From Leuctra nigra (taxonomy: Eukaryota > Arthropoda > Insecta > Plecoptera > Leuctridae), in assembly GCA_934045905.1 (NCBI GenBank), contig OW203765.1, forward strand, positions 26,687,151 to 26,751,150: 64,000 nt of DNA, given 5' to 3'. Position numbers and translations under genes: made by a program. Of the stretch, positions 1 through 64,000 are shown in pieces. Within the stretch, counting starts at the first letter, position 1; the number at the start of each line of letters is the position of its first letter. The notes below the pieces were generated by a model. The model did not search any database, was not told where the DNA came from, and was given only the letters and a program-made list of their open reading frames with translations.

Positions 1-456
1 CGTGCCGCCGACCGAGCCACCAGCCAAGCCAGCCGCGGAGAACATCTCGCAGAGTTCACTGTTGGGGCCGTGCACGAGAAGTCGAGCCCGCCTACAGCCG
101 GCACCGAGCATCAGCGGAACGAGCCTCGCGGGAAGGCCGAGGAACACCGAGCGTCCGCCGCGGGCACCGACAGGAGCGCTCCAGCCGGTACGTCTTACCC
201 GCAGCAGAGCGCGCGCTCAACTGAAGAAATGAAGGATGAAAATCATCGCGAATCCAACCTCTGCGATTGGTCGTCCACTCTCCACCAACGGGAAACCAGA
301 CCAACCCGAAAACGAATAAGAGACCGCGCTGCCAGCAACATCGTCGCAGTCAACCGCCAGAAGATGAAGGAAGTACATCCTTCGAAACGTCGCGAACGGC
401 CCTTATCAGGGCCACCAGCACCTCCAACGGAACAAACCGTCACCACTGCCATGTCA
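1..456 (+). repeat. Penelope-like element, upstream direct repeat (pLTR-like)
   Basis: This block is repeated with offset 2840 at 2841-3296; the two copies match through ATGTCA and diverge immediately after. Penelope-like elements characteristically lie in partial tandem with such pseudo-LTRs. The left limit cannot be seen because the window starts inside the repeat. The start of the polymerase ORF lies within it at 70. In a second frame the same DNA encodes the protein's C-terminal tail, which suggests that another element copy may precede position 1. Confidence 0.85.
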
Positions 457-3072
457 TTACAAGATGGTTCCGAAAACGTCCACGACATCATCTACCGCCT
501 CTACGGGGAGGACACACTTCACCGAACGAGAAAGTTTGAGAAGCTTCGCATCAAGAAGGAGAAGACTCTCTGCGATCTAAGTTTTCTGATGCGATGCCGA
601 GGACAGGAAGTAGTACCGAACTTCCTGCGCCTTCATTTCCACACCAGGTCGCCGAACACCAGCCGGATACTGCAGAAAGCTGGCATGGCGCTCCTGCGAG
701 ACACCATATCCCGGACATACAAGAGAATCGACGAGCTGACCACCGATCTCTACCATACGCACCTTAAGCTAAGCAGCGAGCTCGAACCTCCACTTTTCGA
801 TCGGATTGATCTACTGACGCACCGGTCTGCACTGGAGAAGAGTGAAATAGCCCTGCAGCGTCAACGCAAGAAGTTTGACGCGCTCCTGGCTCGTGCTTCT
901 ACCACTGCCAGACCATCAGGCCGCACCATCGACCCAGACCGAGTCGTCGTGAACGCGTCTTCACACGACCTCTCCGACGCAGCTCGCTCAGTCTTAGCGA
1001 GAGGACTCAACTTCGCCGTCGCTCCGTCCCGCCTGCCCATCGAGCGCATCGTCTGCGGCGTGGAAGCGGCCATCCGGACTCTACCCTCCGCCGAGGCAGA
1101 GCAGCTCCGCCAGGACACCGCCGCTGTACTACGTCGATCCAAGCCTCCAGCCAGCAACGTACCTCCTGCAGAGATGCGGGCGGTACGTGAGCTGAGAAAG
1201 AACAAAGCAGTCACGATCTTGCCCGCCGACAAAGGCAACAGCACGGTGGTCCTCGACACGACAGACTACCACGCCAAGCTGAGAGCTCTCCTGGACGACC
1301 CGACATACGCCATCATCAAACGAGACCCGACGCTCGCCTTGGAGAAGGAGACCAGGGACCTGATCAGGGCCTCCTCACTGGATGACAGCGACAAGCGCCG
1401 CCTGATGCCCGGCGACAACTCGTCCAGAGTGCCGAGGTTCTACGGCCTTCCGAAGACTCACAAGCCAGGCCTGCCTCTCCGCCCCATCGTCAGCGCGGTA
1501 CGCTCTCCGACGCAAGCTCTAGCAAAACACCTTGCTAAGCGTCTACAGCCCGACTCCGAGACAGCTCCATCCTACATCAAGAACGCGGCCCACTTCGTCA
1601 GCCTCCTGCACGACCTCCGGCTCGACCCGGGCGATCTACTGGTCAGCTTTGACATCATCTCGCTGTTCACGAACATCCCGATCGACGAGGCAGTAGACAT
1701 CGCAGGCAACAAGTGCAGACTGCCGCCCTCCGTCCTCGAGCTGGTCCGTCACTGCATGAAGTCCACATACTTCATGTTCGACGGCCAGTTCTACGAGCAA
1801 GTCTCCGGAGCACCGATGGGATCGCCGCTGTCCCCTGTGTTGGCCAACCTCTACCTCGAGGACTTCGAGACCAGAGCCATCGACTCGGCGCCGCTGAAGC
1901 CCCGCTGCTGGTACCGCTACGTCGACGACACTTTCGTCGTCTGGCAGCATGGAGCGGACAGGATCCCCGAGTTCTTGGCACATCTCAACTCCGTGCACCC
2001 GAACATCCAGTTCACCCACGAGATGGAGTCCGGTGCACAACTGCCCTTCCTCGACTGCCTCGTCATCAAGAACCAGGACGGCAGCCTTGGACACACCGTC
2101 TACAGGAAGCCGACCAACACCAACCGGTACCTGAACGCGGCATCTCACCACCACCCGTCTCAGCTCCGCGCAGTCGCCAACACTCTGGCCACCCGCTCCC
2201 AGCGCATCGCCGACGCGGACCACATCGACGCCGAGGCCAGGACTCTCCGGGAGTCTCTTTTGGACAACGGCTACCCCAACCGAGTCTTCGAGAAGGCTTG
2301 GAACCGGGTCCCGAAGCCAACGGAGGTCGCGTCCCAGGAGGCCGGGGGAGAGGAAGAGAACGAGCGGCCCCCGAGGCTGGCCTTCCTGCCCTACGTCAAG
2401 GGGACAACCGACTGGATCGGCCGACTCCTGGCAGAGCACGACATCAAAACGGTCTTCAACACCGACCAGAAGATCTCCGAGCTCCTGGGCAGCGCTAAAG
2501 ACAAGATCCATCTCGAGCAGAGAGGCGTCTACGAGATCCCCTGCTCGGACTGCAGCCGCACCTACATCGGCCAGACCAAGCGGCAGATGTCAACGCGTCG
2601 GAAGGAGCACCAGCGAGCCGTCAGGAAGATGGACAGCACATCGTCGCTCGCCCAGCACGTTGAGGAAACCGGACACTCTATCGATTTCGAGGCAATGAAG
2701 CCACTCGCCTCCATCGAGCATTACGTCGTCCGCACCATCCGAGAGGCAGTCGAAATCGAGAGGCGTCCCGGCAACCTCAACAAGCGCGACGACAGCATCC
2801 GCCTTCCACACGCGTGGAAGCCCGTCATGTCCAGGATACTCGTGCCGCCGACCGAGCCACCAGCCAAGCCAGCCGCGGAGAACATCTCGCAGAGTTCACT
2901 GTTGGGGCCGTGCACGAGAAGTCGAGCCCGCCTACAGCCGGCACCGAGCATCAGCGGAACGAGCCTCGCGGGAAGGCCGAGGAACACCGAGCGTCCGCCG
3001 CGGGCACCGACAGGAGCGCTCCAGCCGGTACGTCTTACCCGCAGCAGAGCGCGCGCTCAACTGAAGAAATGA
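70..3072 (+). CDS. Penelope-like retroelement polymerase: reverse transcriptase with GIY-YIG endonuclease
   Basis: Intact 1000-codon ORF. The first ~300 residues are basic with no recognised domain. The RT core includes LPADKGNS (about residue 380), GLPKTHKPG (about 457), GAPMGSPLSP (about 580) and the catalytic YRYVDD box (about 615). The C-terminus has a GIY-YIG nuclease starting GVYEIPCSDC (about 818), followed by TYIGQT, the RRKEH arginine and the downstream REAVEIE glutamate. In this family the protein nicks target DNA and primes reverse transcription of its own RNA. RT and nuclease motifs look complete, so the copy may be young. The last ~76 codons lie in the downstream direct repeat. 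The first ATG in frame is used as start; initiation nearer the ATG at about 232 is possible. Confidence 0.93.
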   Translation: MHEKSSPPTAGTEHQRNEPRGKAEEHRASAAGTDRSAPAGTSYPQQSARSTEEMKDENHRESNLCDWSSTLHQRETRPTRKRIRDRAASNIVAVNRQKMKEVHPSKRRERPLSGPPAPPTEQTVTTAMSLQDGSENVHDIIYRLYGEDTLHRTRKFEKLRIKKEKTLCDLSFLMRCRGQEVVPNFLRLHFHTRSPNTSRILQKAGMALLRDTISRTYKRIDELTTDLYHTHLKLSSELEPPLFDRIDLLTHRSALEKSEIALQRQRKKFDALLARASTTARPSGRTIDPDRVVVNASSHDLSDAARSVLARGLNFAVAPSRLPIERIVCGVEAAIRTLPSAEAEQLRQDTAAVLRRSKPPASNVPPAEMRAVRELRKNKAVTILPADKGNSTVVLDTTDYHAKLRALLDDPTYAIIKRDPTLALEKETRDLIRASSLDDSDKRRLMPGDNSSRVPRFYGLPKTHKPGLPLRPIVSAVRSPTQALAKHLAKRLQPDSETAPSYIKNAAHFVSLLHDLRLDPGDLLVSFDIISLFTNIPIDEAVDIAGNKCRLPPSVLELVRHCMKSTYFMFDGQFYEQVSGAPMGSPLSPVLANLYLEDFETRAIDSAPLKPRCWYRYVDDTFVVWQHGADRIPEFLAHLNSVHPNIQFTHEMESGAQLPFLDCLVIKNQDGSLGHTVYRKPTNTNRYLNAASHHHPSQLRAVANTLATRSQRIADADHIDAEARTLRESLLDNGYPNRVFEKAWNRVPKPTEVASQEAGGEEENERPPRLAFLPYVKGTTDWIGRLLAEHDIKTVFNTDQKISELLGSAKDKIHLEQRGVYEIPCSDCSRTYIGQTKRQMSTRRKEHQRAVRKMDSTSSLAQHVEETGHSIDFEAMKPLASIEHYVVRTIREAVEIERRPGNLNKRDDSIRLPHAWKPVMSRILVPPTEPPAKPAAENISQSSLLGPCTRSRARLQPAPSISGTSLAGRPRNTERPPRAPTGALQPVRLTRSRARAQLKK

Positions 3073-3296
3073 AGGATGAAAATCATCGCGAATCCAACCT
3101 CTGCGATTGGTCGTCCACTCTCCACCAACGGGAAACCAGACCAACCCGAAAACGAATAAGAGACCGCGCTGCCAGCAACATCGTCGCAGTCAACCGCCAG
3201 AAGATGAAGGAAGTACATCCTTCGAAACGTCGCGAACGGCCCTTATCAGGGCCACCAGCACCTCCAACGGAACAAACCGTCACCACTGCCATGTCA
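2841..3296 (+). repeat. Penelope-like element, downstream direct repeat
   Basis: Second copy of the 456-bp repeat at 1-456. It holds the polymerase stop codon at 3072. It runs straight into the AT-rich minisatellite at 3297, so the element's 3' junction is the array itself and no target duplication can be read. Confidence 0.85.
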
Positions 3297-5631
3297 GTTA
3301 TTTTTAGTTAAAAAAAGAGTTTTTAAGAGTTTGGAAGAGTTTTTTTTAGTTAAAAAAAGAGTTTGGAAGAGTTTGGAAGAGTTTTTTTTAGTTAAAAAAG
3401 AGTTTTTTAGAGTTTGGAAGAGTTTTTTTAGTTAAAAAAAGAGTTTGGAAGAGTTTGGAAGAGTTTTTTTTTGTTAAAAAAGAGTTTTTTAGAGTTTGGA
3501 AGAGTTTTTTTTAGTTAAGAAAAGAGTTTTTTAGAGTTTGGAAGAGTTTTTTTTAGTTAAAAAAAGAGTTTTTGAGAGTTTGGAAGAGTTTTTTTTAGTT
3601 AAAAAAAGAGTTTTTGAGAGTTTGGAAGAGTTTTTTTTAGTTAAAAAAAGAGTTTTTTAGAGTTTGGAAGAGTTTTTTTTAGTTAAAAAAAGAGTTTTTT
3701 AGAGTTTGGAAGAGTTTTTTTTAGTTAAAAAAAGAGTTTTTGAGAGTTTAGAAGAGTTTTTTTTAGTTAAAAAATGAGTTTCTTAGAGTTTGGAAGAGTT
3801 TTTTTTAGTTAAAAAAAGAGTTTTTGAGAGTTTGGAAGAGTTTTTTTTAGTTAAAAAAAGAGTTTTTGAGAGTATGGAAGAGTTTTTTTTAGTTAAAAAA
3901 AGAGTTTTTTAGAGTTCGGAAGAGTTTTTTTTAGTTAAAAAAAGAGTTTTTTAGAGTTTGGAAGAGTTTTTTTAGTTAAAAAAATGAGTTTTTGAGAGTT
4001 TGGAAGAGTTTTTTTTAGTTAAAAAAAGAGTTTTTGAGAGTTTGGAAGAGTTTTTTTAGTTAAAAAAAGAGTTTTTTAGAGTTTGGAAGAGTTTTTTTTT
4101 ATTTAAAAAAAGAGTTTTTGAGAGTTTAGAAGAGTTTTTTTTTAGTTAAAAAATGAGTTTTTTAGAGTTTGGAAGAGTTTTTTTTAGTTAAAAAAAGAGG
4201 TTTTTAGAGTTTGGAAGAGTTTTTTTTAGTTAAAAAAATAGTTTTTTAGAGTTTGGAAGAGTTTTTTTTAGTTAAAAAAAGAGTTTTTTAGAGTTTGGAA
4301 CAGTTTTTTTTAGTTAAAAAAGAGTTTTTTAGAGTTTGGAAGAGTTTTTTTTAGTTAAAAAAGAGTTTTTTAGAGTTTGGAAGAGTTTTTTTTAGTTAAA
4401 AAAAGAGTTTTTTAGAGTTTGGAAGAGTTTTTTTTAGTTAAAAAAAGAGTTTTTTAGAGTTTGGAAGAGTTTTTTTTAGTTAAAAAAAGAGTTTTTTAGA
4501 GTTTGGAAGAGTTTTTTTTAGTTAAAAAAGAGTTTTTTAGAGTTTGGAAGAGTTTTTTTTAGTTAAAAAAAGAGTTTTTTAGAGTTTGGAAGAGTTTTTT
4601 TTAGTTAAAAAAAGAGTTTTTGAGAGTTTGGAAGAGTTTTTTTTTAGTTAAATAAAGAGTTTTTTAGAGTTTGGAAGAGTTTTTTTTAGTTAAAAAAAGA
4701 GTTTTTTAGAGTTTGGAAGAGTTTTTTTTAGTTAAAAAAAGAGTTTGGAAGAGTTTGGAAGAGTTTTTTTTAGTTAAAAAAGAGTTTTTTAGAGTTTGGA
4801 AGAGTTTTTTTTTAGTTAAGAAAAGAGTTTTTTAGAGTTTGGAAGAGTTTTTTTTAGTTAAAAAAAGAGTTTTTTAGAGTTTGGAAGTGTTTTTTTTAGT
4901 TAAAAAAAAAAGAGTTTTTTAGAGTTTGGAAGAGTTTTTTTTTAGTTAAAAAAAGAGTTTTTTAGGGTTTGGAAGAGTTTTTTTTAGTTAAAAAAAGAGT
5001 TTTTTAGAGTTTGGAAGAGTTTTTTTTAGTTAAAAAAAGAGTTTTTTAGAGTTTGGAAGAGTTTTTTTTAGTTAAAAAAAGAGTTTTTTAGAGTTTGGAA
5101 GAGTTTTTTTTAGTTAAAAAAGAGTTTTTTTAGAGTTTGGAAGAGTTTTTTTTAGTTAAAAAAAGAGTTTTTTAGAGTTTGGAAGAGTTTTTGTTAGTTA
5201 AAAAAAGAGTTTTTTAGAGTTTGGAAGAGTTTTTTTTAGTTAAAAAAGAGTTTTTTAGAGTTTGGAATGGTTTTTTTTAGTTAAAAAAAGAGTGTTTTAG
5301 AGTTTGGAAGAGTTTTTTTCAGTTAAAAAAGAGTTTTTGAGAGTTTGGAAGAGTTTTTTTTAGTTAAAAAAAGAGTTTTTGAGAGTTTGGAAGAGTTTTT
5401 TTTAGTTAAAAAAAGAGTTTTTTAGAGTTTGGAAGAGTTTTTTTTACTTAAAAAAAGAGTTTTTTAGAGTTTGGAAGAGTTTTTTTTAGTTAAAAAAAGA
5501 GTTTTTGAGAGTTTGGATGAGTTATTTTTAGTTAAAAAAAGAGTTTTTGTGAGTTTGGATGAGTTATTTTTAGTTAAAAAAAGAGTTTTTGAGAGTTTGG
5601 ATGAGTTATTTTTAGTTAAAAAAAGAGTTTA
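3297..5631. repeat. 42-bp AT-rich minisatellite, about 55 copies
   Basis: Near-perfect tandem array with a unit of about 42 bp made of GAGTTTTTTAGAG, TTTGGAAGAG, a T-run and GTTAAAAAAAGAG. Homopolymer runs vary by 1-2 bases, and the first units are shorter because TTTGGAAGAG is doubled. It has no coding potential. It fills the whole gap between the Penelope-like element and the truncated CR1-like LINE. Confidence 0.95.
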
Positions 5632-5997
5632 ACAAACAATGTTCGTGTCGGAAGGAGTCGATATAGCGGAAGTTCTGAGCGCCACCTCATGGTGGAGATG
5701 GAAGAGCTTCTTGGGGTGGGAATGGCTAAATACCCTGAAGCCCGGTTTATAGTCAACGGGATGATGTACAGAGCAGACGTACATGACGAAACAATGGACA
5801 AACTAAATGAAAGTGTTTCGTGGCTGTGCGAAGAGTTGGGTGCCAAGTTCGTCCCACTAAGCCACGAGTTCCCAAATAATTTCGCATCAGGGGACGGGCT
5901 GCACCTCAACACGGCGGGGGGAGAGAAGCTGGGTAGAATTATTGTAGAATGTATTCAAAAGGAGCTGGGGAATAGTGATAGGGCATCAAAAAACTAG
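5632..5997 (+). pseudogene. 5'-truncated LINE ORF1, SGNH esterase domain
   Basis: The frame opens at the minisatellite junction with TNN, the second half of the SGNH block-III GTNN motif. It continues through ARFIVNG to the catalytic block V, DGLHLN, which supplies Asp and His, and stops at 5997. CR1-clade LINEs often carry such an esterase in ORF1. The nucleophile Ser block and everything upstream are lost, so this is a C-terminal remnant. An internal ATG at 5689 is unlikely to be a true start. Confidence 0.8.
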
Positions 5998-6011
5998 TTG
6001 TAGATGGGGGA

Positions 6012-8903
6012 ATGAAAATAGGACCAATGGACAGAAGGACGGGGGAAATAAAGAAAAGTGTAAAAATTGTAAATAGATATAAGTTACGGTTTTTAGAAGT
6101 AAATTGTAGAAGTGTATTTCCTAAACAGCTTCAATTCAGCTCACTAATTGACTGTCATCAGCCTGATGTATTCATTGGCGTTGAATCCTTCCTGGACCCC
6201 GTTATCCGGGACACAGAAGTGTTTGGTGCCGGTTTCAGGATATTCAGGAGAGACCGAAACCGTCATGGAGGTGGAATATTTATCGGGGTCAGGGAAGGAT
6301 TAAGATGCAGAGTTGAGTGGGTTGAAAAGGAAGTAGAGATGATGTGTGTTGAAGTAAAAGAAAGAAATGTGGTCCTAAAGATTGTTGCGGGGTATAGACC
6401 GGGAGGAATCCAGCTGTTAGAGAGACTCAACGAAAGGTTGCAGGAATGGAGTGAAGAGGCGAGAGTGGTGATTGGAGGGGACTTTAATCTACCTGGGGTT
6501 CTGTGGGACATGGGCGATGAAAGTGTGCCACATAAGACGCAAGCCCTGGTACATCAAATAATGAACCAGGGTTTTGTACAGACGGTGCAGGAGGGAACGA
6601 GAGGTTATGGGAACAACAATAGGTCAAACCTCCTAGACGTCTTCCTCGTTCGTCCACCGAACCTATGGTTAGGAGGGGAGGTAGTCGAGGGAATAAGTGA
6701 TCACCAGGTACCAATTTTAGACATAGATTTTGTAAATAAAAGTGAGGAAAAAACAGAAACATACAAAGAGATTTGGCTGTACAGAAAGGTAGATAAAGAT
6801 GGAGTAAAAAAGTTCATGGGAGAAATGTTCGATGATTGGTCTTGTAAAGAGGAAATTTGTGAAGTTAGATGGGAAGCGCTCAAGGACCTATTAAACACAT
6901 GTAGGGAAAAGTTCGTGCCGCGTAAAATCATTCGTCCAAATAGCGATCCGCCTTTTTACAATAAATCTGTCAGAACAATAAAGAGAAAAGCGAGAGTACT
7001 GCATAGAAAGAAGGGCAGGTTAGAAGAAAATGAATGGAGAGTGAAGCGTAAAGCTATTAGAGAAGAGCTTACTGGTGCTAAGAAAGATGCCAAAGATAAA
7101 TATATGGAGAGACTGTTTGATGAGCAGGACATCAAAAGTAGCTGGAGAAAACTTTATGCCCATATTAGAGGGCAGAAAGGAAGTGGCAGAGACATTCCTG
7201 GTCTGAAGGACGATAATTCGGAGGCAGATAAGGACGAGGATAAGGCAGAGATGCTAAGCACTCAGTTTTCCAGAGTTTTTCAAGCAAAGGACAGGGAATA
7301 TATTGGAGGGAGAAATGAAAAAGCCATGTGGGAAAGTTTGAATATAACGACAACAGATATATGGAAAGAGGTCAGAAAAATAAAGAGTGGAAAGGCAGAG
7401 GGGCCAGACAATATTTCAGGGGATACTGTAAGGATGGCAGGAAATAGCATAATTCAATATTTGGATGAGCTTTTCAGAATATCTTTTGCCACAAATACGT
7501 TACCTCTAGAATGGAAGCAAGGGACGGTGGTCCCAATATTCAAGGCAGGGGAGAGAGGTGATCCCAGAAACTACAGACCGGTTAGCCTTACCTCTGTGAT
7601 CTGCAAGACCATGGAGGGGGTCATAGCCAAGTACGTTCGGGGTCACCTAGTGAAACTGGGATGGCTAAGGAGCGAGCAACATGGCTTCCGACCGGGACAC
7701 TCGTGTGAGTCCCAGTTAGCGGGTTTATCGGAGGACCTTCATGAGGCGTTGGATAAAGGCGAAGTCGTGGACGCAATCTTGATTGACTTTGAGAAGGCCT
7801 TCGACAAGGTGCCTCATGGGGAGTTGTTGGGTAAGCTTGGCAGCTTGGGACTGCACGAGGGAGTGGTGGACTGGATAGGCAGTTTCCTTCGCAACAGATC
7901 ACAGAGAGTTAGGGTAGGAAAATGCCTATCCAGGAGCGTAGCTGTTACATCAGGGGTACCCCAAGGAAGCGTGTTGGGTCCCCTGCTGTTTATAATATAT
8001 GTAAATAATATTGGGGAGGGCGTTACAGCTAAGGTTCGATTATTTGCAGACGATCTGATTCTGACCAAACTTATAAGGTGTGATCAGGACAGAAGGGAGT
8101 TGCAGGAGGATGTATATAAAATAGAGACATGGGCGATTAAAAATAAAATGGTTGTGAATGCGAAAAAATGTCAGTATGTTAGATTTTCGAGGGCACGGAA
8201 TGTAGATAGTGGAAGTTACCAAATGGGAGGGGTGCTATTAGACAAACAGGATAGCTGTAAATACCTTGGTGTGGTGCTAGATCGAAAGATGGACGGGGAC
8301 TTACAAATCGGATCGGTAGTCGCAAAATCATCAAGGCAGTTAGCGTTTGTGATGCGGAGCTTGAAGGGCGCTAGCCATAGAACCAAAGCAAAAGCGTACA
8401 CAACGCTAATCAGGCCCATCGTGGAATATGCTGGAGCAGTATGGGACCCTTACAAAAAGGGACAGATCAGGGCGATAGAGAATGTTCAGAGAAGAGCCGC
8501 TAGAAAAGTAACGGGCAAAACAAAATACAGAAAGTGGGTCATAGCAAACAAAGGGCATAAGGTGGGAAGTGAGTTCAAGATCACACTCCAACGGGTTCCC
8601 GAAAGTGTAAGCGAAATGCTAAAGGAGCTAGAGTGGGAATCGTTGGAGGATAGGAGGAGGAAGGCTCGCCTTTTAAACATGTACAGAGCGTTAGTCGGGA
8701 AGGAGGCTTGGAAGGAGGTGGCGAGTAGGTTTGCGATGCCGGACTACTACAGCAGGAACGACCATTCGTGGAAAATCAAGGAGAGAAGGTCGCGTACTGA
8801 GGGTGGTAGGCATTCGTTCGTGAACCGAACCATTAGAGAATGGAACTCGATGGATCTCCGGGAATTTCCAGCCGACTTGGCCGAGTTGAAAAGCTTAGTT
8901 TAG
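6012..8903 (+). CDS. CR1-like LINE ORF2: APE-type endonuclease and reverse transcriptase
   Basis: Intact 963-codon ORF beginning 14 bp after the ORF1 stop. The N-terminal exonuclease-endonuclease-phosphatase domain shows LEVNCRS, the metal-binding Glu in VESF, GGDFNLPG and SDHQVP. The RT domain shows GTVVPIFK, RPVSLTS, ILIDFEKAFD, SGVPQGSVLGP and FADDLIL, so the catalytic box is FADD rather than the common YADD. A C-terminal extension has no zinc knuckle that I can see. The product nicks chromosomal DNA and reverse-transcribes the element RNA in place. Clade assignment rests on the esterase ORF1 and the microsatellite 3' end. Confidence 0.92.
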   Translation: MKIGPMDRRTGEIKKSVKIVNRYKLRFLEVNCRSVFPKQLQFSSLIDCHQPDVFIGVESFLDPVIRDTEVFGAGFRIFRRDRNRHGGGIFIGVREGLRCRVEWVEKEVEMMCVEVKERNVVLKIVAGYRPGGIQLLERLNERLQEWSEEARVVIGGDFNLPGVLWDMGDESVPHKTQALVHQIMNQGFVQTVQEGTRGYGNNNRSNLLDVFLVRPPNLWLGGEVVEGISDHQVPILDIDFVNKSEEKTETYKEIWLYRKVDKDGVKKFMGEMFDDWSCKEEICEVRWEALKDLLNTCREKFVPRKIIRPNSDPPFYNKSVRTIKRKARVLHRKKGRLEENEWRVKRKAIREELTGAKKDAKDKYMERLFDEQDIKSSWRKLYAHIRGQKGSGRDIPGLKDDNSEADKDEDKAEMLSTQFSRVFQAKDREYIGGRNEKAMWESLNITTTDIWKEVRKIKSGKAEGPDNISGDTVRMAGNSIIQYLDELFRISFATNTLPLEWKQGTVVPIFKAGERGDPRNYRPVSLTSVICKTMEGVIAKYVRGHLVKLGWLRSEQHGFRPGHSCESQLAGLSEDLHEALDKGEVVDAILIDFEKAFDKVPHGELLGKLGSLGLHEGVVDWIGSFLRNRSQRVRVGKCLSRSVAVTSGVPQGSVLGPLLFIIYVNNIGEGVTAKVRLFADDLILTKLIRCDQDRRELQEDVYKIETWAIKNKMVVNAKKCQYVRFSRARNVDSGSYQMGGVLLDKQDSCKYLGVVLDRKMDGDLQIGSVVAKSSRQLAFVMRSLKGASHRTKAKAYTTLIRPIVEYAGAVWDPYKKGQIRAIENVQRRAARKVTGKTKYRKWVIANKGHKVGSEFKITLQRVPESVSEMLKELEWESLEDRRRKARLLNMYRALVGKEAWKEVASRFAMPDYYSRNDHSWKIKERRSRTEGGRHSFVNRTIREWNSMDLREFPADLAELKSLV

Positions 8904-9287
8904 ATGTCAGAATTATTGAATGTTAAAATTATTGATAAGAATATTAAGTATTAAGAGTATTAAGAGTATTAAGAGTATTAAGTATTAAGTATTAAGTATT
9001 ATTGAGTATAAAGATTATTAAGAGTATTAAGAGTACCTATTAAGTCGGCGAATTAACAGTTAAAAGCGATCTAGCATTAATATTAACAGTAATAGTTATA
9101 GTTATATTTATATTTATATAAGTATTTATTTTTATTAATTTATATAAATTACTTTAACCTATAAGATTGTTTTAGTTGTATTTTAATTTGACTTAGATTC
9201 TAGAAAATATTTAGTATTAAGACCTCTACCACCTGTTCAATGTAACAAATTGTAGAAAAATAAACATACATACATACATACATACCA
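8904..9287 (+). repeat. CR1-like LINE 3' UTR with CATA microsatellite end
   Basis: AT-rich sequence after the ORF2 stop, with repeated ATTAAGAGT-type units at about 8939-9040, ending in about six CATA repeats at 9264-9287. CR1 and L2 elements end in short microsatellites rather than poly(A), which supports the clade call and marks the element's 3' end. Confidence 0.7.
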
Positions 9288-9429
9288 AAATGTTCCAATT
9301 GTGAACCCCAACAGAGGGTATTTTGATTGTGCTTTGGGACTGACAAACACTGTTATTGCCGTGCATTGTTATTTTTGCTTTGTCCTTTATCGAATATAAA
9401 ATGACTTTGTTTCTTTTTTTGAAACATCC

Positions 9430-9567
9430 CTTAAAATATTTCTGAATATAAAGTCAAGTCGGCTCCAGCCTTAGGAGTAGATGCCCAAGATAGTTGGTGG
9501 TTCGTCCACCCCATGACCTAACATTGTGTTGGAATCTTGGATTGATAAAATAAAATAAAATAAAGAT
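9430..9567 (+). mobile_element. LINE 3' tail remnant with AAAAT-type end
   Basis: Short sequence ending in TAAAATAAAATAAAATAAAG. A similar tail ends the LINE remnant at 17150-17172. No coding part is recognisable. Confidence 0.35.
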
Positions 9568-9570
9568 GTA

Positions 9571-9781
9571 CACTTGGCCAAACAAAAATTGATCGTTCAA
9601 TAAATCTGATAGGCTGATAAATGTAAGATCTCACCAACAGAAGTCAGTCTAAGCGATCTCATTGTCTCACTCTAGTAGGTGACCTCACATTTCAATGATA
9701 ATAACAAGCTTTGATTGGTTATGGGACATGACCAGCAGTCATTCAAATTTGTTCAACTATCAATTTTTGTTTGGCCGAGTG
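9571..9781. mobile_element. 211-bp MITE, Tc1/mariner-like
   Basis: Terminal inverted repeats of about 33 bp begin CACTTGGCCAAACAAAAATT on the left and match, with a C for T, the reverse complement on the right. The element is flanked on both sides by TA (9569-9570 and 9782-9783), the Tc1/mariner target duplication. No ORF. Confidence 0.75.
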
Positions 9782-9943
9782 TACGTATTATTTTTAACTA
9801 TTTGACTTTTAATAAATAAAATACTCTAATGTTTTATAATGAAATCTTTGTTATTGAAGGACACAGCAAAACCACGCATAATCAAGTTTTTGTGAATTAT
9901 TAACTGGCCAATTTCATATCTAAATCAAATTGCTCTCTGGACT

Positions 9944-10091
9944 GGGATCGTGTAACTTTTGTCAACAGTCGATCGACAACTCTTATGGGAAAATAACATT
10001 GACACATCATGGTCGATCGATATCAAAGTTGAGTCAATGCTAATCTCCCATAAGAGTGTCGATCGTTTGTCCAGCAAAGTTATACGATCGC
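9944..10091. repeat. About 148-bp imperfect hairpin (foldback MITE)
   Basis: Left arm GATCGACAACTCTTATGGGA pairs with TCCCATAAGAGTGTCGATCG about 85 bp away; pairing extends outward to GATCGTGTAACTTT/AAAGTTATACGATC. No terminal duplication was resolved. Confidence 0.55.
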
Positions 10092-10829
10092 GGTGCTGGA
10101 TGGAATAGACTCGTTCCATGCCAAAGCGGCCCAACAATTTACGTCACCATCTTTAATGTTAGTCAAACTTGGAAGAATTGTTTATAAACCTAAATAAACA
10201 CATACGTAATTTTTTGTTTCGCCATATCTCTAACGTTGTTGGAGGGACGCACCCCGAAAGAAACCACTTTTAGTAGGGGTTGATACACATAATGTATCAT
10301 AACTTTGGAACCGTTTGAGATAATTGATTGCCCTTTTTTAATAATAAGAGCTAATTACATGAGCTTTTTAACTATTCATTTAAAATTAAAAAAATATTTT
10401 TACATGGGTGACCAAACCAAATTTTTACATTAAACACCCTCATCCCCCAAAGAAAGGCGACTTTTAAAAATCTGAAAAAAAATATATGATATCGGCAATA
10501 AATAGTACTAAAAGATCCCGCAAGTCGAATTCTAGGCCTACTTCTACTTCAGGCGCAGAAAACAAAGGTTTGAGGAAATGTTGAGAAATGTGCACTATTT
10601 TCCTGTGTGATATTAATACTTGTTTTTTTCACAAACGACGGAATGCGACTTAGATTCCTCTTTAAAACATAAATATTCGATATTTGTTGTTAATTGTCCC
10701 TCCGATCTGACACATTACCCTACTGGAAGCAAAAATGCATGAACTAGATCGTAGTTCTTCTTCTTCTTACACCATTGATTCTCAAATTCATTGTCTACTA
10801 GAAATAGGTACTTATTATTGCAATATTGT

Positions 10830-11600
10830 CTTTGCAGTTAGTAGGTAAATTAATACTTCATAGCATTTGACTGTATAAAGTTTCTGAGTATTTGTGAGTA
10901 TGCAAATATTGAATAATAAATCCAAGACAGGGGTGACCAAATCAAAGTTTGCCGTCTTTATCTCTCACCCCTACCCTCCAAGAGACCACTTTCAAAAATA
11001 AAATAATAAAATAATGTAGACCTATGTTGCTAGTAAATGAATACAAGCTTAGCAAATTTTGGTTACATGCCTATTAATAGATTAACTGAGTTGAGAAACG
11101 TTATAAATTCATATAGAATAATTTTTCAATAAATGGCTGCGTTTTTGTGCGCTTTCAACTATTCTCTTTTAATCATTCTTAATTATACAAACGATTTACA
11201 TTATCTGTTAGATATGTACAGATTATACAGATTTATTCTATGTAAAATCGTTTATAATTAAGAATGTTTCCTGCTGAAAGCGCACAAAGCTGCAGGCCTA
11301 ATTTATTGAAAAATTAACAAAGAATTCAATTCACGAACTTTTCTCAATTACTCCTAATCTATTAAAGGCCAGTAACCAAACTTGCTGAGCTTGTGTTCTT
11401 ATTAATTAAGAGTACCATACATTACTTTTTTATTTTTAAAAGCGTTCTCTTGTTGGGTAGGGGTGAGGGGTAAAGACGACAAACTTTGGTTTGGTCACCC
11501 CTGTGTTGGATGTATCATTCAATATTTGCATACTGACAAATACTCTGAAACTTTATACATTCAAATGCTGTGAAGTATTAATTTACCTACTAGCTGCAAA
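10830..11600. repeat. Large imperfect palindrome, arms of about 375 bp
   Basis: The arms meet near 11215. Landmarks are TAGTAGGTAAATTAATACTT on the left against AAGTATTAATTTACCTACTA on the right, and GGGGTGACCAAATCAAAGTT against its inverted counterpart at about 11485-11505. The arms differ by scattered changes and small indels, so this is not a perfect assembly-mirror artefact. Confidence 0.75.
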
Positions 11601-11629
11601 TACAATATTGTAATAATATTAAGTTCTTC

Positions 11630-11701
11630 GACCGAACCGGGGCTCGAACCCGAGACCTCTTCCTTGCCGGGCGAGAGCTCTACCAACTGAGCTACCCGGT
11701 C
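11630..11701 (-). tRNA. tRNA-like sequence 1, Ala(GGC)-like
   Basis: A 72-nt cloverleaf can be drawn on the minus strand: acceptor GACCGGG against TTCGGTC (with G-U pairs), A-box TAGCTCAGTTGG and B-box GGTTCGAGCC. The anticodon loop is CCGGCAA, with C instead of the invariant U33, and the anticodon stem is mispaired. It is probably a tRNA-derived repeat or pseudogene. Confidence 0.45.
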
Positions 11702-11947
11702 GGACGGACGGACATTAGACACAGCACACTGATGAGGGTTAGAGATCTCCGAGAAGCGAACCATAACTACTAGCATACTATACTGCATACATACTGCATA
11801 CTAGCATACTAGCATAGAGCATACTAGCATAGAACTAGCATAGTGAGCTATGCTCACTACGAACATTGAGCATTCTCTACCTTCATTCTATTCTCCACGG
11901 AGACCTCTAACCCTCATCAGTGCGTTGGGACCAATGTCAGTCCGTCC

Positions 11948-12019
11948 GACCGGGTAGCTCAATTGGTAGAGCTCTCGCCCGGCAAGTGAGTGGTTCCGGG
12001 TTCGAGCCCCGGTTTGGAT
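11948..12019 (+). tRNA. tRNA-like sequence 2, Ala(GGC)-like
   Basis: Inverted partner of the copy at 11630-11701, together with about 55 bp of shared 5' flank. The anticodon stem CTCGC/GTGAG pairs well and the T-arm CCGGG/CCCGG is perfect, but the 3' acceptor strand TTTGGAT is degraded and position 33 is C. Anticodon GGC is unusual for eukaryotic alanine tRNAs. A tRNA-derived repeat is the better reading. Confidence 0.45.
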
Positions 12020-12264
12020 ACAAAAGTTATGAAAGTTCCAAAGTTATGATACATTATGTATATCAACCCCTATTAAAAGTTGGTTTCTTTCGGGGTGCGT
12101 CCCTCCAACACCATTAGAGATATGGCAAAACAAAAAAATACGTATGTGATTATCTAGGTTTATAAACAATTCTACCAAGTTTGACCAACATTAAAGATGG
12201 TGACGTAAATTTTTCACTTTTTTTCGCCCGTTTGTTGTGGAACGTCCCATCCCAATATTGGTAC

Positions 12265-12903
12265 ACTAGGAAAACGCATCAGTAAAACGCGTTGATGAGC
12301 GAGCACGGGTACGTGCAAATTCTCCAACAGGAAATGCGCGTACACAACGCACAGAAAACATATACATCCATATTGAATTGAAATATGATCCACTCAATCA
12401 ACATAAAAGTATATGCTTTTCATCAAAACTTGAAAATAGCCTGGTATATAGAGCAAATCAGATTCAATTCAAATGGCACTGGAAAACGTTCATTTCATAG
12501 GTTCTTCATTTCTGACAGCTATTAAAAATGGCAATAAGTTCATAAGTTCTTAACTGATTGGGATAACAATTTGTAAAATAACAATGTCGGTCTTAATGAC
12601 CATGCAAAATATGAGTTTGATCAGATTTATCCAAAACCATTTTTATTTTTCAGCTCATCAGGAGATATTTATTTAAATTTTAACCAATGAATGGTTTTCA
12701 AATCAATTGGGGTCTGTAAACAGAGAAGGTTGTATGAATGTGTATGCATTACATGTGTGCAAAATTTCAGATGGATCGGCCGTGAAACGGTGCGACCTGT
12801 ATATCGATAAACAGCAGAAGAATAACTGTAAAAAAGCAAAAAAAACAGAGGTCTGTGCCAAAAGAGCCAAAAGGAGTCGCTCGCTTCGCTCGCTCAATAA
12901 TAC
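12265..12903 (+). repeat. Dispersed repeat family F1, about 640-bp copy
   Basis: Starts with a form of ACTAGGAAAACGC followed by ACGCGTTGATGAGCGAGCAC and ends with an A-rich tract and CTCGCTTCGCTCGCTCAATA. The motif TGAGCGAGC near the 5' end is inverted at the 3' end (GCTCGCTCA). Interior modules of the form CAAAATTTCAGATNGATCGG recur. Further copies lie at 28.6, 32.0, 45.6 and 47.1 kb, with fragments elsewhere. No ORF; probably a non-autonomous DNA element of unknown class. Confidence 0.7.
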
Positions 12904-13045
12904 TTGAAATAACATCATAATACAAGTCTTATAATTTTTTTTTGACTTGATGACTATTATAGTGTAACTATGGCAGACTTTCAAACTTCGAACTTGATTA
13001 TCTCGGAATACAAGAAAGTGGACATACAACAAACAAACATTTAGA

Positions 13046-13209
13046 CGACGAATTCTTGAGCTTTCAAGTTCTGAAACAGTTCGCGTTTTCATTGTTTAAA
13101 ACCTGAAATAGTTGACAATTAGGCCTTAGCCTTCAAATTTTCAAGCTATATACAATCCAAACGTAAAATGGTTTCTAAAAGTGAGTCTCAAGAATTGGCC
13201 TCCTGGATC
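13046..13209. repeat. Diverged hairpin MITE (GAATTCTTGAG family)
   Basis: Inverted ends GAATTCTTGAG and CTCAAGAATTGGCCTCC. A better-preserved member of the same family lies at 50525-50685. Confidence 0.5.
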
Positions 13210-13389
13210 GGCACATAAATCGGTCACCAATAAATAATATGACCCGTCACTCAAAATAGACATTCAAAGTGTATGAATGTGTTGGCATCATCTGCTTCTA
13301 TAAGGAAAACCCGCAACTGCTATAGGTCTAGAGTCCAAGACTTGCTATTTGTGCTGATTTTCCATGAAACTAAACTTTCATCTTCGCTG

Positions 13390-13460
13390 TCTTTCAAAAC
13401 ACATTGCATCACCATGACGCCATCACGATGAGGAAATTTAGGATATTTATTCAGATTATT
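13390..13460 (+). repeat. Duplicate of the lectin gene C upstream region
   Basis: About 70 bp closely matching 15996-16065, just upstream of the gene C start codon; both contain ACGCCATCA, GATGAGGA and TTTAGGATATTTATTCAGAT. It looks like a detached copy of the promoter/5' region. No signal-peptide exon follows it. Confidence 0.6.
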
Positions 13461-13539
13461 TGCGTTTCATTAGACACTCGTTTCAAATGACATTGAACAT
13501 GTCATTGAACAATGACATGTTTTTAATGGGTTGAAACCT

Positions 13540-14776
13540 GCGGGATTTGGCTCAGAGGGTAGAACACAAAGAATCAGCAATATTATAATTTGTTTATTAC
13601 AGAGAAAATAAATGTTCATTGATGTGAAAAGAGCAATCAAAAATTATGAAAACAATATTACGTTCGATACGTCGGCAGTAGTGATGATGTCGTCTGGTTT
13701 GTTTACTTCCGCGTAAACAAGTGGATGGCGTTGACTCTTGCGTAGTGTGTCCCGTGAACTCCAGTCCACCAGCAGAATGAAATGACTGGATATGTCACCT
13801 CCTTCAGCTGCGATGCGATGATGTTGTCTATTAACCCCTTGGTTACCAGGACGTCCAGCAGTCCGTGCACAAGGAGTGACCTCCTCGAGCAGTTGGATCA
13901 AGTTGGCTCAGGCTGATGACGTTCGTGGCTGCAGACTCGTCGGTTTCTCCCGGAGTTGCAATTCACTAACTTTTATACTTTAACATTTACTGACTTTAAT
14001 GTTGAAACTGTTCAGTTGATCACTTGTAACTTGAAATTGTCTTAATGCGATATTATTTGCCTCAGCATTAGGCTTGAAGTTTGAATTTACTGGGTTGACG
14101 TTTATACAAAAATGTTATTTTAATGTTTACCTTCGATCACATCGGCACTGTCTCGCTGAAATTATACTATGTTGCGTGCACAAGACTTCACGGTTCGCGA
14201 GGCAGGTCTCACTGCTCTGAGAAAACTCCGACTGATGAAGTTTGGCTGGTAGCTTGACGTTTTATACCCTCTCACCTCGGTTTACCGCCAAAGAATATGA
14301 TTGGTTGGTTTCGTACACGTGGTAGCTATTTTTAGGCATTCTGTCATTTCTAAAGCCCGCGAAACGACTTTCTTTCTGCACGTAGGCCCATGCTTTTCTT
14401 GGAATCACTGAAAACTAGTCTGGCTGACTGGTTTTGTAGCGTTATCACAATGACTGGTTCACTTGTTATTACGTGGTGACATCACAATTTAGGTAAGGTC
14501 ACATACTTTTTATATGGATTCACTCACTTTCTTGATATAATTGCACATTGTTAAACTTATTTGATTGCTCGTTATATTTTTGTCTATATTTTGATTGCTA
14601 TTGAATTTTAAGATTGTAAGTTTACATAATGATTCTAATTAATTACTTTGTGTTCAGTTAACCTTGACTCTAAGAATGCCATGCTACAAGCTTGTTCATT
14701 CTTTAAACCTACTTCAAGCAAACATTATTATTTTTAAAGTTAATTTTCTAACCTAGATAGGCCAACTTGTTACAGG
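13540..14776 (-). other. Possible solo LTR or minus-strand transcription unit
   Basis: On the minus strand a TATA box GGTATAAAACG (14260-14266) lies 33 bp upstream of an arthropod-type initiator TCAGT (A at 14233). A potential 5' splice site AAG|GTAAAC lies about 100 bp further on, and an AATAAA signal near 13594. The order (promoter, transcribed leader, poly(A) signal; TGTAACA at one end) fits an LTR, but no matching second copy, primer-binding site or coding region is visible. A host promoter is the alternative. Confidence 0.3.
14231..14266 (-). promoter_or_regulatory. TATA box plus initiator, minus strand
   Basis: TATAAAA at 14266-14260 and TCAGT at 14235-14231 on the minus strand; spacing of 33 bp to the presumed +1 A is close to the metazoan norm. 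Confidence 0.4.
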
Positions 14777-14779
14777 GTA

Positions 14780-15906
14780 TATAATTGTAATTTTCTAAAA
14801 TGTTGTAAAAATCTATAAAATAATGGTTTCGTCTCAACACAAATATATGAATATATTGACATACCTATGTCATACCAATATATAATGTTGAAAAACTTTG
14901 ATTACATTTTTACATTTGACCCTCAAAAAATAAAAATAAATCCATTAGAAACCCATTAAAGACACTTAATCCCATTAAAATAGGTTGTAAACACAAAATA
15001 TGGCAACCTTGATGGCATATTCATGAACAACTTTTTATTACGAAGAGATTGACTGCCATCTAAGCTATTTTGGATAATTCCCCCCCTATTTACCAAATTT
15101 CAAACATTTTGATTTAAGGTTATTCCCCTTACAAAAAAGTTTGGATTAGATTACAAATGTCAACTTACATTTTATTATGCAAACTGATTGTAATTATCTT
15201 GCACCGTGGGCCCACAAAATAATAAAACATGTTCAAAAATTCCCCCAAAAATCACCCTTTGCGCCCCCCCCCCCCCCTGGAGGGTTGTTCCACCAATGGG
15301 CAGATGTCAAGCTAGTAAAAGTGTAATGTGCGTACCTTAAGGTACCTAAAACCACTTTTAGACCTTACGCAGCAGGGGGGGAGGGTCCAACTACGGCTTT
15401 CTCATGGTCTCAAAATTTAAAAAGTTTATTAACATGATTTAGTTTATAATAGTTATACTTTGCTACAAATCCAAAAAGATATAACGGCGGCGACTTAGAA
15501 AATGTTGACTTCACTCGCATAGCATTGATATGCATAGCAGCATTGATACGCATTGCATAGCATTGAAAAAACACAGTGAAAAACAAGGTTCGGGGACGCA
15601 GCCCCCGAGAAAATTTTGAACCAAGATCATTCGTTTAGGTTCAATTTTGAATCGTAAGGTATGGCTATTTTGGGGAATTATAAATTACAAAATATCCAAA
15701 AATTGGTCCAATAGGTTGAAGAATAGGTTCATTTCTTGAACTAATTAGGATATTCAAGTCCAAGGCGCATAGCCTCGGATTTTTTTGGAATTTTCTCTAA
15801 ATTCTAACCATTTTGGCTGTTTTTGACATAATCTGTCTATTTTTAAGTGTTTTTTTAACAAATTATTTTAAATGTGCTTTTTTTAGATGAAACCCTGATT
15901 TCTTTC
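14780..15906. other. Intergenic, no gene recognised
   Basis: AT-rich sequence with a C14 run at 15264-15277 and a G-rich patch near 15376. No ORF of interest and no named repeat recognised. Confidence 0.6.
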
Positions 15907-15967
15907 GGGGGGGGGGGGGGGGGGGGGGGGCTACATCCACCACCGGCTCCCCCCCCCCCCCCCCCCC
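15907..15967. repeat. G24/C19 homopolymer hairpin
   Basis: A run of 24 G, an 18-nt spacer and a run of 19 C, about 155 bp upstream of the gene C start codon. On single strands it could fold as a G:C hairpin; the G-run could also form a quadruplex. Confidence 0.85.
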
Positions 15968-16122
15968 TTGATACGCCCATTTGCCTTGTGACCTGCTTTC
16001 AACACACATTGCATCACTATGACGCCATCAGGATGAGGACATTTAGGATATTTATTCAGATTATTGTCATTGTATTCTCCTCTCCCACCTGCCAGATCAT
16101 CTCTAGAGAGGATCACAGCATC

Positions 16123-19100
16123 ATGCGTCTTCTAACAGCGATCTTAGCAGCGTGTTTACTGGCTGTTTGTGCAGCATCACCGCAATGTAAGTCTTGCATG
16201 GACCAATATACTTGGTGAATTGTATTATCAAGGGATCGTAGCGAGCTTAGCACGATACTTTCGTTTGTTTGTTTGTTTGTTTGTTTTGGAGGGAATTTAC
16301 CAAAATTTTACCAAAATGGAGGGAACTACGCACCAATTGATCCGTAGTTTTTCGCACACACTTATGTCATACGACTACCCTTTGTGTAGTTTTACAGCAG
16401 AATCCCATCGAGACACAGGACAATTGATATACGTATTAGTTTATTCTTCCCTTACTGATGGGTAATCTGAAAGAAAAGATGTAGTTCTGGTCTCTTATAA
16501 GTGTAGACTCATTTTCAGTATAATTTCCATGAATTCGACGGCTCGCCTTCAAACGAGTTTACTTGGCGTTTTCCTAATTAATTACTCAAGTCCACTCTTT
16601 GGACTCTTTGGACCGTACACGAATAGCAGAAAGTGTCTCTGTTGTCGGTCACAATATACCAGACCCTATAGTAAAAAGAAATAACCAAGAAGAATCGAAA
16701 CAAATGCATGGTCTAGATTCTAGAATACAAGGAAGCAATCAAATAATTAGAATTTTTTAGATAGATTGTAAAATTGGGTGTTGAGAGATTGAACTTCAAA
16801 ATTGGAAGAGCGAGGCTGCAGTGGTTTGAACAATTAAGCAAAATGGATAAGGACCGAATACCTAAGATAGCATATGATAAGAAGCATTTAAATAGGAGAG
16901 TGGATAGACCAAGGCAAAGATGGAAAGAGCAGATAAGATTGGATGTTGAAGAGAGGGGGCAGAAATATGATATGGTTGAGCATGAAAGATGGTGGGAGGA
17001 TGAAGAAAGATGACAGTGTTTGGTGAATAGTAAAGAAGAAGAAGACGTCGATGAAGAAGAAGCAGAAGGAAGAGGGGACTGGCATACCGGCGTTCCTAAT
17101 GTGTAATTTGCCCTTGAAATTTATGTAAACTTTACCTGATTGTCAATTGGAAAATAAAATAAAGATGTATTAGATAGATTGTGAAAAGTAAATGCCTGGC
17201 TATGTTCTGAGTCAATGTTAAGCAACTATTTACAGCCTTTACGATCAATGGGAAAATCAATACAACGCAGCATTTTTATTTAAAACCTCATATTTAATAC
17301 TACTGAATCACATTTTATACTGTTTTTTGTTTCTTGCTTTTCTTTAATACTTTTCGACCTTGGCATCAAAATTTTTGAGTTTTTAAACCATGGATGAAAA
17401 CTTTTGCTTTCTCATTTTGGACCACTGTAACAATAGACCGATTTAAAAATTATCTTGTTGGCTCTGCTTTCTAACAAATATCATAATATGCAGTTATGAT
17501 TTCCAATTTCAGGTAACCAAGTCCCTGTCTGATTAATTGTTGAAACGTGGAAATTGTTGAAACTTGGACTTGGGTCCAAGATATCAAACTGCATACGATA
17601 ATTTATTGGAAAACAGAACCACCATGATGATTTTAAATTGTCTATATACCCCTAAAGAGACTAGACCTATACACTTCCCCCGCTTCACCACCGGGAAGAG
17701 CGTCAACTTCCAATGCTGCCAATGCTAATCCTTGAAGCACAAAAAGTCATCTGAGTTACTACCGCAAGTGTTATCCTCCACGTGACAATGGAAGCCAATA
17801 TTTGAAGCCAATATTTGGCTCTTCATTTGACCTCTGAATAAATATTAAAATTATCTCACAACTTGTTCTGTTTTAAAAAATCAAACAACATTAGTTACCT
17901 AATTGACATTGAATATATTTTTGTGAATTATTTTATTATTTTAAATATTGTGTTAATTTTGTTTTATTTTTTATATTTGTTTATCTCACGACATTTTTAA
18001 TGTGTCTATTTTCAAATAATTTTCAATAATTTCAAAGTAAGAAAACATTGTTACGTTTGAATGCTCTTCATGCATAAAAAAAATCATGCATGATTTTTAT
18101 TAACTTGGCTCTTCTTATCTACTACAACTTTGATAGCCTTTAACATTAATGAGAATTTCTATTGAAATGATATGAAATATCTCTTGGAATCGAATGAGCA
18201 TATTGTCATAGATTGTATAAAAAGCAAAAATTACAACTTCATAACACGTCAAATACGCAGTTGACACGAACTTTGATCTTAACGTTGACCCTATAACTTT
18301 GATCCATGGCAAGAAACCTAATTCCCTAGCCAAAGGATAAACCAGCCTCCCCTATACCTGCCAACGAGGATCTTAGCGGGAACACCCCAATGACAAATTC
18401 TCTCTTATATTCCAGATGGCAGGCCACCACCAACAACAGTGCCTCCTGCCAGCATTAATAACCACTTAGAACATGGACATCTTCATAGCCATCTTTACCA
18501 CCTTCTTAGAGGAATTAGTGGACAAATTCCCCAAAGCCACTACCACCATAATCAGGGTCAGGGACAGAGCAACTTCGAGCCTGGACATCATCATAATCAC
18601 AATCATCACCAGCACAATCACCCTCTGGGTCAAGGTCGTCCCCCGCGTAAGTATAACGGCGTCTTCAGAGCTGCGTATTGTGCTTTGTCCATTTTACCGA
18701 TTCCGTTACCCTTTATGAAAATTCTATATTCTGTCGACGCTAGCGTTTGTGCTATTCAGTAAAAACTTTTGTTTTTGATATACTCGAACACCCCATATAT
18801 GACAGTATAAGCGATGAAAATGTAGATAAAGGTTCAATACATGTCATCTAAGTCTTGCTTTTTCGATATTCATAACCGTTTGCCAAATATGGCAATTTAT
18901 ATTTCGTATTTCCCCCTAAAACCGCTCAAAACCGACCGTCAACGGGAAAATATTTATTGGGGGTCGGTTGTGAATGACTCAAAAAAGTAGTTTCTAGTTT
19001 AAACGTGCTGTCACACGAAACATCTCTATCTAGAAATAGATTAACTAGAAGTTTCAATACAATAAATAATTTTTATTATAATAATATTGACGCATTTTTT

Positions 19101-21172
19101 ATGAAGCCCTATTCTTATAATTGTTACCACAATAAGTTACGATTTGATGAAAATTTATGACGACTTATAGGGTACACTCAGTCATGATTTGTTATTCAAC
19201 GGTTGGCGACGTTTCATTCTCAGTCTGAAGATCGGCATAGCATTTGGTGTCCGAAACGTTGCCAGTGGCCCTTTTCAGGGTCAATAAATAAAACAGATCA
19301 CGGCATTCACCAGCGGCTCTTCAATTGCATGGGTTATAAGTTATATTTCGTCCTACAGACATTTTGTACCATATTTTTTAAAATTTTCATGCACTAAACG
19401 TCTCTAGGACAAAATAAAACTAATACACCATTCCAAGCTATTTTATGAACAATTACATTGGTAAAATATATTGATAAAAATTGATTAGAAAACTCTTTAA
19501 GGTCAAACTCACTACTCAGCCGTCTTAAAATATCATAGTTTCCAGTTACGATGTGATACCTTATTCATGAATAGGGGTCCTAGTTTGAAAAAGACCGAAA
19601 CATGACCGATGAGCTACATGATACACTGCGCCAGTGGCGTCGGAACCGGGGGGGCAGCAGGGGCACGTGCCCCCCCTAGACGTCTGAAGGGGGGGCAAGA
19701 GTATCAATCTGCCCCCCCTGGTAACGCATTATATCTTTAAAAAATTACTTGATAAGGGCTGAATTTCAAAAAAATTCGCTGCGCGGCATTGTTTGCGGCA
19801 TTGTCATGTGAAAGTCTTCTGACGGAATTCAATTGATTTTGTTATTTTACACCAAAATCATTCACTGCCTAGAGTACCTATTAAAATTTGAGTAAATCGC
19901 TGCGGGGCTTATTTATATGAACATTCCTTATGAGTGAATGATTAACTTTTGTTTTCTTACAATTAAAATAAAATGCACCATAATCATTCGAAATTCAAAA
20001 AAATCCGCTGCGCGGCATTTTAATGTGTAATGTCTAAAATGTCTATGTCTATGTCTATGTCTAAAAATGTCTGAAATTCATAATGCATTTCAAATTGGAC
20101 CTATTGTGAATGTGAATAAATGCGGAGATATCATCCAAAACTAATCACTTTTCAAGTGCATATAATTTAGATAAAGATAGGTTTAAAAAGTGTGAAATCA
20201 TGTGGAAACGCTCCAAATGCATTCCTGAAATTCAAAAATTTTCCCGGGCTACGCGCCCCGGACCCGCATGGTGCTGGGGGTCCTTCCCCCCAGACCCCCC
20301 ATTGTTTCTCTTCGCAATCGTGTTTCCCACACACATCGTCAGTTACTGAATTATGTTCTCCCTTACAATTTAGTTCCTAACCTACCTAGATCCCAAGCAA
20401 AATGTGCCCCCCCTAAGAAAATAGACTTCCGACGCCACTGCACTGCGCTTGCTACTTCGTCTCACGACATGATTTATCTCCAGCGGGCCAGATCCAAAGC
20501 GGACAAACGGTCCCGGGACGCCCGGGACAGGGCAACGTGGGTCCGGGACAGGGTCCGCCAGCCGGATACAAACAAGTCCCCGGACACAACGCCTACAAAG
20601 TGGTTCAGATTGGTACGGGTTGGGACGCTGCTCGTCAAGTAAGTGTACACCCGTGGATATCACAAATGTGACTATCATGGCAACAGCCAACGTTTGAAAG
20701 CCCAATAGAAGGATCAACTTCAATGGGTCAATTTTCAATTTCAAGTTGTAATCCACCCCATCTCCCTTATCTCATGGGTATCTGATCATGGTCTGCCATG
20801 ATAAAGTCGATTGTACAACAAGAAACAGTAGTTATTTAAACAAATATTTGTAAACATAATGGTTGTCAATGTTACATATTCAACGAACATTGTCCAAGCT
20901 TAATGAATGCAACAATGTCAAGTGTTTAAAGAATGATGTTGCCAGATTTATGTATATAAGTTGTGTGATGAATGCTATGTTGCCAAGTTAACAATGTAAT
21001 TACTAATGCGATGTTGCCAGGTGGATGTTGAGTGAATGCGATGTTGCCAGGTGTACGTTGAGTGAATGCTACGTTGCCAGGTGTATGTTGAGTGAATGCT
21101 ACGTTGCCAGGTGTATGTTGAGTGAATGCGATGTTGCCAGGTGTATGTTCAGTGAATGCTATGTTGCCAGGT

Positions 21173-21214
<42 letters not shown>

Positions 21215-24200
21215 TTTACAAAAATAACATACAAATACAAATAATTACAAAATTGGTCGCAGCCACAAAGCCCCATTGAGACTTGAATGTGGCAAATAAC
21301 ACATATATAATTAACACATTGATATACACTTTAGTTACATATAAATAAATATAAATATAAATACAAATAAAATGCACAGAGAGAGAAGGTAGTACCTATA
21401 ATATTATTTGCAAGATGTAATAAATTGAATTGAACTGAACAACAAGAGCAAGTTGTGCAAGAGCACAACAATGAGAGAGATCGCAGCGATCGAGAGAGAT
21501 GAGAGAGATCGATAAATTTTGTTATATTTTTAACTTTCAAACTATAATTGCAGCAAGGATAGAAAATGTTTTTTAATATTTACTTTTACTTCACTAAACT
21601 TTGTATATTGTCTCATATTAAACGGAATGTTGTTAAATATAATTGGAGTTTCATAAGCTAGCGTTCTCTTACCATGTTTATTATTAAAAAGTGGCACCTG
21701 AAACTGATTTAAATTTTGAATAGCGTCCCTTGTCTCTCGATTTCTTTTTAAGCACACTTTATTATCATTATCAAAATAATATTGTAATACAAATCTATAA
21801 CGTCTTAAATATTCAAAAGGTAATACCTGGGCTTGTTGAAAATGAGTGTTAATGCCTTCATGAAGAATCTCACTCTCCAGTGTTATGCTCCTTACAATTC
21901 TGCTCTGCAAATTTGCAACTTTCTTTAAATGAACGTCTGATGCGTTTCCATAAGTAAGAATACCATAAGATATTACAGATTCAGCTAAAGCATAGTACAC
22001 TGTTCTTAGTAGATATAGAGGAAGGATATCTTTTAAATTAAATATTTGAAAGGCACACGAACGCAATCTTTTACATAAACGATCAATATGAGGCTTCCAT
22101 GAAAACCTGTCATCAATAACCATGCCCAGATACACATGATTAGGTACAACCTCAATCTGATCTACACAAGTTGTACACTCATCCATATTGTATTCATCCG
22201 GGGCGTGCAAGCAATCATTGGAATGAAACGTTATTTTTACGGAACTGTTTCTGTTACTGTTGGCAGACGAACATATATGCATAACTTTTGTCTTTGAGCA
22301 GTTTATTATTAACTTCCTATCATGTGTCACTTTGATTATATTATTAAAATCTCGTTGAAGATAAAGCTGAGCCATCTCTAAAGATTTATGAACTGATATT
22401 AATGCTGTATCATCAGCATACATAAGCGTTTTACACATACGAACGCTATTGAAGATATCATTAACATAAAGGAGGTATAATATAGGGCCCAAAATGGATC
22501 CCTGCGGTACACCTGTAACATATTTATTTTTAACACTATAATTTTGACCTATTTTAACAACTATATGCCTATCTAAAAGATAACTCATAAACCATTGCAA
22601 TACAGGTCCCCTTATCCCTACTCTCTGCAAGGCCGCTATCAGCTTATTATGATCTAAAGTGTCAAAAGCCTTTGTAAAGTCAATAAACATAACTAAAATG
22701 TGCATATTATTGTTTATCTTGCTATTTATGTAGTCTGAAAATAATGATAACAAATTCCCTGTTCCTTTCCCCTTTTGAAACCCAAACTGCGCGGAATTTA
22801 TTATATTGTAAGTTTTCAAATAATGTGACAATTTTTCTTCTACATAACGCTCCATAACCTTTTCAATCGCTGGTAATATCGCAATAGGCCTGTAGTTGCT
22901 ATATTCCAAGTGGTTTCCCTTTTTAAAAACAGGACGCACAATAGATACTTTTAGTTTCTCAGGCACAATACCCCTTTTGAAAGATAAATTAAACAGGTTT
23001 GACAACACAGGACTTATTTTTTCGGCAACCAACACTAAATCCTTCATCCTGATTCCTTCAATTCCAGGTCCTTTACTTACATTCATTCCATTAATGATAG
23101 ATTGCACCACCCCAGGACTAACCGGCCGAAGAAACATTGATTGCATTATACAGTTTTCAGCCTCATTACTAATTTGCATATGACAGTCATGCTTCAAATT
23201 ATTTACTTCACTAATAAACGAATCAACAAAAATGTTTGCAATGTTCAGATCAGACTGTGTCTTACTAAGGTATCTGTGTATGACTTCATCAACAGACAAA
23301 TTCCCACTTTTACCTATAATTTTGTTTATTGTTTGCCATGTCTCCTTAATGCAATACTTAGACCTTTCTAACTCGATCTGATAGAAATAAATTTTTGCTT
23401 TTTTAATATCGCTAACGACTTCATTTCTTATTTTATTATAATCAATTTTAAGTGTAGCCTTTAGGGTGTTATGACAGCTTTTAAATCTTTTGAACGCTAT
23501 ATCACGGTTGCGCACCTTTTCAAGCAGCTCTGGAGTCATCCATTGCTTCCTTGCTTGCTTCCTTATACCTACATTAGACACAGTGAACATTGACCGCTTA
23601 TAACAATCATCAAATCTATTTACTATTTTATCGTACAATTCAACACAGTCATCCACATTTAACAAATCCGCCCACTCTACAGACTCAAGTATAGTTTTTA
23701 ATTTACGTTCATTTAATATTTGCTTAGGTAGGCTTTGCTTTTTTCCAATAAATTCTTCTCGATTGAGCAAATCTAGTGGAGCGGTCGCTCCACGCCAGCC
23801 AAGTCGTACGGCGCGCGCACACTCTCATATAAAGGCTGGAGCAAACCCACTTTTACTGTAAGCATCAAAGTGGCATTTTCGGCCTACTGGATCTTAAAAT
23901 TGAGAAATCTCACATTGTTGCGAAATATCTTAATTTCGAGCTATGGCCCACCCTACAACATATACCAAATTTGGGAACAATAGTTCACGCCCTTTGCGCG
24001 CTAGAGGGCCGTGAAAACAGTGTTTTAGGGCGGTTTTCATAATAATAATCTTAGTAGTAGTAGGCTGGAGCTAAAATCCGGTAAACAGGCCACAGCCTAA
24101 ACGGCTGAACCGATTGATCTCACATTTTTACCACGTGTGCACTTTTGGCGTCTGATTTAACCTTGTCCCCATGAATTTTTTGTGCCGCCATTTTGAAACC

Positions 24201-27200
24201 GGAAGTGACGTCATATCTCGTCAACGGTTGGACCGATCGGAACGAAATTTGCGCCAATCGTTTCAGACGGTCATCTATATGGATTATCAATATCAAAAGA
24301 CTGAACATTATTTTAAATAAACCGGAAATGACGTCATGAAATTTGAAATACATCGATTTGCATTTCAGCAACAACTGTTGATCCGATTGTCTTGATATTT
24401 ATGTAACGTTTGTACTTTTGATATTTCATTTGACTTGTTATAAAACCAACCGGAAGCCGCCATTTTGAAACCGGAAGTGACATCATGTCTCAAAAACGGC
24501 TAAACAGATTAGAACAAAACCAGCGCTAAACGATTTAGACGGTCAACTTTATGTAATCAGTAATATTTGATGATTCAAATATCGAAACCGGAAATGACGT
24601 CACACATTTTATGACCTATACCGGAAATGACGTCATAAATATGCTAAATGACGCTAAATTCACCACTTTATACTTTAAAACAGATATAAGTAAACGTACT
24701 TTGTAAATAATTATAAATTCAAGGTTGCAGTGTTCTCGGCGGCCATTTTTAAAACCGGAAGTGACGTCATATATCGTAAACGGTTGTACCGATTGCAACC
24801 TAAGTTTGGAAATGTGTTGGACTAATAATTATGAATTCAAGACGACATTATTTTCGGCCGCCATTGTTAAAACCGGAAGTGACGTCAAATATCGAAAATG
24901 GCTGTACCGATTGCAATCAAATTTTGGAAATGTGTTGTACTAATAATTATGAATTCAAGACGACATTATTTTCGGCCGCCATTGTTAAAACCGGAAGTGA
25001 CGTCATATATCGAAAATGGCTGTACCGATTGCAACCAAATTTTGGAAATGTGTTGTACTAATAATTATGAATTCAAGACGACATTATTTTCGGCCGCCAT
25101 TGTTAAAACCGGAAGTGACGTCATATATCAAAAACGGCTGTACCGATTGCAACCAAATTTTGGAAATGTGTAGGAGTAATAATTATGAATTCAAGACGAC
25201 ATTATTTTCGGCCGCCATTGCTAAAACCGGAAGTGACGTCATATATCGAAAACGGCTGGACCGATTGTAACGAAACTTAAAGCTATTCTTCTTGGATAAT
25301 TATTTTAATCTTATATACCAAACGCAACTTTTCTAAGTATCCAAATCGGCATAGGCGTATTTTTTTAAAGAAATAAGTTCTTGCACGGACACAAGCTGTG
25401 CTACAAGCTGTATGAATAAACTAACAAAAGAAGTGATATCCCAGAAAAAAACACTCCGTGTAAAAAAGGCAGCCAAGTCTCTTTACTTTAAAAAAATTCA
25501 ACACCGAAAAGGAGTGATATCAAAAAAGGAGCCAAGTCAATGACATTTCCAAATATTTAATCGTATCTTTGAAATAAAAGTATAAACACCGAGAAATACT
25601 TTACAAAAGGACTTGGCGCATCGTTTTTTTAAAGACATTTTTCTATTCATAAGCATGTGCCATTTATATACAACCGTCATTTTGAATGTTTAGAATAATA
25701 GGGAAACATCTTTCAATTAGGTACATATTATACATACCTTCTGTAAAATATTTTCTGTATGAATATATACGCTATGAAACTTGTTGTCTATGCTTTCTAT
25801 AAATATACACAATAGTTATCTTCGTAATATTGTTTCGTGGTGAATATAATTAAGTCTCATCATGCGTTATACCTTCACATCATGTTACAATTTCTATTAA
25901 TACACATTTTATAAAAATACATTTCACAAAGAAGACAGTCATATTGAATTTCTATTAAAAAATTTAACTTTATACACTTGACACTTCAAAAATATATAAT
26001 TGTGTTCCATTAGTTAGTAATTATTTGACAACGTTTCATGATTTCCTTCAGTCAAGATCAAATTATGAAAAGATACCAGTCTAATATCGCCATATTAACA
26101 GTACTGCAAGAATATGTATGAGCCCACTTCCAATTGATATGAAGGGATGTGTGTTGTGAAAAATATCCGACCGAACCGGGGCACGAACTTGGGACCTCTC
26201 ACTTGCCGGGCGAGAGCTCTACCAACTGAGCTACCCGATCGGACGGGCGGACATTAGACACAACACACTGATGAGGATCCTGACTCCTGACTCCATGGAA
26301 GTTTTCCAAAGAAACCTACATTCTCACCACTTCCAATTGTTATGTAATTCTTTCACCCTTATATTACTTATATATTACAGCATAAAATCATGCTTCTATC
26401 GCCATTGACAAAACTATAAAATAGTCATTACTAAAAGTAGCTTGATTCATAGATTCTGGCTCTAATAGAAAGAGGAAAATGTACCTACTTGTAAATTTCT
26501 TTCCACTTTTAGGATAGAATGATGTCTTTAAAAAAACGATGCGCCAAGTCCTTTTGTAAAGTATTTCTCGGTGTTTATACTTTTATTTCAAAGATACGAT
26601 TAAATATTTGGAAATGTCATTGACTTGGCTCCTTTTTTGATATCACTCCTTTTCGGTGTTGAATTTTTTTAAAGTAAAGAGACTTGGCTGCCTTTTTTAC
26701 ACGGAGTGTTTTTTTCTGGGTTTACATTTACACCAACAAAATATTGATCTGAGAGTTTTGACGTGTAAATTAAGGAGGAAATACCTGCATAATTAGAACG
26801 CAAATAAATATGGTCTATGCAAGATTTAGTTACAATATTTCCCAAAAGCTCCTCTCGAGTGACTCCATAAATACATTTCTTAAATCCATTCACAGCCAAA
26901 ACACTTTCATACTCTTGTACAATATTATCATTATTATTTAGCAAGTTTAGGTTCACATCTCCAACAATTGCAACATTACTAATTTTTATTCGTGATATAT
27001 AATTCTCCAATTCACGTATAAAATTGAATTTGTCTGCCGCTGGAGGTATATATATCGCAATTATGCAAATTTTTGAACCCGATTTTGTAGTTAGCACACC
27101 ACTTATGTTCTCAAAGCTGACAAACTTAACGTTATCCCTAACAAAACTTGAATCATCTTTTACAAACAATATCAGCCCTCCTCCTCGCTTGATTTCCCTA

Positions 27201-29752
27201 ACAAATGAAAAAGAATTATAACCTTGAAAATTAAATACCTGCGTCTCGAAATCATTGTTCAAACCTATCTCTGATAACACCAACACATCAAAACATCCAA
27301 GAATATTGCTCAAGATCACATTTAATTCATTCCATTTTTTTTTTTATTGATCTAATATTAACATGTAATATTGTAAACCCTTCTCTTAATATCCACTGAC
27401 CTAAGTCATCAACAACAACCTGGATTCCGTTATCAATATCATGTTCGTCGTCAAATATTTGGAACATGCAAAACACCTAACAGAATTAGAGCTTACTCAA
27501 GTCCGGGAATGATGTTATTGAAATAGCTTGACGGGTATTTTCGTCTTTTCTGACAAGAATTTTATTTCGACTAAACCAAGTATACTTATAGCCCTTTTCT
27601 TTGGCTGAATTTTTAGTTTGCCAAAAAAGCTGCTTGAAGTACGGGTTCAAATTCTCATTGAAATAAACACTCAATTTCCCTGGCTGCGCGCTCGCCTCTC
27701 CCTCTGCAGGATTGTTATTGCAATTTAATAAATGTAGATCACGGCGCTTGGCGAGAAACTGGTCTCGCTTTTTCCTGCTGGCAAGCTGGACAATAATATT
27801 CGCAGGACGAGAATGACGAGTCGGGTCGCGGGACGTTAAGTGAATGCTACGTTGCCAGGTGTATGTTGAGTGAATGCTACGTTGTCAGATGTACAATACA
27901 ACATTGCGATGTTGCCAGGACTGTGAAAAGGACGGCGCACATCTGGCTGTCATCAACTCTGCTGCTGAGGCTGCTGCGTTGAATGTGCTGTTGAAGGAGA
28001 ATCCAACTGCCATAGGTTCTCTGAACAGAAACCACGTCTGGATCGGAGCCAGGGAAAGAGGGACTCATACGAAATTCTTCACAGTGCTAGGTAGGTTCAT
28101 GGAGTCTAGGTAAATAAACATGTTTCTTTTTCCAAAAAGGTTTTTAAAGCGGTTTAAGTAAAAAATTTCAAAATGTTGGTAAAACACACTATTTCAAACT
28201 CAAAAGTGTACATTTTCATTCATTAAAAAAATCAGTGGACATTTTGGCGGGAAAATAGTATTCCTGACATTACCTAACGAGTGATGTCATATTTTATTGT
28301 AACCATGGCAGCATCATAGTTGTTTGATAAAAATGACGTCACCTCGTTAGCGTACTCGTTAGGAAATGTCAGGAGAACTTTTTCCCGCCAAAATGTTGAG
28401 TGTGAAAATAGTGTGTTTTACCAACAAATGTTGTTATTTTGAAATATATATAATATTTCATACATTTGTGCATATTCCCTACTGAGAAACAGTGGATATT
28501 ACGGAAACATTTAAAGAATAACAAACGAGGTACCTCTTTAGGAGAGCATTTAAAAGAATTTCATATTATTGAGCGAGCGAAGCGAGCGTCTCATTTTGGC
28601 TCTTTTGGCACGGACATCTGTTTTTTTTTTTTTTTGTTTTTTGTGTGTTTTTTTCTGCTATTAACCGATACACAGGTTGCACCGTTTCAGCGATCGATCT
28701 GAAATTTTGCACACATGTAAAACCAACCTTCTCTGTTTGCAGACCCTTATTTTTTTGAAATCCATTGATTGGTTAAAATTTAAATAAATATCTCCTGATA
28801 GGCTGAAAAATCAAAACGGTCTTCGATAATTCTGATCAAACTCATATTTTGGCAATACAGGTCAGAGTTTTTCTTCGATCGAGCTGAAATTTTGCACACA
28901 TGTAGAGACAACCTTCTCTGTTTGCAGGCCCAATTTTGTTTGAAATCCATTTATTGGTTAAAATTTAAATAAACATCTCCTGATAGGTTGAAAATGATAA
29001 TGGTCTTCGATAAATCTGATCAAACTCATATTTTGCATGATCATTAAGACCAACATTGTCTCTTATTTTACAAAATTTCATCCCAATCAGTTAAGAACGT
29101 ATGAAATTATTGACATTTTTAATATCTGTCAGTAATGAAGTATCGAAAGTAATGTTTTCCAGTGCCACTTGAACTGAATCTGATTTGCTATATTTACAAG
29201 GGTGCTTAGATGCAATTTTTCAAGTTTCGATGAAAAGCATTATATACTTTTTTATTGATTGAGTGATCATATTTCAATTAAATATGGATGTATATGTTTT
29301 CTTTGCGTTGTGTACGCATTTCCGGTTCGAGAATTTGCACGTTCCCGTGCTCGCTCATCAACGCGTTACACTGCGCGTTTTCCTAGTAATTTATAAAATA
29401 CTAGCGTCTAGGTATTTCTATAATTACTTAATTATTCATTAGATTCTTGGTCAGATTGAATAAAAGTTTGAAACATTACAATTAATTTTACTTTTGTCAC
29501 CAGGTGGTAGGCTGGAAGATGCTGGCTGGCTGAAGTGGGGTGGAACTCAACCGAATAACCTTGGCACTGACGACTGCCTCAACTATTATTGGTCCAATAC
29601 ACTCTGGGACGATCCCTGTGACGTCAAGTACGGACACATCTGCGAGTTCGAGACCAGGTGAGGTCCAGATTAAAGCTAGTATTTGGAGGACAACAAACTT
29701 CTATAAATGTTCAAACTTAATATCTCTCTCTGTTTACAGGCGAGGAGGATAA
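16123..29752 (+). CDS. Secreted C-type lectin with His/Asn-rich linker (gene C), six exons
   Basis: Exons by GT-AG sites and exact phase: 16123-16186, 18416-18646, 20484-20638, 27919-28090, 29504-29657, 29740-29752; 262 residues. Residues 1-18 form a signal peptide (MRLLTAILAACLLAVCAA). Residues 22-98 are a His/Asn/Gln-rich linker, 99-126 are Gly/Pro/Gln-rich, and 127-258 are a C-type lectin domain starting YKQVPGHNAYKV with WDAAR, GAHLAVINS and WIGA. The four canonical cysteines lie in DCEK, DDC, DPC and HICE. The sugar-specificity motif is QPN (223-225), a hybrid of EPN and QPD, and WND is replaced by WDD. The product is presumably secreted and binds carbohydrate in a calcium-dependent manner; the ligand cannot be assigned. 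The last exon adds only RGG and a stop. Intron 3 (7.3 kb) holds nested transposons. Confidence 0.87.
16745..17172 (+). pseudogene. LINE reverse transcriptase C-terminal remnant
   Basis: Frame to 17013 reads RARLQWFEQLSKMDKDRIPK, then RPRQRWKEQI, the C-terminal signature seen downstream of RT domains in several arthropod LINEs. It is followed by a short 3' UTR ending AAAATAAAATAAAG. It is a 5'-truncated insertion in intron 1 of gene C. Confidence 0.65.
17175..18415. other. Gene C intron 1, remainder
   Basis: AT-rich intronic DNA with no recognised element, ending at the TTATATTCCAG acceptor of exon 2. Confidence 0.6.
18647..19631. other. Gene C intron 2, 5' part
   Basis: Intronic AT-rich DNA. 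19200-19280 resembles the 3' end of a retroelement (CTGAAGA ... CCGAAACGTTGCC, then AATAAATAAA). 19395-19515 is a copy of a dispersed repeat also at 41.2 and 52.3-52.7 kb (CACTAAACGTCT, AGGACAAAATA, CAATTACATTGGTAA). Confidence 0.45.
19632..20440. mobile_element. 809-bp non-autonomous hAT-like element
   Basis: Inverted ends CAGTGGCGTCGGAA and TTCCGACGCCACTG with a perfect 8-bp target duplication CACTGCGC (19624-19631 and 20441-20448), the hAT hallmark. No transposase ORF. The right end is 43 bp from the start of lectin exon 3. Confidence 0.85.
20990..21178 (+). repeat. 30-bp tandem array, left part (lectin 3' splice-site repeat)
   Basis: About six units of GTTGCCAGGTGTATGTTGAG followed by TGAATGCTAC. 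GTTGCCAG plus the first exon bases equals the acceptor of lectin exon 4 at 27919. The array is split by the LINE insertion and continues at 27838. Confidence 0.85.
21542..23771 (-). pseudogene. LINE ORF2, 3' part: reverse transcriptase
   Basis: Reads from LLNREEF at the insertion junction through a linker to the RT: KVSIVRPVFKKG, RPIAILP, VMFIDFTKAFD, TGVPQGSILGP and LMYADDTALI, then a C-terminal region to the stop at 21542. All RT boxes are present. It is cut off from its endonuclease by the foldback insertion, so no full protein can be made. Most likely a Jockey/CR1-superfamily ORF2, judging by its poly(A) tail and FP25-like ORF1. Confidence 0.87.
24720..25285. repeat. 118-bp tandem array with joined ETS-CRE motifs
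   Basis: Five units with exact 118-bp spacing: CCGGAAGTGACGTCA starts at 24755, 24873 (last base intact, next base changed), 24991, 25109 and 25227. Each unit also has TTCGGCCGCCATTGTTAAAA and GGCTGTACCGATTGCAACC. Single relatives lie at 24199 and, in H2/H3, near 35245 and 39600. The motif joins an ETS-type GGAA site to a palindromic CREB/ATF site. Confidence 0.85.
26169..26240 (-). tRNA. tRNA-like sequence 3, Ala(GGC)-like
   Basis: Third 72-nt member of the family at 11630 and 11948, in the loop of element H1. Acceptor GATCGGG/TTCGGTC and anticodon stem CTCGC/GTGAG pair, the anticodon loop is again CCGGCAA, and the T-loop reads TTCGTGC. It shares the 3' flank motif GACATTAGACACA with copy 1. 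Probably a tRNA-derived repeat. Confidence 0.45.
26721..27467 (-). pseudogene. LINE ORF2, 5' part: APE-type endonuclease
   Basis: Presumed ATG at 27467 (MFQIFDDEHD). The endonuclease shows VLSEIGLN (catalytic Glu), RGGGLILFV, CIIAIYIPP, AIVGDVNLNLL and IDHIYLR. An 11-A run (T-run at 27335-27345) holds one base too many for the frame, so the ORF is broken between HVNIRSI and WNELN. The frame ends at element H1. Because the same frame resumes at 23771, the frameshift and the insertion are separate lesions. Confidence 0.8.
27486..27835 (-). pseudogene. LINE ORF1 C-terminal part, FP25-like domain
   Basis: Open from the 5' truncation to the stop at 27486. It contains RPANIIVQLASRKKRDQF, NLNPYFKQLFW, YKYTWFSRNKILVRK and a final SFPDLSKL. 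This is the C-terminal module found in ORF1 proteins of many insect LINEs and named after a baculovirus FP protein. ORF1 proteins bind element RNA. The N-terminus is missing. Confidence 0.75.
27838..27918 (+). repeat. 30-bp lectin splice-site array, right part
   Basis: Two repeat units and a diverged third lead directly into the acceptor CGATGTTGCCAG of exon 4. The real acceptor is thus the last unit of the array. Confidence 0.8.
28166..28447. repeat. Foldback MITE, about 280 bp
   Basis: Inverted arms share GTAAAACACACTATTTC, ACATTTTGGCGGGAAAA and CCTGACATT, with a centre near 28310. Located in gene C intron 4. Confidence 0.6.
28566..29393 (-). repeat. Dispersed repeat F1, minus-strand copy
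   Basis: Begins ATTGAGCGAGCGAAGCGAGC and ends GCGCGTTTTCCTAGT, the inverted form of the copy at 12265. Interior modules (GAAATTTTGCACACATGTA, AAATATCTCCTGATAGG) are duplicated within the copy. Confidence 0.7.
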
Positions 29753-29922
29753 ACTCCAGGCTATCTGCATGGTGTCCGGGCCCACCGGGCCCTTCTTGGG
29801 GACGTGTCGACGTGTCGACGTTGATGAGCGAGCACAGAACACGCATCATCCCCAGTCATGGTGCACGACACGGCACAAGACGATTTTCTCTGCAACTTTC
29901 CAATCTCCATATAAATACTCTC

Positions 29923-29928
29923 AATAAA
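29923..29928 (+). promoter_or_regulatory. Poly(A) signal of lectin gene C
   Basis: AATAAA 171 bp after the stop codon, the first such hexamer in the 3' UTR. Confidence 0.7.
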
Positions 29929-29939
29929 TAACATCCATT

Positions 29940-31030
29940 GTGTCATGACTTACCTATACATACTTTTTCCAGAAATCTCTTGTGACAACCCATACTAAAC
30001 TTGTAAAATGGCAATTAATACTTAACTGATTGGGCTTACAATGTGTAAAATTGTAGATAATGTTGTTCTTGATCACCATGCATAGGTGGGAAACAAGGAA
30101 TTCATGCAACCTTTTATTTAAATTAAATGATCACACCAATTGAATATTTTGTAATAATTCAATGTCAACTTGACCACAATAGATAAATAGTCAATACTAA
30201 CTTGAGTCTGCACTTTATTTGTACGTGCATTCCAAAGTAGTACATTTGATTGTAATTTAATTAAAAAATCAGTCAATAAATCAACAATTATTACTAATCA
30301 ATCAATCATGTTTATTGTGAACAAATACATCATCAAACATGAGTTACAGAATAAGAAATGTGAATATGTATGCCTCTTCAAATTTCTGGTCATTAAAATT
30401 ACCCTCTTCCAGGACTGCGTAAGACGGATCCAATAAGGGCCCGGTGGCGAATATTTTTCTGACAAAGACTTCGTAAATGGGAGAAAAAATATTTTTAAAA
30501 ATTCCAGTTTTAACATTTTTAGAGTGGTTGATCCAACTAGATTATATTTTTAAATGTCATTCACGATAGTTCTGGGATGAAATTGGGGTCGTGAAAACCC
30601 TCTAGAGATAAAAATGTTCGATTTTTTAATTCGAAATAGATCATTTACTGCTAATATATCATTTATTTTACTGATGTAATAGCTGTCAGACAGTGTGTAT
30701 ACTACACTTCTAAATCAGAGTTCTATTTGTATAAATAAAAAGTTATTAGAGTTTTTGTTACAGTTTACGAAGTCCCATTTACGAAGTCTTCGTCAAAAAA
30801 TTCTCGCAGCCCGGTGGGCCCCTTGCAAATAACAAGCTATCAGCCCAACCTGTCAACAGAGAATAATATTTAAGTTCGCGCATTTCTAGAAGTGATTTTG
30901 TCATTCGGTGTTACATTCTCAAATTGCAATACAGAAGAATAAAAATTAACTTGCTAATTAGGTTAATTCAAAATGCTCTAGACCCGTCCCCTGGCCCTTT
31001 ATTCTATAACAAAAACAAAATTCAGTACCC
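29940..31030. other. Intergenic spacer between lectin genes C and B
   Basis: AT-rich DNA, nothing recognised. Confidence 0.55.
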
Positions 31031-31175
31031 CTCGGGTTGGATTAACAAAAGGTATTATCTGCTAATACGTACTATCTTTTGATTTAATATCAAAAACACC
31101 ATGTTAAATGTAAGATAATACCAAAAATAGTACGTAGTAGGCGATAATACTTTTTGTGAATCTGGCCCCTGGTAT
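31031..31175. repeat. Short foldback element
   Basis: Inverted arms with AAAAGGTATTATC / GATAATACTTTTTGTGAAT and TACGTACTATC / ATAGTACGTAG. The end CCAGGGGCCAGATTCAC is related to the larger foldback at 37113-38726. Confidence 0.5.
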
Positions 31176-31224
31176 CCAAAACATTTTAGCTAAAAGTGAC
31201 TAGTGTTCTTAAATTGGACCTCAC

Positions 31225-34200
31225 CTGGGCTCGAGCTCGCAGATGTGTCCGTACAATACTGTGCACGGATCATCCCAAAGTGTGTTGGACCAATGATAGT
31301 TGAGACAGTCGTCAGTACCAAGGTTATTCGGTTGACCTCCAGCCCAACCCAACCAGCCAGCATCTTCCAGGCTGCCACCTGGTGACAATAATTAAAACAT
31401 TGATTTTTCCCCAAAAAATTATTGAATAATTTGGTTAATAAGAGATAGATAGATTAATAGGGTTTAACGGCGCGTCAACGGCGAGGTTATATTGCGCACA
31501 TTAATTTGTTTACTTTAAACTTTGTTGAATTAAGGACATGGGGAGGGGGTTGACCTAACGGGCCCGATCCGGGGGAGTCCAGCACTGGTGGGAAGGCCAG
31601 ACCGGAATGGGGACGGACCGGGGGGTGTGAGGATTCGGGCCGGCAGAACCCGATTTCAGGGGAATCACCATCTCGAGGGGGGAGGCCGGCCCGATGGGAA
31701 CCGCAAATTCAAGGGAGGACATGGTTAGGCCAAACCTGGCTGCTCTTTGTCTGGACCTCACCACTGACCTGTCCGGCATGGGTAGCCCTTACACATGAGC
31801 ATATGCTCGCCGGCGTAGCTGCAATGGATCATTGGCCAACACAAACCCCACCACCGCGATAAGGTGGCAGCCGTCGGGGGGGGGGGGGGGGGGGGGGGAA
31901 GTAAATAAGATACTGAGTATGAATGAAGATAAAGAACATGCAGTACACTCTTTTCAATAGAGGAATTGCCCATTTTAGACACTAAATTATCAAGCGAGCG
32001 TAGCGAGCGTCTCCACTGGAAACTTATGGCTCGAATCTCTGTTTTTTTTTTGTGTGTGTGTATTTGTGCATTTGGCGTCTCCTGCCAAACGAAGTAATGG
32101 ATCAGGCCAATTTTTTCACACAACTTAAATTACTATTTTCGTTATGGTCAAAATGATTTTCAGCAAGTTCGCTCCATTGGTTGCATCGGAAACTTGATGT
32201 GTAGTTATAGTTATCTTGGCAATGGGGATGAAGGAAACTCTGTGTATATAACTGCAATAGTTTGACCGATCATCGCCAAATTTTGCAAGGTCATGTGTAC
32301 CAGCATTATAAGTGATTTTTTACAAATCTGTAATGAGCTTCAAGAGTAATAGACATTTTACTGACATTTGTATACTTAATTTAAAACGGCCTATAGCCAC
32401 ACCACCATTTGACCTATCAAACTCATATTTTGCATGGTCGTTCAGACCAACATTGTCTCTTATTTTACAAATTTTCAGCCCTTCCAGTCAAGAACATAGA
32501 TGCACTTATTGACAGTTTTAATAACTGTCAGAAATGACATTTCAAAACAGAAATTCCACTGCATTCTGGGTTGCTCTATGTAGCAAAGCAAAGTTTATAG
32601 ATGGGCTATTATCAATATCAATTTAAGACAGATTCTTTTATTAGTGTATCATATTGCAATACATAATGTAGTCAAATTGTAATGTAGGTATTTCATATAC
32701 ATAGGTATATGTAAACCTTATCTAAAATAATTTATTTTACGATATGGATTGTGTTTCACAGTTATGAAAACAACGTTTTGACTAGATAGCATCATATTTT
32801 ACACATTTCCAGCCCAATCGGTCAAGAATTTACAGACTTATTGCTGTTTTAAGTGTTTGAATATCTGTCCAAAGAGATTGATGGAAAAATATCAGTACAA
32901 TAATCTGCTATTTAATTGATCCAGAGTGTTTATGAAAAGTTGCTAGGAAAATTGGTAATAAATAATGTATAGTTAGTTAGCTTTGATTAATTGGATCGTA
33001 CTATGATTGGCGATGTCGTGCGTGTCGGTGCTCGCTCATCAGCGCGTTACACCGAGCGTTTTCCTAATTTAAAATATAACAACAACTCAAATAGGTAGAA
33101 AATCTGAATAATATTATAATCAGGTCAAATTAGTCAATTGGCCGATTACCGAAAATCTAATTTTTCTAATAAACGAATACCTACCTTCTGCAATCTTACA
33201 CTCTTTGACATATTAAACCAAATATGGCATAGCTATTCCTTAAGAACAGTGCATAAATCGTATGTTTTACATTTTTTTGTCTGAGGCTTAACGTCGCACT
33301 GTTCTGCAGCGAGGCTAATGGCGACGGATGAATGATTATGATGATGATTGGGAGATGATGGTGAAGAGTAGGTTAGGATGGAAGGTGGGAAGGAGGCGGT
33401 CGTGGCCTATTAGTAGGGTACCTTCCCAGCATTTGCCTGTCGACTGAGGGAAAACCACGAAAATACGCCAGTCAGGAAGGACGGCCGCGGGAATCGAACC
33501 CCGACCTCCCGAATACAAGTTCAGAGCGTTAACCACTCAGCCAACCTGTTCAACCTGTAACACATCCAGTGAGGGAAGATATTGTTTCAGTTACCGTCAT
33601 TAATAAAGACCACCTCATATCACACGTATTAAACGTCGATGTTTCTCAAAAGACCGGGCAACGCCAGGCATCACAAGCTGGCGAACACCCGAGCAACGCC
33701 AGAGGCTAGACAAAAACAATCTCCATGAACCTACCAAGTACTGTGAAGAACTTCGTATGTGTTCCTCTCTCCTTGGCTCCGATCCAGACGTGGTTTCTGT
33801 CCAGAGAACCTGGCGCAGTTGGATTCTCCTTCAACAGCACATTCAACGCACCAGCCTCAGCAGCAGAGTTGATGACAGCCAGATGTGCGCCGTCCTTTTC
33901 ACAGTCCTGGCAACATCGCAATGTTATATTGTACATCTGACAACGTAGCATTCACTCAACATAAACCTGGCAACGTAGCATTCACTCAACATACACCTGG
34001 CAACGTATCATTCACTCAACATACACCTGGCAACGCAGCAGCCTCAGCAGCAGAGTTGATGACAGCCAGATGTGCGCCGTCCTTTTCACACACCTGGCAA
34101 CATCGCAATGTTATATGTGCACCTGGCAACGTAGCATTCACTCAGCACACACTTGGCAACAACTTGTCGACATTGCATGCATTACACATATTACAGCTTC

Positions 34201-37200
34201 GTACTTTGATTTCATTTTTAAACAAAACCAAAACTCTCTCGCTTAACCAAGTTTGGAGAAAAATAGGCAAAAATAAGCATAAAATAGATACAAAAAGCCA
34301 GGGAATCAGATTTCAATCCACGTTTTGAGAAGAAATTAAGAAATGTTTCCTTTCACGTTAAATTGTATCCCCATAAAAACACTCCGTGTAAAAATACCAG
34401 CCAAGTCTTTTCAACTATAAAAAATTGAAGAAATCTAAAAAATCAGCACTGAAAAGTAGTGATATCAAAAAATGGGCCAAGTCAAAACTTAATTTTAAAA
34501 ACCAAAATATACTTGGCGCATCGTGTATATTAATAATATACGAAGTATATGCCAAAAATCAAATGTACCTAAATATATATAATATACCTATAATGCTCTT
34601 AAAAACGATGCGCCAAGTATATTTTGGTTTTTAAAATTAAGTTTTGACTTGGCCCATATTTTGATATCACTGCTTTTAAGTGCTGATTTTTTAGATTTCT
34701 TCTATTTTTTATAGTTGAAAAGACTTGGCTGGTATTTTTACACGGAGTGTTTTTTTATGGGGATATAACAACTTTTTTTAGTTTATTTAAACAACTTGTA
34801 ACTCATATCGAAGCAACAATGACTAATTCCTTTAAAAAGATCAGCCATTTCCAATTTGGTTACTAAGAAAGTTGCGTTTGGTACCAAAATATGCTTAAAG
34901 TGATATTCCATGAAGAAAAGCGAAAGATTAGTTCCAATCGGTCCAGCAGCTTTCGAGATATGGCATCACTTCCGGTTAGAAAAATGGCGGCTGAAATCAC
35001 TGCCACCTAGAATTTATTTATATAAATGTTTATTGCATCATGATAAGCCTTCTGAATAAGTAGTTAATGTGGTAAGAGGTGATTAATTGCTGGTTCTAAA
35101 TTTTTATGACGTCATTTCCGGTTTCAGTAACAGTACATTTATTTTTAGACTTATTAGACTTTAGATTCATTTTCATACATATGACCGTCCGAATCGTTTG
35201 ACGCTAGTTTCGTTCCGATTGGCTTAGTTGGTTTCGAGATATGACGTCACTTCCGGTTTCAAAATGGCGGCTTCTGGTTGGTTTTATAAAAAGGCACCTC
35301 AGACGCCAAAAGTGCACATGTAGTAAAAATTTCAGATTGATCGGTTTAGCAGTTTAGGCTGTGGCGGTGATAGCGGTGTTTCCTGATATCATCTGAAGAA
35401 GAAGAAGATGAAAGTGATGTAATTTCACGATTTTCAAGTCCTTTTAGCTCGAAAATGGTATAACCTATTGTTGGCTCACTTGGAATATTTAGTGGGGTGG
35501 ACCATAGCTCCAAATTAAAATATTTCTCAACAATGTGAGATTTCCCATTTTTGAGATCCAGTAGGCCGAAAGTGCTATGTTGTTGCTTACAGTAAAACTG
35601 TTTGGTCTGCTCCTCAGTTTATTAGGCATTTACGGTATGTTGAGTGGGTGTAAGTGTACAGTACGACTTGGCTGGGTGGAGCGACCGCTCCACTAGATTT
35701 GAAAGATGGAGAAATAATAACTGTAATTGCATATTGCATCTATAATTTATAAATTATCAAGTTACCCCTCACACCAAATTCAAATCCACTAAACCAATAT
35801 CCACTATCCACTTAGTCCAAATCCACTTGAACTTCAAAATTTAATTTTGAATTGCCTTGACTATCTTCAAATAGAGCTATTACAATCATAAGCCAATTGT
35901 ATTTCAGAGCTTCATTCAAAACAATATTTCATTGGTTAGGCTGGGTTCCCATACTTGGCATCGAATTCGCTTCCGGCTCGCTTCGCTTTCGCAAAATGGC
36001 TACCTTTTAACATAGGAAATCGTCCATGTTTACATTCGCATGTTCGCGTGTTTCGGTTTCGTTAAAGTTGAGCCAATTCTAACTTTGACGAAACCGAAAC
36101 GAAACCGAAACACGCGAACATGGGAATGTAAACATGGACAATTTCTATGCTAAAAGGTAGCCATTTTGCGAAAGCGAAGCGAACCGGAGCGAATTCGATG
36201 CGAAGTATGGGAACCCAGCTTTAGAATTTCAAATTGTCCAACTTGAATTGCAATGAACTTTATTGGTTGTAGTAATATTGGCTGTTGTGGTAATCCATTA
36301 ACCCTAGGGAAAGGGAGATTAGCCCTTTAATTGGACCTTGTATAATCAGTTCGTGAAGTTTCAAATTCATCGTGTCTACGGGTGTATACTTACTATACGA
36401 GCAGCGTCCCAAGTTGAACCAATCTGAGTCACTTTGTAAGAATTGTGTCCTGGGACCTGTTTGTAGCCAACTTGAGGGCCCTGTCCTTGGATGGGTTGTC
36501 CGCCTTGGATGGGTTGTCCGCCTTGTAATTGTTGTCCGAATTGGAAAGGTTGTCTTACTTGAAATGGTTGTACGCCTTGGAAGGGTTGTCCGACTTGAAA
36601 GGGTTGTACGCCTTGGAAGGGTTGTCCAACTTGAAAGGGTTGTACGCCTTGGAAGGGTTGTCCAACTTGAAAGGGTTGTACGCCTTGGAAGGGTTGTCCA
36701 ACTTGAAAGGGTTGTACGCCTTGGAAGGATTGTCCAACTTGAAAGGGTTGTACGCCTTGGAAGGGTTGTCCAACTTGGCCGCCCATACGGAAGTTGTGGC
36801 CCCCTGTTGGTAAATTTTGTTGTGATAGTGCAGCTCTTCATAATATAGTAGATTGGTCATCATCCGTCCCTTTTGATATTTCAGCAGAAAGCAAAGGGTT
36901 GCTTATCACAATTGCCTCCATTGCAGAGGAAAGATTTCCTGGCATTCGTTGTTCTGTTGATAAGAGTATTGTCAACTAATGTAGGTGTAAGTGTAGAATG
37001 AAGTGATAAAGAAGTTAATGGTTATTTCAAAGATTGAATTATGTATAAATTATAATGTACAAATGTACAAATGCAACAAAAAATTAATCAAACGGCAGAA
37101 TTGGAGTAATAGCCTGGGGCTCTATTCACAAAGAAATATTATCTCTCAATAATAGTGAGGGATGTAAGCACAAAAATAGTGCAAAATGTTATACTAATTT

Positions 37201-40179
37201 TTCCTTGAGGAGTCTTATAGGAAATTTTCCGCTCTCCCATAATTTCGATATCCTCAAAAAATCGGGCGGCCATTTTGGGCCCCAGGGCTGTCCAAAGTGC
37301 CAAAAAGTGTGTATTTCAGTGAAATTATTAAACTTTTGTAAATTTATTGTTTTTGAGTAATAAACAATGTGTCAGGAACGTACGATAAAAAAATAAAATT
37401 TCTAAGTCTAACTAAAGTTGTATTTATTTAAGAAATTAAAGATGTCGGCGAGTAAGCTCTAAAATGACCGCCATTTTCAGGGAATTCGTGTTTCAAGGTT
37501 GCAGTTGCTTATGTATGTTCATATTATGGACATTTAACTTAAAAATCGATGGATCACGAAATTAACCCTTTGGGGGGTGGGGGGTGGAGACCTCAAGGTT
37601 TCGATGTGTGTAAAATAATCCATAGTAGATAGAGACTAATAATTTCTTGCACACACTAATAAAACTGTGCTCTGTTCGAAAAAAATCACGAGATCCCAAA
37701 ATTATGCCGCCATCTTCGATGAGACGCGTTTATATTTCGTTATTTTGCGCACAGCAGTTGAAAAATGATGATAAATTTGCTACTTTGCTCATCCCTTGTT
37801 CACTGCAAAGGTATCGTGTCACCGCCTCCTGAACTAAAATTACATGTTAAAATCCCTATCTTGGGACGTTTTATCAACACACAAATGAAGTTTTAGGGAG
37901 AACGGTTGGAGATACAGAGAATATGCAAATTACAAATGTCTTTATTATAATTAGGGCTATATTTTATGTCAAATAAACTTTTTCGTATTGTATAAAGAAC
38001 GTACTGAAATTTATGAAAAAAGAAATATAAGCTCTTTTTATCCAAGATGGCGGCATTATTTTGAGTTCTCGTATTTTTTTTTGAAGAGAGTACATTTTCT
38101 TTATTATGTGCATGGAACCATTTTTATCTAGCTAGTGTGGCCTATTGTATACACATTGAAACCTTTAGGGCTCCACCCCCCACCCCCCAAAGGGTTAATT
38201 TCGTGACCCATAGATTTTTAAGTTCAAAGTCCATAATATGAACCTACATAAGCAATTGCAACCTTGAAACACGAATTCCCTGAAAATGGCGGCCATTTTA
38301 GAGCTTACTCGCCGACATCTTTAATTTCTTGAATAAATACAACTTTGGTTAGACTTAGAATTTTTATTTTTTTATCGTACGTTCTTGACACATCGTTTAT
38401 TATACAAGAACAATTAATTTACAAAAGTTTTATAATTTCACTGAAATACACACTTTTTGGCACTTTGGACAGCCCTGGGGCCCAAAATGGCCGCCCGATT
38501 TTTTGAGGATATCGAAATTATGAAAGAGCGGAAAATTTCCTATACGACTGCCAAAGGAAAAATTAGTATCACATTTTGCACTATTTTTCCAAATGTATGT
38601 GCTAGCAGCCCTCACTATAAGTACTATCTTTTATATTTTATTTCATTTTACATTGTGTTTTTGCTATTAAATTCAACAAAAAATACGTAATGAGCAGATA
38701 ATTCTTCTCGTGAGTCCAGCCCCTGGTCTCTGAGTCAGTCTATTCACGTACACAGTGGCCGGTCCCGGACCGTAGTGTCCCTGTCCCCGACCGATGATAC
38801 CCGGTCCCGGACCCGATTTAAATTCAATTTTGGCCGCATCATACTATTGTAATTCTACTCCCTAGAGTAGTCGACATCTAGTGGAGCGGTCGCTCCACCC
38901 AGCCAAGTCGTACTATACACTCACACTCACTCAACATACCGTAAAATCCTAATAAACTGAGGAGCAGACCAAACACTTTTACTGTAAGCAACAACATAGC
39001 ATTTTCGGCCTACTGGATCTCAAAATTGGGAAATCTCACATTGTTGCGAAATATCTTAATTTTGAGCTATGGCCCACAACATCACTTGTACCTAATTTTG
39101 GAACTATACGTTATGCCGTTTGCGAGCTGGGGGGCCATGAAAACAGTGAAATTACACCACTTTGATCTTTAGATGATGATGATGATGATGATGATTCAGA
39201 GGGTCAGGAAACACCGCAATCACCGCCACAGCCTAAACGGCAAAACCGATCGATCTGAAATTTTTACCACATGTGCACTTTTGGCGTCTGAGGTGCCTTT
39301 TTATAAAACCAACCGGTAGCCGCCATTTTGAAACCGGAAGTGCAGTAATATCTCATAAACGGATGAACCGATTGGGACGAAATTAGCGCCAAACGATTCG
39401 GACAATAATCTATATAAAATATCAATAGTCGAAATAGACATGCACTATTACCGAAACCGGAAATGACGTCATAAAGATGCCAAATCTGACTAAAATCATC
39501 TCTCATAACAATATCTACATTTTCAGAAGGCTTATTATGTTTCATAACATTAATAGATACAAATTTTAGGTGGCAGTGATGTCATCCGCCATTTTGAAAA
39601 CCGGAAGTGATGTCATAACTCGAGAACGTCTGGACCGATTGGAACGAAACTTTCGCTATACTTCATAGCATATTATTTATAGCATACACAGTAACAAGCA
39701 CAACTTCTTAGCAACCAAGTCACACAGGCATATTTTTTAAAGGAATTATAGTCGTTAGTGCCACAATATATATGTTTGAAGTTGTAAGAATGAACTGAAA
39801 AAAGGAGTGATATCCCCATAAAAAAACACTCCGTGTAAAAATACCAGCCAAATCTCTTACTCTAAAAAAACAGAAGAAATCTAAAAATTCAGCACTGAAA
39901 AGTAGTGATATCAAAAAAATTGCCAAGTCAAAACTTTTCAAAAAATACTTGGCGCATCGTTTTTTTAGTGCATTATAGATTAATTATGTATAGATGAGTT
40001 TATTTGATTAACGGCCTACTTCTATACTATTTATATGCTCGATGCGCCAAGTATTTTACTTACATGGATTCCAGCCAGGGCCCGGACCGAACGTGCCAGT
40101 TCCCGGACCGAAGGTGCCAGTTCCCGGATTGATGGTGCCAGTTCCCGAATTGATGGTGCCAGTTCCCGGACCGCCGTTT
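31225..40179 (-). CDS. C-type lectin with PFQ-repeat linker (gene B), 5' end not found
   Basis: Exons on the minus strand: 40179-40064 (Gly/Thr/Pro-rich, GTGTINSGTGTINPG), 36803-36394 (HNFRMGGQVGQ, 36-bp repeats encoding PFQGVQPFQVGQ, then YKQVPGHNSYKVTQIGSTW), 33906-33735 (DCEKDGAHLAVINS to VLG) and 31378-31225 (GGSLEDAGWLGW, QPNN, DDC, DPC, ICELEPR). The last three have the same lengths and phases as in genes A and C except for the repeat expansion. No signal-peptide exon is visible between 40179 and gene A. The acceptor frame of the 40179 exon does not fit the phase-1 entry of its paralogues; an ATG at 40193 is in frame. Reading past the last donor gives a stop at once (AGG TGA). It may be a truncated duplicate, a pseudogene, or alternative 3' exons served by gene A's first exon. 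Confidence 0.68.
31540..31898. other. GC-rich block ending in a G23 run
   Basis: Much more GC-rich than its surroundings (GGGCCCGATCCGGGGGAG and similar), with G23 at 31876-31898. Its minus strand stays open for short stretches but I recognise no protein. It may be the 5' region of a mobile element. Confidence 0.4.
31985..33068 (-). repeat. Dispersed repeat F1, longer minus-strand copy
   Basis: Starts CAAGCGAGCGTAGCGAGCG and ends GCTCGCTCATCAGCGCGTTA, then CGTTTTCCTAAT. About 1.1 kb, with diverged interior modules. Confidence 0.65.
33343..33551 (-). mobile_element. tRNA-derived SINE
   Basis: On the minus strand: A-box TGGCTGAGTGG (33543-33533), B-box GGGTTCGATTCC, then a body with GTGGTTTTCCCTCAGTCG, AATGCTGGGAAGGTACC and GGCCACGACCGCCTCCTTCC. 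This body type is widespread in arthropods. A decayed copy is at 45435-45590. Confidence 0.75.
33907..34180 (-). repeat. 30-bp splice-site array of gene B with a captured exon fragment
   Basis: Minus-strand units GTTGCCAGGTGTATGTTGAG run into the exon acceptor at 33907. At 34093-34035 the array contains GTGTGTGAAAAGGACGGCGC and onward, the first 59 nt of the lectin exon, fused directly to another array unit. Confidence 0.85.
34369..35697 (+). mobile_element. Foldback/Helitron-like element H2
   Basis: Begins CCCCATAAAAACACTCCGTG with two inverted arms (34369-34550 and about 34590-34768). The body holds TGACGTCACTTCCGGTTTC sites. It ends in the hairpin GTGGAGCGACCGCTCCAC followed by TAGAT. Shorter loop than H1. 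Confidence 0.65.
35939..36220. mobile_element. 282-bp MITE, PIF/Harbinger-like
   Basis: Almost the whole element folds back on itself. Ends GCTGGGTTCCCATACTTGGC and GTATGGGAACCCAGC; flanked by TTA at 35936-35938 and 36221-36223, the 3-bp target type of PIF/Harbinger. Confidence 0.7.
36540..36778 (-). repeat. 36-bp coding minisatellite in gene B
   Basis: About 6-7 units encoding PFQGVQPFQVGQ in the linker exon of gene B. The period of 36 keeps the frame. Substitutions are mostly between units, and the outer units are the most diverged. Confidence 0.88.
37113..38726. mobile_element. 1.6-kb long-arm foldback element
   Basis: Arms of about 600 bp (37113-about 37735 and about 38040-38726) are inverted copies; landmarks are CGGGCGGCCATTTTGGGCCC, GGCACTTTGGACAGCCCTGG and GCCGCCATCTT. 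No transposase. It lies between gene B's linker exons. Confidence 0.75.
38755..38812 (-). pseudogene. Gly/Pro-rich exon-like fragment of gene B
   Basis: The minus strand reads GPGPGIIGRGQGHYGPGPAT, like gene A exon 3, but no convincing splice sites flank it. It is next to DNA homologous to gene A intron 3, so it may be a decayed or extra linker exon. Confidence 0.4.
38877..40057 (-). mobile_element. Foldback/Helitron-like element H3
   Basis: The 3' end on the minus strand is GTGGAGCGACCGCTCCACTAG, like H1 and H2. The 5' foldback has one full arm (39813-39973) and a truncated outer arm ending next to the splice donor of gene B's 40064 exon. The body carries CCGGAAGTGATGTCA-type sites. Confidence 0.6.
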
Positions 40180-40369
40180 CTAATTAGCATGAAAGAAATT
40201 GTTGAAAATATTCTTGAATCATAATTTGTAATGTCACCAATATTGTACATGATGTTCAATTTACTTTCGTGATCATACAAACTGACCCGCGCACTATTGT
40301 GACAAGTGTAAAACTATGTATATTAAACTATGTGTCCAGTTCGAGATTACCCACGATTTCACTTTTGAG

Positions 40370-40660
40370 CGATAATTGAGCGAGAGACGCATTTTGACAC
40401 TTTTAGTATGGTCACCAGCTAAACGAGACGATTATACAGGTCACACGGTTTAACCAATCAAGCTGACATTTTGCACACATATATAAGGACCAATTCTGCT
40501 GCTGGCAGACCAAAATTGTTTTGAACTCCATTCATGAATTAAAATAAAAATAAATATCCCATGATTTGTTGAAAAATCAAAATGGTCTTCAATCGATCTG
40601 ATTAAAATCAAATTTTGCTTGATCGATAAGACCAGCATTGTTCATTTTGTATTAATATTT
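40370..40660 (-). repeat. F1 family fragment
   Basis: Contains ATTGAGCGAGAGACGC and TGACATTTTGCACACATAT modules of the F1 family. It occupies most of the 670-bp gap between genes A and B. Confidence 0.5.
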
Positions 40661-40847
40661 TTTGAGTTGTTATACTTGATGTGAATATTTTTACGAAACA
40701 TACTCGATAAAATCCATAAAAATGTTATTGTAGTCATCTAAAAAATGTTAGCTCAAATTAATGAAAATGAGGTGGACTAGTATTATCATCAAGGGGTGGG
40801 GGATCATATTCCGCAATCAAATTGACTGATTGAACGGTGTGACCTGC

Positions 40848-43800
40848 TCACTGCCTAAAAAACAAAACAAATAAAAAATAGTATCGCTAATAACTAGTGG
40901 TGTTTCATTCGGACCTCACCTGGGCTCGAACTCGCAGATGTGTCCGTACAATACTGTGCACGGATCGTCCCAGATCGTATTCCACCAATGATAGTTGAGA
41001 CAGTCGTCAGTGCCAAGGTTATTCGGTTGACCTCCCTGCCACCCCAACCATCCAGCATCATCCAGACTGCCACCTGGTAACAGAGCTGCTTATTTCCACA
41101 CCTTCATTCAAGCAGACTTTAAAACGAACATAGGTACATTAGAGAATAAGTACGAAGATTTAAAAATAAAATAACCATCCATCGTTTAACCATCTCTCCA
41201 GACACTTAACGCCTGTAGGACAAAATATAACTAATATACCATTCCAAGCTATGAAATTATTTTCATTGAACAGTTCTAAAGACTCGTACAAAGCCATATT
41301 TTATTAACAATTGCATTGGTAAAATATATAAATAAAGGATTTAAAAAACTCTTCAAGGCCACGCTCACTACCCAGCCGTCTTAATAGAGGATATACCGAT
41401 TTCGGACACATAATTCTTTCATCCGCGCCTAAAACTCGAAATCGAAGAAAATAACCGACCAATGCCATTTTTTAATTGATAAAATATGTCTGTAATCCTA
41501 CGCCTTTTTGCCTTTATAACTAAATTTGGCATTTCTTTTTGACCTTGTGCAAATCGTATGCAGCCTATCCCACCGGTGGTGGCAGCAATTGTTTCACATA
41601 AGTCTTAAATGTCGAAGTTCCTCGAAATACCGGGCAACGCCGGACCGTTCATGGGCTACATATCACCCGGGCAACGCCAGAGTGACATATAGTGTTCATG
41701 AGTATAAAATCGAACTATTTTCTAAGCACTCCTAAAGAGGTTTATTCGTTCACTGATTTTCTAGACTTTCTGAACTTTTTCTGAACTTATGAACTCACCT
41801 AGCACTGTGATGAATTTCCCGTGGGTCCCTGTCTCCCGGGCTCCGATCCAGACGTGGTTTCTGTCCAGAGAACCCGTGGCAGTTGGATTCTCCTTCAACA
41901 GCACATTCAACGCAGCCGCCTCAGCAGCAGAGTTGATGACAGCCAGATGTGCGCCGTCGTTTTCACACACCTGGCAACATCGCAATGTTATATTGTAGTA
42001 CATCTGGCAACGTAGCATTCACTCATATGACGCACTGCATACTTAAAACTTGAACAATGATCGCTAAAGAATCTACCAGAATAAATCTTTGTTCAAATCT
42101 CCACAATAGACTTAGTATGTAAAGAGATAAAAACAAAAATCATTTGAACATCAGAATTAAACTTTGAATTGACTCAAATGGCTGAATTGCCATGATATTA
42201 TTATTATTTATTGTAATTTTCCCGAATTTTCCTGTAAAAACAGGATGGCTAGTGTATAGGGTGACAATGGTCCCCTCTTTAGCCGAGTACAGAGTTTCGA
42301 TTTCAAATTAGTTGCAGTGACATGATACAATATAAAGGTGCAAAGAAGGTACACAGCACAGAGTTCATAAATTGTTCAAGGCGGTAATGTTTATAAATGA
42401 TATGAATAAGAACAGAACATGAGATTTAGTGGATGGAGAACGCACACACTGTTATAATCTCCAATTAACCCTAGGGTAAGGGAGATTATGAGCTTGTAAT
42501 TAATCGTGTCTATACAGGTGTAGGGTCACATTCTAAAGAAGCCACCCAAGGGTCACTAGCTCGCATTGGCAAGCAAGCTGCAGTTCACAGATGATTGGTC
42601 TACCCTCCTGCAATAGAGAGGGATTTGATCTGCATCTTTCAAATCTGCAATAGATTTGATATGCGTTTGCAAGTATCAGCTGCTCTACTGGACTTGGAAC
42701 TGAAGCATAAAGAAGGCAGTGATGAAAATTTAGGATACATTTTTCAAATATTTCAATATTATAGAATAAAATGTCCTTCAAATTTCAATAACTTTTGAAA
42801 ATAACGACAGATTAGTCTTCAAATTGGCAAAAATACCTAAAATGATGGTCCCAATGACCATGCGAAGTTATAAGTTAATCGGTCAATAGGCACGAGTTCA
42901 AAATTTAAAAATCACATGAAACATGGTTTTAAATTTTAACCAATTAGAGGATTTGGCTGAAACTTCGTAAGATTGGGGACAATGTTAGTTGCAATGACTT
43001 TTGCAAAATTTCAAATTGATCGGTCCAACCAATCAAGAGATTTAAAAAAAAAACAATTACAGGATCTTCTTCAAAAACGATCCCAGAGACCGCAAAGATT
43101 ACGTCAAGGCAAAAAAGACACACAGACATAAGAGTAACGTGGTGACGCTCGCTACACTCGCTCAATGATATTATCTTTGCCGAAAGTTAGGCATTTGGCT
43201 TGTTTGGATTCTAGACTGCAAAGAAAAGAACATGGCTATACGTACTATGCGGGCCGCGTCCCAAGTGGATCCAATCTGAGTCACTTTGTAGGAATTGTGT
43301 CCGGGGACTTGTTTGTATCCGGCTGGCGGGCCCTGTCCTGGAGGGCCCTGTCCTGGGAAGGGTCCGGGGCCCATGCGGAGGTTGTAGTTCTGGCCCACTG
43401 GTGGTAAATCATGTAGTTAGAATAGAGAATAGAAATCGCATGGCTCTGCGTATCGTAAATCGTAAATAATTTAAATTGAATTTTAGCAGCATCATGCGAT
43501 TGTAGTTCTTCTCTCTAAACTAGTCGACGTACTAACCTGGAGGCCAGCCAGGTCCCGGACCGAAGTTACCCAGCCCAGGACCCATGTTACCCGGTCCCGG
43601 ACCCATCTGTCCCGGGGTAAAGTTGAAGTTGAAGTTTGGGTTCCCTGTAGATAAAAAAAGAACTCGATGAGAAAAGAGTGGTGGGAGAAATTAATGTTTC
43701 TTTATGGTTCCGTAAATGTACTTAGGTATTGACTGTTGAACTTTTTGAAATAGCAGCTGTCTGCTGATGGTATCGAAATGGGGACCCGTGTAACTGGATC

Positions 43801-45258
43801 TGATTTGCTTTATGTACCCAGAGTGCGAGATGGCTGTTCTGAGTGGCAATAAAATACAGATACTTTTAAATTGATTGAGTGGATAATATTTCAATTAAAT
43901 ATGGATGTAAGTAGTGCTCGCTTATCAACGCGTTACACAGAACGATTTCCTACTTTATAAGAAATATATAATATAAGTAAGAGTACGAAGTGTTACTCCA
44001 GTCTTCTAAGCAGACTAAACTTACATGGGGGCCAGCCAGGACCCGGACCCATAAGTCCAGGGCCCTGATGGGGTTGTCCACTACCAAGTTGGTTGGTACC
44101 GTAGCCACTGTTGGAGCTCGGAACAGTGTTGGCTAGAAGAACACAGATTGTTGATTATTGTATTACAACGTCCCATCCGAAGGACGGCGTAACATTTACA
44201 GAACGGGCCTCCACAACCCGCGCTGTCGAGAGACTGATAACAGGTGGAGGGAGGTCGTCACACTAACCCCCAACTACCCCATGTCTCTCTGGCTCAACGG
44301 CAGCAACATAGCATGTTATCGTATTCGCAACAACATGAGTGCCGGCTACTGTTATGTTCATTGAGTGGATCATATTTCAATTCAGCGAAAATCAATCGTA
44401 AGTTTCTGCGCGATACGAAACAATGTATCGAGATTTTGTGCGTGTCGGAGCTCGCTCATCAACGCGTTACTCTGAACGTTTCCTAAAGCGATTATAAATT
44501 GTATCAGTGTTTTCAAGCTCAATTCGCACTCTCAAGAAATTAGTTGGCATAATTTATTTTAATAGATTACTTCTCATTCAAGTTAAAGGCTATCAATATT
44601 GTAATAAATAGTGCAATGATATTATTCTATTTTCAATTAAACGGACGTCGACCTTATTATTTGTGATTGCGACATATGCTCAATCACAGTTGGTTTTTCC
44701 CCTATTAATTCCTTAACCGATAATACGATTTCACAGCCCTCTAGGTAGTTCGTAAATGACTTATTACTGATTGTTGTCGCGTGATGTATATGTTGTCAGG
44801 TGGGCCATAGCTCAAAATTAAGACAGTTCACAACAATGTTAGATTTTCCATTGTTGAGATCCAGTAGGCTGAAAATGCTATGTTGTTGCTTACAGTAAAA
44901 GTGGTTGGTCTGTTCCTCGGTTTATTAGGCAGTAAAGGTATGTTGAGTGAGTATGAATGTACAGTACGACTTGGCTGAGTGGAGCAACCGCTCCACTAGA
45001 TTATATAATGTAGGAAAATGTAATCTCCAATCTAGAAAATCAAAAACTTCGAGTTGTAGGTGCATAAAATTATGTCGATAAGGTTTCATTACTTTGAACT
45101 TCTTTTGTAGATAATACTGAAAGGAACCAAATTAAATAGTTTGTAGACATTTTGTTGGCGCTGGTCATCCATAAGTCCAGCAATATATACTTACCTTGTA
45201 TTGATGCTGTACAAGCGCCAATCAAACACCCCACTAAGATCGTTGCTAGAAGACGCAT
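40848..45258 (-). CDS. Secreted C-type lectin with Gly/Pro-rich linker (gene A), seven exons
   Basis: Exons on the minus strand: 45258-45195, 44132-44025, 43644-43537, 43397-43246, 41970-41799, 41073-40920, 40854-40848; 254 residues, all phases consistent. Residues 1-18 are a signal peptide (MRLLATILVGCLIGACTA). Two 108-nt linker exons each end in GPGPGWPP. The fourth exon carries GQGPPGQGPPAGYKQVPG. The lectin domain is 121-252, with WDAAR, CENDGAHLAVINS, WIGARE, QPNN, DDC, DPC and HICEFEPR. QPN replaces the usual EPN/QPD and WDD replaces WND. The final exon codes only for Gln and a stop. It is probably a secreted carbohydrate-binding protein; Gly/Pro repeats suggest an extended stalk. The 5' leader next to the ATG resembles that of gene C (GATCACAGCATC), so the genes are tandem duplicates with one inversion. 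Confidence 0.87.
41971..42022 (-). repeat. Single splice-site repeat unit in gene A
   Basis: GTTGCCAG occurs at the acceptor and once more about 36 bp upstream. This looks like the unexpanded form of the array found in genes B and C. Confidence 0.65.
42840..43175 (+). repeat. F1 family fragment, 3' part
   Basis: Ends GACGCTCGCTACACTCGCTC. It lies in gene A intron 4, with CAAAATTTCAAATTGATCGG modules. Confidence 0.55.
43895..43955 (-). repeat. F1 family 5'-end fragment
   Basis: Inverted GTGCTCGCTTATCAACGCGT followed by TTTCCTACT. A second such end lies at 44440-44490. Confidence 0.5.
44800..45000 (+). mobile_element. H-family 3' fragment (H4)
   Basis: 5'-truncated; ends GTGGAGCAACCGCTCCACTAG. 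Lies in gene A intron 1. Confidence 0.55.
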
Positions 45259-45434
45259 GATGCTGTGATCCAGTCGAGAGATGATCTGACAGTCGGGAGA
45301 GAAGAAGTTGCAATCATGTCATCGGGGTCAAGGGGTCAAGAACATGCATTGCGATTGATGTAAACGGATGCATGGCAAGGAAAATGAAGCGAAATTTGAT
45401 TGATACCAAAGTTTGACTGAAATTGGAAGGGGAT

Positions 45435-45590
45435 AAGAAAGTGGATGGATGAAAGTTGGGGAGGAGATGGTAGAAGCTTATTACTTAGGAACCTTTCGAT
45501 GCGTTTCCATTCTTGACTTAGGGAAAATAGAAAACTAAGTCATAAGGGTCGGTGTAGAGACCGAACTCGGGGGTCTCCGAATGAATATTA
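45435..45590 (-). mobile_element. Decayed tRNA-derived SINE
   Basis: Minus-strand body GACTTAT, TTTTCCCTAAGTCAAGA, then AGGTTCCTAAGTAATAAG parallels the SINE at 33343-33551, with many substitutions. The A-box is not clear. Confidence 0.45.
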
Positions 45591-45635
45591 TTTGCTTTAT
45601 AAAAGTTTTGAAAGAATCAGGATTATTATAATTAC

Positions 45636-46970
45636 TAGGAAAACGCTCAGTGTAACGCGTTGATGAGCGAGCACGGGTACGTGCAAATTCTCGAACCGGA
45701 AATGCGTACACAACGCACAGAAAACATATACATCCATATGGAATTGATTATGATATCAACTTAAAAGTGTATGCTTTTCATCGAAACTTTAAAATAGCAT
45801 CTAAGCACCTGGTTCATAAAGCAAATCAGAATCAATTTTCAATTGGCACTGGAAAACATTCATTTCGATACTTCATTACTGACAGATATTAAAAATGTAA
45901 ATAACTTCATACGTTCTTAACTGATTGGGATGACATTTTGTAAAATAAGAGACAATATTGGTCTTAATGATCATGCAAAATATGAGTTTGATCAGAATTA
46001 TCGAAGACCGTTTTCATTTTTCAGCCTATCAGGAGATATTTATTTAAATTTTAACCAATGAATCTGAGTAACGCGTTGATGAGCGAGCACGGATACGCGC
46101 AACACCTCGAACCGAAATTCTGTCTATCGAAAATGTCATTAAAAGCCAATAATTCTAAAATTTCGCCACAGATTTGTATAGAAATCTCAAAACATTCCTA
46201 AAATATTGGTCCAAATAACCATGCAAAGCTTTAAGTTGATCAATTGAACCTTTATGATTGAACTGTTCCGTGTTAATTTTCAAAAATCACAGGATCTCCT
46301 TCAAAAAATATACCTGAGACCACTCATATGATATAAGTGTGTCTACACAATATCAGATCGACTGTTGAACGGTCATTATCAGTTTCATTTGCGTTTGAAA
46401 GTTTCTGCTCTAACTACCTTGCCTTGAACTGAAGAGTCGAAGTCGCCGTGAATTTGACAGCCAACACGCTAATAGTCCGTAAAATGTCAATAACGTTTGG
46501 ATTTAAACACAGATTAGTATGAAAATTGTCAAAAATGCAGATAATGTTGGACCCAACCATCATGCGAAGTTATAAGTTGATCGTTCAATCGGTTATAGTT
46601 TAAATTTCTAAAAACACAGGAAAGATGGTTTTAAATTTTAACCAATGGGAGGATTTGGCTGAAACTTTGTTTGATTGGGTACAATGTTGGGGGTAATGAC
46701 TTGTCAAAATTTCAATTTGATCAAAACAACCAATCGAAAGTTAATTTTTTTAAAATTTGAACCAATCAATGGATTTCAAAAAAATTAGGGTCTGCAACAA
46801 TCAGAAATGTTACGTACATGTGTGCAAAATTTCAGCTCGATCGAAGAAAAACTCTGACCTGTATATCGTCAGAAACAGAAAAAAAAAAAAAAACAAACAA
46901 AAAAAAAAACAGAGGTCCGTGCCAAAAGAGCCAAATGGAGACGCTCGCTTCGCTCGCTCAATTAAAAACA
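45636..46970 (+). repeat. F1 family, composite copy
   Basis: 5' end ACTAGGAAAACGCTCAGTGT, 3' end CGCTCGCTTCGCTCGCTCAA. An extra 5' end (AACGCGTTGATGAGCGAGCA) near 46072 shows that one copy is inserted in or recombined with another. Confidence 0.65.
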
Positions 46971-47145
46971 TCTTGATTGATTCTTTCTGTGGTGGTTACT
47001 GGTCGCCATAATAGGGTATAGTCTAGGAAAATTATATTTTAGAATAAAGTTCTGACTTCTGAACACATAATATAATGGTATCATTTTTGTTGTGGGATGA
47101 ATAATTTTCAAGGAATTAATTTACAGCGTTTGATAAATTTCGTAC

Positions 47146-48455
47146 TAGGAAAACGCTCTGTGAAACGCGTTGATGAGCGAGCACGGATACGCGTAACACC
47201 TCGAACCGAAATTCTGCGTCTATCGAAAATATCATTAAAAGCCAATAATTCTTGAATTTTTCACAGACTTGTTTAAAAATCTCCAAATATCACTCAAATA
47301 TTAGTCCCAATTCGCGTTTTCGGGCTGACCAGATGGCAGCACTGACCAGCACTGACAATGCGTCTATAACAACCGCGACACGCAATTGTCATGGTTACGC
47401 GCATTGGTTTGTTGTTGTTGACGTTGGTTTGGTGTCATGGCCGCTTTGTGCGGAATCGAAGTGTGAGTGAAGTGGAATAACTTGTGAGTAGTGATTAGAC
47501 TTCAATTTATGTTTTCTATCAGATTCTTTACCATTGTGGGTCATTTCCGAAGATAATAAGTAGGTAGGTACTGCCTTTCTGATTAAAATGACATTGCCAA
47601 CATCAATAAAAATGGCGGCAGTGGCCGAAACGAAAACGATTACTTCTACAGCACTTATAATTTCTCACACTAGAGTGTGCCCCCTTTGCTCGAAAACGCG
47701 AATAACCATGCAAAGTTTTAAGTTGATCGATTGAACCTTTATAATTGAACTACGTTCCCAGTAAATATTAAAAAATCACAGAATCTCTTTCAAAAAATAT
47801 ACCTGGGACCACTCATATGATATTAGTGTGTGTACACAATATCAGATCGATCTGTTGAACGGTCATTATTAGTTTCATATGCGTTTAAAAGTTTTTGCTC
47901 AACTACCTTGGATTAGAACTGAAGAGTCAAAGTAGCCGTGATCAACATTTTCGAGAAATTTGACAGCTAACACGCAAAATGTCCGTAAAATGTCAATTAC
48001 TTTTGGATTTAAACACAGATTAGTCTGAAAGTAGTAAAAAATACAGATAATGTTGGTCCCAATGACCATGCAAAGTTTTAAGTTGATCGGTCATACGGTT
48101 CTAGTTTAAATGTCAAAAGACACATGAATTTTTTTTTTTAATTTTAACCAATGGGAGGATTTGGATGAAATTTTATTTGATTGGGCAAAATGTTGGTCGT
48201 AATGACTTCTCAAAATTTCAAATTGAACGGACCAACCAATCGAAAGATAATTTTTTTTAAATTTGAACCAATCACAGGATCCCTTTTAAAAACGATCCCA
48301 GAGCCCGCATAGATTACGTTAGTACGTGTGCAAAATTTCAGATCGATTGGTTGTGTGGTTTGATCTGGGCAGTGCAGAAAAAAAAAAAAAAAAAAAAAAA
48401 ACACAGAGAAAGTGCCATAAGAGTACCGTGGTGACGCTCGCTACGCTCGCTCAAC
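47146..48455 (+). repeat. F1 family copy split by another element
   Basis: Starts ACTAGGAAAACGCTCTGTG and ends CGCTCGCTACGCTCGCTCAA after an A23-like run. The family module GTCCCAA/TAACCATGC is split by the insertion at 47311-47702. Confidence 0.65.
47311..47702. mobile_element. About 390-bp element with TTCGCGTTTTCG ends
   Basis: Inverted termini TTCGCGTTTTCGGGC and GCTCGAAAACGCGAA (14 of 15 match). It interrupts an F1 copy. The junction is ambiguous by 1-2 bases, so the target duplication is not certain. No transposase ORF. Confidence 0.6.
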
Positions 48456-49313
48456 AATTTAAAAACAGGAAAATTGAGAATGACACATTTACACAATACA
48501 CATGTACATGTGATGATATTCAAAGCAACCTTCAATTTATGTTTGGTACTTACAAGAGATCGCGACTTTATAAAAAAACTATTTGATTAAAAAAGTGAAT
48601 GTGCGTAGACTATCAATAAAAACTCTGCCATAATTTTATTTTAATCTCAATTATGTCCAGATTCTAATGACTTTTAATTTCTCTTCTGACGTGAAACATT
48701 TTCACCGTCAGTCCATGGTGGGTAGCGCAACACAGCCCAATCCATACAAGCAACTTTCGGTTGGGCAACTTGGTTCTGCACATGTGCAGAACTTAAAGAG
48801 AACACTTTGTAGAATAAGACCGCAGTTCAAAAATATACGATCACCGGCCAAATAAGAGAGAAAATGTGCAAAGTGAGAAATTATAACCACAAATCTGGCA
48901 ACGCTGCACATGTAAAAACGCAACTTGTTCACTTTGCGTTTTTTCTGTTAGAGGATGAAAAAACACGAAGAACAACAATGTTTACGCACTCTGATACTGC
49001 AAAAATGCGACCTTGTAAAAATCACATTAAAGAAAATCGCGTTTATCTCTGTTCAATATGTTTTTGGACAAGTTGCTTTTTTGAAATGTACCTCCTCATT
49101 TCATCACCAATTTGTATAAATTGCAGCGAATTCTAAGCACCATGGCTGGGTTGGAAAAGTAACAACCCAACTGACTCTGCGCAAACAAACGATAATTATA
49201 ATTACAACTGGCGGTTTTCAACAATAGGAAATCTCTCATAAGATTCACATCTGTGATCTGTAGCGGTTGTACTTTTCTTTTTCCCTCGTAGTGTGTACAT
49301 AAACGGCCTCACC
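48456..49313. other. Upstream region of the channel gene
   Basis: No recognised gene or repeat. A further 5' exon is possible, since a TCGTAG acceptor-like site precedes the first visible ATG. No TATA box stands out. Confidence 0.5.
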
Positions 49314-52300
49314 ATGAGTATGTGGAACTTGAGCAAGTTAAGTGTCGGTCACAAATGTAATCAACCACCTGTACCAGATGTGTTATTTGAAGTTTATCCC
49401 GGGAACAGTTGGTATGATCGTTTGGCAAGAGCATTGCGACGTATTTGTCTGGTTTCCAAGTGGAACGGTCGTACACTCAAGTATCTCAAAAGCAAAACAG
49501 CTATTGAAAATGAGAAAACGCGTCAACTTCGACACTTTCCCTACATGATTCACCCGTTCAGCAAGCTCAGGTTTGTTGCCAGACGTTTCACCACACAACC
49601 TTCACGTCTAAAGCTGGGTCCACATAGGCCGTTTTTCCGTTTTGCGTTTTCCGTTTTTACTCATTGAACATCTCCGTTTTTAGTAGTACTGTCCACATAG
49701 AGCGTTTTGCGTTTTGCGTCTTCTACAAAAACTTTTTTAAGCACCTTAATCCCCGCCTGGTTAAAACTTTACTTTTGAGATGTCAGGAGGCCGTGGAAAA
49801 CAAAAAATGTTCTTTCAACATTATTTATATCTGTCAGTGACAGTTTGTGAGTATTTAGATGAGCTAATTTTCTTCCCAAGTATGTAATTTTAAAATAATG
49901 CATCTAGTGTTAGATCGGCCATGTTATTTGACCATGTGACGTAGTCGTACGTGATTGGTTATTAAAAGTTTTACGTCACTTCCGCCGTGCGTCTTTTTTA
50001 AAATCCTCGTTGAAGTTTATGCGGCGCGGCGAGGATAAAATCCGCGTGCGGCGGGCTTGTGATTGGTCAAGAGAGAAAAACGGAAAACGCAAAACGGAAA
50101 AACGGCCTATGTGGACCCAGCTTAACTCTTCAAATCTTTGCGAAAACTACGATTATGCTGTCATAGTAACTTGAAAAACTTCCAACCTTTCAGCTCAGAG
50201 TGTTATGTCAATTTGAACAAAGTTGCTGTGAAATGATTTTACAAAAACCCTTTTTTCTAGAATTTTCTGGGAAATTATACACATGGCATTTGCGTTCGTG
50301 ACAATACTTCTGATTCCCATCGAGATAACATTCTACGACAACAAGGGGGAGGAGAAAATGCGACTGAGTCACAAACGTCATTTCATCATTTCCTCAGACG
50401 TTATTTACACATTCGATATTTTCCTCCATTTCCTCACGGGCGTGTTCCAAAGGAGGATGAGAAACATTAAACTTGATCCCAAGTTTGTGGCAAAGTAAAT
50501 ATCTTAAACACCTGCAATAGACCTGGAGGCCAATTCTTGAGTTTTCGTGTTTTGAAACCATGTGTGTTTTCATTGTTTAAAACGTAAAAAAGTTGAAGGC
50601 TAAGCAATAGTTGTCAACTGTTTCAAGTTTTATACAATGAAAACACACATGGTTTCAAAACATGAAAACTCAAGAATTGGCCTCCTGGTTGCTAGGTAAC
50701 GGACCTTAATTTTGTTTATTTCACTGGTCCACAAGAAAATTTTCAATAGTTTAATCGTATTTTAAATATAGTTACATAATGTATATAATAAAATGAAAGA
50801 CATAAACGGTATGAAATAAATTATGAAATTTTATCAAGGAAGATATTGATTACATAATATTTATGTACTGAAATCATCTGTGCACCAGTGAGATTTTGGT
50901 CAGATGTGACATAATATGCAGACACTCTATACAATTGATGACATTTTACCTCTTATGTGTTACCTATAAAGAGATACTGGCTGCCACTAATTTATGAATG
51001 TTCTGATGTTTTAGAAATTATATTAAAGGAATGTTGCTATTGGATTGTCTGATGGCTGTGCCACTTTATCCGCTTCAGAGTCTCACCTATGAACAGGATG
51101 AAGAATACATGAAACCGATCAATGCACTTGCGTTTCTGAAGCTCTTGAGAATTGTCCGATTGCTCATTTACTATTACAATTTCAAAGAGGTAGGTATTTA
51201 CTTATTCGCACTAAGAGTCGAGTTTTGCTCAAATCATTTGTATTTTGTATGTGATATTTTATTACAATATGAATAACTTTTCCAGGTTTTCGACGTGTCA
51301 TTTTTCATAGATCGCTTGATACAATTGTTTGGAGTGACATTCTTCTATTTGAACGGAGCTGCATGCATATTATTCTTCACGGCACGAACCACTTACGGCG
51401 AGAAAAAGTAAGATCATTTTATATCCTTATTTGCGAACACAAATTTAAAGAAAATGCAAGTGCCCTGTGTAAAATTTACTTAATTCTAATAAGAAAATGA
51501 CCCAAATATATTAGATAGTAATGCTAAGAGGTATTATTACTACTTAGATGATTGTTAACTTCTTCCTTTAATTATATAATATCAGGCGTGTAGATATTTG
51601 CCTTTAAAAGAGTCAAATTTTCTGAAAACAATAAATAAAATACGACTTCGAGGTAAAGAGACAAAAAACTTCAATCACGTAAGTTATACACATTTGCATG
51701 TTTATAGACCTCTAGGGGTGAAGAAAAACCTTCACACAATAAAAGATTCCAGGTTATTTTATTTTTATAATGTGAACCCAGCTTTTTTTATTGCCACGAT
51801 TTTATATAAGCTTGGCTGCACCGCTTAGGCCAAACCGTTGAACCAACCATTCTGAAATTTTGCACACACACTAATGTCGTATGAGCGGATGATGTGTATT
51901 TTTGTAATACGTTCCTATGATTTGTTTAAACTGAAACTTATAAACCATTTCGAACGATCAACTTCAAGTTTTGCATTGTCATAGGGACAAACATTTTCTA
52001 GGTACCTATTTTCAATACCAATACCTAAATTCAAAAGCTGTTGCCATTTGACTGACATTTTATGCCGTTTTGAAATATTTGTCAAAATTATTAAATTCGC
52101 ATGGAATTACGAAGGCTCGCTTATCAACGCGTCTGAGTAGTGAGCGTGGCCTTGAAGAGTTTTTAATCGATTTTTATCAATATCTTTTACCAATGTAATT
52201 GTTAACAAAATAGGGTTTTGTTCGAGTATTCAGAACAGTTCAATGAAAATAATTTCATAGTTTGGAATAAGTTATTAGTTTTATTTTGTCCAACAGATGT

Positions 52301-55208
52301 TAAGTGCCATAATTTTACTAATTTTCGGGCACTAAACGTCTGTAGGACAAGTAAATCTAATAAACAATTACAAGCTATGGAATTAATTTCATTGAACTGT
52401 TCTGAATACTCGGACAAAGTCTTATTTTGTTAACAATTACATTGGTAATAAAATAATGCAACGTACGAGTCTTCTGAACTGTTCAATGTAAATAAATTAA
52501 TATTTTGGCAAAGACTGTTAGTTTAGACGTTTAGTACCTGAGTGAAAATTAGTAAAAATATTGCACTAAACGTCTGTAGGACAAAATAACGCTAATACGC
52601 CATTCCAAACGATTTAAAAAAAAATTGTTTAGAAGACTCGTTCGTTGGCTTATTTTAATAACAATTACATTGGTAAAAGATATTGATAGAAATCTATTAT
52701 TTTATTTTAGCTATTTCCATTGGTTTTCAGTTCACAGAGTGCTGACATGGCTGAGTCTACTGTGAGCAACATGTCTTCTTGGATCGTTGCCTCAGAGATT
52801 CTGGACAAGAGTATGACGGAGCAATACGCATTCAGCATGTTCACGGCAACAAGCTTGACCTTCGGCGCGGGGATCGGCAGCTTCCCGACCACGTCAGAGG
52901 ACCAGTGGATCGTGATCATCGTGGGGACGCTCGGCCATCTACTGCTATTCTACATTATGGGTAATAACATTGGTTTTATTGTCTATGTTAGAACCTTTTA
53001 AGCATAACTTTAAACTGTTCTCACTGAGGAATCGATCATGATCGAAAAGCTCAATTGTAATCGTAAATGTGTCGAAGATTTGAATCTAAATCCAAATCTC
53101 GATTGATCGAATTGATTGATTGAATCAATCCACTAATGCATTTTCATTCATTTTTAGGACATTTTGTATACATTCGACGATTCAAGTTTCCTTGAATTCC
53201 AACCCTTTCAAGGGGGTTGAATTCAAGACTTGGATCGTCTTAATGAAAACATTGAAGCATTTATCACATTTCCCAGTCTTGAATTCAGGACATCTCTTCA
53301 ACATTTTCAATAATTAGATCATGTTCTATTTTCCTTCAAGTCTTGAAATACTTCAACCAATTATTAATTTCACCGCAACTTGAATCAACAATAAACATTA
53401 AATCGTCTAAATAATCTTTCAAGTTTCCTTGAAATCAAGGGTTGAATTCAACTTCTTCAAGGAAACTTGAACCGTGTATTCAGGCTTTAAGGATAAATAT
53501 TCAAGAATAATACCTGTATTCAAGGGTGATTTTTACGTATCGCCTGGGCTATTTCGTCGTTCATTCTTCTCCAGCCAACATCATGTAGTACATCTTCTCC
53601 AGCCAACATCATGCTCATCTTCTTCTCCAGCCAACATCATGTAGTACATCTTCTCCAGCCAACATCATGCTCATCTTCTTCTCCAGCCAACATCATGCTC
53701 ATCTTCTTCTCCAGCCAACATCATGTAGTACATCTTCTCCAGCCAACATCATGCTCATCTTCTTCTCCAGCCAACATCATGTACATCTTCTTCTCTAGCC
53801 AACATCATGTACATCTTCTCCTCCAGCCAACATCATGTACATCTTCTCCTCCAGCCAACATCATGTACATCTTCTTCTCCAGCCAACATCATGTACATCT
53901 TCTTCTCCAGCCAACATCAGGTACATCTTCTCCTCCAGCCAACATCATGTACATCTTCTTCTCCAGCCAACATCATGTACATCTTCTTCTCCAGCCAACA
54001 TCATGTACATCTTCTCCTCCAGCCAACATCATGTACATCTTCTTCTCCAGCCAACATCATGTACATCTTCTCCTCCAGCCAACATCATGTAGTACATCTT
54101 CTCCAGCCAACATCATGCTCATCTTCTTCTCCAGCCAACATCATGTACATCTTCTTCTCCAGCAAACATCATGTACCTGTCTAAGATCCAACACGCTGCG
54201 GAGACGAAGTATTGGGAGATGTTGTCGGAGGTCCAGAAGTTCATGCGCCAGAAGAAACTGCCGGCCGATCTGCAGAAGAAAGTCGTCACTTATTACAACT
54301 TCAAGTTCCAGAAGAGTTACTTCGTGGATTATCACATCATGAAGTCCATCTCTCCGCAGCTGAAAGAAGTAAGTATCTCGAAACAGATATATGTTTTGTA
54401 TAGCGACACATTTGGTCCAGAAGGTGTTTAAACATCAAATAATAAGAGAGAAGATGTTATACCGGGTAAACGATTAAAACCTCACAACAATCTTTGGACC
54501 GACTCCGGTATAGTCAAAAAATTAAAAATATAAAATACACGGAATATTTCGAAGATGTTTCTATCTTCTTCATCAGGTGCACACTGACGTAAAATCTACC
54601 TCGACCGCCAAACCCCAGATAAAACAGCTGATGTAAACAAACCAACCGCCAGCTCAATCACAACACAGAAAACAGCTAACCGGCTAATAAACACACCGTG
54701 ACACAAAAACCGAACGCCATGATTCACTCTATGAACGCTAAAACTCAATTACCTACTTTTCTTCAAGACAAAATAATAACATCAAAATAACCTCACTGCA
54801 GAAGAAATACAAGTACACTACGACTTTAAATAATATTATGCTTCTATTATGTATTATAATTTGTTATTCTTTTATAATATTTAGATTAAGCTAGTTGGTT
54901 ACATGGAGTATCAACAGACCGATAATTGAAATAAATTGAATTGAATAAACGGAACCCTCTACATGAGAATATATCAAGAGTGTGTACCTATCTTCTTGCA
55001 GGACATAATTCTGCACTGCTGCCGCAAACTGATCGACAACGTGTCGATCTTTCACAACTTCCCTGCGGAACTGCTGGACCGCCTCTCCATGTGCCTCCAC
55101 GTCGAGTACTTCCTCTCCGACGACGTCATCGTCCAGGCGCAGGAGCCCGGAGACTCCATGTTCTTCGTCAAGTCCGGGACAGTCGCGCTCTACACGGACG
55201 GCAAAGAG
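49314..55208 (+). CDS. Divergent HCN-like / cyclic-nucleotide-binding channel, seven exons, 3' end beyond window
   Basis: Exons by GT-AG and phase: 49314-49570, 50261-50494, 51015-51189, 51286-51407, 52731-52960, 54163-54368, 55002-55208; 477 residues in the window. The N-terminal domain ends in the family signature FPYMIHPFSKLRIFWEII. Exon 2 encodes S1-S2, exon 3 S3-S4, exon 4 S5. Exon 5 encodes the pore helix, filter and S6. Exon 6 is the C-linker (AAETKYWEMLSEV, FQKSYF). Exon 7 is the start of the cyclic-nucleotide-binding roll (GDSMFFVKSGTVALYTDGKE). The filter reads GAGIGSFP (308-315), without the GYG of HCN or the GET-type filter of CNG channels. S4 keeps few charges (K206, R209, R212). 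Ion selectivity and voltage dependence are therefore open. The rest of the binding domain must lie past the 58-bp array. Confidence 0.88.
49612..50122. mobile_element. 511-bp MITE, PIF/Harbinger-like
   Basis: Inverted ends AGCTGGGTCCACATAGGCCG, continuing about 48 bp, match at 50122 reversed. TAA is present on both sides (49609-49611 and 50123-50125). It is in channel intron 1. The ends resemble the MITE at 35939. Confidence 0.8.
50525..50685. mobile_element. 161-bp hairpin MITE
   Basis: Ends GGAGGCCAATTCTTGAG and CTCAAGAATTGGCCTCC. The arms of about 65 bp are nearly perfect. In channel intron 2. Confidence 0.75.
51408..52110. other. Channel intron 4, 5' part
   Basis: AT-rich; 51840-52110 has diverged F1-type modules (TGAAATTTTGCACACACAC). 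Nothing else recognised. Confidence 0.45.
52128..52695. repeat. Foldback plus tandem fragment of the AGGACAAAATA repeat family
   Basis: 52185-52455 is a palindrome with centre near 52318; both arms carry TGAACTGTTCTGAATACTCG and its complement. 52560-52690 is a further partial copy. Members also lie at 19395 and 41215. The last copy ends about 35 bp from the acceptor of exon 5. Confidence 0.65.
52961..53562. other. Channel intron 5, 5' part
   Basis: Unique-looking AT-rich sequence with imperfect TCAAG-rich repeats (about 53170-53480). No gene. Confidence 0.5.
53563..54162 (+). repeat. 28-bp minisatellite of the exon 6 acceptor, about 22 copies
   Basis: The unit is CATCTTCTTCTCCAGCCAAC followed by ATCATGTA. 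It contains a pyrimidine tract, CAG and the first exon bases; the final copy is the real acceptor of exon 6 (CTCCAG at 54157-54162). A few units are shorter (25 bp). Confidence 0.92.
54369..55001. other. Channel intron 6
   Basis: 54540-54720 resembles a retroelement 3' end on the minus strand (CTGATGAAGAAGATAGAAAC). The rest is AT-rich with a TTCTTGCAG acceptor at its end. Confidence 0.45.
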
Positions 55209-58200
55209 GTGGGTGAATCCAGACCAATGTGTCGGGACAGTCGCGCTCTACACGGACGGCAAATAGGTGGGTGGATCCAGACCAATGTGTCGGGACAGTC
55301 GCGCTCTACACGGACGGCAAAGAGGTGGGTGGATCCAGACCAATGTGTCGGGACAGTCGCGCTCTACACGGACGGCAAAGAGGTGGGTGGATCCAGACCA
55401 ATGTGTCGGGACAGTCGCGCTCTACACGGACGGCAAAGAAGTGGGTGGATCCAGACCAATGTGTCGGGACAGTCGCGCTCTGCACGGACGGCAAAGAGGT
55501 GGGTGGATCCAGACCAATGTGTCGGGACAGTCGCGCTCTACACGGACGGCAAAGAGGTGGGTGGATCCAGACCAATGTGTCGGGACAGTCGCGCTCTACA
55601 CGGACGGCAAAGAGGTGGGTGGATCCAGACCAATGTGTCGGGACAGTCGCGCACTACACGGACGGCAAAGAGGTGGGTGGATCCAGACCAATGTGTCGGG
55701 ACAGTCGCGCTCTACACGGACGGCAAAGAGGTGGGTGGATCCAGACCAATGTGTCGGGACAGTCGCGCTCTACACGGACGGCAAAGAGGTGGGTGGATCC
55801 AGACCAATGTGTCGGGACAGTCGCGCTCTACACGGACGGCAAAGAGGTGGGTGGATCCAGACCAATGTGTCGGGACAGTCGCGCTCTACACGGACGGCAT
55901 AGAGGTGGGTGGATCCAGACCAATGTGTCGGGACAGTCGCGCTCTACACGGACGGCAAAGAGGTGGGTGGATCCAGACCAATGTGTCGGGACAGTCGCGC
56001 TCTACACGGACGGCAAAGAGGTGGGTGGATCCAGACCAATGTGTCGGGACAGTCGCGCTCTACACGGACGGCAAAGAGGTGGGTGGATCCAGACCAATGT
56101 GTCGGGACAGTCGCGCTCTACACGGTCGGCAAAGAGGTGGGTGGATCCAGACCAATGTGTCGGGACAGTCGCGCTCTACACGGACGGCAAAGAGGTGGGT
56201 GGATCCAGACCAATGTGTCGGGACAGTCGCGCTCTACACGGACGGCAAAGAGGTGGGTGGATCCAGACCAATGTGTCGGGACAGTCCTCTACACGGACGG
56301 CAAAGAGGTGGGTGGAACCAGACCAATGTGTCGGTACAGTCGCGCTCTACACGGACGGCAAAGAGGTGGGTGGATCCAGACCAATGTGTCGAGACAGTCG
56401 CGCTCTACACGGACGGCAAAGAGGTGGGTGGATCCAGACCAATGTGTCGGCACAGTCGCGCTCTACACGGACGGCAAAGAGGTGGGTGGATCCAGACCAA
56501 TGTGTCGGGACAATCGCGCTCTACACGGACGGCAAAGAGGTGGGTGGATCCAGACCAATGTGTCGGCACAGTCGCGCGCTACACGGACGGCAAAGAAGTG
56601 GGTGGATCCAGACCAATGTGTCGGGACAATCGCGCTCTACACGGACGGGAAAGAGGTGGGTGGAACCAGACCAATGTGTAGGGACAGTCGCGCTCTACAC
56701 GGACGGCAAAGAGGTGGGTGGATCCAGACCAATGTGTCGGGACAGTCGCGCTCTACCCGGACGGCAAAGAGGTGGGTGGATCCAGACCAATGTGTCGGGA
56801 CAGTCGCGCTCTACACGGACGGCAAAGAGGTGGGTGGATCCAGACCAATGTGTCGGGACAGTCGCGCTCTACACGTACGGGAAAGAGGTGGGTGGATCCA
56901 GACCAATGTGTCGGGACAGTCGCGCTCTACACGGACGGCAAAGAGGTGGGTGGATCCAGACCAATGTGTCGGGACAGTCGCGCTCTACACGGACGGCAAA
57001 GAGGTGGGTGGATCCAGACCAATGTGTCGGGACAGTCGCGCTCTACACGGACGGCAAAGAGGTGGGTGGGTCCAGACCAATGTGTCGGGACTGTCGCGCT
57101 CTACACGGACGGGAAAGAGGTGGGTGGATCCAGACCAATGTGTCGGGACAGTCGCGCTCTACACGGACGGCAAAGAGGTGGGTGGATCCAGACCAATGTG
57201 TCGGCACAGTCGCGCTCTACACGGACGGCAAAGAGGTGGGTGGGTCCAAACCAATGTGTCGGGACAGTCGCGCTCTACACGGACGGCAAAGAGGTGGGTG
57301 GAACTAGACCAATGTGTCGGGACAGTCGCGCTCTACACGGACGGCAAAGAGGTGGGTGGATCCAGACCAATGTGTCGGGACAGTCGCGCTCTACACGGAC
57401 GGCAAAGAGGTGGGTGGATCCAGACCAATGTGTCGGGACAGTCGCGCTCTACACGGACGGCAAAGAGGTGGGTGGGTCCAGACCAATGTGTCGGGACAGT
57501 CCTCTACACGGACGGCAAAGAGGTGGGTGGATCCAGACCAATGTGTCGGGACAGTCGCGCTCTACACGGACGGGAAAGAGGTGGGTGGATCCAGACCAAT
57601 GTGTCGGGACAGTCCTCTACACGGACGGCAAAGAGGTGGGTGGATCCAGACCAATGTGTCGGGACAGTCGCGCTCTACACGGACGGCATAGAGGTGGGTG
57701 GATCCAGACCAATGTGTCGGGACAGTCGCGCTCTACACGGACGGGAAAGAGGTGGGTGGATCCAGACCAATGTGTCGGGACAGTCGCGCTCTACACGGAC
57801 GGCAAAGAGGTGGGTGGATCCAGACCAATGTGTCGGCACAGTCGCGCTCTACACGGACGGCAAAGAGGTGGGTGGATCCAGACCAATGTGTCGGGACAGT
57901 CGCGCTCTACACGGACGGCAAAGAGGTGGGTGGATCCAGACCAATGTGTCGGGACAGTCGCGCTCTACACGGACGGCAAAGAGGTGGGTGGATCCAGACC
58001 AATGTGTCGGGACAGTCGCGCTCTACACGGACGGCAAAGAGGTGGGTGGATCCAGACCAATGTGTCGGCACAGTCGCGCTCTACACGGACGGCAAAGAGG
58101 TGGGTGGATCCAGACCAATGTGTCGGGACAGTCGCGCTCTACACGGACGGCAAAGAGGTGGGTGGATCCAGACCAATGTGTCGGGACAGTCGCGCTCTAC

Positions 58201-61200
58201 ACGGACGGCAAAGAGGTGGGTGGATCCAGACCAATGTGTCGGCACAGTCGCGCTCTACAAGGACGGCAAAGAAGTGGGTGGATCCAGACCAATGTGTCGG
58301 GACAGTCGCGCTCTACACGGACGGCAAAGAGGTGGGTGGAACCAGACCAATGTGTCGGGACAGTCGCGCTCTACACGGACGGCAAAGAGGTGGGTGGATC
58401 CAGACCAATGTGTAGGGACAGTCGCGCTCTACACGGACGGCAAAGAGGTGGGTGGATCCAGACCAATGTGTCGGGACAGTCGCGCTCTACACGGACGGCA
58501 AAGAGGTGGGTGGATCCAGACCAATGTGTCGGGACAGTCGCGCTCTACACGGACGGCAAAGAGGTGGGTGGATCCAGACCAATGTGTCGGGACAGTCGCG
58601 CTCTACACGGACGGCAAAGAGGTGGGTGGATCCAGACCAATGTGTCGGGACAGTCGCGCTCTACACGGACGGCAAAGAGGTGGGTGGATCCAGACCAATG
58701 TGTCGGGACAGTCGCGCTCTACACGGACGGCAAAGAGGTGGGTGGATCCAGACCAATGTGTAGGGACAGTCGCGCTCTACACGGACGGGAAAGAGGTGGG
58801 TGGATCCAGACCAATGTGTCGGGACAATCGCGCTCTACACGGACGGCAAAGAGGTGGGTGGATCCAGACCAATGTGTCGGGACAGTCGCGCTCTACACGG
58901 ACGGCAAAGAGGTGGGTGGAACTAGACCAATGTGTCGGGACAGTCGCGCTCTACACGGACGGCAAAGAGGTGGGTGGATCCAGACCAATGTGTCGGGACA
59001 GTCGCGCTCTACACGGACGGCAAAGAGGTGGGTGGATCCAGACCAATGTGTCGGGACAGTCGCGCTCTACACGGACGGCAAAGAGGTGGGTGGGTCCAGA
59101 CCAATGTGTCGGGACAGTCCTCTACACGGACGGCAAAGAGGTGGGTGGATCCAGACCAATGTGTCGGGACAGTCCTCTACACGGACGGCAAAGAGGTGGG
59201 TGGATCCAGACCAATGTGTCGGGACAGTCGCGCTCTACACGGACGGGAAAGAGGTGGGTGGATCCAGACCAATGTGTCGGGACAGTCCTCTACACGGACG
59301 GCAAAGAGGTGGGTGGATCCAGACCAATGTGTCGGGACAGTCGCGCTCTACACGGACGGCAAAGAGGTAGGTGAATTCAGACCAATGTGTCGGGACAGTC
59401 GCTCTACACGGACGGCAAAGAGGTGGGTGGATCCAGACCAATGTGTCGGGACAGTCGCGCTCTACACGGACGGCAAAGAGGTGGGTGGATCCAGACCAAT
59501 GTGTCGGGACAGTCGCGCTCTACACGGACGGCAAAGAGGTGGGTGGATCCAGACCAATGTGTCGGGACAGTCGCGCTCTACACGGACGGCAAAGAGGTGG
59601 GTGGATCCAGACCAATGTGTCGGGACAGTCGCGCTCTACCCGGACGGCAAAGAGGTGGGTGGATCCAGACCAATGTGTCGGTACAGTCGTGCTCTACACG
59701 GACGGCAAAGAGGTGGGTGGATCCAGACCAATGTGTCGGGACAGTCGCGCTCTACACGGACGGCAAAGAGGTGGGTGGATCCAGACCAATGTGTCGGGAC
59801 AGTCGCGCTCTACACGGACGGCAAAGAGGTGGGTGGATCCAGACCAATGTGTCGGGACTGTCGCGCTCTACACGGACGGCAAAGAGGTGGGTGGATCCAG
59901 ACCAATGTGTCGGGACAGTCGCGCTCTACACGGACGGCAAAGAGGTGGGTGGATCCAGACCAATGTGTCGGGACAGTCGCGCTCTACACGGACGGCAAAG
60001 AGGTGGGTGGATCCAGACCAATGTGTCGGGACAGTCGCGCTCTACACGGACGGCAAAGAGGTGGGTGGATCCAGACCAATGTGTCGGTACAGTCGCGCTC
60101 TACACGGACGGCAAAGAGGTGGGTGGATCCAGACCAATGTGTCGGTACAGTCGCGCTCTACACGGACGGCAAAGAGGTGGGTGGATCCAGACCAATGTGT
60201 CGGGACAGTCGCTCTACACGGACGGCAAAGAGGTGGGTGGATCCAGACCAATGTGTCGGGACAGTCGCGCTCTACCCGGACGGCAAAGAGGTGGGTGGAT
60301 CCAGACCAATGTGTCGGGACAGTCGCGCTCTACACGGACGGCAAAGAGGTGGGTGGATCCAGACCAATGTGTCGGGACAGTCGCGCTCTACACGGACGGC
60401 AAAGAGGTGGGTGGATCCAGACCAATGTGTCGGGACAGTCGCGCTCTACACGGACGGCAAAGAGGTGGGTGGATCCAAACCAATGTGTCGGGACAGTCGC
60501 GCTCTACCCGGACGGCAAAGAGGTGGGTGGATCCAGACCAATGTGTCGGTACAGTCGCGCTCTACACGGACGGCAAAGAGGTGGGTGGATCCAGACCAAT
60601 GTGTCGGGACAGTCGCGCTCTACACGGACGGCAAAGAGGTGGGTGGATCCAGACCAATGTGTCGGGACAGTCGCGCTCTACCCGGACGGCAAAGAGGTGG
60701 GTGGGTCCAGACCAATGTGTCGGGACAGTCGCGCTCTACACGGACGGCAAAGAGGTGGGTGGAACCAGACCAATGTGTCGGTACAGTCGCGCTCTACACG
60801 GACGGCAAAGAGGTGGGTGGATCCAGACCAATGTGTCGGTACAGTCGCGCTCTACACGGACGGCAAAGAGGTGGGTGGATCCAGACCAATGTGTCGGGAC
60901 AGTCGCGCTCTACACGGACGGCAAAGAGGTGGGTGGATCCAGACCAATGTGTCGGGACAGTCGCGCTCTACCCGGACGGCAAAGAGGTGGGTGGATCCAG
61001 ACCAATGTGTCGGTACAGTCGCGCTCTACACGGACGGCAAAGAGGTGGGTGGATCCAGACCAATGTGTCGGGACAGTCGCGCTCTACACGGACGGCAAAG
61101 AGGTGGGTGGATCCAGACCAATGTGTCGGGACAGTCGCGCTCTACCCGGACGGCAAAGAGGTGGGTGGATCCAGACCAATGTGTCGGGACAGTCGCGCTC

Positions 61201-64000
61201 TACACGGACGGCAAAGAGGTGGGTGGATCCAGACCAATGTTTCGGGACAGTCGCGCTCTACACGGACGGCAAAGAGGTGGGTGGATCCAGACCAATGTGT
61301 CGGCACAGTCGCGCTCTACACGGACAGCAAAGAGGTGGGTGGATCCAGACCAATGTGTCGGGACAGTCGCGCTCTACACGGACGGCAAAGAGGTGGGTGG
61401 AACCAGACCAATGTGTCGGGACAGTCGCCCTCTACACGGACGGCAAAGAGGTGGGTGGATCCAGACCAATGTGTCGGGACAGTCGCGCTCTACACGGACG
61501 GCAAAGAGGTGGGTGGATCCAGACCAATGTGTCGGTACAGTCGCGCTCTACACGGACGGCAAAGAGGTGGGTGGATCCAGACCAATGTGTCGGTACAGTC
61601 GCGCTCTACACGGACGGCAAAGAGGTGGGTGGATCCAGACCAATGTGTCGGGACAGTCGCTCTACACGGACGGCAAAGAGGTGGGTGGATCCAGACCAAT
61701 GTGTCGGGACAGTCGCGCTCTACCCGGACGGCAAAGAGGTGGGTGGATCCAGACCAATGTGTCGGGACAGTCGCGCTCTACACGGACGGCAAAGAGGTGG
61801 GTGGATCCAGACCAATGTGTCGGGACAGTCGCGCTCTACACGGACGGCAAAGAGGTGGGTGGATCCAGACCAATGTGTCGGGACAGTCGCGCTCTACACG
61901 GACGGCAAAGAGGTGGGTGGATCCAAACCAATGTGTCGGGACAGTCGCGCTCTACCCGGACGGCAAAGAGGTGGGTGGATCCAGACCAATGTGTCGGTAC
62001 AGTCGCGCTCTACACGGACGGCAAAGAGGTGGGTGGATCCAGACCAATGTGTCGGGACAGTCGCGCTCTACACGGACGGCAAAGAGGTGGGTGGATCCAG
62101 ACCAATGTGTCGGGACAGTCGCGCTCTACCCGGACGGCAAAGAGGTGGGTGGGTCCAGACCAATGTGTCGGGACAGTCGCGCTCTACACGGACGGCAAAG
62201 AGGTGGGTGGAACCAGACCAATGTGTCGGTACAGTCGCGCTCTACACGGACGGCAAAGAGGTGGGTGGATCCAGACCAATGTGTCGGTACAGTCGCGCTC
62301 TACACGGACGGCAAAGAGGTGGGTGGATCCAGACCAATGTGTCGGGACAGTCGCGCTCTACACGGACGGCAAAGAGGTGGGTGGATCCAGACCAATGTGT
62401 CGGGACAGTCGCGCTCTACCCGGACGGCAAAGAGGTGGGTGGATCCAGACCAATGTGTCGGTACAGTCGCGCTCTACACGGACGGCAAAGAGGTGGGTGG
62501 ATCCAGACCAATGTGTCGGGACAGTCGCGCTCTACACGGACGGCAAAGAGGTGGGTGGATCCAGACCAATGTGTCGGGACAGTCGCGCTCTACCCGGACG
62601 GCAAAGAGGTGGGTGGATCCAGACCAATGTGTCGGGACAGTCGCGCTCTACACGGACGGCAAAGAGGTGGGTGGATCCAGACCAATGTTTCGGGACAGTC
62701 GCGCTCTACACGGACGGCAAAGAGGTGGGTGGATCCAGACCAATGTGTCGGCACAGTCGCGCTCTACACGGACAGCAAAGAGGTGGGTGGATCCAGACCA
62801 ATGTGTCGGGACAGTCGCGCTCTACACGGACGGCAAAGAGGTGGGTGGATCCAGACCAATGTGTCGGGACAGTCGCGCTCTACACGGACGGCAAAGAGGT
62901 GGGTGGATCCAGACCAATGTGTCGGGACAGTCGCGCTCTACACGGACGGCATAGAGGTGGGTGGATCCAGACCAATGTGTCGGGACAATCGCGCTCTACA
63001 CGGACGGCAAAGAGGTGGGTGGATCCAGACCAATGTGTCGGGACAGTCGCGCTCTACACGGACGGCAAAGAGGTGGGTGGATCCAGACCAATGTGTCGGG
63101 ACAGTCGCGCTCTACACGGACGGCAAAGAGGTGGGTGGATCCAGACCAATGTGTCGGCACAGTCGCGCTCTACACGGACGGCAAAGAGGTGGGTGGATCC
63201 AGACCAATGTGTCGGGACAGTCGCGCTCTACACGGACGGCAAAGAGGTGGGTGGATCCAGACCAATGTGTCGGGACAGTCGCGCTCTACACGGACGGCAA
63301 AGAGGTGGGTGGATCCAGACCAATGTGTCGGGACAGTCGCGCTCTACACGGACGGCAAAGAGGTGGGTGGATCCAGACCAATGTGTCGGGACAGTCGCGC
63401 TCTACACGGACGGCAAAGAGGTGGGAGGATCCAGACCAATGTGTCGGGACAGTCGCGCTCTACACGGACGGCAAAGAGGTGGGTGGATCCAGACCAATGT
63501 GTCGGGACAGTCGCGCTCTACCCGGACGGCAAAGAGGTGGGTGGATCCAGACCAATGTGTCGGGACAGTCGCGCTCTACACGGACGGCAAAGAGGTGGGT
63601 GGATCCAGACTAATGTGTCGGGACAGTCGCGCTCTACACGGACGGCTAAGAGGTGGGTGGATCCAGACCAATGTGTCGGGACAGTCGCGCTCTACACGGA
63701 CGGCAAAGAGGTGGGTGGATCCAGACCAATGTGTCGGGACAGTCGCGCTCTACACGGACGGCAAAGAGGTGGGTGGAACCAGACCAATGTGTCGGTACAG
63801 TCGCGCTCTACACGGACGGCAAAGAGGTGGGTGGATCCAGACCAATGTGTCGGGACAGTCGCGCTCTACACGGACGGCAAAGAGGTGGGTGGATCCAGAC
63901 CAATGTGTCGGGACAGTCGCGCTCTACACGGACGGCAAAGAGGTGGGTGGAACCAGACCAATGTGTCGGTACAGTCGCGCTCTACACGGACGGCAAAGAG
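55176..64000 (+). repeat. 58-bp minisatellite derived from channel exon 7 and its 5' splice site, about 150 copies
   Basis: The unit starts GGGACAGTCGCGCTCTACAC and continues GGACGGCAAAGAGGTGGGTG and GATCCAGACCAATGTGTC. The first 33 bp are the last exon bases (GTVALYTDGKE); GAG|GTGGGT is the donor; the rest is intron. The first unit is the real exon end. Variants include 54-bp units lacking four bases near CGCG, 56-bp units, TACCCGG for TACACGG and GGAACC for GGATCC. The array runs off the window. Because 58 is not a multiple of three and the unit has no stop, all three forward frames stay open for long stretches. Confidence 0.97.
59990..62845 (+). repeat. 1448-bp higher-order repeat, two copies
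   Basis: Private variants recur at a constant offset of 1448: the 56-bp unit (60208/61656), TTCGGG (61241/62689) and CGGACAGC (61321/62769). 1448 is 25 units minus 2 bp. The match ends about 61395/62845, where GGAACC and GGATCC differ. Confidence 0.85.

Follow-up and report, generated by a model that had tools for sequence, protein, structure and literature searches.

Why should an exon run, without a break, into well over a hundred near-identical copies of its own 5′ splice site, and how does splicing cope with them? The question is raised by a channel gene of the insect Leuctra nigra, in a window (the whole stretch of 64 000 nucleotides analysed) that corresponds to C4:26687151-26751150 of a 536-Mb genome in 144 contigs. 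We consider it likely that the array is a minisatellite of the kind called a mirage, arising by duplication of the exon edge, expanded by exchange, homogenised between this locus and a paralogue on contig C2, and read by the spliceosome at its outermost site. The features are collected in Table 1.

Table 1. Gene features and splice-boundary arrays. Positions are window coordinates unless a contig is named; those above 64000 lie in the adjoining contig sequence. Unit lengths (bp) are in parentheses and a slash marks the exon-intron junction.
Feature	Position	Strand	Remarks
Pore exon of HCN-like channel, without array	52777..52961 (approximate limits, by eye)	+	blastn against C2 paralogue, reading frame, Tandem Repeats Finder
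28-bp x 21.9 array repeating the exon-6 3′ splice site	53564..54176	+	Tandem Repeats Finder
Exon 6 (C-linker)	54163..54368	+	Start inside last 28-bp unit
Exon 7 (first part of cyclic-nucleotide-binding domain)	55002..55208	+	Phase-0 end, GAG/GTGGGT
58-bp array of exon-7 ends with donors	55175..64000	+	Reaches 65363
Intron 7 inside window	55209..64000	+	End at 65842
Exon 8	65843-65973	+	
58-bp array of C2 paralogue	C2:10815910-10823257		
Boundary arrays, C4 channel			Exon-7 donor (58), exon-6 acceptor (28)
Boundary arrays, C2 channel			Exon-7 donor (58), pore-exon acceptor (152, at least 7.4 copies, 200 N inside)
Boundary arrays, C2 ionotropic-receptor-like gene			Two acceptors (115, 153), one donor (153)
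Boundary array, C2 serpin-like gene			Acceptor (140)
Boundary arrays, C10 channel			Exon-7 donor (102), exon-8 acceptor (149), pore-exon acceptor (139)
Boundary array, C9 channel			Exon-8 acceptor (75), cut by locus end; by eye
Boundary array, C3 glutamate-receptor gene			Acceptor (134-146)

Exons 6 and 7, translated jointly, match the C-linker and cyclic-nucleotide-binding domain (CNBD) of Ih/HCN channels, the best PDB entry being 2ptm (E = 4.1e-19, query residues 12-132). The Pfam cNMP_binding match (E = 1.5e-5) reaches 25.4 bits, below the gathering score of 27.5, with the query stopping inside the domain. A search of the protein database with the joined exons returned 1428 candidates and none at E <= 0.001; close animal relatives seem to be missing from the database. 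Within the genome itself the same query gave 19 matches, on C4, C2, C10, C6 (two places), C3 and C9, together with a weak one on C2. Seven exon-7 matches (one in the C4 gene, six at paralogous loci) reach no further than query residue 138-139, which is the exon end, and four exon-8 matches start at residues 134-137. The weak match (C2:30112083, E = 3.3e-4) spans residues 107-179 and crosses the exon-7 end unbroken, so that locus is without this intron. On these alignments the exon-7 end at 55208 is conserved in seven loci, not in every relative. A reading made earlier from the sequence alone (hereafter the sequence-only reading) had placed the end of exon 7 at this position, which is backed both by the next exon and by the six paralogous loci. 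The pore motif in both the C4 and the C2 gene (the latter at about 7970-8067 of L015) was read by eye as GAGIG. HCN channels carry CIGYG in the pore, and ion selectivity may differ where GAGIG takes its place.

Within the window the array is detected by Tandem Repeats Finder with a period of 58, 152.6 copies, 97% matches and a score of 16770, which bears out the earlier estimate of about 150 copies of an exon end with its donor. The minimum size of 8.8 kb proposed with it holds for the window; with the adjoining contig sequence added the array has 176.1 copies and a full length of ~10.2 kb. The unit comprises the last 34 bp of exon 7 (55175-55208) and 24 bp of intron, so that its length of 58 bp and its donor had been read correctly and the exonic part, given as 33 bp, had not. 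Splitting the array yields 176 pieces, comprising 167 full units, eight of 52-56 bp and one of 58 bp that is out of register. Seventy of the 167 full units are identical to the consensus and the mean divergence is 1.3%, while the donor GT (unit positions 35-36) is invariant in all 167, and the earlier claim that the units carry the donor is supported. The array is far beyond chance. A block of ~25 units is duplicated inside it, which shows past turnover only. The outermost copy runs continuously into the functional exon 7. Inspection of the flanks revealed a 5-bp microhomology, CGGGA, at both breakpoints: the exonic start of the unit is CGGGA, and in the intron past the last unit the same five bases are present before the sequence departs from that of the unit.

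Tandem arrays may be created, collapsed or expanded during assembly, and the 152-bp array on C2 contains 200 N, perhaps a sign that repeats of this sort are hard to assemble; the copy number may be inexact. That a short locus has been turned into an array in this way is nevertheless highly improbable. The unit variants are ordered (41 and 22 distinct full-length types at C4 and C2), the flanks are clean on both sides, and the variants, the duplicated block and the second, independent locus all make an artefact unlikely.

The gene carries another array, at the 3′ splice site of exon 6. Its unit is divided equally between intron (14 bp, ending TTCTTCTCCAG) and exon 6 (14 bp), and the last copy continues into the exon. 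The start of exon 6 thus falls among repeated 3′ splice sites and the end of exon 7 among repeated 5′ splice sites. At exon 6 of the C2 paralogue the acceptor is single-copy, so of the two genes only that on C4 has the 28-bp array. The acceptor array, the copy of the donor array on a second chromosome and the recurrence in other genes had all been missed by the sequence-only reading.

The array of the C2 paralogue contains 126.7 copies of the 58-bp unit, with a consensus identical to that of C4, a donor GT that is invariant in 126 of 126 full units, and internal periodicities of 22 and 11 units. The genes around the arrays are much less alike. Across exon 6, exon 7 upstream of the array and exon 8 the two are identical at 454 of 504 nt (dS 0.27, dN 0.07; dS 0.38 for exon 7 alone), and the introns flanking the arrays share only matches of 11-15 bp and cannot be aligned. 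If these 58 bp had accumulated changes at the mean rate of the exons, they would be without any difference with a probability of 0.002; at the rate of exon 7 the figure is 3e-5. Ten variant types, out of 35 at C4 and 20 at C2, are common to both arrays where 4.0 would be expected (P 0.0014), an expectation that assumes uniform mutation, which need not hold. Five unit types are common to both, the consensus included. These data are best explained by exchange between the two chromosomes or by a recent copying of the array. A lone 34-bp relic of the unit lies at C2:10823907-10823940 (L016 8007-8040), ~650 bp past the end of the C2 array.

Arrays that are far more alike than their surroundings might also be expected if the 58-bp array had been brought to both genes by a mobile or satellite repeat and its resemblance to the exon were secondary. 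We regard this as very unlikely. In both genes the array starts in register within exon 7 and repeats its last 34 bp, which agrees with the earlier proposal that the exon seeded the array. A DNA search of the genome with the unit gave at least 60 matches, and all those listed are on C2; this is a lower bound, since two of three candidates were scored, common words were skipped and the window's own array is absent from the result. Nor does it seem that the arrays are neutral rubbish in decaying pseudogenes, which is extremely improbable. Some of the HCN-like matches on C6 and C3 contain in-frame stops, and for the C4 and C2 genes there is nothing direct of this kind. Exons 6 to 8 of the C4 gene are open and have splice sites, and a last coding exon with a terminal stop codon was located by eye ~1.8 kb beyond exon 8. 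The ratio dN/dS between the C4 and C2 exons is ~0.25, suggesting that both channel genes are under constraint, which lends indirect support to a normal mRNA in spite of the arrays.

Arrays of the same design are found elsewhere in the genome. The total found is 13 boundary arrays, which belong to seven genes and are spread over five contigs; four are at donors and nine at acceptors, and one (C9) was assigned by eye. The gene names derive from Pfam and PDB matches for the channel, from Pfam or PDB for the C2 receptor gene and the C3 gene, and from inspection for the serpin; neighbouring exons were assigned to one gene by eye. The C3 array showed up within the 126 matches to Lig_chan, as a set of six partial ones at even spacing. 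AG junctions recur in the acceptor arrays. Homologous boundaries carry different units, of 58 and 102 bp at the end of exon 7, 152 and 139 bp at the start of the pore exon, and 149 and 75 bp at the start of exon 8. The exon contributes at least half of the unit in all ten that were measured (34/58, 14/28, 69/115, 116/153, 128/140, 120/149, 125/152, 106/139, 117/153 and 92/102). Unit length is divisible by three in four of the 13 arrays (153, 153, 102 and 75), as chance predicts.

The association with splice boundaries exceeds chance around the C2 array, where five of nine tandem repeats in 60 kb cross a boundary against an expectation of 0.6-0.9 (P 8e-5 to 6e-4); the nine are the 11 rows scoring at least 150 minus the 58-bp array and a TCT microsatellite, and the 26-40 boundaries were estimated by eye. 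In 104 kb from the window and beyond, one of nine other arrays crosses a boundary (P 0.07-0.13), and the 30 P450 loci that rank highest among 98 matches show no sure splice-boundary array. Together these last two results indicate that the process is not uniform, and any estimate of frequency rests on the regions and gene families chosen. The channel-like loci on C6 (two), C3 and C2:30112083 have no boundary array in the parts examined. Runs of ~200 N occur at two channel loci: on C6 the run falls inside exon 8 or immediately behind it (L026, minus strand), and on C2 it occupies L015 6634-6833 in the 152-bp array; whether gaps or withheld stretches, such runs at channel exons may hide further boundary arrays. 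On our own reading, two P450 minisatellites (L062 1068-1514 and L054 2265-2521) start within the last coding codons, cover the stop codon and carry on into the 3′ side; the outward growth seen at exon edges recurs here where a coding sequence ends. Of other P450 arrays, that in L065 is inside the coding sequence and that in L042 is of ambiguous position.

These properties suggest the following origin for the C4 array. A tandem duplication between two CGGGA sequences, one lying in exon 7 at 34 bp from its end and the other in the intron at 24 bp from the junction, would have copied the exon edge together with its donor. Unequal exchange and block duplication would then have expanded the array to ~176 units; the likeness of the C4 and C2 arrays may have been kept up by exchange between them. 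The spliceosome probably uses the first donor, and the surplus copies, being on the intron side, would leave with the intron, so the protein is unchanged as long as this donor is chosen. The first donor is expected to be favoured by exon definition because it is closest to the exon's own acceptor, giving an exon of 207 nt as against 265, 323 and so on. By the same logic use of the last acceptor would allow the 28-bp array before exon 6 to persist. Against this, the 176 donors have nearly the same sequence, so that there is no reason in the sequence itself for the first to win.

It might instead be supposed that the array works in splicing, with alternative donors adding in-frame multiples of 174 nt (58 amino acids) to the CNBD, or with the array tuning or delaying the removal of intron 7. 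The 58-bp unit is open in all three forward frames, and the frame of exon 7 remains open for 1467 nt into the C4 array and for 6171 nt into that of C2; the 102-bp donor array on C10 is open for 414 nt. Some retained forms would thus be translatable, which counts against a purely passive array. In addition, arrays stand at one or both ends of the intron separating exons 7 and 8 in four of the seven HCN-like loci with an exon-7 match (C4, C2, C10 and C9), a count in which C9 was assigned by eye and the other three loci are partly covered. Yet 6% of shuffled units are also free of stops in all frames, making the openness of the unit weak evidence, and the complete arrays have stops in every frame (6, 9 and 3 at C4; 5, 1 and 1 at C2). 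The idea that selection maintains an open reading frame across the array was rejected as weak. For the acceptor arrays, use of the nearest internal acceptor leads to a stop within the stretch examined in seven of the eight tested, the ninth being cut off; the 149-bp array stayed open, and the further sites of the 28-bp array were mixed. Taken with the lack of any bias of unit length toward multiples of three, the stops indicate that extra units are probably not meant to enter the mRNA. A role of the array in splicing is therefore unlikely. Some in-frame inclusion of 58-bp units may occur, by use of every third donor with 58 extra amino acids. Four units folded as RNA are no more stable than shuffled sequences (z 0.11). 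Donor competition, suggested earlier as a consequence of the array, gains no support from these results, and the titration of U1 and the isoforms longer by 58n nt that had been suggested with it would be speculation.

The reading that we prefer, of an exon edge duplicated and expanded with the outermost site in use, has precedent. In the available sections of PMC3087553 repeats of this design, at both kinds of boundary, are described in lancelets and named mirages. Those of Adh3 have units of 10-72 bp and show somatic instability, and among the globins BflGb6 has units of 150-160 bp, six and three in two haplotypes, and BflGb9 a unit of 157 bp (PMC3087553). Troponin C and PGBD5, the latter with units of 60 and 108 bp, provide further examples, according to the sections available of PMC3902484, and the results of the two studies, to the same extent, suggest that regular splicing is undisturbed (PMC3087553; PMC3902484). 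The present arrays resemble those described there in having a tandem unit across an exon-intron boundary, at both 5′ and 3′ splice sites, with the signals present in many units. They differ in the insect host, in size (176 and 127 units against the six and three reported for the BflGb6 haplotypes), and in the occurrence of the same array on two chromosomes with an identical consensus. The genome has 136 matches to the odorant receptor family 7tm_6. To our knowledge this family is confined to insects. The range of mirages is thus not limited here to cephalochordates; it is the range that differs, not the design.

Other systems are less close. The variable internal tandem repeats of human segmental duplications are likewise minisatellites that alter the structure of recent paralogues, but in the sections available of PMC2812944 the coding ones are mostly in frame and repeated splice sites are not described. 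The model of intron gain by Rogers, based on AG/GT proto-splice sites (as cited in the available part of PMC3087553), also involves tandem duplication with splice signals in each copy; here, by contrast, an existing boundary is multiplied, without a demonstrated new exon or intron. Accounts of intronic minisatellites and splicing in C. elegans (PMC4039745) and of earthworm metallothionein (PMC12783039) do not describe repeated splice sites in their accessible sections. Among the matches listed in a search of the open-licence literature, so far as their text was accessible, there was no mirage outside lancelets. As far as that literature shows, the kind of array is already known, and what is new is the insect setting, the size and an array common to two chromosomes.

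The array is unusually large and points to a process of wider reach in this insect genome. We propose tentatively, with a little less than even confidence, that insect genomes can hold a genome-wide process by which exon edges become minisatellites, that splicing tolerates these because it uses only the site closest to its partner on the other side of the exon, and that arrays at paralogous edges exchange sequence across chromosomes. If so, mirages would be a general animal phenomenon, and provide a test of exon definition with up to 176 competing sites. The choice of the spliceosome among equal neighbouring sites has mostly been studied with few, artificial sites. The C4 gene offers a natural test, with ~176 near-identical donors at one exon and ~22 acceptors at the exon before it, both in a gene under constraint, and with the single-copy acceptor of the C2 paralogue as a control for the acceptor array. 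Exclusive use of the outermost site would be a very strong demonstration of exon definition by proximity. The recurrence in seven genes suggests that mirages are a wider route of intron growth; they may in addition contribute to intron gain and cause errors in gene annotation.

Several other features of the window and the genome were noted. Positions 1-3296 of the window are retroelement-like, with direct repeats of ~456 bp at the ends (1-456 and 2841-3296). By eye this element has a Penelope-like look with a GIY-YIG-type end; the one frame scanned gave no Pfam match. It is followed by an AT-rich 42-bp array of 55.6 copies (3296-5630) and then by a LINE-like frame with reverse transcriptase and endonuclease domains (5982-8903). 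Short GC-rich repeats of 18/36 and 21 bp, with a coding look, are embedded in AT-rich DNA at 36485-36777, 38759-38813, 40074-40173 and 43551-43606. In five places in the genome (C1:65908024, C4:15705483, C4:27403791, C10:901233 and C11:17828206) a partial match to the C-terminal part of an odorant receptor is followed exactly 357 bp downstream by a fuller one, a pattern that suggests a dispersed repeated element carrying a receptor exon.
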